Below are positions 1 to 57,083 of a stretch of 57,083 bases of DNA, one piece after another. A program made the translations under genes and the position numbers. The notes beneath the pieces are model-generated. The model worked only from the letters and a program-made list of their open reading frames with translations, had not been told where the DNA came from and did not search any database. The stretch is from Archaeoglobaceae archaeon (lineage in GTDB: Archaea; Halobacteriota; Archaeoglobi; Archaeoglobales; Archaeoglobaceae). How positions within the stretch are numbered: position 1 is the stretch's first letter; the number at the start of each line of letters is the position of its first letter. The DNA is taken from the NCBI GenBank assembly GCA_030153385.1, contig JASKJN010000002.1, positions 1 to 57,083 of the forward strand, in the 5' to 3' direction.

Positions 1-104
1 CCCGAACCAGATGGACCAGAAATAAGATAACTTCTGTCTCTTAATAGACCGCCATCACAGAGTTCATCAAAACCGGGTATACCCGTTGGCACTCTTTCCA
101 ACAT
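1..104 (-). CDS. KaiC/RadA-like P-loop ATPase, N-terminal fragment
   Basis: The first 104 bases on the minus strand translate, from an ATG at 104-102, into about 34 residues that run off the window edge. The visible start reads MLERVPTGIPGFDELCDGG and continues to GPSGSG, the beginning of a Walker A loop. The RVPTGIPGFDEL opening is typical of KaiC-domain ATPases, a RecA-fold family used in archaeal signalling and regulation. A GTGAT-like ribosome site sits just upstream. The gene is divergent from the FBP aldolase/phosphatase gene and shares a short promoter region (105-162) with it. The rest of the protein lies outside the window, so single or double KaiC domains cannot be told apart. Confidence 0.72.
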   Translation of the reverse strand, partial: MLERVPTGIPGFDELCDGGLLRDRSYLISGPSGS

Positions 105-162
105 ATTATCACACTAATCATCACAACCCTAAAGTTTAAATTATTTACGCCAAATTCAAGTC

Positions 163-1269
163 ATGAGAGTAACGATCTCTCTGATAAAGGCGGATGTTGG
201 GAGTGTTGCAGGGCATGCGATCGTTCCAGAGGAGATCAAAAAGATGGCTGAAGACTGCTTGAGAAAAGCGGTGGAGAATGAGACAATACTTGATTTCCGT
301 GTTTTCAACGCTGGAGATGATCTCGAGCTCCTAATGACTCACAGAAAGGGAGTTGACAATCAGGAAATACACGGACTTGCATGGGATGTTTTTACGAAGT
401 GTGCTGAGAAGGCAAAGGAAATGAAACTCTACGGCGCGGGACAGGACTTGCTTAAGGATGCATTCTCGGGAAATATTAGAGGTCTTGGACCAGGAATTGC
501 AGAGATGGAGTTCACTGAACGAAAAGCGGAACCTTTTCTCGTCTTCATGATGGACAAAACAGAGCCAGGGGCGTTCAACTTGCCGATCTTCAGGATCTTT
601 GCAGACCCCTTCAATACTGCGGGTCTTGTTATCGACCCTTCGATGCACTCAGGCTTCGTATTCGAGATCTGGGATATTCTGGAGCACAAGAGAGTCTTTA
701 TGAGAAGTCCTGAGGAGCTTTACAGCATTTTAGCTCTCATTGGTGCAAAGAGCAGATTTGTTATAAAGAGGGTTTATCCAAAGCCCGGAAAATTGCCTAC
801 TGATGAGCCAGTAGCGGTGGTGAGCACTGAGAAACTGTATCAGCTCGCTGGTGAATATGTTGGCAAGGACGATCCTGTTGCAATTGTAAGAGCCCAGAGC
901 GGATTGCCTGCGGTCGGGGAAATCCTCGAGGCATTCTCATTCCCGCACTTAGTGAGCGGTTGGATGCGTGGAAGTCATAACGGACCGATAATGCCTGTCC
1001 CGTTTAGATACTCAAAATGTACCCGCTTTGATGGCCCTCCAAGATGCATATGCGCAGGATTCCAGCTCTGCAACGGCAAGCTTATAGGCCCGGTGGACAT
1101 GTTCGACGATCCCGCCTTCGATTACGCAAGACAGAAGGCTAACGAGATCGCAGAATACATGCGTAGGAACGGGCCATTTGAGCCACACAGATTGTCAGCG
1201 GAGGAGATGGAATATACAACGCTTCCAAAGGTATTAGAGAGCCTTAAGAGCAGATTTGAGGAAATATGA
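163..1269 (+). CDS. fbp: Fructose-1,6-bisphosphate aldolase/phosphatase (bifunctional, archaeal type)
   Basis: This 368-residue protein matches the single-domain archaeal enzyme that condenses triose phosphates to fructose-1,6-bisphosphate and then dephosphorylates it, making gluconeogenesis unidirectional. The N-terminus TISLIKADVGSVAGHA carries the family's metal-binding Asp and His, and the RGSHNGPIMPVP stretch near residue 270 is a family hallmark. The length is normal for the family. A TATA-like element (gtttaaatta, about 134-143) lies some 25 bases before the ATG with no ribosome site, so the mRNA is probably leaderless. The stop overlaps the next ATG in an ATGA arrangement, suggesting co-transcription with the downstream ThiF-like gene and gatE. 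It acts in the cytoplasm and fits an organism fixing carbon by the acetyl-CoA route. Confidence 0.93.
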   Translation: MRVTISLIKADVGSVAGHAIVPEEIKKMAEDCLRKAVENETILDFRVFNAGDDLELLMTHRKGVDNQEIHGLAWDVFTKCAEKAKEMKLYGAGQDLLKDAFSGNIRGLGPGIAEMEFTERKAEPFLVFMMDKTEPGAFNLPIFRIFADPFNTAGLVIDPSMHSGFVFEIWDILEHKRVFMRSPEELYSILALIGAKSRFVIKRVYPKPGKLPTDEPVAVVSTEKLYQLAGEYVGKDDPVAIVRAQSGLPAVGEILEAFSFPHLVSGWMRGSHNGPIMPVPFRYSKCTRFDGPPRCICAGFQLCNGKLIGPVDMFDDPAFDYARQKANEIAEYMRRNGPFEPHRLSAEEMEYTTLPKVLESLKSRFEEI

Positions 1270-1865
1270 GGCATATTTTTTGGCATAAACTAATGGATGA
1301 GCAGAGGATTGAATACCTAAGCAAATACAGCGTTGTGGTTGTAGGAAGCAGGATGATGCTCGAGCTTCTTTGGCGATCAGGGATAGGTTGCATCCGCTAT
1401 GTCTCCGATTTCATATCGCAGGTAGACTCGCTACTCGATCCCAGTATCGATCCTTTGGAAACGAATCAGTACGACGTCGTAAATCCAAGATCAGAGGAGA
1501 GCTGTGTTATTTCCTATCTGTACCCGGAAGACAGGTCTGAGCTCAGAAAGCTATTGAGGGGCGTTGATATGATCATAGCTCACAAGCATATTGAAGAGAC
1601 CGCTAAAATAGCAGAAGAGGTCGGTGTTCCATTCGTTCCAGACATCGTTACCATCTTCCTCCCCGATGGAGTCAAGATCTGGGAAGTGGAGTATCCGAAG
1701 GTTGAAAAAGACCCGATCAGCTACACGATCACCTGCGGACTTCAGGCAATGGAAGTTATCAAAGCTCTCTCCGGATACAGGCCAATAATCGCTCCTGAGG
1801 CGATTTTGGTAGATGTAAAAGAGGGGATTAAGAGAGTATGTCTCAAGAAAACTGGTATGGGTTGA
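1266..1865 (+). CDS. Degenerate ThiF/E1-like protein
   Basis: This 199-residue protein resembles a shortened ThiF/MoeB/E1-type adenylyltransferase fold. An early strand KYSVVVVGSRMMLELLWRSG occupies the place of the Rossmann nucleotide loop but lacks the usual GxGGxG. A C-terminal segment around residues 160-175 (CGLQAMEVIKALSGY) resembles the region where E1-like enzymes choose their substrate. No CxxC zinc pairs are visible. The protein may therefore bind a ligand or partner without adenylating anything. It starts in an ATGA overlap with the upstream phosphatase gene; a second in-frame ATG ten codons later (1296) is possible. It overlaps gatE by 28 bases. Its function is unknown, and the family assignment is from pattern only. 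Confidence 0.55.
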   Translation: MRHIFWHKLMDEQRIEYLSKYSVVVVGSRMMLELLWRSGIGCIRYVSDFISQVDSLLDPSIDPLETNQYDVVNPRSEESCVISYLYPEDRSELRKLLRGVDMIIAHKHIEETAKIAEEVGVPFVPDIVTIFLPDGVKIWEVEYPKVEKDPISYTITCGLQAMEVIKALSGYRPIIAPEAILVDVKEGIKRVCLKKTGMG

Positions 1866-3688
1866 AAGTTGGTATCGAGATACACCAACAGCTCGATACA
1901 GAGGAAAAGCTGTTCTGCAGATGTCCAACAGAATCTTCAGAGGATGCAAGGCTTGAGATAAAGCGATATTTGAGGCTCAAAAGAAGCGAAATGGGAGAAG
2001 AAGACAGAGCGGCTAAGGAAGAAGTAGAGAGAAAGAAGAAGTTTTTATACAAATACTATGATTCAACCTGTCTCGTTGAGGCGGATGAGGAGCCACCAAC
2101 AGAAATCAACAGAGAAGCCCTCAGAATAGCGATTCAGGTTGCAAAAATGCTGAAGATGACAATTCTGGATGAAATCCACGTGATGAGAAAGATTGTGATA
2201 GACGGAAGCAACACTACCGGGTTCCAAAGAACCGCTCTTGTCGCTTTGGACGGAGAAATAGAAGTCAAAGGAGAAAAAATTGGAATAGCTACGCTTTGTC
2301 TTGAAGAAGAAGCATGTAGAAAAGTTGAAGAAGGAGAGGGGGTTACAGTTTACTCCCTGGACAGACTCGGAATTCCTCTAATCGAAATCGGAACAAAGGC
2401 AGACATAAAGACGCCTGAAATCGCAAAAGAGACAGCAAAAAAGATTGGAATGATCCTGAGATCGACGAGGAAAGTCAAGAGGGGCATAGGGACGATAAGG
2501 CAGGATGTGAATATTAGCATAAAAGGGGGAGCAAGAGTTGAGATAAAAGGTGTTCAGGAACTGGATTTGATCGACAAAGTCGTGGAATACGAGGTTTTGA
2601 GACAGTTAAATCTGCTAAAAATAAGGGAAGAGTTGCAAAAAAGAAATGCTCAGGTTCTGGAGAAAATCTTCGACGTAACGGAGATCTTCACGAACACGAA
2701 ATCGAAGATTTTGAGAGGAAAAACTGTAAAAGCAATATTGCTGAAAAACTTTGCCGGAATAGTTGGAACAGAGATCCAGCCTGGCAGAAGGCTTGGAAGC
2801 GAATTTGCAGATATAGCAAGAGCTTTTGGATTGGGCGGAATATTCCACACAGACGAGCTTCCAGCTTACGGAATAACCTCAGAAGAAGTTGAGATGCTTA
2901 AAAAGGCAGTTGGAGCCAACGAGAGTGATGCGGTTGTAATTGCAGCGGGAGATCCACACAGGGCTGAGAGAGCCCTTCGCAGGATAATCGAGAGAGCGAA
3001 ATACTGTAGTATCGGCGTTCCAGAGGAGACGAGAAAGGCAAATGAAGATGGAACTACCTCATATCTCCGCCCGCTTCCCGGTTCTGCGAGAATGTATCCG
3101 GAAACAGACGTACCACCAGTGCTTTCTTATGAATTCCTTGACGTTGAGATCCCAGAATTGATCGAAGAAAGGGCGAAGAGATATGCAAAGCTTCTGCCAG
3201 AGGATCTTGCATTCGAGATCGCAGACTCTAAACATTACAGGCTTTTTGAGGAATTTTCCAGTTCGATACAGCCTACAATCGTTGCGAGAGTCCTTCACGT
3301 TATTCCGACCGAGCTGAGGAGAGAAAACTTAAACGTAGACTCGCTCAAGGAGGAGCATTTTAGGATGGTGCTAGAGATGATAAGAAACGGAGAGATCGCC
3401 AAGGAAGGGGCAGATAATGCGCTAAGGATACTCATAGAGAAGCCTTTTGCGAGTAAAAAAGAATTAAAAGAGCTGATCGGTTCAAAAAAAGATCTCGATA
3501 GCTTTATTCAGAAGCTAATAGAGGAAAAGAGAGACCTGATCGCTGAAAAAGGCGAGAGTGCCTTTAAACCGTTGATGGGTCTGGTGATGAGTGAATTCAG
3601 GGGTAAAGTTGATGGAAAAATTATTGCAGAAAAGCTAAGAGATGCGATTCTGAGAAAGGTCAAAGAACTAAGACCGCAAAATTCATAA
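1838..3688 (+). CDS. gatE: Glutamyl-tRNA(Gln) amidotransferase subunit E
   Basis: GatE is the archaeal GatB-like subunit that, with GatD, converts misacylated Glu-tRNA(Gln) to Gln-tRNA(Gln). The 616-residue length and the opening GLKVGIEIHQQLDT, followed by a Cys pair (LFCRCP), are diagnostic for GatE. An inserted AspRS-like region and a C-terminal YqeY-like tail (MIRNGEIAKEGADNALRIL) are also present. GatD is not in this window and must be encoded elsewhere. The start overlaps the end of the ThiF-like gene by 28 bases. It is followed after 22 bases by a tRNA-Val gene on the same strand, so co-transcription with the tRNA is possible. Confidence 0.95.
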   Translation: MSQENWYGLKVGIEIHQQLDTEEKLFCRCPTESSEDARLEIKRYLRLKRSEMGEEDRAAKEEVERKKKFLYKYYDSTCLVEADEEPPTEINREALRIAIQVAKMLKMTILDEIHVMRKIVIDGSNTTGFQRTALVALDGEIEVKGEKIGIATLCLEEEACRKVEEGEGVTVYSLDRLGIPLIEIGTKADIKTPEIAKETAKKIGMILRSTRKVKRGIGTIRQDVNISIKGGARVEIKGVQELDLIDKVVEYEVLRQLNLLKIREELQKRNAQVLEKIFDVTEIFTNTKSKILRGKTVKAILLKNFAGIVGTEIQPGRRLGSEFADIARAFGLGGIFHTDELPAYGITSEEVEMLKKAVGANESDAVVIAAGDPHRAERALRRIIERAKYCSIGVPEETRKANEDGTTSYLRPLPGSARMYPETDVPPVLSYEFLDVEIPELIEERAKRYAKLLPEDLAFEIADSKHYRLFEEFSSSIQPTIVARVLHVIPTELRRENLNVDSLKEEHFRMVLEMIRNGEIAKEGADNALRILIEKPFASKKELKELIGSKKDLDSFIQKLIEEKRDLIAEKGESAFKPLMGLVMSEFRGKVDGKIIAEKLRDAILRKVKELRPQNS

Positions 3689-3710
3689 GTCAAAATACCG
3701 TATTTTTTCA

Positions 3711-3783
3711 GGGCTCGTGGTCTAGCGGTTATGACGTCGCCTTGACACGGCGAAGTTCCCCGGTTCGAATCCGGGCGAGCCCA
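3711..3783 (+). tRNA. tRNA-Val (anticodon GAC)
   Basis: The acceptor strands GGGCTCG (3711-3717) and CGAGCCC (3776-3782) pair perfectly, with A as discriminator base. The anticodon arm is TCGCC TTGACAC GGCGA, giving anticodon GAC (valine, codons GUC and GUU). The T arm CCCCGGTTCGAATCCGGG is canonical. The gene is 73 bases without an encoded CCA and has no intron. Confidence 0.95.
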
Positions 3784-3851
3784 TCCACAGCTAAAATCTT
3801 AAATACTAAAGATTTTATGTTTCAAACGCTCCTCAACACAAAGGGGGCAAA

Positions 3852-3974
3852 ATGTTCAAGGTCGGCAAGGGAGATGAAGAAATTATGATGCTTCCTTTGT
3901 CAAAATTTGCTTTGACAATTGAGGATATCCAGATATTGGATGAAGTTGAAAAAGTTGTGAAAACCTGCGATTAA
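3852..3974 (+). CDS. Possible 40-residue protein of unknown function
   Basis: An ATG preceded by a purine-rich AAAGGGGG stretch opens a 40-codon frame beginning MFKVGKGDEEIMMLPLSKFA and ending in TCD. It lies in the 275-base gap between tRNA-Val and the convergent Mrp gene, which otherwise shows only A/T-rich DNA. No family is recognised. It could be a genuine small protein, or the surviving N-terminus of a longer gene cut by deletion. The good ribosome site argues for translation; the short length argues for caution. Confidence 0.33.
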   Translation: MFKVGKGDEEIMMLPLSKFALTIEDIQILDEVEKVVKTCD

Positions 3975-4058
3975 CTTATTAAGAAGTTCGAAGCTCATTA
4001 GCACATACAATACATAACAAAAAAGCTCCAAAAATATTTTCGAATTACTCTTGAAGAC

Positions 4059-4880
4059 TCAACCATTCAAAGTTTTCTCGATTTTGTTAACGATCTCATC
4101 AAAGGCCTTGGATGTTGTGGAGCCAAAATCTACAACGAAGGGCATTCCGCTATCCGCTTCCTTTGAAATCTTTGGATCTAATGGAATCTCACCGAGCATT
4201 GGAATACCGAAAGCTTCAGCAATTTTTCTCCCAGCTCCACTATTGAAAACTTCGATCCTCTCCCCGCATTTGGGGCATGTCAGATAGCTCATGTTTTCGA
4301 TTATTCCCAAAACCCTCATTTTTAGCAGTTCTGCGAACTTCACGGACTTCTTCACAACGTTCTCGGAAACTTCTGACGGGATCGTGACTATTATAACTCC
4401 ATCCATGTCAGGCAACAACTGCGCCACGCTCAAAGGCTCATCTCCTGTGCCGGGAGGCAGATCGATGAGCAGATAGTCAAGCTCACCCCATTCGACTTCA
4501 ACCAAAAGCTGTCTCAACGCGGACATCTTCAATGGCCCACGCCAGATAACTGGTTCTTCATCGCTTTGCAGTAAAAAGTCCATTGAGACTACCCTTATGT
4601 TCATTGGGCCGAAAACAGGAATTATTTCATTGTTCTTTGAAACCTGAAGTCTTCTGCCTTTGAGACCAAGCATCTTGGGTATACTTGGGCCATGGATGTC
4701 AGCATCGAGAATGCCCACGGAATATCCCTTCAAAGCAAAGGCCATTGCGAGGTTGACGGTGACGGTGCTCTTCCCAACTCCACCTTTTCCACTGATCACA
4801 GCTATCTTATGCTTTACTTTGCTCATCTTTTCCCTGATCTTCTTATCCTGTTCCTCAATGAGCTTTTTTCTATCCTCCAT
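4059..4880 (-). CDS. Mrp/NBP35-type P-loop ATPase, iron-sulfur cluster carrier
   Basis: This is a MinD/Mrp-family ATPase of about 273 residues that in archaea (ApbC/Nbp35) binds a [4Fe-4S] cluster and transfers it to apoproteins. The deviant Walker A GKGGVGKST sits near residue 33, the Walker B region reads DYLLIDLPPGTGDEP, and a CxxC (YLTCPKCGERIEVF) near residue 200 is the family's bridging cluster ligand pair. I prefer the ATG at 4880, which has a short purine-rich site before it; a TTG at 4901 would add seven residues. It is the last gene of a three-gene operon with a NifX-like protein and a DUF5320 protein, an association that suggests metal-cluster handling. Such clusters are abundant in the hydrogenotrophic and MCR machinery. 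Confidence 0.9.
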   Translation of the reverse strand: MEDRKKLIEEQDKKIREKMSKVKHKIAVISGKGGVGKSTVTVNLAMAFALKGYSVGILDADIHGPSIPKMLGLKGRRLQVSKNNEIIPVFGPMNIRVVSMDFLLQSDEEPVIWRGPLKMSALRQLLVEVEWGELDYLLIDLPPGTGDEPLSVAQLLPDMDGVIIVTIPSEVSENVVKKSVKFAELLKMRVLGIIENMSYLTCPKCGERIEVFNSGAGRKIAEAFGIPMLGEIPLDPKISKEADSGMPFVVDFGSTTSKAFDEIVNKIEKTLNG

Positions 4881-4916
4881 AGTCCCTGAAAAGAATTCCA
4901 ATTTAAATTCTTTGTG

Positions 4917-5273
4917 CTATTGAATACCCTCCTCACATCCCGCTTCAGTCATTGGCTGAAGTTTTCCAGCTCTAAATGCGGAAATAGCATCTCCTATTGT
5001 ATTTCCTTGCGCCTTGTAAACGTTTACACGACCTTTAAACTTTTCAAGAGCTCCCGCACCAATTCCATGAGTTATAACGACATCGGGTTTGAAGTCGAGG
5101 ATGATCTGAGAAGCTTTCCTTCCGCCACCAAAGTGCTCTCCGGTGTTCTTTTCAAATCTGATCTTAACTTCGTCATCCAGGTCTACTATAGCAAAAAAAT
5201 TCGCTCTTCCGAAATGCATGCTTAGCTTCGCATCGATCCCATTCGAATCCTCTGTCGGAATAACGATTCTCAT
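4917..5273 (-). CDS. NifX/NifB-C-like (dinitrogenase cofactor-type) protein
   Basis: This 118-residue protein is a single-domain member of the Nif3-independent dinitrogenase iron-molybdenum cofactor biosynthesis family (NifX, NafY and the NifB C-terminus share this ribonuclease-H-like fold). The start MRIVIPTEDSNGIDAKLSMHFGRA and the ITHGIGAGAL loop are characteristic. Members bind Fe-S cofactor precursors, and in organisms without nitrogenase they usually accompany Mrp ATPases, as here. It overlaps the upstream DUF5320 gene by four bases and is followed closely by mrp, so translational coupling is likely. The NifB-like enzyme in the same window (38636-39508) lacks this domain, so a functional pairing is conceivable but unproven. 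Confidence 0.87.
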   Translation of the reverse strand: MRIVIPTEDSNGIDAKLSMHFGRANFFAIVDLDDEVKIRFEKNTGEHFGGGRKASQIILDFKPDVVITHGIGAGALEKFKGRVNVYKAQGNTIGDAISAFRAGKLQPMTEAGCEEGIQ

Positions 5274-5569
5274 TTGTTTTCCCTCCTCCTGAGCTCTTCC
5301 AGTTCCTTTTCTACTTCTCTCAGCTCTTCTTCAATGCTTGCTTTTTCTTCTTCAAGTTCTTTTCTGTATTCCTCCAAAGCTGAGATCTCATCTCTGAGCG
5401 ACAGCTTTGGAAGTCTAAGCCTTGGCAATAGCCTTGGATAGTATTTCCACCATCTCCAGCATGCTCCTCTCCCAAATATCCATCCAGGCCTTTCCCATGG
5501 CGGTAAATGGCTGAAAGGTCCAAATCCAGGCCACCTCTTAAATCCCCAACCTCTCCACATATTCACCAC
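5270..5569 (-). CDS. DUF5320-type small protein with C-terminal coiled coil
   Basis: This 99-residue protein has an N-terminal half rich in Trp, Gly, Pro and Arg (for example WRGWGFKRWPGFGPF) and a C-terminal half dominated by Glu, Lys and Leu heptads that should form a coiled coil. This layout is typical of DUF5320 proteins, which commonly neighbour NifX-like proteins and Mrp ATPases. The start may be the ATG at 5569 or the one three codons later (MWRGWGF). It is the first gene of the operon and is transcribed divergently from the DUF134 regulator. The role is unknown; an adaptor or scaffold for the cluster-handling proteins is my inference. Confidence 0.75.
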   Translation of the reverse strand: MVNMWRGWGFKRWPGFGPFSHLPPWERPGWIFGRGACWRWWKYYPRLLPRLRLPKLSLRDEISALEEYRKELEEEKASIEEELREVEKELEELRRRENK

Positions 5570-5576
5570 CTCATTT

Positions 5577-5633
5577 TGTGCTTATGCACAGATTTATGGC
5601 AAGATATTTAAGCTTTTGCACAAAATTTTTGTG
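5577..5633. promoter_or_regulatory. Divergent operator region with two palindromes
   Basis: Between the DUF5320 operon and the DUF134 gene lie two inverted repeats. The first is TGTGC-TTAT-GCACA (5577-5590). The second is CACAAAA-T-TTTTGTG (5619-5633), which runs into the GTG start of the DUF134 gene. A TATA-like AT-rich stretch (about 5602-5611) lies between them. Both share the core GCACA/TGTG. Their placement suggests binding sites for a dimeric regulator, most simply autoregulation by the DUF134 protein; this is inference. Confidence 0.5.
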
Positions 5634-5965
5634 TGTGGCAGAGAAGGCATAGATGTGGAAAACGCGGCAGGTGTCCGAAGCCTGTAATGTTGGGTTCATT
5701 TCCAGCAATTCAAAGCTTTATACCATCTCCGATGTTGAATCCGGAACCAATAATTCTTGATCCCGCAGAGCTCGAGGCTATAAAGCTGATAGACCTGGAG
5801 GGCCTTTCCCAAGAGGAAGCGGGGAAAAGAATGGGTGTTTCGAGGGGCACAGTTTGGAGGCTGCTGAAGAGTGGGAGGAGGAAGGTTGCAACAGCATTGG
5901 CAGAGGGAAGAGCAATAGCAATTTTTGCAGAATTTTCAGAAGATGAAATTAAAAGAGAAGATTAA
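5633..5965 (+). CDS. DUF134 family DNA-binding protein
   Basis: This 110-residue protein belongs to the DUF134 family of sigma-70-region-4-like helix-turn-helix proteins. The N-terminus is basic and contains two Cys residues near positions 8 and 14. The segment [20 protein letters not shown] leads into the HTH ([21 protein letters not shown], about residues 60-80). The start is a GTG that overlaps the second palindrome of the intergenic region. DUF134 genes are very often beside DUF5320, NifX-like and Mrp genes, as here, so it probably controls that operon. The last four bases overlap the 3' end of the convergent broken thiolase. Confidence 0.86.
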
Positions 5966-7239
5966 ATTCTTTCGACGATCATTGCCATTCCCATTCCTCC
6001 ACCAACGCACAGCGTTGCAAGTCCGTAATCCACCGCTCTGCGTTCCATTTCATGGATCAGAGTTGTTAGAATTCTTGCTCCAGTTGCTCCAATTGGATGT
6101 CCCAGAGATATTCCGCTTCCATTCACGTTTGTGATATTCCAATCGAGACCGAGCTCCTTTATGCACGCCAATGCTTGTGCAGCGAAGGCTTCGTTTAGCT
6201 CCACCAACCCGATTTCGCTAAGCTTCATGTTCGCCTTTGAAAGAACTTTTCTTACCGCAACAATGGGCCCGAGAGACCCATGTATGCTGGATCAATCGCT
6301 CCAGAAGCATAAGCGACTATTTTTACCTTTGGCTCCAATCCGAGCTCCTTGGCAGACTTTTCTTCCGCTATTAGCAGTGCGGAAGCACCATCGTTAACAC
6401 CGCTTGCATTTCCAGCAGTCACTGTGCCGTTCTTCTTAAAAACTGGAGGCAGAACTGCGAGTTTCTCAAGGCTTGTGTCCCTTCTCGGATGTTCGTCAAT
6501 TTCGTGCCTTATTATTTCCTTCTTCTGCCTTATTTCAACAGGAATTATCTCTTCCCTGAATTTTCCCTCATCAATTGCCTTAACCGCCCTCATGTGGCTT
6601 TCATAGGCAATTCTGTCCTGCTCCTCTCTACTTATTCCGTATAACTCTGCAACATTTTCAGCTGTGAAGCCCATGTGATAACCGTAGAACTTTTCCCACA
6701 GCCCATCGAAAACCATTAGGTCCAGGATCTCGTCTGTTGCATTTACCGACATTCTGTATCCCCATCTTGCTTTTCTCAAGGCATAAGGAGCGTTGCTCAT
6801 ACTCTCCATACCACCTGCGATCACAAACTTCGCATTCTCCGAGTCAATACTCTGCGCAGCCAGAGCTACTGCCTTGAGACCACTTGCACATACCTTGTTC
6901 ACTGTAAAAGCTGGTATTTCTTTCGGAATCCCCGCATAAATTGAAGCCTGTCTTGCGGGATTCTGACCCTGTGCGGACTGCAAAACATTGCCAAAGATCA
7001 CTTCATCAATTGGCACCTCAACTCCGTCGTATTCAAAAGCTTTTTCAAGTTCTATCTTACCCTTAGGAAGTCTGCTTGGATAGAATTCAACAGAATCCCT
7101 AGTAGGCACAGGCTTAATGGCTAATTTTTTTTAGCAAACCCCTGATCACAATCGAACCCAGTTCATATGCCTGAAAATCCTTAAGAATCCCTCCAAATCT
7201 GCCAACGGGCGTTCTAACACCTTCAACTATAACCGCCAT
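5962..7239 (-). pseudogene. Acetyl-CoA acetyltransferase (thiolase), frameshifted twice
   Basis: Read from an ATG at 7239, the minus strand encodes a thiolase in three frames. The first part (MAVIVEGVRTPVGRFGG) ends in a stop just after a run of eight A (plus-strand T8 at 7125-7132). Dropping one base joins it to the large middle part, which carries the catalytic Cys (NKVCASGLKAVAL). The middle part runs into a stop after MGLSGPLLR. Removing one dinucleotide from the GAGAGA repeat at 6271-6276 restores [13 protein letters not shown] and the C-terminal part, with the catalytic His ([10 protein letters not shown]) and Cys (CVGGGMG). All active-site residues are intact once frames are merged. 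It is therefore either a recent pseudogene or a working gene with sequencing indels. Its role would be thiolysis or acetoacetyl-CoA formation in beta-oxidation. Confidence 0.85.
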
Positions 7240-7318
7240 GATCTCAGCTTAATCGCAAAGTTAAAAGCTTTGCCATTTTTCCTATTTCAAATTTTTAATG
7301 CTTTCCTTTGACTTCGAT

Positions 7319-7330
7319 AAGTTTAAAAAT
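7319..7330 (+). promoter_or_regulatory. TATA-like promoter of cfbC
   Basis: The stretch aagtttaaaaat lies about 25 bases before the GTG at 7350. That spacing suits a leaderless transcript beginning at the GTG, and it argues against the upstream TTG at 7308, which would lie before the TATA box. Confidence 0.5.
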
Positions 7331-7349
7331 TCCCTCTCGAAGCAGAAAC

Positions 7350-8174
7350 GTGCAGAGAAACATTGCGATCTACGGAAAAGGAGGAATTGGAAAGTCAACA
7401 GTTTCAAGCCATCTGTCCGCCTTCTGGGGTTTAAAAGGGCACAGAGTTGCTCTTATAGGCTGTGATCCAAAGAGAGACACAACTTTATTGCTAACAGGGA
7501 ATAAAAGGGTTAAACCCGTGCTTCAAGCCTTAAAGGAGAATGAGGATATTCGAAATTGCTTCGTGAATGGATATGCAAACGTTCTATGCTCGGAAATTGG
7601 CGGACCTGAGCCAGGCGTTGGATGCGCGGGACGTGGACTTCTTTTGGCTTTTGAACTCATCGACCGACTCGGAATTTTGAGGAATACAGAGATCATTCTC
7701 TACGATGTTCCGGGCGATGTTGTCTGTGGAGGCTTTGTTGTTCCTATGAAAAGAGGTAGCGAGGTTTACATCGTTACTTCTGGAGAATACCTGTCTCTGT
7801 ACGCAGCAAACAACATATGCAAAGGTGCTGAGAATGCTGGGAGCAAAGTTGGAGGGTTGATCCTTAACTCTAAATTCGACCTCGAATTAGAGCGAAGAAT
7901 AGTCGAAGAATTCGCAAACGCAGTCGGAACAGAGGTAGTCGGGGTGATCCCCTACCTCAAAAGATTGAAGGAATGTGAAATTTTGGGAAAAACCGTTTTT
8001 CAGCTTCAGGGAAGCGAATATGAGGTCAGCGTCTTCCAAGAGGTTGCGGAGAGGATTCTTGAAAACAAACCTTCAGGAAAGGTCGGCGGACTCGAGGATG
8101 AGGAGTTAATTGCCATCTTGGAGAAATTCTACTCTTCGAGCTTTTCACAGACGCAGAACTCACAAAAGGAATAG
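7350..8174 (+). CDS. cfbC: Ni-sirohydrochlorin a,c-diamide reductive cyclase, NifH-like subunit
   Basis: CfbC is the ATP-dependent reductase partner of CfbD. The pair reduces Ni-sirohydrochlorin a,c-diamide by six electrons and closes the lactam ring, giving seco-F430. The protein starts with QRNIAIYGKGGIGKST (Walker A near residue 10) and has the two conserved Cys ligands of the dimer-bridging [4Fe-4S] cluster, in GVGCAGRG (about residue 92) and PGDVVCGGF (about 126). I place the start at GTG 7350 because NifH-like proteins begin just before this motif and because of the TATA spacing. The rest of the F430 genes lie at 14610-18407 and 34961-35377. It converges on the DUF2115 gene with a 46-base tail overlap. 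A true nitrogenase NifH is unlikely, since no NifDK is present and CfbD is. Confidence 0.93.
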   Translation: MQRNIAIYGKGGIGKSTVSSHLSAFWGLKGHRVALIGCDPKRDTTLLLTGNKRVKPVLQALKENEDIRNCFVNGYANVLCSEIGGPEPGVGCAGRGLLLAFELIDRLGILRNTEIILYDVPGDVVCGGFVVPMKRGSEVYIVTSGEYLSLYAANNICKGAENAGSKVGGLILNSKFDLELERRIVEEFANAVGTEVVGVIPYLKRLKECEILGKTVFQLQGSEYEVSVFQEVAERILENKPSGKVGGLEDEELIAILEKFYSSSFSQTQNSQKE

Positions 8175-8605
8175 GGATTCAGTTGTTTCTCCTTTGCGGG
8201 ACAGTAGTACTTATCTCCCACTTGCTTGATCCCCTTACCACCCGGAAATTTTATTCCCGTTGAATGCACCGGCTTGCGGGCGATGAATATTAGATAAGGA
8301 ACCACAACCCTTGAAATCTTTAAAAAGGCTTTTTCGTATTCATTCTCAGCCTGCTTTTCCAGCCTTTCCATCAACCCCTTGAATTTTTCCGTCTCGATCT
8401 CACCTTCATCTACCCGCTCCATACGCATTAACTCGAACAAGTGTTCAGCAAAGTAACGGAGGATCTCTTCAATCCAAGCTCTGCCAAGACTCTCTGGAAC
8501 AAATTTAAACTCCTCGCTCAGGTATCTTCTGGCCAAAGCAAAATCGAGGTATGTGATCTTCAAAGCGTCTTTCTTGAGAGCTTCCAATAAATCCTTTTTT
8601 CGCAC
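8129..8605 (-). CDS. DUF2115 (UPF0305) methanogen-associated protein
   Basis: This 158-residue protein is predicted to be largely helical and ends in a Cys-rich tail (YYCPAKEKQLNPYSFCEFC) typical of DUF2115, a family found mainly in methanogens. The four Cys residues could bind a metal or Fe-S cluster. It follows mcrA by 29 bases, with an A/T-rich spacer (T-run in the transcript) that may act as a partial terminator for the mcr operon, and an AAAGG site before the ATG. Its position as the last gene behind mcrBDCGA suggests a link to MCR assembly or activation. Function is not established. Confidence 0.8.
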   Translation of the reverse strand: MRKKDLLEALKKDALKITYLDFALARRYLSEEFKFVPESLGRAWIEEILRYFAEHLFELMRMERVDEGEIETEKFKGLMERLEKQAENEYEKAFLKISRVVVPYLIFIARKPVHSTGIKFPGGKGIKQVGDKYYCPAKEKQLNPYSFCEFCVCEKLEE

Positions 8606-8634
8606 GAAGTGAGTTTTAAAAAAGTATAAAAAAT

Positions 8635-10302
8635 TTAGTGCGGTGGAATAACCGCGTCTCTCTCGCCGTCTGGGAAGAATTCTCTCAGAGCACCCTTCGC
8701 GAACATCTTTCTTGGCTCGGTCCAGTCAAATTTCAGTGATGGGTCTGCAAATGCAACTTTAACGATCGGATTCACGCACCATGCGTGCCTGCATGCTGCA
8801 TGAGCTGCTGCGACTATTCCAGCGTATTCTCCGCTGTGACCGACGTTCATTGCGTAGTTCGGATAGTTCGCACCTCTCAGCTCCAGTGGCAAGCCCTCGT
8901 CGCTTCTGTAGGAGAAGCTGTTTGTCATACCGAGCTGGTCCTGCTGGTCGTAACCATAGAATCCGAGTCTGCCCATGTGCTCCTTGTGGAGGATCATTGA
9001 CAGATACCACCCGTTGACTCCCGCCTGAGCGTCTCCAGTGGCGATTGCGGTTCCAACTCCTGAAGCAGCAGCGAGGACTGAAGCCCTCTGAGAACCACCG
9101 AAATGAGTCTCCATCAATGCGGGGAAGCGCTCGTACTGCTCCAAGCCGTAGAGCGTCGCTTCAGTTGCAACATCGAGAACTGTGTCCATTGTTCTCGGAG
9201 CCTTTGCAAATCCGCCGTACTTCTTCTTCACATAATCCGCAATGTAGTAGCAGAAGTCGTCGAGTATGTCATCTGTGTAGACTGCGGTTGCATACTGCGT
9301 GAATCCAACGCCTCCAGACATGTATATTCCGAACCAGAGCTGGTCAAAGATCACGGAACCAGCAGCGAGGGTCTCAAGAGCAACTTTGACCGGATCGTCT
9401 GGATACTTTCTGTTTGTCTGAACGATGTCCGCTAAGTAGCCGAAGGGCAATCCACCGGGTTCGTTTGGACCTCTTGCCCTTCTCCATGGTGTTAGTGTTG
9501 CCATCTGGATAACTTCTGCATGCTTCGCAGCGTATGCAAACTCAGCAATCGCAGCCTCACCGGCCATCAGCTTGTATGAAGCTATCATCGCCATGCTGAT
9601 CTGCATTGCGGACCATCTTGAAATCGTGCCTCCATCTGCAGCTCTGCCAACGATTATCGGGACCCTCGTCACCTGGTAAAGTGACTTGCCGATCGCCTTC
9701 TTCAAAGCCTCAGCCTGCTCTGGTGAGAACTGCTTGTTTATGTCGATCAGGAACTTCTTGTCGATCTGATCCGCAAGTTCATCGTTGCCTGTGAATACCT
9801 TGACATAGGAGTCTGCAACCAACGCTGGATGAATTTCGACCATGTGCTCCTGAACAACCGCACCGCCTGGCAGTGCGTGGTTCACGACTTCCAGATACTG
9901 GTTGATCGTTTCGGGTGTAACTTCCTTACCCAACCTCTTTTCAAGCAATGCGTGAGGAGCATCGAGACCGACTATGACAGTCCTTCTGATATCATCCCAC
10001 ATCTGCTGCATTGCAGCATTGTTTATGTAGTGCAGATCGTCGCCTTCAACATAAACGTCGGTGCCAGAGATCTTATATGGCATCAGAACTCTCTGACCAA
10101 CCGGAATACCACCGAGATGCATCTCAGGGTTATAGCCGGGAATTCCCCTTTCCTTAGAGATCTTCTGAGCCCACTCAACAAACTCCCTCTTTCTTGCGGA
10201 CTGCTTCCAGCCATCGTAGATGTAGAACCTTGTCTGCTTCTCAGTTGGCTCTTCCTTGAATTTCTTCTTCAGGGCATCAATAAACAACTTCTTTTCAGCC
10301 AT
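8635..10302 (-). CDS. mcrA: Methyl-coenzyme M reductase subunit alpha
   Basis: McrA is the catalytic subunit of the enzyme that releases methane from methyl-CoM and CoB, or runs in reverse. The 555-residue protein has the F430 axial Gln (VVQEHMVE, Q151), the methylated His (KHAEV, H261), the Mmp10 target motif PWRRARG (R275), Tyr337 in GFTQYATA, Gln405 in GGSQRA and the thioglycine site GFYGYD (G450). The conserved Cys equivalent to M. marburgensis C452 is replaced by Leu (YDQQDQLG, L457), and the preceding Leu448 position is Gln. The active-site motifs look like methane-type MCR rather than the divergent alkyl-CoM reductases. It is the last structural gene of mcrBDCGA, 10 bases after mcrG. 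Confidence 0.98.
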
Positions 10303-10312
10303 TTAAATCACC

Positions 10313-11107
10313 TCACACCTTTTCAGCCTTTTCAAGCTTGAATCCCGCGAGAGTTCTCAGCAAGTGAATTCTCTTTACCCAGTTTAGCAGTTCTGGATCG
10401 TCTCTTGTGGATACACCGTCTACCCTGTAGATCGTTGTCATCTTCTTTAGCTCTTCTTCTGGCAGTGGCTTTCCAACTCTAACTGGAGTTTCAAGTGGTA
10501 CGCCGACCTGATCCTTCACATAAACGACTTCGCCAGTAGCCTTGTCGAACGTGTACCTTCTGAGGGCATCGAACATCATTCCATTCTCATCAAGTCTCAG
10601 CGAATGTCCGTGAACTGTTGCACCTCTAACTCCGACCCTTGCAGGATCGAAGACTTCGGTCTCGAGCAATTCCTTTGCAACAAGCTCAAGATCGCGCTCT
10701 CTCATTTCAAGAGGAGCTCTTCCTGAAAGCGTTCCTGGATCAACACCTCTGTATCTCCAGAATGCCATCCAGCTTCTCACATATGGAGCAAGAGGGGCGA
10801 AGTAAACGGAGTCTGTGAACTGGATGTATCTGATTCTATCTCCCGCTTTAGCACCAGGTGTTGGTTCTACAAGCTCTCTAATTGGGCATGCGGGTTCGCC
10901 GAGCTCTTCAAGTGGTGGATGCACAGACTTGTAAGCTTCTCCCGGGACTCTGTGCCCAAGAAGTCTCACAACATCCTCATCGGAGATCGATCTCAGCTTC
11001 TTCAGCTCGTATCCGGGATCCAAATACTTTCTCCTGTTCTCCGCAACGATCGTCTCTCCCGGATATGCGGGCTTATACTTACCGGCCTTAACTTTAATTT
11101 CGCTCAT
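10313..11107 (-). CDS. mcrG: Methyl-coenzyme M reductase subunit gamma
   Basis: McrG is the 264-residue gamma subunit of the (alpha-beta-gamma)2 MCR complex and helps line the active-site pocket. The diagnostic core is intact: [34 protein letters not shown] and [20 protein letters not shown]. The length matches classical McrG. The ATG overlaps the mcrC stop by four bases, so translation is probably coupled. A GGTGA-type site precedes it. It sits between mcrC and mcrA as in cultured methanogens. Confidence 0.97.
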
Positions 11108-11727
11108 ACATTCACCTCCAAATGCGATTTAACCTTCATACATATCTCTTCAATTTTTTTCGGCGGGCAATTTTGCCCTCTTACAACGTCGGTAACTATC
11201 TCTACAACCTCTCCCAAGGTTTCAGGATTTTCGGGGCTTACAACTCTCGTTCTAACTCCTGCCTTTGCGAAATCCTCAAATGTCACAGGACACTGGCAAA
11301 CGACTACAGCCTTTATCGGCACATATCTAAGGATTGCTTTCGCCTTTCCAACTACATGATGCTTCACATTGCCCAAATGGATTATACAGAGCTTGTGCTT
11401 CGAAATTCTATCTATCTCCTCGATTTTAAGCCCAAAGTGGGAACCATAACCACCCTTAGATGCCGAAGCATCAGGAGGGGCGCTTGATCCAGCATCGAGC
11501 ACGAGAACGCTCGGATTTATTCCTTCCCTCCTAAGGCCAGCGGTGATCTCGCATACGGGTTTTGTCACATGCCTTGTCGAGGGAGACATTGAGATCACGA
11601 TAACATCCGATTTCCTCGCACCACAGTAGCCCAAGGAAACGGTACCTCTTTGGGCTAAACCGCCTCCTAAGCCTATGCCCATCGCCTCTCTGCAGTCAAC
11701 GAACTGGGTTTCCCTGCCTATCTTCAT
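11104..11727 (-). CDS. mcrC: McrC, component of the MCR activation complex
   Basis: McrC is a 207-residue accessory protein in methanogen mcr operons. From published work on the methanogen system it is part of the machinery that reduces Ni of F430 to the active Ni(I) state together with the ATPase A2 and marker proteins. Conserved features are the N-terminal [35 protein letters not shown], the glycine-rich [11 protein letters not shown], and several Cys residues (positions near 11, 35, 59, 114, 144, 187) that could ligate clusters. It overlaps mcrD by four bases and mcrG by four. Presence of both McrC and McrD, which some alkane-oxidising lineages lack or relocate, argues for a standard MCR operon. 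Confidence 0.94.
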
Positions 11728-12113
11728 TCCTCGTCCTCTTCTCCCCTATCTTCTCTTAACTGCATTATGTATGCGAGCTTGTAGTCGTGAAGCGTGGGAT
11801 AATCCTTAGTGAACTTTCCGATCCTTATGGAGTAGCCGAAAGGCAAAAGATCGTTGCATATTTCCCTGAGTTTCTCCACAACTTTGTCCGCATCCCTTGA
11901 GCGCAGAATTATCCTGCTAACTGCAACCGAAAGCTCCATTTCTTTACCTTTAAATTTGATTTTTTCTCGAACGTCGCTTTTAATTCTTGGACCCTGAATT
12001 ATAAGACCCTCTACTCCTTCTATTCCCGAGATCTTTTCGAACAGCCTTTCAGCTGTCTTAGCCCCTAAAATCCTGTTCGGGAAGATCTCAATATCCTCGG
12101 GAGAGGGTTGCAT
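11724..12113 (-). CDS. mcrD: McrD, MCR operon accessory protein
   Basis: McrD is a 129-residue accessory protein encoded in nearly all methanogen mcr operons. It associates with apo-MCR and is thought to help assembly. The start QPSPEDIEIFPNRILGAKTA and the later RIGKFTKDYPTLHDY segment are typical. It is not a subunit of the mature enzyme. The gene begins five bases after mcrB and overlaps mcrC by four bases, so the whole operon is tightly coupled. Confidence 0.94.
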   Translation of the reverse strand: MQPSPEDIEIFPNRILGAKTAERLFEKISGIEGVEGLIIQGPRIKSDVREKIKFKGKEMELSVAVSRIILRSRDADKVVEKLREICNDLLPFGYSIRIGKFTKDYPTLHDYKLAYIMQLREDRGEEDEE

Positions 12114-12118
12114 GATAG

Positions 12119-13450
12119 TTACACCGTATTCTTAACCTCCGCAACACCCTTTGCAACGTGTACTATTGGTTCTCTCAGCGCTGGAATTGTGCTGAAGACT
12201 CTGCCAATGATTCCCGCTATCCTGTCTGGGCTGTAGTAGACTGTTCCAGCATCCAGAGCGATCGCAGCGGCGATTGCTGGAGCGACGAATCCCTTGCTGT
12301 GCCTCGTGACGATGTGGTTTCCGTGGAACACTACGGGGCTTCCTCCTCCGTAGATCGAGTGGCTGAAGAACGAGAATTCTACACCCAAACCGAGCGCTCT
12401 GCCGAAGTCCACGGAAGGCAATCCTGTCTGCCTCTCAAGCAGGTCGTTGTAGTAGATCGTTACACCCGAAATGCTCTGCATCGCTCTCTGAGCTCCGCAG
12501 TTCACCATCGTAGCTGCCAAGAATCCTGCTGCAGCATAAGCGTTCCACAGCGCGATATCATCTGTTGTGTATGTTACATAGCCAGATTTGCCCTTTCCAT
12601 TTGGTTTGATAACCTTGTCCTCAACCGCTCTCTCGACAAGGCTTGCAACTACCGTTCCGACTGACCCGCTCTTACCGTTCTCCTTCACGAGCTCGTATAC
12701 GAGATTGTTCGCATTCAATCCTTGGAAGGCAAGTCCAAGCAAGTGCAATCTCTCAAAGGAGCCAATTGCGTCACCCATCTCGATCATTGCACTCTGTTCG
12801 AAGATCGAAGCAAGGGATGCTGCATTCATTGCATTTTTCCTTGTGATCGTAGATATGTAGGAAACTGGAACGTTTCTCAACGCATATCCCAGGCCCTCAT
12901 TCTGCTGTGGGACTGAAAGCAGAGACTGCACATTTCCCCCCATAAGATCCATTGTCTGAGGATATCTGCCCCAAACAGCCGCCTTTACCATCGGTGCGTC
13001 GAACATGTCGACCTTGAAAATGTCGATAATCGCTTCGGTAACCGCAGCTGCGGTTGCAGTGATTGGCGCGGTATACTCGACCGCCTTCAAAACTCTGAGC
13101 GTTGGAACCTTTACGAGAAGGCTCCTTCCCTCATCAAGTATCTGAACCTCAGTGTCATCGTCTTTCTTAACCTGTATTATGCTTTTTATCTTATCCGCAA
13201 TGGCTCCCGCGTTGCCTACAATATCGAGCTTCAATGACTTCCCTGGAATTATGCACTTCTCTCCACCAACCGCTCCAGTCTCCAAAGCCTTCTGAATTCC
13301 CTGCAGGTTCACTGCTACGGATCTCTGGACCGTCTTTATTATTCCCTCTATAGCGGGGTTCAGCAATGGGCTAACAGCCTCGAGTGGCACCCCCGACTCA
13401 AGCAACTTTCCCTTGTCGTCATAAAGGTCTATCTTGTCCTTATATTTCAT
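12119..13450 (-). CDS. mcrB: Methyl-coenzyme M reductase subunit beta
   Basis: McrB, 443 residues, contributes the coenzyme B channel and a catalytic Tyr of the MCR active site. The key region FSFFSHSIYGGGSPVVF (near residue 360-376) contains the conserved Phe and the Ser-Ile-Tyr triad. NHIVTRHSKGFVAPAIAAA follows as in methanogens. It is the first gene of mcrBDCGA. A strong ribosome site (GGGGGTGG on the minus strand, 13455-13462) lies four bases before the ATG, fitting very high expression. Confidence 0.97.
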   Translation of the reverse strand: MKYKDKIDLYDDKGKLLESGVPLEAVSPLLNPAIEGIIKTVQRSVAVNLQGIQKALETGAVGGEKCIIPGKSLKLDIVGNAGAIADKIKSIIQVKKDDDTEVQILDEGRSLLVKVPTLRVLKAVEYTAPITATAAAVTEAIIDIFKVDMFDAPMVKAAVWGRYPQTMDLMGGNVQSLLSVPQQNEGLGYALRNVPVSYISTITRKNAMNAASLASIFEQSAMIEMGDAIGSFERLHLLGLAFQGLNANNLVYELVKENGKSGSVGTVVASLVERAVEDKVIKPNGKGKSGYVTYTTDDIALWNAYAAAGFLAATMVNCGAQRAMQSISGVTIYYNDLLERQTGLPSVDFGRALGLGVEFSFFSHSIYGGGSPVVFHGNHIVTRHSKGFVAPAIAAAIALDAGTVYYSPDRIAGIIGRVFSTIPALREPIVHVAKGVAEVKNTV

Positions 13451-13508
13451 ATATCCACCCCCTTTTTTTGGATTTCACAACGCTTCTGCATTCTTTAGAC
13501 CGCACACA

Positions 13509-13527
13509 AGTTTAAATATTTTTCCCA
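13509..13527 (-). promoter_or_regulatory. Promoter of the mcrBDCGA operon (TATA/BRE)
   Basis: On the minus strand a purine-rich BRE-like gggaaa is followed by aatatttaaa, an archaeal TATA box. Transcription would start about 25 bases downstream, near 13485, leaving a leader of about 35 bases that contains the strong ribosome site before mcrB. The 221-base region 13451-13671 is shared with the divergent MMP2 gene, which has its own TATA (cctttttaa, about 13642-13650). Confidence 0.6.
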
Positions 13528-13671
13528 TTTTTTCCAGCCCATATTCAGACCTTAATGTAAAATTCGAATATTTCTAAATTTTATTTCGGTTTTAAATTAT
13601 AACAGTCTATTAACACGAAAGAACACTTTGAATTCCAAAAACCTTTTTAAGCCACACCTGAATTAAAGCCG

Positions 13672-14613
13672 ATGGCTAAGTTGGATCTCGAGCAAATCAT
13701 CGCAGAATTGCGAAGCTGGCCAGGGCTGGTGAGAAAAAAATTTGCTGGAAGACTTGCAGAGCTAGTAGACGAGTATTTTGGAGAAGATGCTGGCTACTTC
13801 TCTCTTGGAGACAAAGAAGTCGTCTTCACTGTAGACGGGATCTGGCACAAGGTTTTGGAAGAAGATCTTTACTGGGGCGGATTTATTTCCATACTTGTTA
13901 ACGTTCACGATGTTTATGCAATGGGTGCAAGAGCAAGGTATGCGGTTAACGTGATCTCAGTCAAAGACACAACAGCCCTGGAAAGTATAAAGAAGGGGAT
14001 GCTGGATGCTGCCCAGAAGTATGATGTCAAGATCCTTAAAGGCCATGTGCACCCCGACGCCCCATTTAATTCAGTTGAAGTTGCGATGATCGGTTTTGCG
14101 AAAAAAGGTTGCCTGATAAAGTCAAACACTGCAAAAGAAGGAGATAGCATCATCGTAGCTGTGGACACAGATGGCAAGCCACATAAAAAGCTTATCTACA
14201 ACTTCGACTCAACGAATAAGCCCACAGAAACGATAAGAAAACAACTTGAGTCTATGGTCTATCTTGCGGAGAACAAACTCGTGAATGCGGGAAAAGATTT
14301 GAGCAACGCTGGAATCATCGGGACGATTGCAATGATGCTCGAAATCAGCAAGAAGGGTGCTGTAATAGAACTGGAAAAGATCCCGAAGCCCGAGAATGTA
14401 GAAATGATTCAGTGGTTAAAAAGCTATCCCGCCTGTGGCTTTTGCGTGACCTCAGATCGATCTGAAGAAGTTAAAAGGGTTTTTGAAACCCACGGGCTTA
14501 AAGCTGAAGTCGTGGGAAAAGTTGATTCGTCCAGAGTCGTAAATTTGAGATATAATGGTGAGCAGAAAACTTTTTTCGATTTCAGAAAGGAAAGCGTTTT
14601 AGGGTTACTCTAA
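13672..14613 (+). CDS. Methanogenesis marker protein 2 (AIR synthase-like)
   Basis: This 313-residue protein belongs to the PurM/ThiL/SelD/HypE kinase-like superfamily and matches methanogenesis marker 2. The FTVDGIWHKVLEEDLYWGG stretch is the family's Asp-containing ATP/Mg loop, NVHDVYAMGARA follows, and DLSNAGIIGTIAMMLE is the conserved second-domain motif. Members bind ATP and a substrate between two ATPG domains. The substrate here is unknown; involvement in MCR maturation is inferred from its restriction to MCR-bearing archaea and its divergence from mcrB. A TATA box 25 bases before the ATG suggests a leaderless mRNA. The stop overlaps the cfbB stop tail-to-tail by four bases. Confidence 0.86.
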   Translation: MAKLDLEQIIAELRSWPGLVRKKFAGRLAELVDEYFGEDAGYFSLGDKEVVFTVDGIWHKVLEEDLYWGGFISILVNVHDVYAMGARARYAVNVISVKDTTALESIKKGMLDAAQKYDVKILKGHVHPDAPFNSVEVAMIGFAKKGCLIKSNTAKEGDSIIVAVDTDGKPHKKLIYNFDSTNKPTETIRKQLESMVYLAENKLVNAGKDLSNAGIIGTIAMMLEISKKGAVIELEKIPKPENVEMIQWLKSYPACGFCVTSDRSEEVKRVFETHGLKAEVVGKVDSSRVVNLRYNGEQKTFFDFRKESVLGLL

Positions 14614-15965
14614 CTTTTCCCGTATTTCTTACACTTTTCGAGAAATCTGACCGAATTTCTTTCTGGTATGAGCATATGCATGTAGCTTGCCAGGCAATCG
14701 TGTGAGAGGATTCCGTCATGAAATCCATCGATTCCATAGCCTCTCTCAAGCTCATATGCATATTTGATATCTCTCCCTGTGTCTAGGTATGAATAATGGA
14801 ACTCATGCCCGAGATGGATTTCGCCCTTAACTGAGAGAACATTATCCTCAATAACCCTCGCTCTCGTATATCCCAAAAATCTTCTTGAAAGGTCAAAAAT
14901 TGCATCCGCAGGTATAATACCAACTCCATCAAATTTCTCACCACGAACAACAAGCTTCTCGCAGAGAAACATGAGCCCACCGCACTCCGCATAAGCTGGA
15001 CAATCATCTTCGATCTTTTTCCTCAAAGAATTCATTGAATCCTTATCAAACTCCCTCACAAAAATCTCTGGATAACCCCCTCCGATCAGAATTCCGTCAG
15101 CCTCTTCAGGAAAAACTGACTCAAGAGGGCTGAAAAATACAAAATTCGCACCTAAGGCTTTGAGTCTGTCGAAGTTTTGAGTATAGTAGAAGTTAAAGGC
15201 CTTGTCAAGCGCGACAGCTACTTTAACATCGAAATTTTTCCTTTTAGTTTCCTCTCGAATTCTTGGCATTTCTTCAGCCTGTTGAGCTATCCTCAAGAGT
15301 CCTTCGAGATCCAGTCTTTCCTCAACGATTTCAGCCCATCTCTCGACCTTCTCTTCTACCTCTTTTTCAATCCCTTCGACAGTGATCAGCCCCAAGTGCC
15401 TCATGGATATCTCAAGTTCCTTCTTCCTTGGGATAGTTCCGAGAACTCTGATCCCGGTAAGCTCTTCAACAGCTCTTCTGGCCTTTAGCTCATGCCTCTC
15501 TCCTCTTGATGAATTCAAGATAACTCCGCGAATATCTGCGTTGAAAAGCTCCGCAAATCCCTTCACTATCGCAGCAGAACCCATGTTCAGGCCTCGAATA
15601 TCAACTACAAGCAATATGGGTGCCTTAATAATTCTGGCAACAGAAAATGTGCTCCCTTTCAGGCTTAAGGGATCTGAGGAATCGTAAAGACTTCTTACTC
15701 CCTCGACAATTGCCAAATCCGCTCCTTCACAGTAATTCTCGAAGTCCCTCAAAATCTCTTCCTCGCTCATAAGACATGAATCCAAATTGACCGCTTTTCG
15801 TCCAGAAGCAATTGTTAGGTATTTCGGATCTATGAAATCTGGGCCAACTTTAAAAGTCTGGACCTCGTAGCCCCTTTTTCTCAAGGCCCTCGCAATCCCG
15901 CATGTTAGCATCGTTTTTCCGCTTCCGCTGTTAGAAGCGGATATCACTACTCTCGGGATTCGCAT
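14610..15965 (-). CDS. cfbB: Ni-sirohydrochlorin a,c-diamide synthase
   Basis: CfbB amidates the a and c acetate side chains of Ni-sirohydrochlorin using ATP and glutamine, the second step of F430 synthesis. The 451-residue protein has the CobB/CbiA layout. An N-terminal dethiobiotin-synthetase-like P-loop (SASNSGSGKT, about residues 10-18) and KVGPDFIDPKYL are followed by a C-terminal glutamine amidotransferase domain with catalytic Cys in PAYAECGGLMFL (about residue 327). The alternative, cobyrinate diamide synthase for cobamide, is less likely because the gene is the third of a cfbE-cfbD-cfbB series with overlaps (19 bases with cfbD). Confidence 0.93.
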   Translation of the reverse strand: MRIPRVVISASNSGSGKTMLTCGIARALRKRGYEVQTFKVGPDFIDPKYLTIASGRKAVNLDSCLMSEEEILRDFENYCEGADLAIVEGVRSLYDSSDPLSLKGSTFSVARIIKAPILLVVDIRGLNMGSAAIVKGFAELFNADIRGVILNSSRGERHELKARRAVEELTGIRVLGTIPRKKELEISMRHLGLITVEGIEKEVEEKVERWAEIVEERLDLEGLLRIAQQAEEMPRIREETKRKNFDVKVAVALDKAFNFYYTQNFDRLKALGANFVFFSPLESVFPEEADGILIGGGYPEIFVREFDKDSMNSLRKKIEDDCPAYAECGGLMFLCEKLVVRGEKFDGVGIIPADAIFDLSRRFLGYTRARVIEDNVLSVKGEIHLGHEFHYSYLDTGRDIKYAYELERGYGIDGFHDGILSHDCLASYMHMLIPERNSVRFLEKCKKYGKS

Positions 15966-17038
15966 ATCTCTCTTATCGAATCACCCAAATGCGACCTCAC
16001 TATCCTTCTTTTCCCAAGAACATTAACATGCGCACCCTCCTCGTTAACCGCTCTCTTATAACCAAGTTCCCTCAGCCTTGTCATCGTCCTTTCCCCTGAA
16101 GAAACGCCAACAGAATAATCGAATCTCTGCGGATTCAAAGCCTGAGGAATTCCGAGGACGATTGCTGAAGAGTAATCGAACACACTGCACAACTCAAGTG
16201 CCTTATCAGCAGAGAAAGCATACTCGTCAAGAGAACCGCTGAATTTGTCGATTTCAACTCCATTCTCTCTTAATTCATTAACGATATTCTTAGCGTCTTC
16301 CCGTACCTTTGGCAGGCCTCTGCTATCCTCCAGGTTGGCAATTACTGCAAATTCCCCCCCAAGCAGATTTCTGGCTTTATTCAGAGCAAGTATTATGTCC
16401 GCATAAAGGTAAGCGGTCTCCTTTTTTGCATTCAGAATCACAAGAAGACCATCTTTCATCTTTTCAACCAGTTCTTTCGCCACGAGCTTGCACTCATCCC
16501 CTGCACTTGGGGCTAGGTATCCCGGGATCGCAACTCCACGCTCTCTTTCGACCTTGCTTGCCATTCTAAGGATTCTGATCTGCCTCTCAAGCTCCGAATC
16601 ATCTATTATACCGCATTTGTTTGCAGACTCCAGTATCCTTATCGCTCCCTCTGTGTTGTCCCCACATCCGGAGACGTTCGCGCAGACAACTTTAGCCGGA
16701 AGATTGGCTTCGGAAACTTCCGATTCCAGATCCTCGCCTATAATAGTGGTGCAACAAGTCCCGACAACGCCAATGATCTCTGGCTTAAAGTCGCTGTAAA
16801 CCGCGTTTAGCACTTCTAAAAGCTTTTGCCTACCCCCAAGCACAACGTCGAAATCGTTCATTGAGGTTGTGAAGATCTTGACACCATCTCTTTCAAGAAG
16901 TCTCAAAGCTCTGAAATTGCATCCCGGTGGTCCATGCAGGATTATGTGCCTGCAGTTGAGGTCTCTGAGCGTGTAAAGTGCTGCAGCTATCGGGTTTGGT
17001 CTCGGATGGACAGCGTAGGGCAGACTTTTAAGCTTCAT
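15947..17038 (-). CDS. cfbD: Ni-sirohydrochlorin a,c-diamide reductive cyclase, NifD-like subunit
   Basis: CfbD is the catalytic partner of CfbC, resembling the NifD/BchN fold but much shorter (363 residues). Conserved Cys residues occur in HGPPGCNFRALR (about 40), VVGTCCTTIIGEDLE (about 94) and ANVSGCGDN (about 120), the first and second of which would help hold the [4Fe-4S] cluster. It acts on Ni-sirohydrochlorin a,c-diamide in the cytoplasm. It overlaps cfbE by 11 bases upstream and cfbB by 19 bases downstream. Confidence 0.93.
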   Translation of the reverse strand: MKLKSLPYAVHPRPNPIAAALYTLRDLNCRHIILHGPPGCNFRALRLLERDGVKIFTTSMNDFDVVLGGRQKLLEVLNAVYSDFKPEIIGVVGTCCTTIIGEDLESEVSEANLPAKVVCANVSGCGDNTEGAIRILESANKCGIIDDSELERQIRILRMASKVERERGVAIPGYLAPSAGDECKLVAKELVEKMKDGLLVILNAKKETAYLYADIILALNKARNLLGGEFAVIANLEDSRGLPKVREDAKNIVNELRENGVEIDKFSGSLDEYAFSADKALELCSVFDYSSAIVLGIPQALNPQRFDYSVGVSSGERTMTRLRELGYKRAVNEEGAHVNVLGKRRIVRSHLGDSIREICESRE

Positions 17039-18407
17039 TGCTGAAAAATAGGATTACGGGATTATTAAACCTTGCTGAAAACCTTTCCACCTCATTTTTA
17101 CTTAAATTTTCAATTAACTCTCCATTGACCCCCAATTCTGCAAGCTTTCTGCCCAGCGCGCCAGACAGAATTATCAAATCTATATTCCGCTTTTTAAGTT
17201 CTTCAAAAAGTCTTGAAGTGTCAATGATTTCGCAAGTAGCTTTTTCTGAGCCAGAAAAAACCGCAACAACTCCATCCACCTTCTCGCCCTTCATAAGCAG
17301 AGCTTCATCGATTGCAGTTAGCATTGCGGTTACGTTAACACCTCTGTTCGAGCAATCCACAAAAATACCCTTACTGGATTTCTCAGCCAAAGCCCTTCCC
17401 TTAACTCCCTTAAAACCTTCAATAGACCTGCAAGCCACTTCAACTTCGATATCCAGTGAAGCCACTGCACTCAAAGCTCCTAAGGCATTAAGAATCTGAA
17501 ATCTTCCAAAAAGAGTTGGCTGAAGCTTAAATTCGAATGAACAGCTCAATTCCTTCCCGGAAAGAGTTGAGAGTCCCTCGATCTCACCCTCAACTTTTTC
17601 ACCGATCCTCCTAACCTTTACTTCCCTTCCTCTCTCGATTCCGTAAATGTTCGATTTACCGGAATAGACATGAGCAAATTTTCTTGCAATATTGTCTCCA
17701 TTCAGCACCAAGATTCCGCTTCTCATGTTGATTGCCATTTGAAGCTTGCTGTTGAATGCATTTTTGAAGAAGGACGCTCTGTAATTTTCATAAATCCCGG
17801 TGACTACTCCGATGTCTCCCGCCCCTGTTCCGCCAAGAGAAATCTCAAAAATAGCATAATCGAGATCGTAGTTTTCTGCAAGCCTAAAAGCTCTCAGCAC
17901 GTTGGCGGGAGTTATGCTTAGCCCCTCTGCGAGCAAAATCTCCTTTGAATTCACAAAAACTCTTGTGCCTATGCTGTCGTGGATCAAAACCGTTCCGCCT
18001 GAGTCGCTGAGGATTTTTGAGATCATGTTCGCTGTCGTCGTCTTACCATTTGTTCCAGTTATCTCCAAGATCTTCTTTGATCCCTTCATTTCCGAGAGTA
18101 TGATCCCAACCGCTCTCGCATGGCTTACTATCGGAACTCCGAGCTCTAAAGCGGAATTGAAAAGATTCATCGTTGGATCCGCATGCTGGACAATGATGAC
18201 ATCATAATCTTCAACCGGCAAATTTTTATCCTCGAGAAAAACTTTTACACCAGCATTGTTCAGCCTTTCAATTTCATTTCTCTTTAAAGTTTTGTGATTG
18301 TCTAATGCGTGGACTTCGCAACCTCTTTTTAGCAGTTCCTCGCACATTACAACTCCACCGTGCGTCATGTCAACAACGAGAACCTTGCATTCTGCAAGCG
18401 GACGCAT
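17028..18407 (-). CDS. cfbE: Coenzyme F430 synthetase (Mur ligase-like)
   Basis: CfbE performs the last F430 step, ATP-dependent closure of the carbocyclic ring of seco-F430. The 459-residue protein has the Mur ligase layout: an N-terminal Rossmann part, the ATP loop EITGTNGKTTTANMI (about residue 115) and a C-terminal ligase domain. It heads the cfbE-cfbD-cfbB unit. A TATA-like tcttttatcc centred about 24 bases before the ATG (18426-18436) suggests it can be transcribed from its own leaderless promoter, although the co-oriented ABC transporter genes end only 40 bases upstream and read-through is possible. Confidence 0.92.
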   Translation of the reverse strand: MRPLAECKVLVVDMTHGGVVMCEELLKRGCEVHALDNHKTLKRNEIERLNNAGVKVFLEDKNLPVEDYDVIIVQHADPTMNLFNSALELGVPIVSHARAVGIILSEMKGSKKILEITGTNGKTTTANMISKILSDSGGTVLIHDSIGTRVFVNSKEILLAEGLSITPANVLRAFRLAENYDLDYAIFEISLGGTGAGDIGVVTGIYENYRASFFKNAFNSKLQMAINMRSGILVLNGDNIARKFAHVYSGKSNIYGIERGREVKVRRIGEKVEGEIEGLSTLSGKELSCSFEFKLQPTLFGRFQILNALGALSAVASLDIEVEVACRSIEGFKGVKGRALAEKSSKGIFVDCSNRGVNVTAMLTAIDEALLMKGEKVDGVVAVFSGSEKATCEIIDTSRLFEELKKRNIDLIILSGALGRKLAELGVNGELIENLSKNEVERFSARFNNPVILFFSNEA

Positions 18408-18447
18408 GAAGAGAGTTGGAAATAAGGGATAAAAGATTTCTGATTTG

Positions 18448-19194
18448 TTAACCCTGAATCAGCCTGAATATTCTTGCTCTCAGATCTATAAACTCCTTCG
18501 AGAATCTATCCCTCGGTCTTTCTAAATTAACTTCCACAAGATCAAGAAGCTTTGCAGGCCTTCGAGAGAGGACTGCGATTCTGTCTGCCATGTATACCGC
18601 CTCTTCTATGTTATGGGTAACGTATATGATCGTCTTTTTCGTCTCATTCCATATTCGAACTAGCTCCACTTGCATCAAATTTCTTGTCTGAGCATCAAGA
18701 GCGCTTAGCGGTTCATCCATCAGCAGTATCTCTGGTTCGCACACCAAAGCTCTTGCGAGAGCAACTCTTTGCCTCATACCGCCAGAGAGCTCGTGAGGAT
18801 AAGACTTCTCAAATCCCTCAAGCCCTACAAGCTTTATGAACCTAATAGCCTTCTCCAGAGCTTCCTTTTTCGGAATTTTACGTATCTCAAGCCCGAAGAG
18901 GACATTCCCCAGCACTGTCCTCCAAGGGAAAAGTGCATAATCCTGAAAAACCATCGCCCTATCCTGCCCCGGTCCCTTTATCCGCTTTCCCCTTAACAGT
19001 ACCTCCCCTTCGTCCTGTTTTTCGAGACCAGCGATAATTCTCAGCAGAGTGGATTTTCCACAGCCACTTGGCCCAAGAATGCTAATAAACTCCCCCTCTC
19101 GAACGTCGAAGCTGATACCATCAAGTACCAAAAGCCTTTTCTCGTGAGTGTCGAAAGATTTCCGAATGTTTCTGATCTGCAGAAGCTCACTCAA
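18448..19194 (-). CDS. NitT/TauT-type ABC transporter, ATP-binding protein
   Basis: This 248-residue ATPase has Walker A GPSGCGKST (about 42-50), Q-loop MVFQDYALFPW, signature LSGGMRQRVALARAL and Walker B ILLMDEPLSALD. Sequence style (IYVTHNIEEAVYMADRI, ending in a short tail) places it with the SsuB/TauB/NrtD group. It energises the adjacent permease for import from the outside by means of the lipoprotein binding protein. It overlaps the permease gene by eight bases. Forty bases downstream, in the same direction, cfbE begins. Substrate is not readable from the ATPase; sulfonates are the best-known cargo of the family. Confidence 0.9.
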   Translation of the reverse strand: MSELLQIRNIRKSFDTHEKRLLVLDGISFDVREGEFISILGPSGCGKSTLLRIIAGLEKQDEGEVLLRGKRIKGPGQDRAMVFQDYALFPWRTVLGNVLFGLEIRKIPKKEALEKAIRFIKLVGLEGFEKSYPHELSGGMRQRVALARALVCEPEILLMDEPLSALDAQTRNLMQVELVRIWNETKKTIIYVTHNIEEAVYMADRIAVLSRRPAKLLDLVEVNLERPRDRFSKEFIDLRARIFRLIQG

Positions 19195-19990
19195 CCACGA
19201 ACCCCCTCCTCCATCTTATCAGGCGAGATTCCGCTATTCTGTAAAGCCTGTCGAGAATAAGCCCGATAATCCCAATGGCCAACATATATGAAATGACGAC
19301 GTCTGGAGAATGATACAGCCTTGCAAGCTGTATTTTGTAGCCCAGACCATATTGAGAGACGCCAAAAAGCTCTGCTGCAACAACACACATCCAAGCAACA
19401 CCCGATCCAACCCTTAAACCGTTGAAAAACGCCGGCATCGATGCGGGAATGATCACTTTCCTAAGCAGAGTAGTTGTTTTTGTAGCCCCAAGAGTCATCG
19501 CAGCTTCTACGTATTTCTTCTCAACCGAAGAGACCCCATACATCGTATTTAGAAGGATTGGGAATACCGCTCCTATAAAGATTATAAAAGCTGCTGCGGT
19601 GTGAGTTAACTTTAGCAAAAGGATTGCTATCGGTATCCATGCTATTGGCGGGATTGGTCGGATTAGTTCTATTATCGGATAAAGAAATTTCTCAACTTTT
19701 TTAGACCAACCCGCAATAAGCCCCAACGAGAATCCCACGATAATTGCGAAAAAGAAGCCATAAAGGTAGTGATATAGACTGTATATCATGTCTATGGGCA
19801 TTGAAAAACCGGTTTCAGTAAACTTGGGGTCCCCAACGATCAATTGGACGAAGGTTACAAGTACTTTTGATGGTGGAGAGAGGACAAAAGGATTCTGGAT
19901 AAAAATCCAGTAATATGCTTCCCAAAGGGCTAAAAAAACCCCGATTGAGATAAAGAAGATAAAAAATTCTTTAAATATTTCGAACCTCAT
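19187..19990 (-). CDS. NitT/TauT-type ABC transporter, permease
   Basis: This 267-residue integral membrane protein has about six hydrophobic segments and the BPD-transporter EAA loop, EAAMTLGATKTTTLLRKVIIP (about residues 150-170; the family motif is EAAxxxGA). The RPIPPIAWIPIAILL motif is highly typical of SsuC/TauC permeases. It overlaps both neighbours by a few bases (ATPase by eight, binding protein by four), so the three form one unit. It would form the channel in the cytoplasmic membrane. Confidence 0.9.
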   Translation of the reverse strand: MRFEIFKEFFIFFISIGVFLALWEAYYWIFIQNPFVLSPPSKVLVTFVQLIVGDPKFTETGFSMPIDMIYSLYHYLYGFFFAIIVGFSLGLIAGWSKKVEKFLYPIIELIRPIPPIAWIPIAILLLKLTHTAAAFIIFIGAVFPILLNTMYGVSSVEKKYVEAAMTLGATKTTTLLRKVIIPASMPAFFNGLRVGSGVAWMCVVAAELFGVSQYGLGYKIQLARLYHSPDVVISYMLAIGIIGLILDRLYRIAESRLIRWRRGFVVE

Positions 19991-21024
19991 TTCAAACCCA
20001 GCTCTGCCTTTATCTTTGGTACCAAATTCACCGCTTCCTCATAAAGGCTCGAATCCACCACGTCCGATGAGTGTAGCCTGATCGGATTTCCCGAAGCATC
20101 CTTAGTGATTTTGAGCTGGAACTGGGCCTCGCATAGCATGTCAAGACCCTCTAACCACTTCTCATTCCTTGGATCTGTCTGGAGATTTGTTGTGCCCGGG
20201 AACATATCCGCAACACGCTCGTCTATATTCAGCCACTTTATAAGTATTTTCTTTACCTCCTCTTTGTTCTCCGGATCCTTTGCATACTCGCTCGCAATTA
20301 TGTGCAATGCCAGAAACTTTGTCGCAAGCTCCCTGTGTTCTCTCATGAAGTCTCCCCGCATTAGGACAACACAGCATGGGTGGCTCGGAACGATTTGCGG
20401 GGAACTTGCAACTATCCTGCCATAGCCCTCGATCTCAGCAACGTATGGACTTGGATCCGGGAAGAAGCCAAAATCAATGGCTTTAGCCTTTAGAGATTCT
20501 CTTATCTCCTCTGGCCCTCCAGACTTGATCTCAACCTTCGATACATCCACACCATTATCTCTGAGCCATTTCATTAAAACGGTGTGCTGAATCGAGCCTG
20601 GTGGAAAAGTCATAAGCTTTTTACCTTCCAATGATTTTGGTCCATTATACTCCACGCCCTGAGCTGCAACTATGGAAGAACCCTCAGTGTTGGCGACAGC
20701 GACGATTTTCGCATCAAAACCCTTCGAAAGCAACGACAGCGGTGGAGCTGCACCGACATAAGCTATTGAATGCTCACCCGCTGCGAAGGCTTCCATCTGT
20801 GGCGGTCCTGAAGGGAAGGGGCTTGCGGAAAGCTTTGCTCCGAGGACTTTTTCATCCCATCCCTTTTCTATTATAACGAACAAAGCGGTATGGTGCCAGC
20901 TTGGCTGGTAACTCACCTTAATTTCTGTTAATCCCTGCTCTGGAGGCTTGCTCTGTTCAACACAGAAGGCTAATGGGACCAGCATTCCAGCAATTGCTAA
21001 CAGCAAATACGTTCGGGCTTTCAT
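19987..21024 (-). CDS. NitT/TauT-type substrate-binding lipoprotein
   Basis: The gene encodes about 345 residues from the ATG at 21024, which has an ideal GGGTGAT ribosome site five bases before it; a longer frame from 21072 lacks such support. The N-terminus MKARTYLLLAIAGMLVPLAF followed by Cys is a lipoprotein signal peptide with lipobox. The mature part has the SsuA/TauA fold: KVSYQPSWHHTALFVIIEKG near the start and AYVGAAPPLSLLSKG, the typical ligand-loop region. Known ligands of this family include alkanesulfonates, taurine, nitrate and thiamine precursors. Its position upstream of F430 genes makes a sulfonate such as coenzyme M an attractive but untested ligand. Confidence 0.88.
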   Translation of the reverse strand: MKARTYLLLAIAGMLVPLAFCVEQSKPPEQGLTEIKVSYQPSWHHTALFVIIEKGWDEKVLGAKLSASPFPSGPPQMEAFAAGEHSIAYVGAAPPLSLLSKGFDAKIVAVANTEGSSIVAAQGVEYNGPKSLEGKKLMTFPPGSIQHTVLMKWLRDNGVDVSKVEIKSGGPEEIRESLKAKAIDFGFFPDPSPYVAEIEGYGRIVASSPQIVPSHPCCVVLMRGDFMREHRELATKFLALHIIASEYAKDPENKEEVKKILIKWLNIDERVADMFPGTTNLQTDPRNEKWLEGLDMLCEAQFQLKITKDASGNPIRLHSSDVVDSSLYEEAVNLVPKIKAELGLK

Positions 21025-21215
21025 CACATCACCCATAGTATGGTCTCTAAAACTTGATATAACTTTTTCCATTTTGCCATAATATTGCCCTTGTTGGGGA
21101 ATTTTTATTTTGAGTTTTCCTAATTATACTATTGATTTGTACATTCGGATTAGTTGAGAAGCAATAGGAGACAAATACCGAAATGAGAATATATCACCTT
21201 TCCTAAACTAGCGCT

Positions 21216-22558
21216 ATGGATTCCAAATTCTGGAAAAATATAGTAGATATGATGCTCACAGGGGGTTTTCATCTCTGATCTAAGTTTAAAGCACCTTTAT
21301 GCAAATGAGATTTTCTGCTCCGCAACAGGATACACCTTTGAAGAACTGAAAAATATGAGCGTTCTGGATCTCGTAGACGAAGAAGACAAAGAGAGAGCAA
21401 AAAAGATTTTGGAAAGAGTTATAGCAGGTGAATCTGTACTTGATGAAATCAGATACCGCACAAAAGATGGAAAGGTTAGGTGGGTTTTCGGATTGTACAG
21501 ACCCTTTTTCTATGAGAATAAACCCTATGCCGTTGGAAATTACATAGATATAATTAGGGCCAAGAGACTGGAAGAGAAAATCAAAGAGAGCGAGGAATTC
21601 TACAGAATGTTAGTCGACAACTCATTTGCCGGGATATATATTCTGCAAAACGGAAGATACGTATTCATAAATAAAGCCGTCGCTAAGGGAACAGGGTATT
21701 CTGAAGAAGAGCTACTCGGAATGGATGACCCCTTCCAGATTATACATCCCGAAGACAGGGATAAGGTTTACTATAACTATCTGAAAAGTGAGTCCGGGGC
21801 CAGAACTGAGGACACACTCACCAACTGGAGAGTGATTAGAAAAGATGGTGAGGTTAGGTGGATATTGGGGAGGGCAAGAAATATCACCTACAAGGGTAAA
21901 CCAGCAGTTTACGTTACAACGCTTGACGTGACCGAACTCTACAATGCAAACGAAGAGCTCCGGAGAAAGAATGAATATCAGTCTCTCCTTACAAAGATTC
22001 TGAGACATGACATACTGAACGATCTAGCCGTGATACGAGGGGGCAATAGAAGTGGAGGAGTATGAAATGGCTCTGCAGAGAATTGACAAAATTGTCGAAA
22101 AAATAAACGACATAAAGAGCTTAGAAGAGGCTTCGGGAAAGCTAAAGGTAGTCAATGTTGCAGAGATCGTGAACAGCACGGTAGATAAATACGGTGAAGA
22201 GGCTATTTTCACTCTAAAAACTCAGGATGTGTTCGTAGAGGCAAACGAAGCCTTGAAGTCTGCTCTGGATAACATTGTGAGCAATGCCATACTTCACAGC
22301 CAGGTTAACCCGGTGCAGATAACAATAAACCTTTTCACAGAAGGAAATGAATGTGTTATTCAGATAGCGGACAATGGAGTAGGGATCCCTGACGAGATAA
22401 AGAACAAGATTTTCGAATCTGGTTATTCAAGAAAGGGCGGAGGTTTGGGGCTGTTCCTGGTGAAGAGGATAGTCGAAATGTTTGGTGGTAAGATAACAGT
22501 TAGAGATAACGTCCCCAAAGGTGCTCTATTTGAGATAAGACTTCCCCTGAAGTCTTGA
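21216..22558 (+). pseudogene. PAS sensor histidine kinase, two one-base frameshifts
   Basis: Three frames join into one kinase of about 446 residues. The ATG at 21216 opens MDSKFWKNIVDMMLTG and is thrown off frame by a G5 run at 21261-21265; four G would read into VFISDLSLKHLYANEIF and the first PAS domain. A second PAS domain follows (GIYILQNGRYVFINKAVA). After the H-box LRHDILNDLAVIRG another G5 run (22039-22043) shifts the frame again; four G would give RGAIEVEEYEMALQRI and the HATPase domain with N-box (DNIVSNAILHS) and G-box (DNGVGIPDE). No transmembrane segment is visible, so it would sense a cytoplasmic signal. Both lesions are single extra G in G5 runs, so sequencing error and real decay are both possible. 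Confidence 0.82.
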
Positions 22559-22613
22559 GTTAAAGAGTTCCTAAAAAGGAAAAAATTTATTAATCTGTTA
22601 CCTTATTGTACGT

Positions 22614-23135
22614 GTGGACATAAACAGATGGATCTCCTCCCTGATTTTGAGCGAAAACTTTGGAGAAGAGTTGGAAAAAATAGTGAAGAAGGGACTGAAG
22701 ATGAGCATTAGGGAATTTGCAGAAGAATCAGGAATTTCTCAAAGCACACTATACAAGCTCCTCTCAGGAGAAAGAGAACCAAATTTAAGCACTCTGAGGA
22801 AAATTGCGGAAACGATAGTTAAACTTTCGAGGAACTCGGAAGAGTTTATTGCAGTCATAGCATCGAGATCTGCGCTTAATCAGCTCACGAGCTACGAAGT
22901 AGACATTGAAGGTAAGAAAATTAAGGTTAAAGAATATCCTGCAAACTCTTTTGATGAAGCTGTTGTTTCTGCAGTCAGAGCGGAGAGAGATGGCGCAAAG
23001 GCATTGGTCTGTGCCCCGATCCTGAGCCCTTTACTTGAGAAAATTCTGAGCATTCCGATCGTTACGATAATACCTAAAAACGATCTTCTCGATTCGATAA
23101 AAATTGCAGCAAAAAAGGGGTTTTCAAAGGCTTAA
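22614..23135 (+). CDS. HTH transcriptional regulator with small-ligand-type C-terminal domain
   Basis: This 173-residue protein starts at a GTG and has a Cro/C1-type helix-turn-helix (SIREFAEESGISQSTLYKLL, about residues 32-51), followed by a domain with DEAVVSAVRAERDGAKALVC and PIVTIIPKND that resembles a Rossmann-like PrpR-N-type sensor fold. It follows the sensor kinase by 55 bases and ends tail-to-tail with the AtwA gene (four-base overlap). Position among MCR genes suggests it regulates them, but no binding site could be identified. The ligand is unknown. Confidence 0.7.
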   Translation: MDINRWISSLILSENFGEELEKIVKKGLKMSIREFAEESGISQSTLYKLLSGEREPNLSTLRKIAETIVKLSRNSEEFIAVIASRSALNQLTSYEVDIEGKKIKVKEYPANSFDEAVVSAVRAERDGAKALVCAPILSPLLEKILSIPIVTIIPKNDLLDSIKIAAKKGFSKA

Positions 23136-24868
23136 AGTCCGCAACTTCCACTTCGATCGAGTTTTTCTATCATGCCCTCCTCTTCAGTTGTGGCTGTGAC
23201 CTCTATAGAGCTTGTAAACTTCAGTTCAAGTTCCGTAAGCCTCCTAATCATCTCATCTGGGGTTCCAATTCCTTCAAGTCTGCCGTTTAGCATGATCGCA
23301 ACTCTATCACAGGTCAACTTCGTGAATTGCATGTCGTGAGAGATTATCAGGATCGTCGTCCTGAATTCTTCCCTCACCTTTTTGAGGGTCTTTGCAACCT
23401 CGACTTTGGTAACGGGATCCATTGTACCTGAAGGCTCATCCAGAATCAGTATTCTCGGCTCTCTTATCATTACCTGAGCCAGAGCGACTCTATGTCTCTG
23501 CCCTTCACTAAGCTCATCGGGGAATTTTGTCAGTATTGCCTCCGCTTCTTCTTCACTGAACCCTATACCAGTTAGTATGTCAATCGCCCTGATCCTTGCA
23601 AATTCTGAAGGCAGATCAAGGCTTATGCAGTCTGTAAGGTTATCAAGCACGGTTCTGTGAGGGTAGAGACTATACTCCTGGTGAAGAATTCCAATATAAG
23701 GTGTAGCCCTTCCTCTTCCGGTAATTCCGGGGGTTCTCATGTCTATCCATTCGTCTCCTATTCGCACATACACTTCTCCACCTGTAACATCGGCGATTCC
23801 AGCAATGATCCTCGATAAAGTTGTCTTTCCGGAACCGCTAGGGCCGAGGATCCCGAAGATCTCTCCCTCTTTCACCTCAAAGGATACACCGTCCACAGCC
23901 TTAACGACACCTCTGCTCACAGAGTAGTAGTATTTTTTGACATCTTTTAGCCTTAAAATTTCCTTTTCAAGCCTGATCTCAGCTCGAATCTCTTCCTCAC
24001 TTATCTGGGCCAAGAATTTTTTGATGAGCTCCTCTGGATCACCCTCCGCTAAAATTTCACCTTTATGTAGCCACAAAACCCTGTCGGAAAGCTCTTTAAC
24101 AACTTCAGGAATGTGAGATGTTAAGACCATTGTTTTTCCAGCATTCTTTATATACCTTCTCAGCGCATCCAAAATTATTCTTGTGTTTTCTGGGTCTAAG
24201 GTTCCCGTAGGTTCGTCTGCCAACAGTAAAATTGGATTCAGAGCAATTTGCCTTGCAAGAATAACCCTTTGCTTCTCCCCACCGCTGAGATCTCTTGCAA
24301 TTGTTAATACTCTGTGGCCAAGATTCACAGCTTTTAAAAGCTCCATTGCTCTGTTTGCAAGGTTGTTTGAATATTCTGCTTTTTCAAGCAGGTCCATTCT
24401 TCTTGTAGCTCCCACCGATATTCTCGTTTCTGTTTCAGAAGTGACTATTGCTTCCATTACATTCTCGAGTGCGGATTTTTCGCTGAAAAGTGCAAATGTT
24501 CGCTGTAGCATTATTCCGACCTTTCTTCTAATTGCAGAAGCGAGTTCCTTGTCTTCAATCTTCCATATATCTATTTCTCTCCTCTCAAGCTTTTCACCGC
24601 ATCTCGGGCAAGCCTGACCATCTCTACTTGGCAGATCTACCCAGTAACAACTGGGGCATATGGAAACGATGTATATAACTCTGCCTTCGCTTGGCTCATA
24701 GTCTTTATATCCTCTTATTAGGTGAATGAGAACTGATTTACCGCTACCGCTTACCCCGATTATACCGAGAGTCTCCCCTTCTTTAATTGTAAGATTAATG
24801 TTCTTAAGAGCAAGATTATCGCCAAACTTTTTTGAGACACCTTCTAATCGGATAATCTCCCCAGCCAA
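23132..24868 (-). CDS. atwA: Methyl-coenzyme M reductase activation ATPase A2 (first copy, with zinc ribbon)
   Basis: This is a double-ABC cytoplasmic ATPase of about 578 residues matching component A2, which drives the ATP-dependent reductive activation of MCR. The first nucleotide domain has GVSGSGKS (about 38-45), a four-Cys insert (CPSC about 71-74 and CPRC about 87-90) likely binding zinc, signature LSGGEKQRVILARQ and LLADEPTGTLDPE. The second has GPSGSGKTT, LSEGQRHRVALAQ and LILDEPSGTMDP. I prefer the TTG at 24868, which has a GGAGGTGA ribosome site five bases before; a frame extending to 24895 is open. No membrane domain is present. It is divergent from MMP3. A second copy lies at 40934-42568. 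Confidence 0.92.
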   Translation of the reverse strand: MAGEIIRLEGVSKKFGDNLALKNINLTIKEGETLGIIGVSGSGKSVLIHLIRGYKDYEPSEGRVIYIVSICPSCYWVDLPSRDGQACPRCGEKLERREIDIWKIEDKELASAIRRKVGIMLQRTFALFSEKSALENVMEAIVTSETETRISVGATRRMDLLEKAEYSNNLANRAMELLKAVNLGHRVLTIARDLSGGEKQRVILARQIALNPILLLADEPTGTLDPENTRIILDALRRYIKNAGKTMVLTSHIPEVVKELSDRVLWLHKGEILAEGDPEELIKKFLAQISEEEIRAEIRLEKEILRLKDVKKYYYSVSRGVVKAVDGVSFEVKEGEIFGILGPSGSGKTTLSRIIAGIADVTGGEVYVRIGDEWIDMRTPGITGRGRATPYIGILHQEYSLYPHRTVLDNLTDCISLDLPSEFARIRAIDILTGIGFSEEEAEAILTKFPDELSEGQRHRVALAQVMIREPRILILDEPSGTMDPVTKVEVAKTLKKVREEFRTTILIISHDMQFTKLTCDRVAIMLNGRLEGIGTPDEMIRRLTELELKFTSSIEVTATTEEEGMIEKLDRSGSCGL

Positions 24869-24936
24869 TGTCTTCACCTCCAGTCCCAGAAGCAATTCCT
24901 ACAGGTGTATTTATTCTTTTCCTCAGCTGGTGGTGT

Positions 24937-24947
24937 ATTATATATTT
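24937..24947 (-). promoter_or_regulatory. TATA box of the first atwA gene
   Basis: The minus strand carries aaatatataat here, with a predicted start of transcription near 24912 and a leader of about 45 bases containing the GGAGGTGA site before the TTG at 24868. The divergent MMP3 gene has its own TATA (gttaaatact, 25047-25056) about 25 bases before its ATG, implying a leaderless MMP3 transcript. Confidence 0.5.
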
Positions 24948-25077
24948 TGCCAAATTTTCTCCACAAAAAAGCATGTATTTCAACCGACAAGAGCTGTTCC
25001 GCTTTTGCATTGCCGGAGTTGAAACAAGAGTAGGAATTCCGAATAAGTTAAATACTAAGTCACCCAATTCTACGAAT

Positions 25078-26565
25078 ATGAAGATAAAGCTCAATGGAAA
25101 TGAAGTTGACGCACCACATAATGCAGTTATTGGCGATATTCTGCCTCATGAAGAGCGTCTTGTCGCTATAATCAGAAATAGAAGAGATCAAGAAAAGCTT
25201 GTGGATACCTATAAGTTGCAAATCGGGAAGGAGACAGTAACTCTGAAAATAGAGAACAGAGAGATATGGGAAGCGATTGAAGAAAAGCTTGAGGGATTAG
25301 AGATTGCATGGAGAACAAAAAGGGTTCTTGCCCTTGGTCCTTTTTCCTGCGAGCTGAAGTGCTCAACAATTCAGCACGAATATGAGCCGGGAGAGGTCGT
25401 TCTTAGTCTTGCGGGAGGTAGTAAGGAAAGCACTTATCTTATGTTTACAGTTACAAGGTATCCAATTAGCCACTGCACTATCGCAGATGGGGTTGTTGGA
25501 AGAGTAATTGAGGGTTTTAGAGCTCTAAGAACACTCGAAATTGGTGATAAAATCGAAAAGATAATACCAGTTTTTGGCAGGGATACTTCTGGTACCAAGA
25601 TTAGGGCCAAAGGAGACGATAGACTTCTCGAGGGGGACGAAATTTATACCAGAGCATTTATAAAACTTATAAAAGAGCTTCCAAATGCTTCTGAATATGC
25701 AATGAGTGTTTTTGAAAGAAACAACAGGGTAGAAGAGGTTACAAACACTTATATAAGATTTAAGGGTATAAAGGGAATCAAGATCGGAGAAGAAAATGCA
25801 AAAAAGAGAATGAGAGGGGCAGTTACCATAAGAAGAACTGGAAAGAATGCGGGTGACATTTACATTTACCTCCGAGATAGAATGCCTCACAAAGACCACT
25901 GTGTCGTAGGATTCGTTGAGAGTGGTATAGAGCTTCTCGAAATCGCTCAGAAAGGGGATAGGATAAATATTCTTACGGATCCAAGCAAAATCGATCTTGT
26001 CGGCTTAACTCAGGCGGAAGCACAAGAATTGCTTGCCAAAAAAGGATTGAAGCAGGTTAGAGAAGGAGATAAAGAAGATAACGCTGTTGTAGTATCGCAG
26101 TTGCCAGAGACGACCTTTGAAATTTTATCGAGAGGAGAAGTTGCCACTTTCGGCGTTAGCCCGAATAAAATCGTTAAGGTAAAGATATTCGACGATGTCG
26201 CTCCAAAAACCGCTCAATATTTCAGAATTGCATCTGGACTTGTAGGAAAAAAAGTTGGAAAGCTTCCGCTATATTTCAAAACAAAAGATCTTGCGATTTT
26301 CAAACCGAATATTTCCTTCGATGAACCTCTAATTCCTGAAAACACCCCAAAGGGGAGCGTAAATGCTGGTGAAATCGGAATTACGAACATGTCCAGAAAA
26401 CACGCAGGACTTATAGGTGTGAGGTTTAGTGAGAGTAAGGAATTCGGGCCTACTGCAGAGCGTTTTGAGTCTACGAACATCGTGGGCTTAGTTTTGGAGA
26501 ACCTTGAAGTCGTCAAGGCGTCAAGAGAAGGAGATAATATTTACATAGTAGAGGTGGAAAGATGA
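25078..26565 (+). CDS. Methanogenesis marker protein 3 (UPF0288)
   Basis: This 495-residue protein matches marker 3, found across MCR-bearing archaea and, from published work, associated with the MCR activation complex. The start at 25078 (MKIKLNGNEVDAPHNA) follows a TATA box at leaderless spacing; a longer open frame to 24868 is antisense to atwA and unlikely. Conserved blocks include the Cys pair CELKCSTIQHEY (about 95-105) and ISHCTIADGVVGRV. A C-terminal part (VKIFDDVAPKTAQYFRIASG) resembles a cyclophilin-like barrel. It is the first gene of a five-gene marker operon and overlaps the next gene by four bases. Confidence 0.9.
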   Translation: MKIKLNGNEVDAPHNAVIGDILPHEERLVAIIRNRRDQEKLVDTYKLQIGKETVTLKIENREIWEAIEEKLEGLEIAWRTKRVLALGPFSCELKCSTIQHEYEPGEVVLSLAGGSKESTYLMFTVTRYPISHCTIADGVVGRVIEGFRALRTLEIGDKIEKIIPVFGRDTSGTKIRAKGDDRLLEGDEIYTRAFIKLIKELPNASEYAMSVFERNNRVEEVTNTYIRFKGIKGIKIGEENAKKRMRGAVTIRRTGKNAGDIYIYLRDRMPHKDHCVVGFVESGIELLEIAQKGDRINILTDPSKIDLVGLTQAEAQELLAKKGLKQVREGDKEDNAVVVSQLPETTFEILSRGEVATFGVSPNKIVKVKIFDDVAPKTAQYFRIASGLVGKKVGKLPLYFKTKDLAIFKPNISFDEPLIPENTPKGSVNAGEIGITNMSRKHAGLIGVRFSESKEFGPTAERFESTNIVGLVLENLEVVKASREGDNIYIVEVER

Positions 26566-27341
26566 AGGTTCGCTATTTTGTCCTTTCGCCAGACGCAGGC
26601 ACAACGCCGGAAGAACTCGTTTTTAGGATCATTGAATCAGGCTTCAACGGGATTGTAAAGGAAACCTGCTTTGGAGCCATCGTGGAGGGCGAAGATCTGG
26701 AGGTTGACAAACTAGCTGAAAGGCTCAGAAAAGAATATTACTATGTTTTCTCCAAGGAAAGAGGATATCCCATCGGAGATAAAAGAATCTGCAGAGCGGA
26801 ACGTGGTGGAGGGGCGAGAACTGGATTTTATCAGATCGAATACGAGTCTGAGTTTCTACCACTGCTTTCAGAGGCGTTAAAAGATTTTAAAATTGAAAGA
26901 GCAAAAAATCCGAAGAAGGTAATCGTTCACCCGATAAACAGCCTTATTCTTGCGGATCTGATCGAAAGAAGTGGACACCAACCACTAACAATGATGGCAG
27001 AGATCCGTAAACTTGTCAGAAATCCTGAAATCGATGCACCGCCGAGAAATATAACAACAGAAGACGTAATAAGGGGCCTGAAGTATGCATCCATAGAAAT
27101 GCCCTCTGGAATAAGAGGCAGACTCGGAGTTTGGGATGAGCTTATACAGAGTGCTGAAGCGGGATTAATTGCGAATTACGAATACGCATTCGGATGTGCT
27201 GGTTGCACGCACAACGATGTGCTGATATACTTAATAAAATCGAAGGGCATTCCATTTGTAAAGCTGAACCTCCCTAAAACCTATGAAGAGGCGAGAAAAT
27301 TCGTTGAAGAAATTTTCAGCTTTTTAAAAACTCTGGGGTGA
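26562..27341 (+). CDS. Methanogenesis marker proteins 6 and 5, fused
   Basis: This single 259-residue frame contains two marker proteins that I know as separate neighbouring genes in classical methanogens. Residues 1-115 match marker 6 (KETCFGAIVEGE, FSKERGYPIGDKRICRAERG). From about residue 120 the sequence matches marker 5 (IVHPINSLILADLIERSGHQ, SIEMPSGIRGRLGVWDELIQ, AFGCAGCTHNDVL). The joint is a short linker (ERAKNPKKV) without a stop. Functions are unknown; their strict occurrence with MCR suggests maturation or activation. The Cys residues in CAGC could bind a metal or cluster. It overlaps MMP3 by four bases and is followed by MMP15 after four bases. Confidence 0.87.
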   Translation: MKVRYFVLSPDAGTTPEELVFRIIESGFNGIVKETCFGAIVEGEDLEVDKLAERLRKEYYYVFSKERGYPIGDKRICRAERGGGARTGFYQIEYESEFLPLLSEALKDFKIERAKNPKKVIVHPINSLILADLIERSGHQPLTMMAEIRKLVRNPEIDAPPRNITTEDVIRGLKYASIEMPSGIRGRLGVWDELIQSAEAGLIANYEYAFGCAGCTHNDVLIYLIKSKGIPFVKLNLPKTYEEARKFVEEIFSFLKTLG

Positions 27342-27345
27342 GTAA

Positions 27346-28599
27346 ATGGTAAAAGTAGCTTTGATCTCATGTGGAGCGGAATACAGTGGCGTATACCATG
27401 AGATTCAGAAGGCAATCGAGATCGTTGGCGGTGAGCTTGTGATTCCAGAGGTCGATCTCGAGGATGTGAAAGAAGTTGACGAAGAGTTTGGCATCGCTGT
27501 AAAAGGAGGAGACCTAAAGCTTATGATGGCAAGGGCAAAGTCCGTTGCTGAAGAAAGATGCGATGCGGACGCAGCATTCGTTGCTACATGCTTCAGATGT
27601 GCAGAGGGTGCTTTAGTTAGAAATGCAGTTAGAAAGTTCCTTCAGGAGTATCGAATTCCAGTGGTTTCATATTCATTTACTGAAAGAAGCAAGGCTGCTA
27701 ACTTTCTGTTGAGGATGGAAGCTCTTGTGAACATTGTCAGAAGAAAGCACCTGCTTGCAAGAACCAAGCATGAGGGGTTAACTGTTGGTGTCGACTCTGG
27801 ATCGACCACTACCAAAGCGGTTGTTATGAGGGATAACGAGATCATAGGCACCGCCTGGCGTCCTACTGTTGACATAATCGAGACCGCAGACAAGGTTCTT
27901 GAAGAAGCTTTAACCATGGCGGGAGTGAAGCTATCTGAAGTCGAAATAATTGGCACCTCTGGTTATGGGAGATTTCTAATCGGAAAGCATTTGAAGGCTG
28001 GGATAATCCAAGATGAGATCACGGTGGGAGCAAAAGGGGCGACTTTTCTTGCAGGAAAACAGAAAGGTGATGCGACGATCCTCGATATAGGGGGAATGGA
28101 TAACAAGGCGATCACTGCCCATGACAGCATCTCTGATAGCTTTACTCTTGGCGGGATCTGTGCTGGTTCTTCGGGGAGGTTTTTAGAGACAACCGCAAGA
28201 AGACTCGGGGTGGACATAACTGAATTCGGAGAGATGGCAGCTCGCGGAGACTACAGAAAGATAAAGATGAACTCCTACTGCATAGTCTTCGGAATGCAGG
28301 ATCTTACAACCGCGTTGGCTGGAGGGGCGAAAGCGGAGGATGTTGCTGCAGCGGCATGCAGAAGTGTGATAGATCAAATTATAGAGCAACAGCTTCAGGA
28401 GATAACCATTAGAGAGCCAATAATTGAGGTTGGTGGGACTTCACTGATAAAGGGTCTTGTAAAAGCTGTTAGAGAGGCACTGGGAATGGAAGTGATAGTG
28501 CCGAAGTATTCTCAGTTTGCCGTTGCCACAGGAATAGCTTTCGTAGCGTCTGGAGTAAGGGAGGAGTCGAGATATGAGGTTAGTAGTAAACTCGCCTGA
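27346..28599 (+). CDS. Methanogenesis marker protein 15 (BadF/HgdC-type ATPase)
   Basis: This 417-residue protein is an ASKHA-fold ATPase of the BadF/BadG/BcrA/HgdC type. HgdC-type activators carry a dimer-bridging [4Fe-4S] cluster and drive low-potential electron transfer by ATP hydrolysis. An N-terminal domain of about 140 residues precedes the phosphate loop VGVDSGSTTTKAV. TLGGICAGSSGRFLE holds the conserved Cys for a bridging cluster, and a DIGGMDNKAI loop is present. It matches marker 15. By analogy it may supply low-potential electrons for MCR activation; this is inference. It overlaps MMP17 by 26 bases. Confidence 0.9.
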   Translation: MVKVALISCGAEYSGVYHEIQKAIEIVGGELVIPEVDLEDVKEVDEEFGIAVKGGDLKLMMARAKSVAEERCDADAAFVATCFRCAEGALVRNAVRKFLQEYRIPVVSYSFTERSKAANFLLRMEALVNIVRRKHLLARTKHEGLTVGVDSGSTTTKAVVMRDNEIIGTAWRPTVDIIETADKVLEEALTMAGVKLSEVEIIGTSGYGRFLIGKHLKAGIIQDEITVGAKGATFLAGKQKGDATILDIGGMDNKAITAHDSISDSFTLGGICAGSSGRFLETTARRLGVDITEFGEMAARGDYRKIKMNSYCIVFGMQDLTTALAGGAKAEDVAAAACRSVIDQIIEQQLQEITIREPIIEVGGTSLIKGLVKAVREALGMEVIVPKYSQFAVATGIAFVASGVREESRYEVSSKLA

Positions 28600-29128
28600 C
28601 GAAGAGGGAAAAATGGCTTACGAGAGAACTATAAGCACAGTGCTCGCAGAATCGACTATAAAGGGGCTTATAAAGAGCGTTTACGCTTATGGTGATCCGA
28701 AGGAACCTGTGTTTATCCTTATAATCCATTTTGCAAAAGGGGGCGGAGTATTGAAATTCTCAGAAGTCGTCACGCTTAAATTTGCCAGAGACGGCGTTAT
28801 CGCGGTCTGTGAGAACGACAAGCTCATACCAGAGGTCTTAAGAATACTCTGGGAGAAATACGGGAGAGAAAAAGTGGAGCAGTTGAGCAGATATGAGATA
28901 ATGGTTAAGGGCGAAATTAACGATGATGTGCTCAATGCGGTTGTTTTCGATCCAGAGAAAGAGCTGATGGTTAGCCTGATGGATATCATTCTGAGAATAG
29001 TGCCAGAGGGTTTCAGAGTCAGGCGCTACATTCGAAGAGAGAGTGTGATAGCTATTATCGCATCAGAAGATCCGATAAAGAAGGAATGGATTGAAAAAGC
29101 CTTAAGGCTAATGGAGGAAGGGATATGA
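28574..29128 (+). CDS. Methanogenesis marker protein 17
   Basis: This 184-residue protein matches marker 17 (DUF2102-like). Recognisable blocks are EKYGREKVEQLSRYEIMV and PEGFRVRRYIRRES near the C-terminus. From published work it belongs with McrC, MMP3, MMP7 and A2 in the MCR activation complex. The start within the MMP15 3' end (26-base overlap) aligns with the family; an internal ATG 13 codons later is possible. It overlaps the MMP7 start by four bases. Confidence 0.85.
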   Translation: MRLVVNSPDEEGKMAYERTISTVLAESTIKGLIKSVYAYGDPKEPVFILIIHFAKGGGVLKFSEVVTLKFARDGVIAVCENDKLIPEVLRILWEKYGREKVEQLSRYEIMVKGEINDDVLNAVVFDPEKELMVSLMDIILRIVPEGFRVRRYIRRESVIAIIASEDPIKKEWIEKALRLMEEGI

Positions 29129-30012
29129 TACCCCTAATATTCAACGGCGGAGTTTATGAACACCAGGAGTTTGAAAATCTCGTTTACGACCTTGGCGGAT
29201 TCGTTATAATGAAGAACTACGCTCAGACAGAGGTCACGATATTTTTCCTTGTTCCCGAAGAGGATCTCGAGAGGGTTAAGGAAAAGGCGTTGGAATTGAA
29301 GGCTGAACTGAAGAATGCACCTTTGGCGGGATCAGAGATCGCTGTAGTGGTCCCAACGATATCGATCTACCATCTCCCGCACCACTCATGCGACGTAGCT
29401 GAATACCTGCGAAGAAAGGGCGCAAAGACGAACATGGTTGGATTGTCCAGAGGTGTGGGGAAGAGACTTGCAATGCTAACCGCATTTGAAAGAGAACTCA
29501 TCAATGAGCACGATGTTGCTGTTTTCTTATTTGGAAACTTCAGAGAATGCGTTAGCGAGAAAATAAAGAAAATGTTGAGAGGAGTCACAATTCCCGCAGT
29601 TGCGACTGGATTTCCCAAGATCGAAGCGCCCGAAGGCGTGGAGTATGTGCCAAATCTGGGCAGAATAGTTGGGAAGTTTAGCAGAGAGAGTGACATAGAA
29701 CTTCTCGAAAAGGTAGCAAAGGCTGTTGAGAAACAGGTAGAGAAAAAAAGAAAGATCTTTGAACGATTTGACGTTCCACCTTATTACATAAAGAGCGAGA
29801 TCGAGAACCAGATTCCGGAAATCGAAGAAAGCCCATCGCCTGCACCCATAACTGTTAAGCTTGACGGGGTAAGAGTTAAACTTCCTTATGAAAAGTTTGG
29901 TGAAAGAATAAAGGATGTTCGCATCCTTGACTTCAGACTCGGAGATATCTGCAACGTTTTACCTTCTGTCATCGAGGGACAGACGCTGGTGAGAGTTGCT
30001 GGAGTTTGGTAA
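29125..30012 (+). CDS. Methanogenesis marker protein 7
   Basis: This 295-residue protein matches marker 7 (DUF2112). The N-terminus FNGGVYEHQEFENLVYDLGG, the HHSCDVAEYLRRKGAKTNM block and LSRGVGKRLA are typical, and GNFRECVSEKI holds a further conserved Cys. Marker 7 is reported as a component of the MCR activation complex. It ends the five-gene marker operon; a T-rich stretch (ggtatttttcct, about 30049-30060) may terminate transcription before the mtr promoter. Confidence 0.88.
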   Translation: MIPLIFNGGVYEHQEFENLVYDLGGFVIMKNYAQTEVTIFFLVPEEDLERVKEKALELKAELKNAPLAGSEIAVVVPTISIYHLPHHSCDVAEYLRRKGAKTNMVGLSRGVGKRLAMLTAFERELINEHDVAVFLFGNFRECVSEKIKKMLRGVTIPAVATGFPKIEAPEGVEYVPNLGRIVGKFSRESDIELLEKVAKAVEKQVEKKRKIFERFDVPPYYIKSEIENQIPEIEESPSPAPITVKLDGVRVKLPYEKFGERIKDVRILDFRLGDICNVLPSVIEGQTLVRVAGVW

Positions 30013-30085
30013 AGATCGATCAATATAATCAATATATTTATATAACTTGGTATTTTTCCTAAAAAAACTGGAAAAAAGAAAAAGA

Positions 30086-30095
30086 GTTATATAAG
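30086..30095 (+). promoter_or_regulatory. TATA box of the mtr operon
   Basis: The stretch gttatataag lies about 70 bases before mtrE, giving a predicted start near 30118 and a leader of about 45 bases ending in the strong ribosome site GGAGGGG (30153-30159) before the ATG at 30165. A second AT-rich element (aatatatttatataac, 30031-30046) lies further upstream. The gap 30013-30164 holds no other feature. Confidence 0.5.
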
Positions 30096-30164
30096 CAAAC
30101 TAACTTGAGACGGCAGATAAATTTAGAATATGGCCAGAAAAGGAGAAGTTGGAGGGGATAGAAA

Positions 30165-31061
30165 ATGATAGATGTGAACACTGGATTGGGGCTCGTTGCA
30201 CTAATGGGTGCAGCAGCCACCATTGCTGGAGCAGCAGAAGACCTCGAAAGTGATATTGGTTCCCAGAGCAATCCGAATTCTCAGGTTCAGTTAGCACCGC
30301 AGGTCGGAGTTCTACACAGAATCTTCAACAAGGCAATTTCAGGAGAGCCACCCGCTTATGCATTCTATTCGAGCATCGCTGCAACCGTGGCTTGGATTCT
30401 GATGAACGTAAACTTCAACATAATCGCAGCATTCGCAATTGGAGCATTCGTCGCATCGATTTTCCACGGGATCTACGCAAGCACCGCTTATATTGGAAGG
30501 CTTGCAAGTCAAAGGAGATACGGACAGCCGATATACCTGGACGTGATTTACAACCATCTCCCACCGATCATGGCTCATGGCTTTGTTGCCACTTTCTGCA
30601 TTCTCGGACTTTCTTACATCCTCTGGCATTACTTTGAGCATCCATTCCCGTTCGTAATGCTCGCATTCATCTGGGGAATAACAGTGGGAGCAATCGGTTC
30701 GTCAACTGGAGATGTGCATTATGGTTCTGAAAGAGAATATCAGAACAAACCCTTCGGCGCTGGTTTAAACGCTGCGTTATCGGGCAAAATCGTGACTAAG
30801 GCAGAAATAGGGACGAGAAGCAGTATAGACAACGCATGGTTCTGCGCCAAATTCGGAGGACCTGCAACTGGAATAACCTTTGGCCTGATAGTCTTCCTTG
30901 ACAACTGGAGGACTCTCGTTTTCGATCAGTTCATGGCGATCGTCGTAGGTTTTGTGATCGTTGCGCTTTTGATCGTTGCTAACTGGCTCCTCGAAGTCTG
31001 GGCAAGAAAGAATTACGGGCCTTATCCCGAGAAGCTTGCAATGCTTGAAGGAGGTGCTTGA
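30165..31061 (+). CDS. mtrE: Tetrahydromethanopterin S-methyltransferase subunit E
   Basis: MtrE is one of the large membrane subunits (298 residues, about six hydrophobic segments) of the Mtr complex, which transfers the methyl group from methyl-tetrahydromethanopterin to coenzyme M and pumps Na+. Diagnostic stretches include GAAEDLESDIGSQSNPNSQV and GSSTGDVHYGSEREYQN. It leads mtrEDCBAFGH, the same order as in methanogens, with a strong ribosome site. Confidence 0.96.
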   Translation: MIDVNTGLGLVALMGAAATIAGAAEDLESDIGSQSNPNSQVQLAPQVGVLHRIFNKAISGEPPAYAFYSSIAATVAWILMNVNFNIIAAFAIGAFVASIFHGIYASTAYIGRLASQRRYGQPIYLDVIYNHLPPIMAHGFVATFCILGLSYILWHYFEHPFPFVMLAFIWGITVGAIGSSTGDVHYGSEREYQNKPFGAGLNAALSGKIVTKAEIGTRSSIDNAWFCAKFGGPATGITFGLIVFLDNWRTLVFDQFMAIVVGFVIVALLIVANWLLEVWARKNYGPYPEKLAMLEGGA

Positions 31062-31062
31062 A

Positions 31063-31752
31063 ATGGACCCGATAACTATAATTCTTGGTCTAATCATTGC
31101 GGGCATTCTGATCGTTATCGGAGTTCATCTAATCCCGGTAGGCGGAGCTCCTGCAGCGATGGCGATGGCCACCGGTGTTGGAACTGGTACAGTTCAGCTC
31201 GCAACTGGCGCTGGGCTAACTGGGCTGGTTAGCGCGGGATACATGTACCACTTTGCGAATGTTCCGATAAGCTATGTTCTGCTTAGCGGTGCGGTTGGAA
31301 GCATGCTCATGCTCGGAATTACAATGCTTGTAGGAAACGTGGTATACATCTTTGGTGTGGGGGTTCCCCCGGTTTCAGCCAAGGTAAAGTTCGACCCGAT
31401 AACAAAGTACAGACAGGACATCTATGTGTCTCCAGGCACAGAAGGCCATGGAATTCCGACAGTTTCCTATGTCAGTGGGATAATTGGAGCATTCCTGGGT
31501 GGCGTTGGAGGTGCATTGACTTATGTTCTGCTAAATGAACTTGGCATATCTTCAGCAATCTCTGCTTTCATTGCGATAGGTTTCTTCCTCGCAAATGCTG
31601 TTCTCGCAGCCTACAACATTGCTGGAACTATCGAGGGATTCCATGATCCCAAGTTCAAGAGGTTGCCGAGGGCTATAGTTTCGAGCCTGATCGTTTCGGG
31701 CTTCATCGCAATCATATTGGTCTTTGCCACTAGTGGAGGTGTTGCACTGTGA
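31063..31752 (+). CDS. mtrD: Tetrahydromethanopterin S-methyltransferase subunit D
   Basis: MtrD is a membrane subunit of about 229 residues. The start is the ATG at 31063, two bases after the mtrE stop and preceded by GGAGGTG; a longer frame into mtrE exists but is out of register with the family. Features include the glycine-rich segment IPVGGAPAAMAMATGVGTGT and GHGIPTVSYVSGIIGAF. It is predicted to form, with C and E, the Na+-translocating part. It overlaps mtrC by four bases. Confidence 0.95.
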   Translation: MDPITIILGLIIAGILIVIGVHLIPVGGAPAAMAMATGVGTGTVQLATGAGLTGLVSAGYMYHFANVPISYVLLSGAVGSMLMLGITMLVGNVVYIFGVGVPPVSAKVKFDPITKYRQDIYVSPGTEGHGIPTVSYVSGIIGAFLGGVGGALTYVLLNELGISSAISAFIAIGFFLANAVLAAYNIAGTIEGFHDPKFKRLPRAIVSSLIVSGFIAIILVFATSGGVAL

Positions 31753-32558
31753 CGGTCTCTTCTTGTAATGCGAAGGCTGAAGCTGTTGAGGAGAAGAAGA
31801 TCTCGAACAACCTTATTATGGCTCTTGGCATTGTTGTTCCGCTGATAGGGATATATTTGGCATCGACTAACAGCCTCTTCGCTTTCCTCGGTGGAATAGC
31901 GATCATATTTGCAACGCTCTGGGGGGCAAATGGAGTCAGAACAGTGGCAAAATACGGCATAGGTACCGGTGTTCCCTCAGTAGGAATGGTTGCTCTTGGA
32001 GCTGCAGTTGCTGCAGTTGTGGTAGGTATTTACTTTGCAAGCAAAACCGTTTTACTTGCACCGGTTCTTGCGCTGATCTTCGCACTGCTCACGGGATTGC
32101 TCATAGGTCTGTCCGCGAGATATATTCTGAAGATGAACATTCCTGTGATGGTTCGCTCCATGACCGAGATATGCGGTGCTGGATCGCTGCTAATTCTTGC
32201 CCACGTAACAACGATAACGGGTTCATTCGATCTGCTTCATCTGAAGAGCTTATCTGAGACGGGGATTGTGCTTTTAGTATTCATAATCGGAGCTCTTAGT
32301 ATATTGCATCCATACAACGCTTGTCTTGGCGCGGACGAGAGACAGGGGAGGACACTAAAGCTATCTTTGGCAACAGGAAGTGCTCAGGTGATTTTAGCTG
32401 GGATAGCATCTCTGTATTTCATAGGACTCCCGGGAATGCTGACACTGCTTTTTGGCGCACTTGCATGGTTCGTAACTTACAGCATGTTCGTTAGAACGTC
32501 TTTTGAGGAGGGAATTGTTATGAATACTGGGCTCATACCGGAGGTTGAGCACAAATGA
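31749..32558 (+). CDS. mtrC: Tetrahydromethanopterin S-methyltransferase subunit C
   Basis: MtrC is a 269-residue membrane subunit starting at a GTG that overlaps the mtrD stop. It has about eight hydrophobic segments, and the conserved block ILHPYNACLGADERQGRTLK lies near residue 190-210. It completes the C/D/E membrane core of the sodium pump. It overlaps mtrB by four bases. Confidence 0.95.
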   Translation: MTVSSCNAKAEAVEEKKISNNLIMALGIVVPLIGIYLASTNSLFAFLGGIAIIFATLWGANGVRTVAKYGIGTGVPSVGMVALGAAVAAVVVGIYFASKTVLLAPVLALIFALLTGLLIGLSARYILKMNIPVMVRSMTEICGAGSLLILAHVTTITGSFDLLHLKSLSETGIVLLVFIIGALSILHPYNACLGADERQGRTLKLSLATGSAQVILAGIASLYFIGLPGMLTLLFGALAWFVTYSMFVRTSFEEGIVMNTGLIPEVEHK

Positions 32559-32851
32559 CGTTCGCAAAAGTTTCTTCTGAACCAGGTTTAGTGCTGGATG
32601 CAGTTAAAGGAGTTATTGGTGAAGAGAGAGAAGACCTGATCTTCTATCCACTCTCAGACATTGAGGAAGCGGTGAAGAAGCTTGAGGAAATTGCAGATGA
32701 TCTTGTAAACTCACTCGATCCGCTCAAGAACTTTAGAGCTTCATATCAGGGAAGAAACAAGAGCCTTTACTACGCGGGAATGACAACGGGAATCTTCTAC
32801 GGACTTGTTGTTGGGCTGATCATAGCCTTCTTAATTGCATGGGTGATGTGA
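32555..32851 (+). CDS. mtrB: Tetrahydromethanopterin S-methyltransferase subunit B
   Basis: MtrB, 98 residues, has a hydrophilic N-terminal part and a single C-terminal transmembrane helix (IFYGLVVGLIIAFLIAWVM). The DLVNSLDPLKNFRASYQGRN stretch is a family signature. It overlaps mtrC by four bases and is followed after one base by mtrA. Confidence 0.93.
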   Translation: MTFAKVSSEPGLVLDAVKGVIGEEREDLIFYPLSDIEEAVKKLEEIADDLVNSLDPLKNFRASYQGRNKSLYYAGMTTGIFYGLVVGLIIAFLIAWVM

Positions 32852-32852
32852 T

Positions 32853-33581
32853 ATGGTGAACAAGGTAGAACCTGCTCCCGGATGGCCGAAGATTAAGGGA
32901 GAATACTTGGTTGGCGATCCGAAAAGCTGTGTTGTTGTAGCGACTCTTGGAAGCCATCTTGACGAGAAAAAGATAATCGAAGCTGGAGCGGGAATGGCAG
33001 GGATATGCAAGACAGAGAATATAGGAATTGAAAAAATGGTCGCAAATATAATCGCAAATCCGAATATAAGATTCCTGATCCTGTGCGGGGCTGAAGTCAC
33101 CGGACATTTGACTGGAGATGCGATAGTAAACCTGCACAAGAATGGTGTGAAGAACAACAGGATAGTGGGTGCCAGAGGTGCAATCCCATATGTTCAGAAT
33201 CTCCCAGCAGAGGCCATAGAGAGGTTCAGAAAGCAAGTTGAGATCGTTGAGATGATAGGAGTCGAAGATCTGTCTGCGATAACAGCAAAGGTAAAAGAGT
33301 GTATCTCAAAGGATCCCGGAGCATTTCCAGAACCACCGATGATCGTGGAGATAAAGGAGGAGGGCAAAGAAGAAATTGCGGAAGGCGAGATGTTTCCCAT
33401 CCCCGGAGAGATCGCAAACATAGAATCTTGGGTCAGAGATCTCGAGCTTAAAGTGAAAGAAGTTGCTTTGCTGAACAAGTTCTCCGCTGGAGTGTATGCG
33501 GGAAGATTCCAAGGATTCTGGATTGGGCTAACCTTGGCAATGTTTGTTCTTGGAATTTTGATGTGGAGGGCGGGATTATGA
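32853..33581 (+). CDS. mtrA: Tetrahydromethanopterin S-methyltransferase subunit A
   Basis: MtrA is the corrinoid-carrying subunit. The 242-residue protein has the cobalamin-binding motif CGAEVTGHLTGDAI with His85, equivalent to the cobalt-ligand His84 of Methanothermobacter. A single C-terminal helix (FWIGLTLAMFVLGILMW) anchors it to the membrane. This full-length anchored form differs from soluble MtrA-like proteins found outside methanogens and argues for a real Na+-pumping complex. The stop overlaps mtrF in an ATGA. Confidence 0.97.
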   Translation: MVNKVEPAPGWPKIKGEYLVGDPKSCVVVATLGSHLDEKKIIEAGAGMAGICKTENIGIEKMVANIIANPNIRFLILCGAEVTGHLTGDAIVNLHKNGVKNNRIVGARGAIPYVQNLPAEAIERFRKQVEIVEMIGVEDLSAITAKVKECISKDPGAFPEPPMIVEIKEEGKEEIAEGEMFPIPGEIANIESWVRDLELKVKEVALLNKFSAGVYAGRFQGFWIGLTLAMFVLGILMWRAGL

Positions 33582-33778
33582 GCGGATTTCCGAAAATAAT
33601 GAAACCAAAAGCTGTGAAAATAGGCGAGATCGTTGGGAGAACCGAGTATAGCGCACAGCTTATTGCAAGAACACAAAAACTCGAATCGGGAGTGAACATG
33701 GCTGGTCTGACAGGCTTTGTTCTGGGGCTAATTTTCGCACTGCTATTGGTTCTGATCCCATTGCTCTGGGTGGGGTGA
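33578..33778 (+). CDS. mtrF: Tetrahydromethanopterin S-methyltransferase subunit F
   Basis: MtrF is a 66-residue subunit with an N-terminal soluble part resembling the end of MtrA and one transmembrane helix (FVLGLIFALLLVLIPLLW). The start at the ATG of the ATGA overlap is preferred over a longer frame that begins inside mtrA. It sits between mtrA and mtrG as in methanogens. Confidence 0.88.
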   Translation: MSGFPKIMKPKAVKIGEIVGRTEYSAQLIARTQKLESGVNMAGLTGFVLGLIFALLLVLIPLLWVG

Positions 33779-33782
33779 TCTG

Positions 33783-34010
33783 ATGGATAAAAAAGAGAAG
33801 GAAATTCCAAGAGCTTATGTCGACACCTCAGAATACTTGGCCCTACTGGAAAGAATAAAGAAGATTGAAGAGAAAGTGGAGTTCTTCCAGGCAGAGGTTG
33901 CACAGCAAGTAGGCAAAAAAGTCGGCAGAGATATCGGAATACTTTACGGGCTTGTTTTTGCCCTGATTATGGTGGTTATTTACCTTTTGCTTAAGGCTCC
34001 ATGGGGGTGA
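33783..34010 (+). CDS. mtrG: Tetrahydromethanopterin S-methyltransferase subunit G
   Basis: MtrG is a 75-residue subunit with an amphipathic helix (RIKKIEEKVEFFQAEVAQQ) and a C-terminal transmembrane helix (GLVFALIMVVIYLLL). A GGGTGA-type site in the mtrF tail precedes its ATG. It is followed by mtrH after four bases. Confidence 0.9.
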   Translation: MDKKEKEIPRAYVDTSEYLALLERIKKIEEKVEFFQAEVAQQVGKKVGRDIGILYGLVFALIMVVIYLLLKAPWG

Positions 34011-34014
34011 GAAT

Positions 34015-34950
34015 ATGTTCAAATTCGAGAAGGAACAGATGGTGTTTGAATTTGGAAAGATAAAGGTTGGCGGTCAGCCTGGCGAATATCCGCCAGTGCT
34101 TGCAGGAACGATATTCTACAAGGGACATAAGATCGTAAGCGACGACCACAAGGGGATTTTTGACAAGGACAAAGCTGAAGAGCTCTGGAAAATGCAGCAG
34201 GAATTCTCGGATCTCACTGGGATTCCGTGCATGCTTCAGATAGTTGGAGAATCAAGCGAAGCGATGCAGAAATACATAGAGTGGTTTGCAAACATCTCTG
34301 ACGCTCCCTTCCTCATCGACTCAACCGATCCTCAGGTTAGAATTGCAGGCGCAAAATTCGCAGATGAGATCGGAGTCCATGACAGGGCGATCTACAACTC
34401 GATCAATCCCAGCCTCACACCTCAGGAGGTTGAGGCACTTAAGGCAAGCAAGATGGACTCAGCAATAGTCCTAGCTTTCAATCTAACAGACAACACAGTT
34501 AAGGGCAGGCTTGAAATCCTGCAGAAAGGTGGAGCGGGATTGAGCAAGGGACTTCTTGACATCGCTTCTGAATGTGGTATAAAGAGAATCCTGATTGACG
34601 TAGCAGCAACTCCCCTCGGAGCGGGAGCGGGAGCAACCTTCAAATCGGTAATGGCTGTGAAAGCTAAGCTTGGTCTACCAGCAGGGGGAGCACCGCACAA
34701 CATTCCATCCGCATGGCCATGGATTAAAAAGCTGAAGAAAGAAAGGAAGGAAGTCTTTCCGCCTGCAGACATAGGCTCCAATCTGATAATGCAAATGCTC
34801 GGAGCGGACTTCCTGCTCTACGGACCAATAGAAAATGCTCCATTGATCTTCCCAAGCACCGCCATGGTTAGCATAATCGTTTCTGAGGCTGTGTCAGAAC
34901 TTGGAGTAACCGTAAAATGTGAGACCCATCCAATAAAGAGGCTCGTCTAA
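34015..34950 (+). CDS. mtrH: Tetrahydromethanopterin S-methyltransferase subunit H
   Basis: MtrH is the soluble TIM-barrel subunit that takes the methyl group from methyl-tetrahydromethanopterin and passes it to the corrinoid of MtrA. The 311-residue protein has the family features PPVLAGTIFYKGHKIVSDD, APFLIDSTDPQVRIAG and YNSINPSLTPQEVEAL. It is a member of the canonical mtr operon, not one of the extra MtrH copies paired with methylamine-type corrinoid proteins. It is followed by cfbA after 10 bases. Confidence 0.97.
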   Translation: MFKFEKEQMVFEFGKIKVGGQPGEYPPVLAGTIFYKGHKIVSDDHKGIFDKDKAEELWKMQQEFSDLTGIPCMLQIVGESSEAMQKYIEWFANISDAPFLIDSTDPQVRIAGAKFADEIGVHDRAIYNSINPSLTPQEVEALKASKMDSAIVLAFNLTDNTVKGRLEILQKGGAGLSKGLLDIASECGIKRILIDVAATPLGAGAGATFKSVMAVKAKLGLPAGGAPHNIPSAWPWIKKLKKERKEVFPPADIGSNLIMQMLGADFLLYGPIENAPLIFPSTAMVSIIVSEAVSELGVTVKCETHPIKRLV

Positions 34951-34960
34951 AGGTGCAGAA

Positions 34961-35377
34961 ATGAAGGATGCGGTAGCGTTGCTCATTGGACACGGAAGCA
35001 AACTCGATATTCAGAAGAAAATGATTGAAAGACTTGCAGAGAGTGTGAAAAGCAGAAAGATTTTCGCTGAAGTCTTCTATGCGTTCATGAACGTAAACAA
35101 GCCAACTATACGGGACGCTATGACCGATATCGTTAGAAAGGGCTACAGGAAGGTCATAGCAATTCCCGTATTTCTTTCCGAGGGAGTGCATACTACAGAA
35201 GACATACCAAAAGAACTCGGTCTTAAGAATGGCCAGAGAGAAGGAGTTGTGGAGTTCGATGGAGTGGAAGTAAAGATACTATATGCACGAACAATCGGCT
35301 ACGATGACAGAATAGCAGAAATACTTGTAGAAAGGGGGAAGGAAGCAGTTGAGAATTCGAAGGAATTTTTCAGGTAG
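34961..35377 (+). CDS. cfbA: Sirohydrochlorin nickelochelatase
   Basis: CfbA inserts nickel into sirohydrochlorin, the first committed step to F430. This 138-residue short-type CbiX chelatase has the metal-binding His residues in LIGHGSK (His10) and PVFLSEGVHTTEDIPKELG (about His76), plus the ARTIGYDDRIAEIL C-terminal motif. A cobalt chelatase for cobamide is the alternative, but co-location with mtrH and with cfbB-E in the same window favours the nickel role. With cfbB, C, D and E, the window encodes the full F430 pathway from sirohydrochlorin. Confidence 0.9.
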   Translation: MKDAVALLIGHGSKLDIQKKMIERLAESVKSRKIFAEVFYAFMNVNKPTIRDAMTDIVRKGYRKVIAIPVFLSEGVHTTEDIPKELGLKNGQREGVVEFDGVEVKILYARTIGYDDRIAEILVERGKEAVENSKEFFR

Positions 35378-35424
35378 AGTTACTTTTTTAAACAAGCCTT
35401 TAATTAATTTTTTGAGGTGATAAC

Positions 35425-36720
35425 GTGGCTGAGGTTAAAGAAATCCCCAAATCAGACTGGGCTGTCCATAGATATTTGTACACAAGAGATATCTCTAACG
35501 CACCCGTGATAAACCTGCTTTTAAAACAAGTCGATGTGATCTACCAGCCAAGAAACGAAAGAGAAGTATTAGAGGTTCTCAGAATAGCAAAGGAAGAGGG
35601 GGCAACTGTAGTCCCGAGAGGTGCTGGAACTTCTGGTTATGGGGGGGTTCTGCCCGTCAAAGATATAGCCCTACTACGCCTATCGAGACGAAAAACTATT
35701 ATGATCGATTTTACACGGATGGACGATTTCGAGATCGACGAGGAGAAGCGGTTAATCGAATGTTCTCCTGGAGCGGTCTGGTGGGAAGTAGAAAAAAAGC
35801 TGAACAAAAAAGGCCTTACACTTAGAGTCTATCCCACGAGTGCACCCTCTTCAACGGTCGCTGGATGGATAGCCCAGAATGGTTACGGAGTTGGAAGCCT
35901 GAAATATGGAGGAATTGCGGAAAATGTTGAAAAGCTCAGAGTTGCGGACTTCAGCGGTGTTAAAGAAGTCGAAGGAAAGGATTTGAAATATTACATTGGG
36001 ATGGAGGGCATAACAGGAGTCATAACTAAAGCATGGGTCAAAGTGAAGGAAATGGAAGAAATGAAATACTATGGATTCCACGTCTCTGCAAAAGAGGCAA
36101 ATAAAATCGTTTTCGCCGGAGATCACTATGCAGGGCTTTTCCTTGACAGTAACTATGTGAAGCTGAAAAATGAAGCTTTTGGAACCGAATTGCCAGAGAA
36201 AGACACATTGATGGTTGCAACTACTGAAAAACTGGATGGAGATGAAAGTCTCGGTGAAGAGATCTGGGAGACGAGATTTTACCCAATGAGAGTCAGAAGA
36301 CTTGGCCCCGGTTTGGTGGCAGCTGAAAATGTCCTACCCGCAGAGTCGATTCCTGCCTATTTGAATAAACTAAACAAGATGATAAAGAAGCCACATGGTA
36401 GCGAGATATGGTATTCCAAGGGGAGGAAGGGCGCGGTTCTTAGCTTCATTCCATCGGATGAGAGGAAATTCTTCAGCTATGCTTTCACCTGGTTCAACAG
36501 CATCAGAGCTTTGAAGCTCGCTAAGAGCATGAGAGGTGTTCCGTATTCCACGGGCTTTTATCTGAGCTCTGAAGCTAAGCTGCTTTTCGGTGGCGATTAT
36601 TCAGAGCTAAGGGAGTATAAGAGAAATGTGGATCCGAAAGGACAGCTAAATCCTGGAAAGGTGTTTCCCGTTGGAGTGTTTCCGCTTGCAATGGGGATTC
36701 TCCAGAAGGTGATACCATGA
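35425..36720 (+). CDS. FAD-linked oxidase (GlcD/D-lactate dehydrogenase-like)
   Basis: This 431-residue flavoprotein has the FAD_binding_4 (PCMH) domain in its first 200 residues (VVPRGAGTSGYGGVLP, YPTSAPSSTVAGWIAQNGYG) and a C-terminal FAD-oxidase domain ending in VDPKGQLNPGKVF. Relatives oxidise 2-hydroxy acids such as D-lactate or glycolate. It starts at a GTG with a GAGGTGAT site. The four-base overlap with the following HdrD-like gene shows they form a complex. In MCR-bearing and alkane-oxidising archaea similar pairs have been proposed to link flavin chemistry to heterodisulfide or quinone pools. The substrate cannot be read from sequence. Confidence 0.88.
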   Translation: MAEVKEIPKSDWAVHRYLYTRDISNAPVINLLLKQVDVIYQPRNEREVLEVLRIAKEEGATVVPRGAGTSGYGGVLPVKDIALLRLSRRKTIMIDFTRMDDFEIDEEKRLIECSPGAVWWEVEKKLNKKGLTLRVYPTSAPSSTVAGWIAQNGYGVGSLKYGGIAENVEKLRVADFSGVKEVEGKDLKYYIGMEGITGVITKAWVKVKEMEEMKYYGFHVSAKEANKIVFAGDHYAGLFLDSNYVKLKNEAFGTELPEKDTLMVATTEKLDGDESLGEEIWETRFYPMRVRRLGPGLVAAENVLPAESIPAYLNKLNKMIKKPHGSEIWYSKGRKGAVLSFIPSDERKFFSYAFTWFNSIRALKLAKSMRGVPYSTGFYLSSEAKLLFGGDYSELREYKRNVDPKGQLNPGKVFPVGVFPLAMGILQKVIP

Positions 36721-37883
36721 AATTTGAAAAAGAGTTAGAGGACATGATACATGCCTGCGCTCAGTGCTTCTACTGCAGAGTCTGCCCCGCATTCCAGTCG
36801 ATAAAATGGGAAAGTGTATCGCCCAGGGGAAGAGTTTACATGCTTAAAGGGCTGAAGAACAAGAAGATAAAGCTTGAACCTCAGCTAGTGGAGGATTTTT
36901 ACAAGTGCACAACCTGCGGTGCATGTGAAGAGCAGTGTCAGACAGCGTTGCATCTTGTTGATCTCTGGGAGATGGCAAGAGCAGAAATGGTTAAGGAAGG
37001 TTTAGCCCCTTTGCCTGTTCATAAAAAGCTGAGAGAGCTTGCATTACAGACAGATAATCCTTACGGCGAACCAAAAGAGAAAAGGGAGGACTGGATCAAG
37101 GGCTACAAATATGAGGAAAATGCGGAGATAATGTATTTTGCAGGCTGCACTGCAAGCTTCAGGGCAGTGGAACTCGCAAAAAACACCGTTGATTTGTTCA
37201 ACAAGGTTGGACTGAAGTTTGCATACGCTGGAAAGAACGAATACTGCTGTGGTTCTCCTTTCCTGAGGACTGGACAGAGAGATGTTGCTTACGGACTCTT
37301 CAGGAAGAATTACGAGGAGTGGAAGAAGAGAGGAGTTAAGACAATAGTTTCGAGTTGTGCGGGCTGTTACAGGACGATACTCATAGACTATCCAAAGATT
37401 GCAAAGGAACTTGGCCTGGAGTGGAACTTTGAAGTCCTTCACACTTCTCAGCTTGTGAACAAGCTCATAAAAGAGGGAAAACTCTCTCCACAGAAGTTCT
37501 CTGCGAAGGTTACCTACCACGATCCATGCCACTTGGGAAGACACACGAAGGTATACGAGGAACCAAGAGAGGTGATAAAGGCAATTGGTGCAGAGTTGGT
37601 GGAGATGGATAGAAATAGGGGGGAATCTTTCTGTTGCGGTTCAGGTGGAGGAGTCAAGTCCCAATTCAAGGACCTTGCTGGTGCTATTGGAAAGAACAGA
37701 ATTCTGGAGGCGAAGGAAACCGGAGCGGAATACCTCATTTCTTGCTGTCCGTTCTGCAAGTATCATCTGAAGCAGATGGCGGATGAGCAGGGCGTACAGA
37801 TTAAGGTGGTCGATTTGGTGGAGATCGTCAATAATTTGGCTGTGAAGGGAGAATACAAGGGAGATGATATTCGATGTGCTTAA
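36717..37883 (+). CDS. HdrD/GlcF-like iron-sulfur protein with two CCG domains
   Basis: This 388-residue protein has two N-terminal [4Fe-4S] motifs and two CCG domains. The first cluster motif reads CAQCFYCRVCP (residues 14-23), with only two residues before the fourth Cys instead of the usual three. The second is CTTCGACEEQC. CCG motifs appear at NEYCCGSPF with SSCAGC, and HDPCHLGRH with FCCGSGGG and CCPFC. HdrD uses such CCG domains to bind the noncubane clusters that cleave the CoM-S-S-CoB heterodisulfide. With the flavoprotein partner it could be a heterodisulfide reductase or a lactate-type dehydrogenase subunit. No membrane segment is seen. Confidence 0.88.
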   Translation: MKFEKELEDMIHACAQCFYCRVCPAFQSIKWESVSPRGRVYMLKGLKNKKIKLEPQLVEDFYKCTTCGACEEQCQTALHLVDLWEMARAEMVKEGLAPLPVHKKLRELALQTDNPYGEPKEKREDWIKGYKYEENAEIMYFAGCTASFRAVELAKNTVDLFNKVGLKFAYAGKNEYCCGSPFLRTGQRDVAYGLFRKNYEEWKKRGVKTIVSSCAGCYRTILIDYPKIAKELGLEWNFEVLHTSQLVNKLIKEGKLSPQKFSAKVTYHDPCHLGRHTKVYEEPREVIKAIGAELVEMDRNRGESFCCGSGGGVKSQFKDLAGAIGKNRILEAKETGAEYLISCCPFCKYHLKQMADEQGVQIKVVDLVEIVNNLAVKGEYKGDDIRCA

Positions 37884-37904
37884 TTTTAATTTTTGGTGAT
37901 CTCT

Positions 37905-38639
37905 ATGGAAGTTTCTGAACTGAGAGAAAAAGCTAAGGAGCTCAGGGAAATTCTGGGACTTAGAAGCTACCCTGTTGGTGTGAAGCTATCTCCAAAGCGT
38001 CTTGAAATAGATGCAAAAAGACTGAAGGGCTATCGATACTGTCAGGCATTGATGCGTGCAAGAAGGGGGGATCATGTGATTCTTGGAAAGGAAGAAATCG
38101 GCTGTGCAGCTTCTGCAGCTGTATTTGGTTTCAAAGAACTTCCCGAAGGATTTAAGACGGGTGAACATACTTTAAAGATCGGGATAGCCAAGGATCCTTC
38201 TGTTGGGAGCAGGATATACGCAGAAGTCGAATCCTTTAAACCTGGGGAGATTGGGGATCTCTATCTCTTCCCTCTCGAGACCGCAATTATGGAACCGGAT
38301 GTTGTGGTGGTTGAAGATCAGCCAGAGAAGCTGATGTGGATTCTCCTAGCATGTGTAAATGTGAATAAAGGAGAGAGAGTTGACCTGAGCTCTGCAGTAA
38401 TGAGGGCAACATGTTTGGACTGCACAGCAATACCACACAAGAGACAGACAGTAAATATCAGCCTCGGTTGCTTTGGCTGCAGAATGGCTACCGATATAGG
38501 CGACGATGAGGCTCTGATCGGATTTCCATACAAGTTCTTTGGCGATGTCGTTGATTATGTGAAATACTTCTCGCAAAATGCAATTCCAAGTGCAAGAGAT
38601 AAGAAGGCATACAAGGCACTGAAGGCAAAAGAGGTTTGA
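37905..38639 (+). CDS. DUF169 family protein
   Basis: This protein of about 244 residues matches DUF169 proteins, which have no assigned reaction. The ATG at 37905 has a GGTGATC site at good spacing, better than the TTG at 37893. Conserved Cys residues occur in GYRYCQALMRA, EIGCAASAA and the cluster CLDCTAIPH / SLGCFGCR, enough to bind an Fe-S cluster or heme. It overlaps the NifB-like gene by four bases, so translation of the two is probably coupled. DUF169 proteins are common in methanogens and anaerobes; a link to metal-cofactor or MCR maturation is suggested only by position. Confidence 0.8.
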   Translation: MEVSELREKAKELREILGLRSYPVGVKLSPKRLEIDAKRLKGYRYCQALMRARRGDHVILGKEEIGCAASAAVFGFKELPEGFKTGEHTLKIGIAKDPSVGSRIYAEVESFKPGEIGDLYLFPLETAIMEPDVVVVEDQPEKLMWILLACVNVNKGERVDLSSAVMRATCLDCTAIPHKRQTVNISLGCFGCRMATDIGDDEALIGFPYKFFGDVVDYVKYFSQNAIPSARDKKAYKALKAKEV

Positions 38640-39508
38640 AAATGAAAGAAGAAACTTGGGGAAAAGTAGGGAGCAAATTCGCCCATCTTACATCAGCCCA
38701 TCCATGCTACAGTCACGATGCTCATTTTAAATTCGCGAGGATTCATCTTCCCGTTGCCCCAAGATGCAATATTCAGTGCGGTTACTGTACGAGAAAGATA
38801 GACAAATGCGAATACCGCCCCGGCGTATCTGCATGCATTGTGAATGCTGAGGATGCTTTGAAAAGAGTTGAAGAAGCGAGAAAGAATTATCCGCTGAAAG
38901 TTGTTGGAATTGCTGGCCCGGGAGAGGTTCTTGCAAATGAGGAATCTTTCAAAACTCTGAAGCTCGTTCACGAGAAATATCCCGAGCTAATACTCTGCAT
39001 AGCTACAAATGGGCTTCTTTTGGCTGATAAAATTGAGGAGCTAGACAGAATTAATGTAAAGACTGTAACCGTTACGATCAATGCCCTTAACCCAGAAATA
39101 GGAGCAAAGATCTACGAGTGGGTTGAATACAACGGAGAAAGGCTGGATGGTATCGATGGAGCAAAACTGCTGATAGAGAAACAGCTTGAAGGTGTGAAAG
39201 TCTCTGCTGAAAAAGGAATGGCGGTTAAGATAAATACGGTGCTAATTCCGGGTTTAAATGAGGGAGAGATTGAGAAGATAGCATTTGAAGCCAAGAAAAG
39301 AGGAGCATTTATAATGAACATAATTCCCCTCATCCCGCTCCACAGATTTAAAGATTTGAGAAAGCCCACCTGTGAAGAGCTTGAAGAAGCAAGAGAGAAG
39401 GCATCAAAGCATTTGAGGATTTTCAGGCTTTGCAGGCAGTGCAGAGCGGACGCATGCGGAATTCCCGGAAAGGAAAGAGCGGTAGGAAGCACATACTTCC
39501 ATGGTTAG
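38636..39508 (+). CDS. nifB: NifB-like radical SAM enzyme
   Basis: This 290-residue enzyme has the NifB signature. HPCYSHDAHFKFARIH leads into the radical SAM motif CNIQCGYC (Cys44, 48, 51), followed by CEYRPGVSAC. The C-terminal CRQCRADACG (residues 266-275) supplies further cluster ligands. NifB fuses two [4Fe-4S] clusters around a carbide to make the [8Fe-9S-C] precursor of nitrogenase cofactor. It lacks the NifX-like tail, as archaeal NifB often does. No nitrogenase structural genes are in the window. I recall recent structural work reporting such carbide clusters in the MCR activation complex, which would explain its place among MCR genes. It overlaps MMP14 by eight bases. Confidence 0.9.
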   Translation: MKMKEETWGKVGSKFAHLTSAHPCYSHDAHFKFARIHLPVAPRCNIQCGYCTRKIDKCEYRPGVSACIVNAEDALKRVEEARKNYPLKVVGIAGPGEVLANEESFKTLKLVHEKYPELILCIATNGLLLADKIEELDRINVKTVTVTINALNPEIGAKIYEWVEYNGERLDGIDGAKLLIEKQLEGVKVSAEKGMAVKINTVLIPGLNEGEIEKIAFEAKKRGAFIMNIIPLIPLHRFKDLRKPTCEELEEAREKASKHLRIFRLCRQCRADACGIPGKERAVGSTYFHG

Positions 39509-40949
39509 ATTATCTCTTTTTTCTTCCAAACCACGAATTGCGAGAAGCGAATTCATTTCATTGCACAGAAAAGCAGATGGGGCTTCGATGGAAGCAGGAG
39601 GAGTTACACTTTTCATCGTTGCATCCGTTGAAGTTGGAAACACTACGACGAAATGCATTCTAACTGGAACAGATCTTGCAACAGGAAAGACGTACCTTGT
39701 GAATAAGGTCGTGAAGCTTACCCGAAGTGTGCGAAAACCGAGGATTGGTGAAGAGATATTCGGAGAAACAATTTTTGGTGTCCCTCTGACAAGACAGTCT
39801 GTTGCGGAGATTGTCAGTGAATGTATAAAAGAGTCCTGCAACAATGCTGGAATAAGCGTTTCACAAATTGACTTCGTTGTGCGATCAACTGGTGTAGTCG
39901 CGCACTTTGAAAATCCAGAAGATATAGGAACTTTCATTCAAGCTTTGGCTGATGGAACACTCATTGCCGGAGTTCCTCCTAGCAGAATGGTTCCAGCAGT
40001 TACGAAGGAAAATCTTCCAGAGAAGTTAAGGAAGTTCAGTCTCCTCGACAGAGTCTTCTTTGATGGCTCAGTGGCAGGTATGCTTCCACCAAGAGGATCA
40101 ACAGGAGCGGAGATCGTTGCAAATGAGATGGAAGGAGAATTATCTACTGCGGGAATAAAAGAGGGGGCTAAGTGGACTGACGTTGACTTCAGAAATCCAT
40201 GCATTTCAATGGATTTTGGCACAACTTTCAAAGGAAGGATAACGAACGACGATCTTCCTTATGCAAGAACTGTCGGAAACTTCTGTGGACTTGGCGGAGC
40301 AATAGCGGATGTATTGACAAGAGGCTACCTCGGAAACAGAGAATCCGCAGCAATCGATTTAAAGTCCGCTGGAGACTATAATATTGGAGAGGAGGCGGTT
40401 GAGTTTGCCGAAGAAATTTTAAGGTATATAAGGGTTGAAAGGGTTCCCTCAAACAGCAGAAGATTTGGCAAGATTCCGGTGAATGCGAAAGCTGCGAAAG
40501 ATGCTGGAATATTGCTTGTTGGATGCGATGTTGGGGAAAACGGAAGCAAATTTGAGGAGCTCGAAAAAATAGGAGCTGAAATAAAAGATGTAAAGCTTCT
40601 GCTTGCAACTATCGATGTTTTGATGGCAAAAATATTCAGAAGAGTTGTAGAAACAATAAGTGCGGAGGGATTATTCACGGATAAAATGGCGATCGGAGTC
40701 ACAGGGAGAGCGGGAATAACTGGAAAGAAACCCTGGCTTTTTCTTAAAGAACTTAAGGACCTTGGCCTTTATAAAAAGCCAGAAAAGAACATAGTTTTCG
40801 TTGATGATGGCTTAGCAAGGGGGGCGGCGGTGATGGCAAGATGCATGAATGCTCTCGGAAATCCAAAAAATCCCATAGGCGGTTTGAGGTTTGGTCATTG
40901 TGTGCTTGCTGAAAGAATAAAATTGCAATCCCGCTATTTCACTTCCTGA
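39501..40949 (+). CDS. Methanogenesis marker protein 14
   Basis: This 482-residue protein matches marker 14. An ASKHA-type beginning (VASVEVGNTTTKCILTGTDL) is followed by the conserved FVVRSTGVVAHFENPEDIG, ALADGTLIAGVPPSRM and FFDGSVAGMLPP blocks. It resembles distantly the MMP15/BadF group in its phosphate-binding loop, so ATP binding is plausible. The first ATG (39501) overlaps nifB by eight bases; a second in-frame ATG at 39588 is possible and would begin just before the conserved domain. It ends in a 16-base tail overlap with the convergent second atwA copy. Confidence 0.88.
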   Translation: MVRLSLFSSKPRIARSEFISLHRKADGASMEAGGVTLFIVASVEVGNTTTKCILTGTDLATGKTYLVNKVVKLTRSVRKPRIGEEIFGETIFGVPLTRQSVAEIVSECIKESCNNAGISVSQIDFVVRSTGVVAHFENPEDIGTFIQALADGTLIAGVPPSRMVPAVTKENLPEKLRKFSLLDRVFFDGSVAGMLPPRGSTGAEIVANEMEGELSTAGIKEGAKWTDVDFRNPCISMDFGTTFKGRITNDDLPYARTVGNFCGLGGAIADVLTRGYLGNRESAAIDLKSAGDYNIGEEAVEFAEEILRYIRVERVPSNSRRFGKIPVNAKAAKDAGILLVGCDVGENGSKFEELEKIGAEIKDVKLLLATIDVLMAKIFRRVVETISAEGLFTDKMAIGVTGRAGITGKKPWLFLKELKDLGLYKKPEKNIVFVDDGLARGAAVMARCMNALGNPKNPIGGLRFGHCVLAERIKLQSRYFTS

Positions 40950-42568
40950 ACCTTACCGTCTTCCACAACAAATATTCTGTCCGCAATTTCCTTTACAAGA
41001 TCATGCTGGTGGCTCACAACGATCATCGTTGTTCTGTCCCTGAGGTTAATTTCCTTCAGGAAGTTTGCGACCTTTCTCAAAGTCACGGGATCAATGTCAC
41101 CAAATGGCTCGTCAAGGATCAGAATTTTTGGCTTTGTTATGGAAGCTAAAGCAATTCCAAGCCTTACCGCTTCACCACCGGAAAGCTCGTGGGCTTGGCG
41201 CTCGAGAATCTCCGCTGGCAGATTCAATCTTTCAAGCACTGGATATATCCTGCTCAGATCTTCTGAGCTATCAGGAAATAGCTCCTTTATTATCCCATAA
41301 GGCAGTCCCAATCTTCTCAGTCTGACCTCTGCTTCTTCCCTTGGAAGATCGGTGAGTCTATAAATTGCGTCGAAAAGACTTTCGCTGATTCCAAGCTGTT
41401 CTGCCTTTTTCATAGCTTCCTCAACCGCACTCTCCCTCTTTATCCTTATCTTGTAAGATACGAGCTCGCTTACCTTTGCCCAGAATGGCAAAGCGAATTC
41501 TTGGTGAAGAATCCCGATCTTTCTTCTGACCTCAACGCTCCTCTTTCCAAACTTGTTAAAATCCACCCATTTTCTCTCGGGTCTTAACATTACCCTGCCC
41601 TCGTCTGGCAGTTCAAGACCGCTGATCAACCTTGTGAGAACAGTTTTCCCACTTCCACTTCTCCCTATGAAACCAACGATCTCTCCCCTTCTGATTGAGA
41701 ATGAGACATTCTTAAGATCCAGCGTCTGACCACCTGGGACTACGTAATATCTCTTCCTGACGTTTTCGAGCCTTATCACTTCTCCGCCTATTCTCTTCTT
41801 TTTCATCAACGGCGGTTCGAGTTCTTTAAGGAACTTCGAAACCATCTCCTCCGCATCACCTTCATCCACAACTTTTCCCTTCTCCATAAGCACGACTCTG
41901 CTCGCAAGCTCCCTGTGAATTTCTGGCATATGCGAGCAGAAAAGAACAGTCATCCCAAGCTCTCTGTTAATTCTCTTAATCGTTTCTATCGCCTTTTTTC
42001 TTGTCTCGGGACATGTCATTGTTCCGAATTCGTCCAGTAGCAAAATTGAAGGTTTTTTTGCAAGCTGTCTTGCAAGTATTAGCCGTTGCTTTTCCCCACC
42101 ACTTAGTATTTCAGCCCAGCACTCAGCCTTGTGTTTCAGATCGACTATTTCAAGAAGTTTCATCGCATCCTCGCGAAGTTCCTCGTATAAAACTTCATCC
42201 CAATCAGGCAATACTTCCTCGCCTAGCCTTCGGTAAGCCAAGGCCCTGATCACATTCTCTACAACTTTCTCACTCCAGAGTCCAAAGGAACGCTGAAGGT
42301 GGATCGCCGTTTTCTCCATTACATTTCTGAAGTCACTTTTGGAAGATTCGGGTGTAAGTCGAAGTCCATCAATTACAACCTCGCCTCCATCGAACCTTTC
42401 CGCCCCCCTCAGAATTCTCAGCAAAGTTGTCTTTCCGCTTCCGCTTTTTCCGAGTAATCCAACTAATTCTCCTCTTCTAACCTCAAGATGATCTATTTCA
42501 AGAGCTTTCAGCGTTTTTCCACTGCTGAGCGTATAGTTCTTGACGAGGTTGCGGACTTCGACGATCAT
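40934..42568 (-). CDS. AtwA-like double-ABC ATPase (second copy)
   Basis: This 544-residue double nucleotide-binding protein is a paralogue of component A2. Walker A loops are GKSGSGKTT and GRSGSGKTV; signatures are LSGGEKQRLILARQ and LSGGEAVRLGIALA. It lacks the four-Cys zinc insert seen in the first copy. In its first domain the usual DEPTGTLDP is changed to DEFGTMTCP, losing the D-loop Asp and the Pro, whereas the second domain (DEPFGDIDP) is normal. One ATP site may therefore be weakened. It is the third gene of a DUF2284-MMP8-atwA2 unit on the minus strand. Many methanogens also carry two A2-like genes. Function is presumed to be MCR activation or repair. Confidence 0.86.
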   Translation of the reverse strand: MIVEVRNLVKNYTLSSGKTLKALEIDHLEVRRGELVGLLGKSGSGKTTLLRILRGAERFDGGEVVIDGLRLTPESSKSDFRNVMEKTAIHLQRSFGLWSEKVVENVIRALAYRRLGEEVLPDWDEVLYEELREDAMKLLEIVDLKHKAECWAEILSGGEKQRLILARQLAKKPSILLLDEFGTMTCPETRKKAIETIKRINRELGMTVLFCSHMPEIHRELASRVVLMEKGKVVDEGDAEEMVSKFLKELEPPLMKKKRIGGEVIRLENVRKRYYVVPGGQTLDLKNVSFSIRRGEIVGFIGRSGSGKTVLTRLISGLELPDEGRVMLRPERKWVDFNKFGKRSVEVRRKIGILHQEFALPFWAKVSELVSYKIRIKRESAVEEAMKKAEQLGISESLFDAIYRLTDLPREEAEVRLRRLGLPYGIIKELFPDSSEDLSRIYPVLERLNLPAEILERQAHELSGGEAVRLGIALASITKPKILILDEPFGDIDPVTLRKVANFLKEINLRDRTTMIVVSHQHDLVKEIADRIFVVEDGKVQEVK

Positions 42569-42576
42569 ACCACCAC

Positions 42577-43422
42577 CTACACCAGTGGCCTGGGTTGATT
42601 CTCACCAAGATATGGAAGTGGTTTTGAGATTATAAGAATTCCATCCAGATCCTTAGCCCTCTCAAGTAGAGCGAGTTTTCCAAAGTCAGATGTTGCGACA
42701 ATTGGGATTGCTTCACCAGCCTGAGCTTTCAAAACGCCCTTTAGTCTTTCCCGCAAACTTTTTGAGGCACATAGAGTGATTAAATCAAAATATAAAGCTT
42801 CTTCCAAACTCCAATCAACACCTGTAGTGTGTACAGCAAATTTCAGAATTCTTACCGCTTTATCTTTTTCGATCTCTCTGCAAGCTTTCGCTTCTTCTGG
42901 CGTCGTTAATGTGACTCCGATTTTTTTAAAACCTTTCTCGACTGCAAAAAGCACCCCTTTAACCTGATTAATCTCCGCATTTTTGCTAACAACGAACCCG
43001 CCTTCTTCCTCGATCTTCTCGATAACTTCCGGAACCGGTGAGGTTTTCACAAGTCCCGAAATTCTGCCACCAAGCCCCTGAACAAGGTTTGGATTGGAGG
43101 TCACAACAGTGCCAGCGCAGTCCGCTGCGATCACAACCGCATCGAGGAAACCACTTTTGAGACAGCTGAAAAAGATCTCTGAAGCTCCGAATGTTGCAAA
43201 AACCTTTTCTTCCAGGATTTTTCTCTTCGCCGTGAACAATCCGAAACTCTCGATCCTGTAGCTTAGATTTTTTATAACCTCTTCCTTAGTTATCCTCTCA
43301 ATTCCGTGTAGTTTTTTGAATAGCGGACAATAGCTAACTTTTGGCTCGGAAACATCCACAATTCTGCCCTCCTTCACCACCGCTCTTGACTTTCCGAGCA
43401 GTTCCATCACATGCTCGTCCAA
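42577..43422 (-). CDS. Methanogenesis marker protein 8
   Basis: This 281-residue protein matches marker 8 (DUF2099). Typical stretches are VSYCPLFKKLHGIERIT, FGASEIFFSCLKSGFLDAVV and AADCAGTVVTSNPNLVQGLG near residues 105-125. Two conserved Cys in the middle part could ligate a metal. Function is unknown; the family occurs only with MCR. It lies eight bases before the second atwA gene and nine bases after the DUF2284 gene on the same strand. Confidence 0.87.
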   Translation of the reverse strand: MDEHVMELLGKSRAVVKEGRIVDVSEPKVSYCPLFKKLHGIERITKEEVIKNLSYRIESFGLFTAKRKILEEKVFATFGASEIFFSCLKSGFLDAVVIAADCAGTVVTSNPNLVQGLGGRISGLVKTSPVPEVIEKIEEEGGFVVSKNAEINQVKGVLFAVEKGFKKIGVTLTTPEEAKACREIEKDKAVRILKFAVHTTGVDWSLEEALYFDLITLCASKSLRERLKGVLKAQAGEAIPIVATSDFGKLALLERAKDLDGILIISKPLPYLGENQPRPLV

Positions 43423-43431
43423 TCGACCACC

Positions 43432-44019
43432 CTACTCAAGCAGTAACAGTCCGTAGAACAGGATATTCTCAGTTGGAGAAGTCAGAACTTCTAAAGCATA
43501 GCCAGCATTTCTCACAGTTTCAAAAACGTCGATTCCCACAGCTTCCATAGCTGGCCTAACTTTGTGCGAGAACTTGCAGTATCGCTTCGGGTCATAGTCA
43601 ATGATCTCCTTCATCTCTGCCACGCATGGATCGCAGTACGGGCAAGGAAGTGCGTAGAGAGCAAAGGCCTTGTAATAGCCAAAAAGATATGCTATGCGCT
43701 CTATTTCGAACATTTTGTCATAGAAATCCCGTAGCGTTTTCATGAGAAAGTGATGGATGTGCTCTGGTGGCTGTGAGTAGTCAGGCTTTGCTTCGAATCT
43801 AAAAATAATGGCTTTGTTATAGCACTTAAGCAGTTTTCTTGTCTCTTCAACAGGAGGAACAAATGGCGGGCAGTTCAAATGCTTTCCAAAAGCCTTGCAT
43901 CCAAACATGCACTTCCATCTCACCCATTCTGAGACAACAATGGTTTCCGTTGAGATCACTTTGAATTCCGAGTGAATTTTCCGGAGCTCTTCTATAAGGT
44001 CATCTAAGCTTTTTTTCAT
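43432..44019 (-). CDS. DUF2284 Cys-rich metal-binding protein
   Basis: This 195-residue protein matches DUF2284. An N-terminal Cys group (KCMFGCKAFGKHLNCPP, about residues 37-53) and a central PCPYCDPC (about 130-137) suggest one or more metal or Fe-S sites. The family is widespread in methanogens and other anaerobes and has no known reaction. It is the first gene of the unit with MMP8 and the second atwA. Confidence 0.82.
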   Translation of the reverse strand: MKKSLDDLIEELRKIHSEFKVISTETIVVSEWVRWKCMFGCKAFGKHLNCPPFVPPVEETRKLLKCYNKAIIFRFEAKPDYSQPPEHIHHFLMKTLRDFYDKMFEIERIAYLFGYYKAFALYALPCPYCDPCVAEMKEIIDYDPKRYCKFSHKVRPAMEAVGIDVFETVRNAGYALEVLTSPTENILFYGLLLLE

Positions 44020-44146
44020 GTTCCCCTTTTCTGCCCTGAATTGATAAAGCTTGCTGCTCTTGATCTATTTTTCGAAAATTGAATTCCAGAATTCCAATGA
44101 AATACCTTAGAGCAAAGGATATATACAGTGTTGTATGGTTTTGGTT

Positions 44147-44704
44147 ATGAAAGTGCTAGGAATTTGTGGTTCGCCAAGAAAGGGTGCAAACACCGAATAC
44201 GCCCTGAATTTTACTTTAAATGAGCTGAAAACAATGGGTTTCGAAACTGAAGCAGTTTTGCTTTCCGAAAAAGAGGTAAAGTTCTGCAATCACTGTGGAA
44301 AGTGCTTGGAAGGGAAGGAGTGCCCAATAAAGGATTCTGCGAGAGAAATTTTCGAGAAAATGCAATTGGCAGATGCGATAATCGTCGCTTCCCCCGTCTA
44401 CTACGTTGGCGTATCCGCACAGATCAAGGCTTTATTTGACAGAAGTCTTATGATAAGGGGGAAGCTGAAGGGAAAGGTTGGGGGAGCGATTGCAGTAGGA
44501 CAGGCAAGGAATGGGGGGCAGGAAATTGTTTGCGAGCAGATAATTAATTGGATGCTTACGCATGAAATGAAGATCGTTCCAATGAGATTTGGCGGAATGC
44601 TTGTCGGTTCCATGAAGGAATTGGAGGCTGTAAAAAGAGACGAAGTGGGGCTGAACAGCTGTAAGAACCTGGCTAAGAAGATCGCAGAAGCTCTGCAAAA
44701 GTAG
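44147..44704 (+). CDS. Iron-sulfur flavoprotein-like NADPH-dependent FMN reductase
   Basis: This is a flavodoxin-fold protein of about 185 residues starting KVLGICGSPRKGANTEYAL, the FMN-phosphate loop of this family. Near residue 48 it has CNHCGKCLEGKEC, a compact CX2CX2CX5C motif like that of archaeal iron-sulfur flavoprotein (Isf), which binds a [4Fe-4S] cluster and passes electrons to O2, H2O2 or other acceptors. The ATG at 44147 lies about 25 bases after a TATA box (atatata, 44119-44125), favouring a leaderless start there over ATG 44135. It is followed by MMP4 after two bases, implying co-expression. Oxygen detoxification is a plausible task but unproven. Confidence 0.85.
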   Translation: MKVLGICGSPRKGANTEYALNFTLNELKTMGFETEAVLLSEKEVKFCNHCGKCLEGKECPIKDSAREIFEKMQLADAIIVASPVYYVGVSAQIKALFDRSLMIRGKLKGKVGGAIAVGQARNGGQEIVCEQIINWMLTHEMKIVPMRFGGMLVGSMKELEAVKRDEVGLNSCKNLAKKIAEALQK

Positions 44705-44706
44705 AT

Positions 44707-45441
44707 ATGTACCTTCATGAAAAGATAAGGAGAAAAGTGAAGAGAAGAAAGGTAGCGATAGGGCTTTTTAGAGTTGATGAGACGAGTGAAGAGAGAATAA
44801 GGAGGGCTGTTGAACTTGCAGACTTCGCTGACGTGGTTGTGGTTGACGAGGGTGAAAACACCGAGAAGGAGCTTTTAAAGCTTTTGGAGAATGGCGAAGT
44901 GGACGCTGCTGTCAGGGGAACTGCAAGGGTATCGAAACTGCTCGAAGCTATTAGAAGGAAATACTCCCCCTTGAGAGTGGGAATCTTCGAGACCGCGAAC
45001 GGAACCCTTTTCTTGCTCTCCCCTGTCGGTGTAGATGAGGGGAAAAATGTTGTTGAGAAGCTGAAGCTGATCGAATACTCGAAGCAATTAGCAGAACTCC
45101 TCGAAATTCCGAAAAAAATTGCGGTGCTTGCAGGTGGGAGATACGGAGACGTAGGCAGATATGAATTAGTGGATCGCTCCTTAGCGGAAGCTGAGCTCGT
45201 TGCAAAGCTTTCTGGTGGTGAAAACTTAGAGATAAGAGTTGAGGATGCGGTGGAAAAGGGAATCGTGATAGCTCCAGATGGCATTTCAGGTAACCTTATT
45301 TTCAGAACTCTCTGCTATCTTGGTGGTGGGAAGGAATACGGGGCGGTCTACTTCGGACTGCCATACAAGATTGTCGATACAAGCAGAAATCAGAGCCCGG
45401 AGGGTTTTGCAAGAGCCATAGCTGTTGCTACGCTACTTTAG
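44707..45441 (+). CDS. mtxX: Methanogenesis marker protein 4 (MtxX-like)
   Basis: This 244-residue protein matches marker 4/MtxX, related to phosphotransacetylase and PlsX folds. Recognisable blocks are VDAAVRGTARVSKLLEAIR, AVLAGGRYGDVGRYELVD and IVIAPDGISGNLIFRTLCYL. Its name comes from association with methyltransferase genes, but its reaction is not established. It begins two bases after the flavoprotein gene. It ends in a nine-base tail overlap with the MBL gene, which marks the end of the methanogenesis island. Confidence 0.87.
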   Translation: MYLHEKIRRKVKRRKVAIGLFRVDETSEERIRRAVELADFADVVVVDEGENTEKELLKLLENGEVDAAVRGTARVSKLLEAIRRKYSPLRVGIFETANGTLFLLSPVGVDEGKNVVEKLKLIEYSKQLAELLEIPKKIAVLAGGRYGDVGRYELVDRSLAEAELVAKLSGGENLEIRVEDAVEKGIVIAPDGISGNLIFRTLCYLGGGKEYGAVYFGLPYKIVDTSRNQSPEGFARAIAVATLL

Positions 45442-46002
45442 TACTTCTATCGGCTCATCGTGTCCTGGAATAATTATCTTCGCTATTTTTATTATTTTCT
45501 GCATGCTCTCCATTGCCTTATTTGCATCCGTGTGCAGTCTCGGGATCACCATCTTCTCATAGTTGTTTCTCGTTGGAATTGCGTCACCCGCAACAACTAT
45601 GCCTTTAAAGTAGACTGATATATGCCCATCAACATGCCCCGGAGTTTCGATGATCCTTACATCTGAAATTCTTTCAGGACATGGAAGATACTGCGCTCCA
45701 GTCCTCTGGATCTCGAGCGGATGGGCGTAGATCTTGGCTTTGAAAAGGTCATTTCCACCGCAGTGGTCTGGATGAAGGTGTGTGTTGATAACAACGTCGA
45801 TATCTGAAGGCTTAAGTCCGAGCTCTCGCAAAGCCTGAATAATTGCTTCATGATCGCTTGGAAGCCCACTGTCCACCAAAACTATGGGATCCCCGAGTAT
45901 CAGGCTTACTGATGAGGAAGCATAGATTATTTCCCCGCTTTCGCCGAACAAGACCTTTCCCGGCTTTAGCAGGTAGAATTCTTTATCAAGTCTTAAGACC
46001 AT
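45433..46002 (-). CDS. Metallo-beta-lactamase fold hydrolase
   Basis: This 189-residue enzyme has the MBL motif THLHPDHCGGN (residues 93-103), then ETPGHVDGHISV and AGDAIPT, with a final PGHDEPI, giving a complete dinuclear metal site. It belongs to the small glyoxalase II-like or lactonase-like group. Substrate is unknown; a thioester or lactone hydrolase is plausible next to the beta-oxidation genes. It converges on MMP4 and is 55 bases downstream of the 3-hydroxyacyl-CoA dehydrogenase on the same strand. Confidence 0.82.
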   Translation of the reverse strand: MVLRLDKEFYLLKPGKVLFGESGEIIYASSSVSLILGDPIVLVDSGLPSDHEAIIQALRELGLKPSDIDVVINTHLHPDHCGGNDLFKAKIYAHPLEIQRTGAQYLPCPERISDVRIIETPGHVDGHISVYFKGIVVAGDAIPTRNNYEKMVIPRLHTDANKAMESMQKIIKIAKIIIPGHDEPIEVLK

Positions 46003-46057
46003 TGAGAAAAGAAGTTTTTAGAATTAAAAAAGTTTCCTTGCAAGCAAAATCAAAAAA

Positions 46058-47209
46058 TTAATAAAATGCTTCTCTAACCTTTCCAGTCTTTAAAGACTCT
46101 GCAGGCATGAAAATCTTCTTCCCGTAAGTCTTCGAAAGCTCTTCGAGTCTTTTAACCACATAGCCAATATCAAGTTCTTTCAGAATCTCAAAAGGACCTT
46201 TTGCTCTGTTGTAACCAAGCTTTAAAGCGGTGTCTATGTCTTGCGGTGTTGCAACACCCATTTCCCACAGCCTTACCGCTTCATTGATCTCCACAAGAAC
46301 GAGATCGAGCGGATCGATTTTACCCGCTTTGCTCAGGTCGATCTCTGGCCTTCCCTTGCTCCAGTCGTAAAATCCTTTTCCAGTCTTTGCACCAAGCTGT
46401 CCAGACTTTACTTTCTCCTCGAGGATCTTTGAAGGCGTAAAATCGGGGCTGATCGTTTCGGAGTAGTATTTCTGACCGTTGTAATGAACGTCAAGACCCA
46501 CATAGTCAAGGAGCTCAAAAGCCCCCATTGGATACCCTGCCTTCCTGAGAGTTGCATCTATCTCTTCTGGAGTTGCAACACCTTTTTCGAGCATTCCGAA
46601 GAGCAGAACACTTCTTGGCGCAACAACTCTGTTCGCTATGAATCCCGGAACGTCCTTTTCAACCCTTACCGGCACTTTTCCAATGCTTTTAACGAATTCA
46701 ACAAGTGTTTTCATCGTTTCCTCGCTTGTCTTCTCCCCCCTTATCACCTCAACAAGTTGCATCAAGACCGGGGGGTTGAAGAAGTGCAATCCTGCAAACT
46801 TATCAGGCCTATTAGTTGCCTTAGACATCTCCGTGATGCTCATCGTCGAAGTATTGCTTGTGAATATGCACTCTGGCTTTGCAAACTTCTCGCATTCCTT
46901 AAAAGTCTCCAATTTAAGATTGAAGATCTCCGGAATCGCTTCTATGAGTAGATCCGCATTCTTAACAGCGGTAGCGAGGTCGGTTGTGGGAGTAATTCTG
47001 CTCATTACCGTTTCAACGCTTTCTTTGAGCTTTCCCTTAGCGTAAAGCTTCTCAACGCTATCCCTGATCATTTTCATTCCTCGATCCACGAATTCCTGTT
47101 TTATGTCTCTCAAAACAACCTCATAGCCAGCCATTGCACACACTTCAGCGATTCCGTGACCCATTGTGCCGGCACCGAGAACTGCCAACTTCTCAATTTT
47201 TCTCACCAT
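46058..47209 (-). CDS. 3-hydroxyacyl-CoA dehydrogenase
   Basis: This 383-residue enzyme oxidises (S)-3-hydroxyacyl-CoA to 3-ketoacyl-CoA with NAD. The Rossmann loop VLGAGTMGHGIAEVCAMAGY starts at residue 10. SNTSTMSI and the catalytic His in GLHFFNPPVLMQLVEV follow, then two C-terminal 3HCDH domains (VPGFIANRVV and INEAVRLWEMG). Length is typical for the archaeal form with duplicated C-terminal domain. It is divergent from a thiolase across a 139-base promoter region, giving the last two steps of beta-oxidation side by side. Confidence 0.93.
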   Translation of the reverse strand: MVRKIEKLAVLGAGTMGHGIAEVCAMAGYEVVLRDIKQEFVDRGMKMIRDSVEKLYAKGKLKESVETVMSRITPTTDLATAVKNADLLIEAIPEIFNLKLETFKECEKFAKPECIFTSNTSTMSITEMSKATNRPDKFAGLHFFNPPVLMQLVEVIRGEKTSEETMKTLVEFVKSIGKVPVRVEKDVPGFIANRVVAPRSVLLFGMLEKGVATPEEIDATLRKAGYPMGAFELLDYVGLDVHYNGQKYYSETISPDFTPSKILEEKVKSGQLGAKTGKGFYDWSKGRPEIDLSKAGKIDPLDLVLVEINEAVRLWEMGVATPQDIDTALKLGYNRAKGPFEILKELDIGYVVKRLEELSKTYGKKIFMPAESLKTGKVREAFY

Positions 47210-47348
47210 ACGATATCACCAACGATATTTTTCGTAAAAATAGAAAAACTTTTCTGTTCGTTAAGTTTCATAAGATAAGAAAAGAATTCCGGGTAGATAT
47301 TTCGAAAAATTTAATACTATGCAAAAAAGGATCAATTGAGGTGAAAAA

Positions 47349-48548
47349 ATGAGAGAGGTATATATCGTTGGCTATTTAAGAACCGCTTTCTCAAGAAGCC
47401 GTCCAAAAGAACCGGCAAGAGATGTATTTTCCCAGATTAGAGGAGACGAATTGATGGCGACAGTTTTAGACAGACTTCCAAAGCAGTTGAACGTGGAAAA
47501 GAAGGTTGTGGACAGAATTCTCATAGGCTGTGCTTTTCCAGTTTGGGAAAACTGGGGATATGGCGGAAAGATGGCTTCTCTGCTTGCAAAGTATCCTGTT
47601 GAAACCTCTGCATCGCTCATTGACATGCAGTGCGCTTCTTCGCTTGCAACAACCATGTATGGCTATCTTGAAATCGCAAGCGGTATAAGTGATGTCGTTA
47701 TTGCAGGAGGCTTTGAACACATGACAAGAATCCCGATGGGAGCAGATAATCCATGGGTTTGCCGAAATGATAAGCTTCTCAGCCCAGAGTACAAGGAATA
47801 CGAGATGGAGATCGGCTTTGTAATGGGATACACTGCAGAAAAGCTTGCAATGGAAGTACAGCAGACGCATGGGATAACGAAGAGAGACATGGACGAGTGG
47901 AGCGTTAGAAGTCATCACTATGCAGCCAAAGCGGTAAAGGAGGGCTATTTCAAGGGAGAGATCACACCGATCGAAGCACCGCAGGCAGACGGAAGCAAGA
48001 AGGTAATCGACGTTGACCAGTCAATAAGACCCGACACAACGCTTGAGGCAGTAGAAAAACTCCCGCCAGCTTTCAGACCAGGCGGTTTAATAACCGCTGG
48101 AAATTCTTCGCCATTGAACGCTGGAGCAAGTGCTCTGATGCTCGCAAGCAAGGAAAAAGCAAAGGAGCTCGGTCTTGAGCCTTTAGCAAAGATAAAAGCT
48201 GCGGCTCCCGCAGCAGTCCATCCATCTGTGATGGGCAAGGGTCCCGTGCCAGCAAGCAGAAAAGCCCTTGAAAAAGCGGGACTAAAGGTTAGCGACATTG
48301 ACGTTTGGGAGATCAACGAAGCGTTTGCTATCGTTCCGCTTTATGCGATGAGAGAACTCAAAATCGAGCCAGAGAGAGTGAACCTGAAGGGCGGTGCAAT
48401 AGCAATCGGTCATCCTCTAGCTGCAAGCGGTGCGAGACTCATAGGAACCTGTGCAAGGATCATGCGTGAAAAAGACGCGGACTACGGGCTTGCAACCGCC
48501 TGCGTGGGTGGAGGACAGGGTCTGGCAGTCATTCTTGAGAAAGTTTAA
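47349..48548 (+). CDS. Acetyl-CoA C-acyltransferase (thiolase)
   Basis: This 399-residue thiolase has nucleophilic Cys95 in DMQCASSLATTMYG, the base His in NEAFAI and GHPLAASGARLIG, and the second Cys in CVGGGQGLAVI. All catalytic residues are present. A GAGGTGAAAAA ribosome site precedes the ATG, with a TATA-like element (aaatttaatac) upstream. It would cleave 3-ketoacyl-CoA or make acetoacetyl-CoA. It is an intact counterpart to the broken thiolase at 5962-7239. Confidence 0.94.
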   Translation: MREVYIVGYLRTAFSRSRPKEPARDVFSQIRGDELMATVLDRLPKQLNVEKKVVDRILIGCAFPVWENWGYGGKMASLLAKYPVETSASLIDMQCASSLATTMYGYLEIASGISDVVIAGGFEHMTRIPMGADNPWVCRNDKLLSPEYKEYEMEIGFVMGYTAEKLAMEVQQTHGITKRDMDEWSVRSHHYAAKAVKEGYFKGEITPIEAPQADGSKKVIDVDQSIRPDTTLEAVEKLPPAFRPGGLITAGNSSPLNAGASALMLASKEKAKELGLEPLAKIKAAAPAAVHPSVMGKGPVPASRKALEKAGLKVSDIDVWEINEAFAIVPLYAMRELKIEPERVNLKGGAIAIGHPLAASGARLIGTCARIMREKDADYGLATACVGGGQGLAVILEKV

Positions 48549-48608
48549 TTTCTATTTTTAAGCGTCTAAATGAGTAGCAGAGTTTTAAAAATAACTCAGT
48601 CCTTCAAA

Positions 48609-48770
48609 TCAATAATATAGAACCTTCACTGCAATCGGTTCCTCCTCTTTTCTCCTGAAAATTTCACAGACGTCATCCTTCGCGGAAATCCCCATCTTTG
48701 CGGAGCAGTAGCCAATGTCATTGGGCAATGAAAAGTCCCGAAGCCAATATTTGCAATCTTCACACTTCAT
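48609..48770 (-). CDS. Small four-to-five-Cys protein, unknown function
   Basis: A 53-residue protein starts at ATG 48770 (KCEDCKYWLRDFSLPNDIGY) with an AGTGAGAAT-type site upstream; a longer frame to 48869 begins in A/T-rich DNA and looks unreal. Cys residues in CEDC, YCSAKMG and DDVCEIF suggest a zinc or Fe-S site. The protein follows the YchF-like gene by about 90 bases on the same strand. No family was recognised with confidence. Confidence 0.6.
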   Translation of the reverse strand: MKCEDCKYWLRDFSLPNDIGYCSAKMGISAKDDVCEIFRRKEEEPIAVKVLYY

Positions 48771-48861
48771 ATTCTCACTAAGGTAATTATAGTTTTGAAA
48801 GTTAATAAATCTTTCGATTATTATAAAGCCATTCTTATGATGAGTTCCATAATTATAACAA

Positions 48862-50025
48862 TCATACACTTGACACGATTTTTATGACATCGCCATTCTT
48901 TAGCTCGTAATCTTCAGCAACCCTCATTTTCCTTTTCGCATCCAAACCGTAAATAAAATTCTTCCCGATGTCAGTGTGGATCTTGTATGCCAATTCCTTT
49001 GCAGTTGTGCCCCTCTTAACGAGAAACGCGTCAGGCAGAATGTTTCCCTTTGAATCCGTGAACTTCTTCTCATCCTCGACTGGATACACTACGATGTATC
49101 CAAGGACATCAAATACGAGCTTGTTTATCACTTCCTGCACACCGGTGCTCCCGTATTCCAATAGAAATTCCCTTATCTTCTCAAGAGCTTTCTTCTGTTT
49201 TTCGTTAAGTTCCTTCAATATCTTAAAATCAGAATCGCCGGGCAGGTATTTTATGTATCCCGCCTTCGATGCTGTTCTCAGAGTGAGCTCGTAACTTGCA
49301 GAAGTTGGAATCACAAAATTGTCGAACTTTTTAAGCCTTTCCAACAGGTCTTTTGGAGCCTTGTCTGCCTTATTCGCGGAGATCACCATTTTAAATCTCC
49401 TCTCTCTGAGCTCCTTGGATATCAGCTTCAATTCTTCTTCTGAGATTCTCTGGAGGTCATCAAAGCCTCTAAAAGCCTCTCTGACCATCCACTCTTCAAA
49501 TCCCAGCCCAGAAAGTGGCTCAAGAATGAATCGCAGTTGATCTTTTTTTTCAGCCTTGGCTTTTCTGACGATCTTTTCCCAGTTTCTTTTAAGAATTTGG
49601 AAGATCCACATGTCAAGTTCTTTCAAAAGAAACTCCACATCCTCAACGGGATCCCTTTCCCCTATCCCGATCTCGTTTCCATTTTCATCTGTAGAACCTG
49701 AAGCATCCACGACGTGCACGATTGCCTCACTCTGCCTAAGATCGTCCAAGAACTCATTTCCTAACCCTCTTCCCTTATGAGCGTCGGGAACAAGGCCAGC
49801 GACATCGATGAGCTTAACTGGAATGAACCTCCAGCCTTCTACGCATTTTCCACATTCAACTCCAAGCTCTTCACAAACGCATTTCGCCTTGACATATGCT
49901 ATGCCTATGTTAGGCTTTATCGTCGTAAACGGATAATTCGCAATCTCCGCATCCGCAAGCGTTGCGGACTTGAAAAAAGTTGACTTTCCCGCATTTGGCT
50001 TTCCGGCAATTCCGATCTCGATCAT
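48862..50025 (-). CDS. YchF/OLA1-like GTPase (archaeal)
   Basis: This 387-residue Obg-family P-loop protein has G1 GKPNAGKST (residues 7-15), G3 DVAGLVPDAHKGRG, G4-like SANKAD and a C-terminal TGS domain (YKIHTDIGKNFIYGLDAKRK). A Cys-rich insert (CVCEELGVECGKC) follows G1. Relatives associate with ribosomes. It overlaps the DUF2095 gene by four bases and is a housekeeping gene on the right flank of the island. Confidence 0.92.
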   Translation of the reverse strand: MIEIGIAGKPNAGKSTFFKSATLADAEIANYPFTTIKPNIGIAYVKAKCVCEELGVECGKCVEGWRFIPVKLIDVAGLVPDAHKGRGLGNEFLDDLRQSEAIVHVVDASGSTDENGNEIGIGERDPVEDVEFLLKELDMWIFQILKRNWEKIVRKAKAEKKDQLRFILEPLSGLGFEEWMVREAFRGFDDLQRISEEELKLISKELRERRFKMVISANKADKAPKDLLERLKKFDNFVIPTSASYELTLRTASKAGYIKYLPGDSDFKILKELNEKQKKALEKIREFLLEYGSTGVQEVINKLVFDVLGYIVVYPVEDEKKFTDSKGNILPDAFLVKRGTTAKELAYKIHTDIGKNFIYGLDAKRKMRVAEDYELKNGDVIKIVSSV

Positions 50026-50291
50026 AATAAACCCCTTACCTCGTATTCTCCTCTTTTCCTCTTGTTTATCATACTCTTCAGCATTGCAGGGTTATTTTTC
50101 AAAAATGAAGCATATTCCTTGCTTATCTCCCCAGTCTTTTCGAAGAAAGAAATAACCTCGATTGCCTCCTCAATCGTTTTGCAGACCTCAAGATGGTCAA
50201 TGACCGTCGGAATCAGGCGATCTCCCACTTCCTGGTAAAGATTCGGAAACATCTTCCTGAATTTCTCCTTGTCCCACTCCAACCTCCTCAC
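50022..50291 (-). CDS. DUF2095-like small protein
   Basis: This 89-residue protein of archaeal type begins RRLEWDKEKFRKMFPNLYQE from a GTG (50291) or MEWDKEKF from a TTG three codons later. FRKMFPNL is the recognisable family stretch. Function is unknown. It overlaps the YchF-like start by four bases and the upstream bactofilin-like gene by about 95 bases, an unusually long overlap (see findings). Confidence 0.68.
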   Translation of the reverse strand: MRRLEWDKEKFRKMFPNLYQEVGDRLIPTVIDHLEVCKTIEEAIEVISFFEKTGEISKEYASFLKNNPAMLKSMINKRKRGEYEVRGLL

Positions 50292-51129
50292 CGATATCCG
50301 TTTTTAACTCTATTGAGTCCTTGATCCAGACTCCATCTCTCGCAATTATTCCTCCTCCTACAATACAACCTTTTTCCATATAAACTCTATCCCCCTTAAC
50401 ATGCATCCCAATTATGCTGGAATTTAGCAAATATACCACCCTGCCCTCGACTGTGCCATGAATCTGGCTTCGATCCACAATTATGTCTCTTCCTTTCAAG
50501 CTTCCAACAACCTCGCTTCCCCCTACGTAAATGTCCCTTGCCTTCAATGTGCCGAGGATTCTGCTATCGAAAATATCCGCATTCTTCGTTGTCACAATCC
50601 TATCTACTCCAACAGAGGACTTTTCAGGAAGGATGATCGAGGGTTCGAGCTCTACATCCTCTATTAGCTTGAAAACCTCCTCCACTCTTCCCATCCTGAA
50701 AAGAAGCATCAGATATAGGAGCAGAAAGAAGATCACCGAAGCAGGATTCTGAATCGTTATCAACCCCCTCGCCTCAAAACCATTCCTTATCCTGACATTT
50801 CTACCTATCTCAAGATCACCAAAAACCGTTAGCTTGCCCTCGATCACAGCAAACTCCCCTATATAGGCGTCGCCTTTCGAAACGAGATCTCCATTGATTG
50901 TTGAAAATGAATCTACACGAACTTCCTCGCCGATGACATCTCCCCTCAGAAAAACTCTCTCTCCAACCACCAGTCTCTTTGCCAAGATCCCGTAATCTAC
51001 CCTCGAATTCTGCCCTATTAAAACATCTCCATTTGCAATAATGCTCCTTTCTTCAAATTTAACTCCCCGAATAAGCATCTTTTCAAGCATTCGCTGAAGC
51101 TTATTCAAACTTTTAAAAAATTTTGCCAT
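50197..51129 (-). CDS. Bactofilin-like (polymer-forming) beta-helix protein
   Basis: This 310-residue protein is built of short repeating beta-strand units with alternating Val/Ile and Gly/Asp (ANGDVLIGQNSRVDYG, GDLEIGRNVRIRNG, GTLKARDIYVGGSEVVG), typical of right-handed beta-helix or bactofilin-like folds. A hydrophobic stretch (VIFFLLLYLMLLF, about residues 132-144) interrupts it and could anchor it to the membrane. Relatives form filaments or scaffolds at the envelope. The last 30 residues are low-complexity and lie over the DUF2095 reading frame, so the true end may be earlier. Confidence 0.72.
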   Translation of the reverse strand: MAKFFKSLNKLQRMLEKMLIRGVKFEERSIIANGDVLIGQNSRVDYGILAKRLVVGERVFLRGDVIGEEVRVDSFSTINGDLVSKGDAYIGEFAVIEGKLTVFGDLEIGRNVRIRNGFEARGLITIQNPASVIFFLLLYLMLLFRMGRVEEVFKLIEDVELEPSIILPEKSSVGVDRIVTTKNADIFDSRILGTLKARDIYVGGSEVVGSLKGRDIIVDRSQIHGTVEGRVVYLLNSSIIGMHVKGDRVYMEKGCIVGGGIIARDGVWIKDSIELKTDIGEEVGVGQGEIQEDVSESLPGSGRSPDSDGH

Positions 51130-51235
51130 GGTATCTCTATACTCTACCGCTTCTACTCATGCTTGTAACATTCGATCAAATCGCCCAAAAGAAATAATCA
51201 AAAATTTTAAATATTTTAATAAACACACACCAACT

Positions 51236-52594
51236 ATGGCCTCGATAAGCGATTGTAGTGTTTATCTCCCCGTATGGAAGATTAAACGGGAAGAGATCGC
51301 AAATCACACGGGTATGCCTTCGATGGGTGGAGAAAAATCGGTTGCACACTGGGATGAGGACAGCATAACAATGGCTGTTGAAGCAGCTAAAAGGCTCAAG
51401 GGCAATTTCGATGCGGTGCTGTTCGCGTCAACTTCATCTCCCTTCAGGATCAAGCAGTCCGCAAGTTTCGTCGCTTCCGCTCTCGATCTCGAAAATGCAT
51501 TCACAATGGACTTCTCAAACAGCTTCAGAGCATCTACAAATGCTCTGATCACCGCAAATGAGCTTGTTGATTCGGGTAAATTTGAAAGAGTCCTTGTAGT
51601 TTCCGCGGACAGCATACCCACAAAGCCCGGAAGCATATATGAACAGCTCTACGGGGATGGAGCGGTCGCACTGGCAGTCGAAAAAAATGGGGCTGCGAAG
51701 ATAATCGGCTACCATTCCGCCTACCAACCTCTACCCGGATCCTGGATGCTAAAAGATGAGTTCCTAAGCTATGACATGCGTCTCGATGCAATTTTTGGCT
51801 ACGCCTCAAGCATCCAGCGCTCTGCAATGTCCTTACTTGGAAAGCTTGGAATGAGTCCAATGGACTTCGATCGCATCATTGCATCAGCTCCAGATCCCAA
51901 GAGTTATGAGGGCTTGGTAAAGGCTGTTGGAGCAAAACCTGAAGAGTTCTTCTTTAAACGCACCGGAATCCTCGGTACTGCACATCCTCTGTTTCTGTTA
52001 GCATCACAGCTTGAAAAAACGGGCAGAATTTTGCTTGGAGGGTATGGAGAAGGAGCAGATGTGATTGCGATAGAAGTCAGCGAGCCCATCCAGACCAATA
52101 TAGGGAGAATGCTCGAGAGCAGAAAGGAGATGAGCTACAGCGATTATCTCTACAATAAAGGATTTATAGCAAACCGCGACGCTCCTGACAGGCCACCTAT
52201 TACGAAGCTTTGGAGGGAAGAAAAGTCCGTTATCAGATTCTACGGAATGAAGTGCAAAAAGTGCGGGACTGTGAGCTACCCGATAAGTAGACGCTGTGTC
52301 GAATGCGGAGCAGATGACTTTGAAGAGGTAAAACTTGGTGAAAGGGGCAGAATTTACACATTCACGATTGACTACCTCGTTTCTCCTGGCAATTACGTTG
52401 GTGACGGTGCGCATCCACATTGCGTCGCGGTAGTAGACTTGGAGAGGGGTGGGAGGGTGCTTTTTGAAGTCACCGACACCTTAACGGATTTCAAAGGAAC
52501 AGAGTGCGATGCAGAGGTTGAGAGAACCTTCAGACTGCTATTCGAGAAGAATGGCTTTAGGTATTATGGCTGGAAAGCACGCCCAGCGAGGTGA
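51236..52594 (+). CDS. HMG-CoA-synthase-like protein fused to DUF35 (zinc ribbon/OB fold)
   Basis: The protein has about 452 residues from ATG 51236, which follows a TATA box (aatattttaat, about 51210-51220) at leaderless spacing. Residues 1-330 have the thiolase fold of HMG-CoA synthase, but the site of the acyl-accepting Cys reads SNSFRAST, with Phe in place of Cys. From about residue 335 there is a DUF35 domain: zinc ribbon CKKCGTVSYPISRRCVECG then an OB-fold. DUF35 proteins usually partner thiolases. The following thiolase gene starts six bases later. The fusion may act as a non-catalytic partner or in acyl-CoA channelling. A functional HMG-CoA synthase is unlikely. Confidence 0.83.
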   Translation: MASISDCSVYLPVWKIKREEIANHTGMPSMGGEKSVAHWDEDSITMAVEAAKRLKGNFDAVLFASTSSPFRIKQSASFVASALDLENAFTMDFSNSFRASTNALITANELVDSGKFERVLVVSADSIPTKPGSIYEQLYGDGAVALAVEKNGAAKIIGYHSAYQPLPGSWMLKDEFLSYDMRLDAIFGYASSIQRSAMSLLGKLGMSPMDFDRIIASAPDPKSYEGLVKAVGAKPEEFFFKRTGILGTAHPLFLLASQLEKTGRILLGGYGEGADVIAIEVSEPIQTNIGRMLESRKEMSYSDYLYNKGFIANRDAPDRPPITKLWREEKSVIRFYGMKCKKCGTVSYPISRRCVECGADDFEEVKLGERGRIYTFTIDYLVSPGNYVGDGAHPHCVAVVDLERGGRVLFEVTDTLTDFKGTECDAEVERTFRLLFEKNGFRYYGWKARPAR

Positions 52595-52599
52595 TTTTT

Positions 52600-53745
52600 A
52601 TGGAGGTTGCGATAATAGGATGTGGTGTAACCAAGTTTGGACATATCTGGGATAAGGACCACGACGATCTTCTCGTAGAAGCAGTCACTGAGGCTTTGAG
52701 AGATGCAAACTTGGAGCTAAAAGATATTGAAGCTGTCTGGTGCGGAACTTTCTATCCATCAACAGGCATAAGCGGAAATGTATTCAGCGATTCCTTGAAG
52801 TTCTTTGGAAAGCCGATAAGCAGAGTTGAAAACTACTGCGCCACTGGAATGGATAACGTTCGAAATGCCTGCTTCGCAGTTGCAAGCGGGGCTTACGATA
52901 TAGTTATAGCTGCAGGAGTTGAGAAACTGATGGATGCCGGCAGTAGAGGGCTACCGCCGATAGAGGGTATTTTCAGCGTAGGAATGCCTGTTGTAAGCGC
53001 TCCAGCAATGTTTGCAATGGCTGCAAACAGAGCTTTCAAGGAGTGGGGATGGAATAGAGAAGATCTGGCGTTAGTAGCTGTGAAGAACCATTACAACGGT
53101 GCAAGACATCCGAAAGCACACTTCAGAAAAGAGGTCACAGTTGAAGAGGTCCTCAAAGCCCCAATGGTCGCATACCCATTGGGCGTATATGACTGCAGTG
53201 CGGTAAGTGATGGGGCTGCAGCAGTTGTGCTCACAAGGCCCGAGATTGCGAGAAAGCTCGGATGCGATTATGCAGTGATAAAGGCTATCGGCATGGCTGT
53301 TGAGACTATGCATCCATGGCATCGTCCTTCTGAAAGTTTCCTAAGCTTTCCAGCGACCGTAAAAGCTGCAAAAATGGCCTACAAGATCGCTGGAATTGAA
53401 AATCCAAGAAAACAGCTTGATTTTGGCATAGTACACGACTGTTTCACGATTACAGAGCTAATAAATTACCAGGATATGCAGCTGTGCAAGATGGGTGAGG
53501 GCGCGAAGCTTATAAGAGATGGGGTTACTGCAATAGATGGTGATTTCCCAATAAATCCCGATGGTGGCCTGAAGTCCTTTGGGCACCCAATTGGGGCAAG
53601 CGGAGTGAGAATGATTGCAGAACTCGCAAAACAGGTTCTAGGAAAAGCTGAAGGTTTGCAGGTAAAGGATGCTGAAGCCGGATTCGCTCACAACCTCGGA
53701 GGACCGTATTCCGTTGCTACGGTTGCAATTGTTTCAAAACCATAA
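52600..53745 (+). CDS. SCP-x-type thiolase (lipid-transfer thiolase family)
   Basis: The protein has about 381 residues from ATG 52600, which has a GAGGTGAT site; a GTG at 52591 adds three residues. The nucleophile region is ENYCATGMDNVRNACFAV (Cys about 80), with VHDCFTITELINY and the His motif SFGHPIGASGVRM. These are hallmarks of the SCP-x group, whose members work with DUF35 partners such as the protein encoded just upstream. The likely substrate is a branched or unusual 3-ketoacyl-CoA, or acetoacetyl-CoA as in archaeal mevalonate complexes. The mevalonate role is weakened by the missing Cys of the upstream partner. Confidence 0.87.
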   Translation: MEVAIIGCGVTKFGHIWDKDHDDLLVEAVTEALRDANLELKDIEAVWCGTFYPSTGISGNVFSDSLKFFGKPISRVENYCATGMDNVRNACFAVASGAYDIVIAAGVEKLMDAGSRGLPPIEGIFSVGMPVVSAPAMFAMAANRAFKEWGWNREDLALVAVKNHYNGARHPKAHFRKEVTVEEVLKAPMVAYPLGVYDCSAVSDGAAAVVLTRPEIARKLGCDYAVIKAIGMAVETMHPWHRPSESFLSFPATVKAAKMAYKIAGIENPRKQLDFGIVHDCFTITELINYQDMQLCKMGEGAKLIRDGVTAIDGDFPINPDGGLKSFGHPIGASGVRMIAELAKQVLGKAEGLQVKDAEAGFAHNLGGPYSVATVAIVSKP

Positions 53746-53752
53746 AAATTTT

Positions 53753-54355
53753 TTATTCTGAATACGCGATCTTTTCAACGTCATCATCATTCGCAAGCTC
53801 ATCAGGAGCTACGCTAAATCCATATCTCCAGCTCCAACCTGGATTCTGATCCAAATCCGGTCCTCCAGAAGTCAGGTAAGCCGCCCATATGAGCTCGCTA
53901 CAGTAATAGCTGTCTCCCTCTATTTCCTTTCCACCAACATAGCTGAGCCACTTAAAGTCATAAGGCAAGCCCAGTTTACCCAAAGACCATTCTATAGCCT
54001 TTTGTTTTATCTCATCAGAAGTATTAACTCGAAAAACAGCAACAGAGTCTGCATTTCTGACCATGTCCACAGGAACAACTCTTACCCCTTCTTCCCAAGC
54101 CTCAATCATTTTTCCATTTCCAATATACATCGATGCATGATGCCAGTATCCTGCAATGTCCAAGAATGGGCTAATCAGTGCACCAGAACAGCCATGGCAG
54201 ACTATTATGTCTCCAGGCTCAAGCTTGCTTAAATCTAGGCTGTTACCATTTCCCGTCCACTCCTTTGGAAATGCAAAAAAGATTGCATAGCCAAAATAAA
54301 GCGCTATTGCAACCAAAAAGACAACTATTGCAAGCAGAAACCTCTTCGCTTTCAT
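53753..54355 (-). CDS. YiiX-like permuted papain-fold hydrolase, membrane-anchored
   Basis: This 200-residue protein has one N-terminal transmembrane segment (FLLAIVVFLVAIALYFGYAI). A permuted NlpC/P60-like domain of YiiX type follows, with LEPGDIIVCHG, catalytic His in YWHHASMYIGNGKMIEAW and Cys in YYCSELIWAAY. The permuted order (His before Cys) is the family signature. The catalytic domain is probably outside the membrane. Substrate is unknown; amidase or lipid deacylation activity is known in relatives. Confidence 0.78.
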   Translation of the reverse strand: MKAKRFLLAIVVFLVAIALYFGYAIFFAFPKEWTGNGNSLDLSKLEPGDIIVCHGCSGALISPFLDIAGYWHHASMYIGNGKMIEAWEEGVRVVPVDMVRNADSVAVFRVNTSDEIKQKAIEWSLGKLGLPYDFKWLSYVGGKEIEGDSYYCSELIWAAYLTSGGPDLDQNPGWSWRYGFSVAPDELANDDDVEKIAYSE

Positions 54356-54395
54356 GATTCAAACCGAATCTCTTAAAATAAAAAATTTACGATGA

Positions 54396-56321
54396 TTATC
54401 TTCCAGACCAAGATGGTCTTCTCCTTTGCACAAAGGCTTTCATTCCCTCCGCAAAGTCTTCAGTTGGTATCAACTCAATTATTTCATGCAATCCCTTCTC
54501 AACCACGAACCCAAATACATCCCTATAGATCCTAGCGGTCTCCTTTATTGCTTTTGCGGAGAGTGGGGCGAGCCTCAAGATCTTGTTAACAAATTCAACA
54601 CCGGTGACCTCAAGCTGATCCTTCGGGACAACAATATCTACGATTCCAATCTGCTTCGCCTCTTCAGCATCCATCTGATCTCCAGTTAAGCAGTATCGCA
54701 TCATCTTCCTGCCCAAAACTGCCAATCCCAGCGACGATGCTATGGGAGGGATTGCGCCGATCAAACCCTCTGGAACTGCAAATAATGCATCATCACTCGC
54801 AATAACAATGTCAAAAGCCAGATTAAGCTCCAAACCACCACCAAATGCTATACCGTTAACCAGCGAAATTAAGGGTTTCTTGTAATTTGCAATCGTATTC
54901 AGCAATGGTACAGCAACGCCGGTGAAGAAATCCTTTCCGTCAAGAAATGTTTTCCATGACCCCATCACCGCTATGTCATCTCCTGCGCAGAAAGCCCTTC
55001 CTTTTCCAGTTAAAACAACAACTCTAACCTCCGGATCATTCTCAGCTTCGATAAATGCCCTATTCAGCCCTTTCCACATCTCCTCATTAAGAGCATTCAG
55101 CTTTTCAGGTCTGTTCATCGTAATAACAGCATATTTATCTCTTTTTTCGTATATAACTGGGCCAAATTCCTTCTTTTCGTAAATCCACTTGTAAAATCCC
55201 TCTCCACTCTTTTTTCCAAGTTTTCCTTCCGAAACCATTTGCTTTAGCAAAGGATCCGCCTCCCTCCCTTCAAGAGCTTTTAAAACGTTATCCAGCCCGA
55301 AATCGTCAGCAATTTCGAGAATACCCTTTGGATAACCCATTCCGAGGACCATTGCCTTGTCTATGCTTTCCCTCGTAGCCACACCATTTCGGAGAAGCCA
55401 TGAAGCCTCGTTTATTCCAACTGCTATCAAACTCAGTGGATTCAGTCTGTAAGCAAACCTTGGAAGTATCTTAGCTCTGCTGTAAAAGCCTTCATACTCG
55501 TAGAAACCTCTCCCAGTTTTCATTCCGAGCCTATTCTCCTCGATCATTCTCTTAACCGTTTCAGGCACTTCTACATCCATTCCTCTGTTTGCGAGTTCTC
55601 TTATCACGTTGTATAGAACATCGACTCCACTAAAGTCGACAACCTCTAAAAGGCCCATTGGCATCCCGATTCTGTACCTAACAACCGCATCGATCTCCTC
55701 AGGCCTGTATCCAGCTTCTATAAGCCTCACAGCCTCATTGAAAACCCTCACATTTATCCTGTTAACCACGAATCCAGGAACTTCTTTCTCAACCACAATA
55801 TAATCCATCCCTATGGATTTTGCGAATTCTACTGTCTTTAATAACGCCTCATCGCTCGTTTTAGATCCCCTTACGATTTCCACGAATCTGATCAGCACAG
55901 GCGGATTGAAGAAGTGCAGACCAACAACTTTCTCGGGTCTCTTTGTTGCGGATGCAATGTCGGAGATCGGAATTGTAGAGGTGTTAGTTGAAAGAATTAC
56001 TTCAGGTCTGCAGTTATCGTCAAGCTTTCTAAAAATCTCTTTTTTCACCTCTGTTTTTTCAACAACTGCTTCGATGACGAAATCTGCAGTTTTTGCACAT
56101 TCTTCAAGGTTTGTCGATGTTTTTATCCTCTGAAGGGCTTCCGCTGCACTTTTAATCGCTCCTCTTTCTTCCAGCTTCTTCAAGCTCCATCCGATCTTCA
56201 TCCTTGCAGAATCTAGAACGTCTTCCGAAACGTCAACCAAATCTACTTCATAGCCAGAAGCTGCACAAACACTGGCAATTCCGTGTCCCATCGTTCCCGC
56301 TCCTACAACCAGAACCCTCAT
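54396..56321 (-). CDS. 3-hydroxyacyl-CoA dehydrogenase / enoyl-CoA hydratase fusion
   Basis: This 641-residue bifunctional enzyme has the dehydrogenase first and the hydratase second. The NAD loop VVGAGTMGHGIASVCAASGY starts at residue 4, with catalytic His in GLHFFNPPVLIRFVEI and two 3HCDH C-domains. From about residue 390 a crotonase domain follows (VITMNRPEKLNALNEEMW, GKGRAFCAGDD, GGGLELNLAFD with one catalytic Glu, VPEGLIGAIPP with the other). This order is the reverse of bacterial FadB and resembles archaeal crotonyl-CoA hydratase/dehydrogenases. It covers two beta-oxidation steps, hydration and oxidation, and is divergent from an acyl-CoA dehydrogenase. Confidence 0.94.
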   Translation of the reverse strand: MRVLVVGAGTMGHGIASVCAASGYEVDLVDVSEDVLDSARMKIGWSLKKLEERGAIKSAAEALQRIKTSTNLEECAKTADFVIEAVVEKTEVKKEIFRKLDDNCRPEVILSTNTSTIPISDIASATKRPEKVVGLHFFNPPVLIRFVEIVRGSKTSDEALLKTVEFAKSIGMDYIVVEKEVPGFVVNRINVRVFNEAVRLIEAGYRPEEIDAVVRYRIGMPMGLLEVVDFSGVDVLYNVIRELANRGMDVEVPETVKRMIEENRLGMKTGRGFYEYEGFYSRAKILPRFAYRLNPLSLIAVGINEASWLLRNGVATRESIDKAMVLGMGYPKGILEIADDFGLDNVLKALEGREADPLLKQMVSEGKLGKKSGEGFYKWIYEKKEFGPVIYEKRDKYAVITMNRPEKLNALNEEMWKGLNRAFIEAENDPEVRVVVLTGKGRAFCAGDDIAVMGSWKTFLDGKDFFTGVAVPLLNTIANYKKPLISLVNGIAFGGGLELNLAFDIVIASDDALFAVPEGLIGAIPPIASSLGLAVLGRKMMRYCLTGDQMDAEEAKQIGIVDIVVPKDQLEVTGVEFVNKILRLAPLSAKAIKETARIYRDVFGFVVEKGLHEIIELIPTEDFAEGMKAFVQRRRPSWSGR

Positions 56322-56450
56322 ATCCTCACCGATTGTTAGTTAAGAAAAAAGTAGTCTTTATACATTTCTCTTTTAGCATCGCCTGCTGAACTTTTCAATA
56401 ACTTCAAAAAATTCGCAATATACTTATACCACCAATAATTATCCTTTATC

Positions 56451-57083
56451 ATGTTCGAACTTCCAGAAGAGCTCAGACTTTTGAAAAATGCAGTAAGAGA
56501 GTTTTCAGAAAAAGAAATAAAGCCATACGGAAAAGAATATGACGAAAGAGGAGAATATCCATGGGATATACTAAGAAAAGCGGCAAAACTTGGATTTATT
56601 GCTCCGGATCTCCCAGAAGAGTATGGTGGGTCGGATCTGTCCGTTCTGGGTTGTGCTCTGATTGTGGAGGAATTTACGAGAGCGGATAGCAGTATTGGTT
56701 CCGCAATTTTTTCCTCTGCCCTCGGCTGTCCGATGGTTAAGTACTTTGGAACTGAAGAACAGAAAGAAAAATATCTCCCAATGATTCCGAAAGGAAAAGC
56801 GGTTTCTGCGATTGCAATAACCGAACCAGACTGTGGAACCGACGTTGGAGCAATTAAGACGAGGGCAACAAAAAAGAACGGTGGATGGGTTATAAATGGG
56901 ACAAAGACTTTCATAACAAATGGGAGCATTGCTAATTGGGTCGTGGTACTCGCAAAGACAAGTCCAGAGTTAGGATACAAGGGGATAAGTGCCTTCATTG
57001 TCGAAACCTCATCTGAAGGCTATGAAGCAAGGAGAATTAAGAAAATGGGGCTCAACTGCCATGACACTGCTGAAATATTCCTA
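56451..57083 (+). CDS. Acyl-CoA dehydrogenase, N-terminal part (cut by window end)
   Basis: About 211 residues are visible from ATG 56451 and continue beyond the window. The N-terminal helical domain is followed by the FAD-binding stretch AIAITEPDCGTDVGAIKTRA and the WVINGTKTFITNGS beta-domain motif, both typical of acyl-CoA dehydrogenases. A TATA-like element (atatacttata, about 56417-56427) sits about 25-30 bases before the ATG, suggesting a leaderless mRNA. It would catalyse the first step of beta-oxidation with an electron-transfer flavoprotein acceptor, not encoded here. The catalytic Glu lies in the missing C-terminal part. Confidence 0.93.
   Translation, partial: MFELPEELRLLKNAVREFSEKEIKPYGKEYDERGEYPWDILRKAAKLGFIAPDLPEEYGGSDLSVLGCALIVEEFTRADSSIGSAIFSSALGCPMVKYFGTEEQKEKYLPMIPKGKAVSAIAITEPDCGTDVGAIKTRATKKNGGWVINGTKTFITNGSIANWVVVLAKTSPELGYKGISAFIVETSSEGYEARRIKKMGLNCHDTAEIFL

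Follow-up and report, generated by a model that had tools for sequence, protein, structure and literature searches.

The window, i.e. the whole stretch of 57,083 nucleotides of Archaeoglobaceae DNA that was analysed, carries five open reading frames on the plus strand directly 3' of cfbA, and their positions and families were confirmed. These genes and the features around them are the following.

30165..34950, plus strand: mtrE, D, C, B, A, F/G-like small ORFs and H, upstream of cfbA.
34961..35377, plus strand: cfbA, sirohydrochlorin nickelochelatase, first step of F430 synthesis (NF033198, 129.5 bits against a cut-off of 120).
35378..35424, plus strand: 47-nt gap between cfbA and the FAD oxidase gene, with T6 twice and a Shine-Dalgarno-like GAGGTG, then a GTG start.
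35425..36720, plus strand: FAD oxidase (FADox), a FAD-binding_4 (VAO-type) flavoprotein of 431 aa (FAD_binding_4, E 1.9e-29).
36717..37883, plus strand: HdrD/TfrB-type Fe-S protein of 388 aa (Fer4_8 and two CCG stretches, 4.9e-39).
37893..38639, plus strand: DUF169 (COG2043) protein of 248 aa (DUF169, 1.9e-49).
38636..39508, plus strand: NifB-like radical SAM protein of 290 aa, the NifB core without NifX domain (NifB, 7.3e-89).
39501..40949, plus strand: MMP14, methanogenesis marker 14 (DUF2114), 482 aa (TIGR03285, 2.2e-186).
40934..42568, minus strand: A2b, a second A2/AtwA-like double ABC ATPase (TIGR03269, 297 bits, under the cut-off of 517).

The preliminary description had reported five same-strand genes with overlaps or short gaps after cfbA, and this agrees with the ORF positions and with spacings that, in order from cfbA, are +47, -4, +9, -4 and -8 nt (-8 to +9 nt within the five genes); its gene identities (FAD oxidase, HdrD-like, DUF169, NifB-like and marker 14) are borne out by the family models. 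Far from standing alone, the run continues a plus strand series that extends from position 24868 (mmp3-mmp6/5-mmp15-mmp17-mmp7-mtrEDCBA-(FG)-H-cfbA). From the sequence we infer that the run genes are co-transcribed, and a transcript that possibly reaches them is likely to start at the mtr genes. The T-runs of the gap between cfbA and FADox are also present in G003, G007 and G009, and could represent an archaeal terminator or attenuator; given that they may split transcripts, cfbA may or may not be co-transcribed with the run. The A2b gene, which lies outside the plus strand run, is convergent with the MMP14 gene and overlaps it by 16 nt.

The order of the five genes and their overlaps are found in six MCR-clade members of one methane-making Archaeoglobaceae genus (Ca. 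Methanomixophus / Methanoglobus clade). G003, G007 and G009 have the full order, as do G006 and G002 as far as the contigs extend; the named records WYZ-LMO2, SKYB18 and JZ_75_SW_bin_109 carry it. The run is maintained under purifying selection, with dS saturated or incalculable and dN only 0.05-0.24 across its copies in the genus, and the five-gene order is real, old and genus-specific. Of 92 genomes of the phylum, 4 have NifB at most 8 kb from MMP14, and each of these belongs to the source genus; the five-gene set was not found outside this genus among the other MCR archaea tested, in a gene-order comparison made without Korarchaeota, which is the lineage with the closest MCR according to Liu 2020 (PMC7380581). 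Conservation of the order across MCR archaea, raised in the preliminary description, is therefore limited to an operon-like arrangement kept in a single genus; the idea that MCR archaea in general share a conserved five-gene system was rejected, since among the genomes tested the set is confined to that genus. Two sub-links recur independently in other lineages: DUF169 is found at most 8 kb from cfbA in 14 of 62 genomes, and NifB at most 8 kb from cfbA in 7 of 82 (three families in each case). The adjacency of HdrD and NifB in G041 (L263) was rejected as an independent case; an HdrE-like cytochrome b (Nitrate_red_gam) precedes that HdrD, which for this reason looks like canonical HdrDE, unlike the module pair. 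In G028 (L049), a NifB-like ORF of 99 aa beside a FAD/HdrD pair is a C-terminal fragment only and was excluded from the counts.

In the HdrD protein both [4Fe-4S] cysteine sets are complete (C14, 17, 20, 23 and C64, 67, 70, 74), as are both CCG motifs (C144, 177, 178, 214, 217 and C271, 306, 307, 344, 347). This layout is shared with the thiol:fumarate reductase TfrAB, and TfrB is the best NCBIfam model, although its 250.2 bits are under the curated cut-off of 385. TfrA is a flavin subunit of the succinate dehydrogenase type, whereas that of the module is of the VAO-type FAD_binding_4. Pairs of FAD(glcD) and HdrD are known in Archaeoglobi and other MCR archaea, with seven in Ca. Polytropus that were proposed to act on CoM-SH/CoB-SH (PMC6474303); the module pair has the same two-gene architecture, with two CCG motifs in HdrD and a 4-nt overlap that is also seen in other Archaeoglobi pairs, and differs in that it sits locked within the mtr/cfb/nifB run.

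The pair could be thought of as a plain D-lactate or glycolate dehydrogenase of the GlcD/GlcF type, given that genes for d-lactate metabolism were reported for these MAGs (PMC7380581) and that there is a distant similarity to GlcD and GlcF, at 90 and 102 bits far under the cut-offs of 568 and 333. However, the module FADox sequence does not contain HxDGNxH or GEHG, the metal/substrate motifs of the D-2-hydroxyacid dehydrogenases, within which His398, His405 and Glu442 of mouse LDHD bind metal and substrate (PMC10589216); other Archaeoglobi pairs of the module FADox type likewise have no HxDGNxH. The dehydrogenase function was rejected on the absence of these motifs and we regard it as highly improbable; the preliminary description had named a plain lactate dehydrogenase as an outcome that would count against its own reading.

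A different explanation concerns the position of the pair rather than its activity. A native catabolic FAD/HdrD pair of Archaeoglobaceae would have been trapped between methanogenesis genes during assembly of the mtr/mcr/mmp cluster in this genome, so that the linkage would reflect history and a shared promoter, not function. The module pair is sister to the pairs of the McrG-less Archaeoglobaceae G010 and G011, the G010 pair is flanked by unrelated genes (DisA-like, NikR and EamA), a second, paralogous FAD/HdrD pair is present on contig 4 of G000, and Liu 2020 read the mtrH-FAD boundary as a junction of methanogen and Archaeoglobaceae genes (PMC7380581). Since such a pair also exists without MCR, its position may be the result of hitch-hiking. 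Against this, the pair is embedded and not at an edge (cfbA on one side, DUF169-NifB-MMP14 on the other), its position and spacing are retained across saturated synonymous divergence, and pairs of the module type were found, inside the genus, in no other clade than the one with MCR. We consider simple juxtaposition a serious possibility, albeit one that we rather doubt. Because its nearest relatives are in MCR-less Archaeoglobaceae and FAD(glcD)/HdrD pairs were already described, the pair is, as judged from sequence comparisons, an ordinary Archaeoglobi redox pair and not an MCR-specific part.

The NifB-like protein was aligned with the NifB structures 7jmb/7bi7 over residues 13-282 (E 3e-97), and retains the CxxxCxxC motif (CNIQCGYC), the N-terminal HPC...H and the C-terminal CRQCRADAC. 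Its score of 298.5 bits is under the equivalog cut-off of 343.65 and the match stops at position 281 of 441 of the model, whose C-terminal part is unmatched; the solved archaeal-type NifBs are likewise of about 290 aa. The [8Fe-9S-C] clusters of the MCR activation complex probably come from NifB, which has been reported to be essential even in non-diazotrophic methanogens, and in Methanothermobacter marburgensis nifB comes after an mmp cluster (PMC12176620). The window also holds the mmp genes of this complex (McrC/Mmp7/Mmp17/Mmp3/A2, with nitrogenase-like clusters), mcrC and A2, and NifB is its likely cluster source, whereas the proteins reported for the purified complex include none of the five run proteins (PMC12176620). 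The DUF169 protein matches PF02596 with 168.8 bits (gathering score 27), and its cysteines C50, C71, C174 and C193 are invariant in 64 of 64 homologues; C177 is genus-specific and C196 occurs in about one third of the homologues. No relative was found in the PDB, and the structure model, built from four close sequences (pLDDT 36.7), gave no usable fold. For module-type DUF169 proteins in other methanogens, clear cfb/nif neighbours were not found.

MMP14 reaches 619.9 bits with TIGR03285, over the curated cut-off of 274. Its phosphate/adenosine motifs of the ASKHA type are conserved (GNTTTK, DFGTT, DDGLARGAA), C448 and C467 are invariant and C262 is conserved in most homologues. No PDB relative was found by sequence; a Foldseek search with the predicted structure (pLDDT 66.6) gave RACo (3zyy), Kae1, acetate kinase and hexokinase among the top matches, with low TM-scores. 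As modelled, MMP14 is an ATPase of the actin/hexokinase/RACo (ASKHA) fold, the same as in the RACo/RamA-type ATP-dependent corrinoid activators; no ferredoxin-like domain was recognised in it, and its conserved cysteines and gene context suggest a possible ATP-driven electron transfer to a corrinoid or Fe-S partner. Several McrG-less genomes (f8/f14/f18) keep MMP14, which adjoins mtrA/mtrH in the three that were inspected (L123-L125), and for this reason MMP14 seems, from its distribution, to have a closer tie with Mtr than with MCR; it is near mtr genes also in L112, L118 and the Methanoperedenaceae record L159. It is absent from several MCR-positive genomes as well, and "MCR-linked", as it had been called, is not its best description. 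Its neighbours in f7 genomes (L122, L127) are mmp17/mmp7, and it may thus also have a role in MCR.

The preliminary description had suggested one job for all five genes, namely to build or reduce one complex metal cluster of MCR. The genes are co-directional and near-overlapping, the set includes NifB and an ATPase, and DUF169 and NifB recur beside cfbA; nonetheless, the set was not found elsewhere among the genomes tested, and the pair and MMP14 each occur without MCR. A flavin/CCG pair works near the heterodisulfide potential. This is far from the potential of free F430, quoted as about -650 mV (PMC12176620). A single shared job is thus unlikely; the metal-cofactor theme holds for cfbA, NifB and DUF169, but not as one metal cluster for all five. 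That no described system has this exact set holds within the literature searched, but part of the locus was published in 2020 for Ca. Methanomixophus, of the same genus-level clade, with the same mtrH-FAD junction verified by PCR (PMC7380581, Fig. 4), and FAD(glcD)/HdrD pairs had been reported (PMC6474303); NifB and the five-gene set are not discussed in the main text of the 2020 paper.

The reading that we tentatively prefer, and which may well be right, is that the run serves to supply cofactors to MCR and Mtr and to activate both, and that a native thiol/flavin redox pair was captured into it. The run would be a genus-specific extension of the mtr/cfb series that supplies the metal cofactors of methanogenesis and keeps them active. 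NifB would make the [8Fe-9S-C] precursor carried by the McrC/Mmp7 activation complex, and DUF169 may be a Cys4 metal- or cluster-binding helper near F430/complex-cluster assembly. The MMP14 ATPase would most likely drive the low-potential reactivation of the MtrA corrinoid in a RACo/RamA-like manner, and may secondarily be linked to MCR activation as well. The FAD/HdrD pair would be a native Archaeoglobaceae thiol:flavin oxidoreductase, now co-expressed with the cofactor genes and wired like TfrAB, with the thiol/disulfide end formed by the CCG noncubane clusters, followed by two [4Fe-4S] clusters and by FAD at the other end; it probably keeps CoM-SH/CoB-SH reduced, or exchanges electrons between thiols and some organic substrate.

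As such, the run consists of known families that were rearranged at the level of one genus. It touches on a gap in the field, i.e. the physiological reductant and many of the accessory factors for MCR and Mtr activation, and it usefully exposes that DUF169 recurs, in several lineages, next to cfbA of the F430 pathway. Genomes that have mtrA/mtrH and no detectable MCR retain MMP14, which is commonly classed as a marker of methanogenesis; hence the proposal that MMP14 reactivates the Mtr corrinoid could be tested directly in genetically tractable methanogens.

The contig analyzed here, C47, belongs to a genome of 1.4 Mb that is 95% complete, and carries downstream of cfbA five plus-strand ORFs with spacings of +47, -4, +9, -4 and -8 nt. 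The ORF positions, spacings and family assignments (from profile matches) bear out the preliminary description, which reported five same-strand genes after cfbA.

35425-36720, plus strand, VAO-type FAD protein
36717-37883, plus strand, HdrD/TfrB-type Fe-S protein with two CCG domains (HdrD-like)
37893-38639, plus strand, DUF169 protein
38636-39508, plus strand, short NifB
39501-40949, plus strand, methanogenesis marker 14 (MMP14)
40934-42568, paralogue of the double ABC ATPase A2 (AtwA), its end abutting MMP14

The module continues a longer same-strand series that includes mmp3, a single fused ORF for methanogenesis markers 6 and 5 (mmp6/mmp5, 26562-27341), mmp15, mmp17, mmp7, mtrEDCBA, small mtrF/G-like ORFs, mtrH and cfbA. 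The canonical A2 is also present in the window (23132-24895); in the genomes G046 and G159 an A2 paralogue directly adjoins cfbA (L268 7055-8737; L262 5626-7314).

The order of the module is the same in G003, G007 and G009, where the five proteins are 66-91% identical, and, up to the contig limits, in G006 (identity up to 95%) and G002; in the latter, which is 73% complete, McrG was not found. In four other members of the genus (G001, G004, G005 and G008) neither McrG nor a module-type NifB was found. Between genus members synonymous sites are saturated while dN is 0.05-0.24, which makes the arrangement an old one and shows purifying selection on its genes. Among 80 named MMP14 loci, the other module genes lie beside MMP14 only in WYZ-LMO2, SKYB18 and JZ_75_SW_bin_109 (Archaeoglobi/Archaeoglobaceae/Archaeoglobales). 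Linkage within 8 kb was also counted in a draw of 148 genomes of the phylum, among those with both genes: MMP14-NifB (4/92), MMP14-DUF169 (4/62) and DUF169-NifB (4/64) are linked exclusively in genus members. The five-gene order, for which conservation across MCR-bearing archaea was to be checked, is thus confined to the genus in both samples. A cluster machine in which all five genes do one job is improbable. Other pairs recur in three families each, cfbA-DUF169 in 14 of 62 genomes (e.g. L257, L272) and cfbA-NifB in 7 of 82 (e.g. L264, L265); at L121, L258 and L273 the genes DUF169-cfbA-cfbE-cfbD-cfbB adjoin mcrB.

In phylogenetic trees the FAD/HdrD pair adjoins the pairs of G010 and G011, both without detectable McrG, and the gene neighbours of the G010 pair are unrelated. 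The genome of the window carries a second, paralogous pair, on a different contig (L046). Given these relatives on the one hand and the retained order on the other, it is possible, if somewhat doubtful, that the pair merely travels with the methanogenesis genes. In the HdrD-like protein none of the cysteines that two [4Fe-4S] clusters and two CCG sites require is missing; its nearest NCBIfam model is TfrB, with a score under the cut-off. On motif inspection, the FAD protein has neither HxDGNxH nor GEHG, the motifs that supply the metal- and substrate-binding residues of LDHD (PMC10589216); a canonical D-2-hydroxyacid dehydrogenase is therefore an unlikely identity for it. Pairs of glcD and hdrD have been described before, in Ca. 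Polytropus, where they were proposed to oxidize CoM-SH/CoB-SH (PMC6474303); Ca. Methanoglobus hypatiae has four hdrD copies of low expression, its main heterodisulfide reductase being HdrDE (PMC10945360). In Ca. Methanomixophus, Liu et al. 2020 verified the mtrH-FAD junction by PCR and read it as a boundary between methanogen and Archaeoglobaceae genes (PMC7380581).

Four cysteines of DUF169 are invariant in the 64 homologues collected, and the most economical guess is that the protein is a Cys4 cluster or metal helper. In the genome draw, most MCR genomes contain a subfamily member that scores high and most MCR-less ones give much lower scores, a contrast biased by the inclusion of two methanogen sequences in the profile. 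The module protein groups with f14 proteins and with others that we take to be Methanothrix-like and Methanomicrobiales-like; most members of this clade lack telling gene neighbours. Members of its sister clade have cfbA, or else Mrp/NifX-like genes, close by in other genomes of family f5. At L246, L249 and L250 the DUF169 neighbours resemble genes at 4059-5965 of the window (Mrp-like ATPase, NifX/FeMo-co-type small protein and DUF134-like regulator, named by eye). Close relatives (41-51% identity) of a three-gene ABC transporter that lies beside cfbE in the window (18448-21072) occur in G034, in the vicinity of a DUF169 gene (L246 2986-5640).

The module NifB aligns to solved NifB across almost its full length. 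A nifB in this neighbourhood is expected from the findings on the MCR activation complex: NifB, reported to be essential also in methanogens that fix no nitrogen, is the probable source of its [8Fe-9S-C] clusters, nifB follows an mmp cluster in M. marburgensis, and further reducing factors were suggested to be missing (PMC12176620). No NifB was found by protein or TIGR01290 search in G019 and G020, MAGs from the taxonomic order of the window that are 95% and 99% complete, have a clear Mmp7 and each encode two divergent forms of McrG; should the activation clusters be made by NifB, their origin in these genomes is unexplained. A 99-aa fragment that matches NifB in its C-terminal part only lies beside a FAD/HdrD pair in G028 (L049 10294-10593), a genome with a full NifB at another place. 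In G041, A2, mcrC, hdrE-like, hdrD, nifB and cfbA-E-D-C-B lie on one strand within 13 kb (L263 1636-14510), two opposite-strand genes separating nifB from cfbA.

Motifs and a structural model of moderate confidence assign MMP14 to the ASKHA fold; RACo is one of the best structural matches, at low TM-scores. Nine genomes of f8, f14 and f18 carry MMP14 without detectable McrG (G027, 97% complete; G037, 96%; G056, 95%; G064, G047 and G071, 94%; G078, G083 and G098, lower), and in the three such loci inspected (L123-L125) it lies near mtrA-mtrH. L123 reads mtrA-mtrH-(~340 aa unknown)-MMP14-methionine synthase, and L124 is similar. In G041, G046, G131 and G159 McrG is present and no MMP14 match was found. 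Genes of mtr adjoin MMP14 at L112, L118, L122, L127 and L159, joined in f7 by mmp17/mmp7. This occurrence without McrG, absence despite it, and the mtr neighbours favour a job on Mtr over one on MCR only; MMP14 is thus a candidate Mtr factor, plausibly acting in corrinoid reactivation. For m26, a published marker that may or may not correspond to MMP14, a link to Mtr has been stated (PMC9635834).

A shared function for the run is a reading that we hold tentatively, as coming close to an even chance. Our preferred view is that cofactor-supply and activation genes serving MCR and Mtr were brought together, in this genus specifically, around a native flavin/thiol redox pair.
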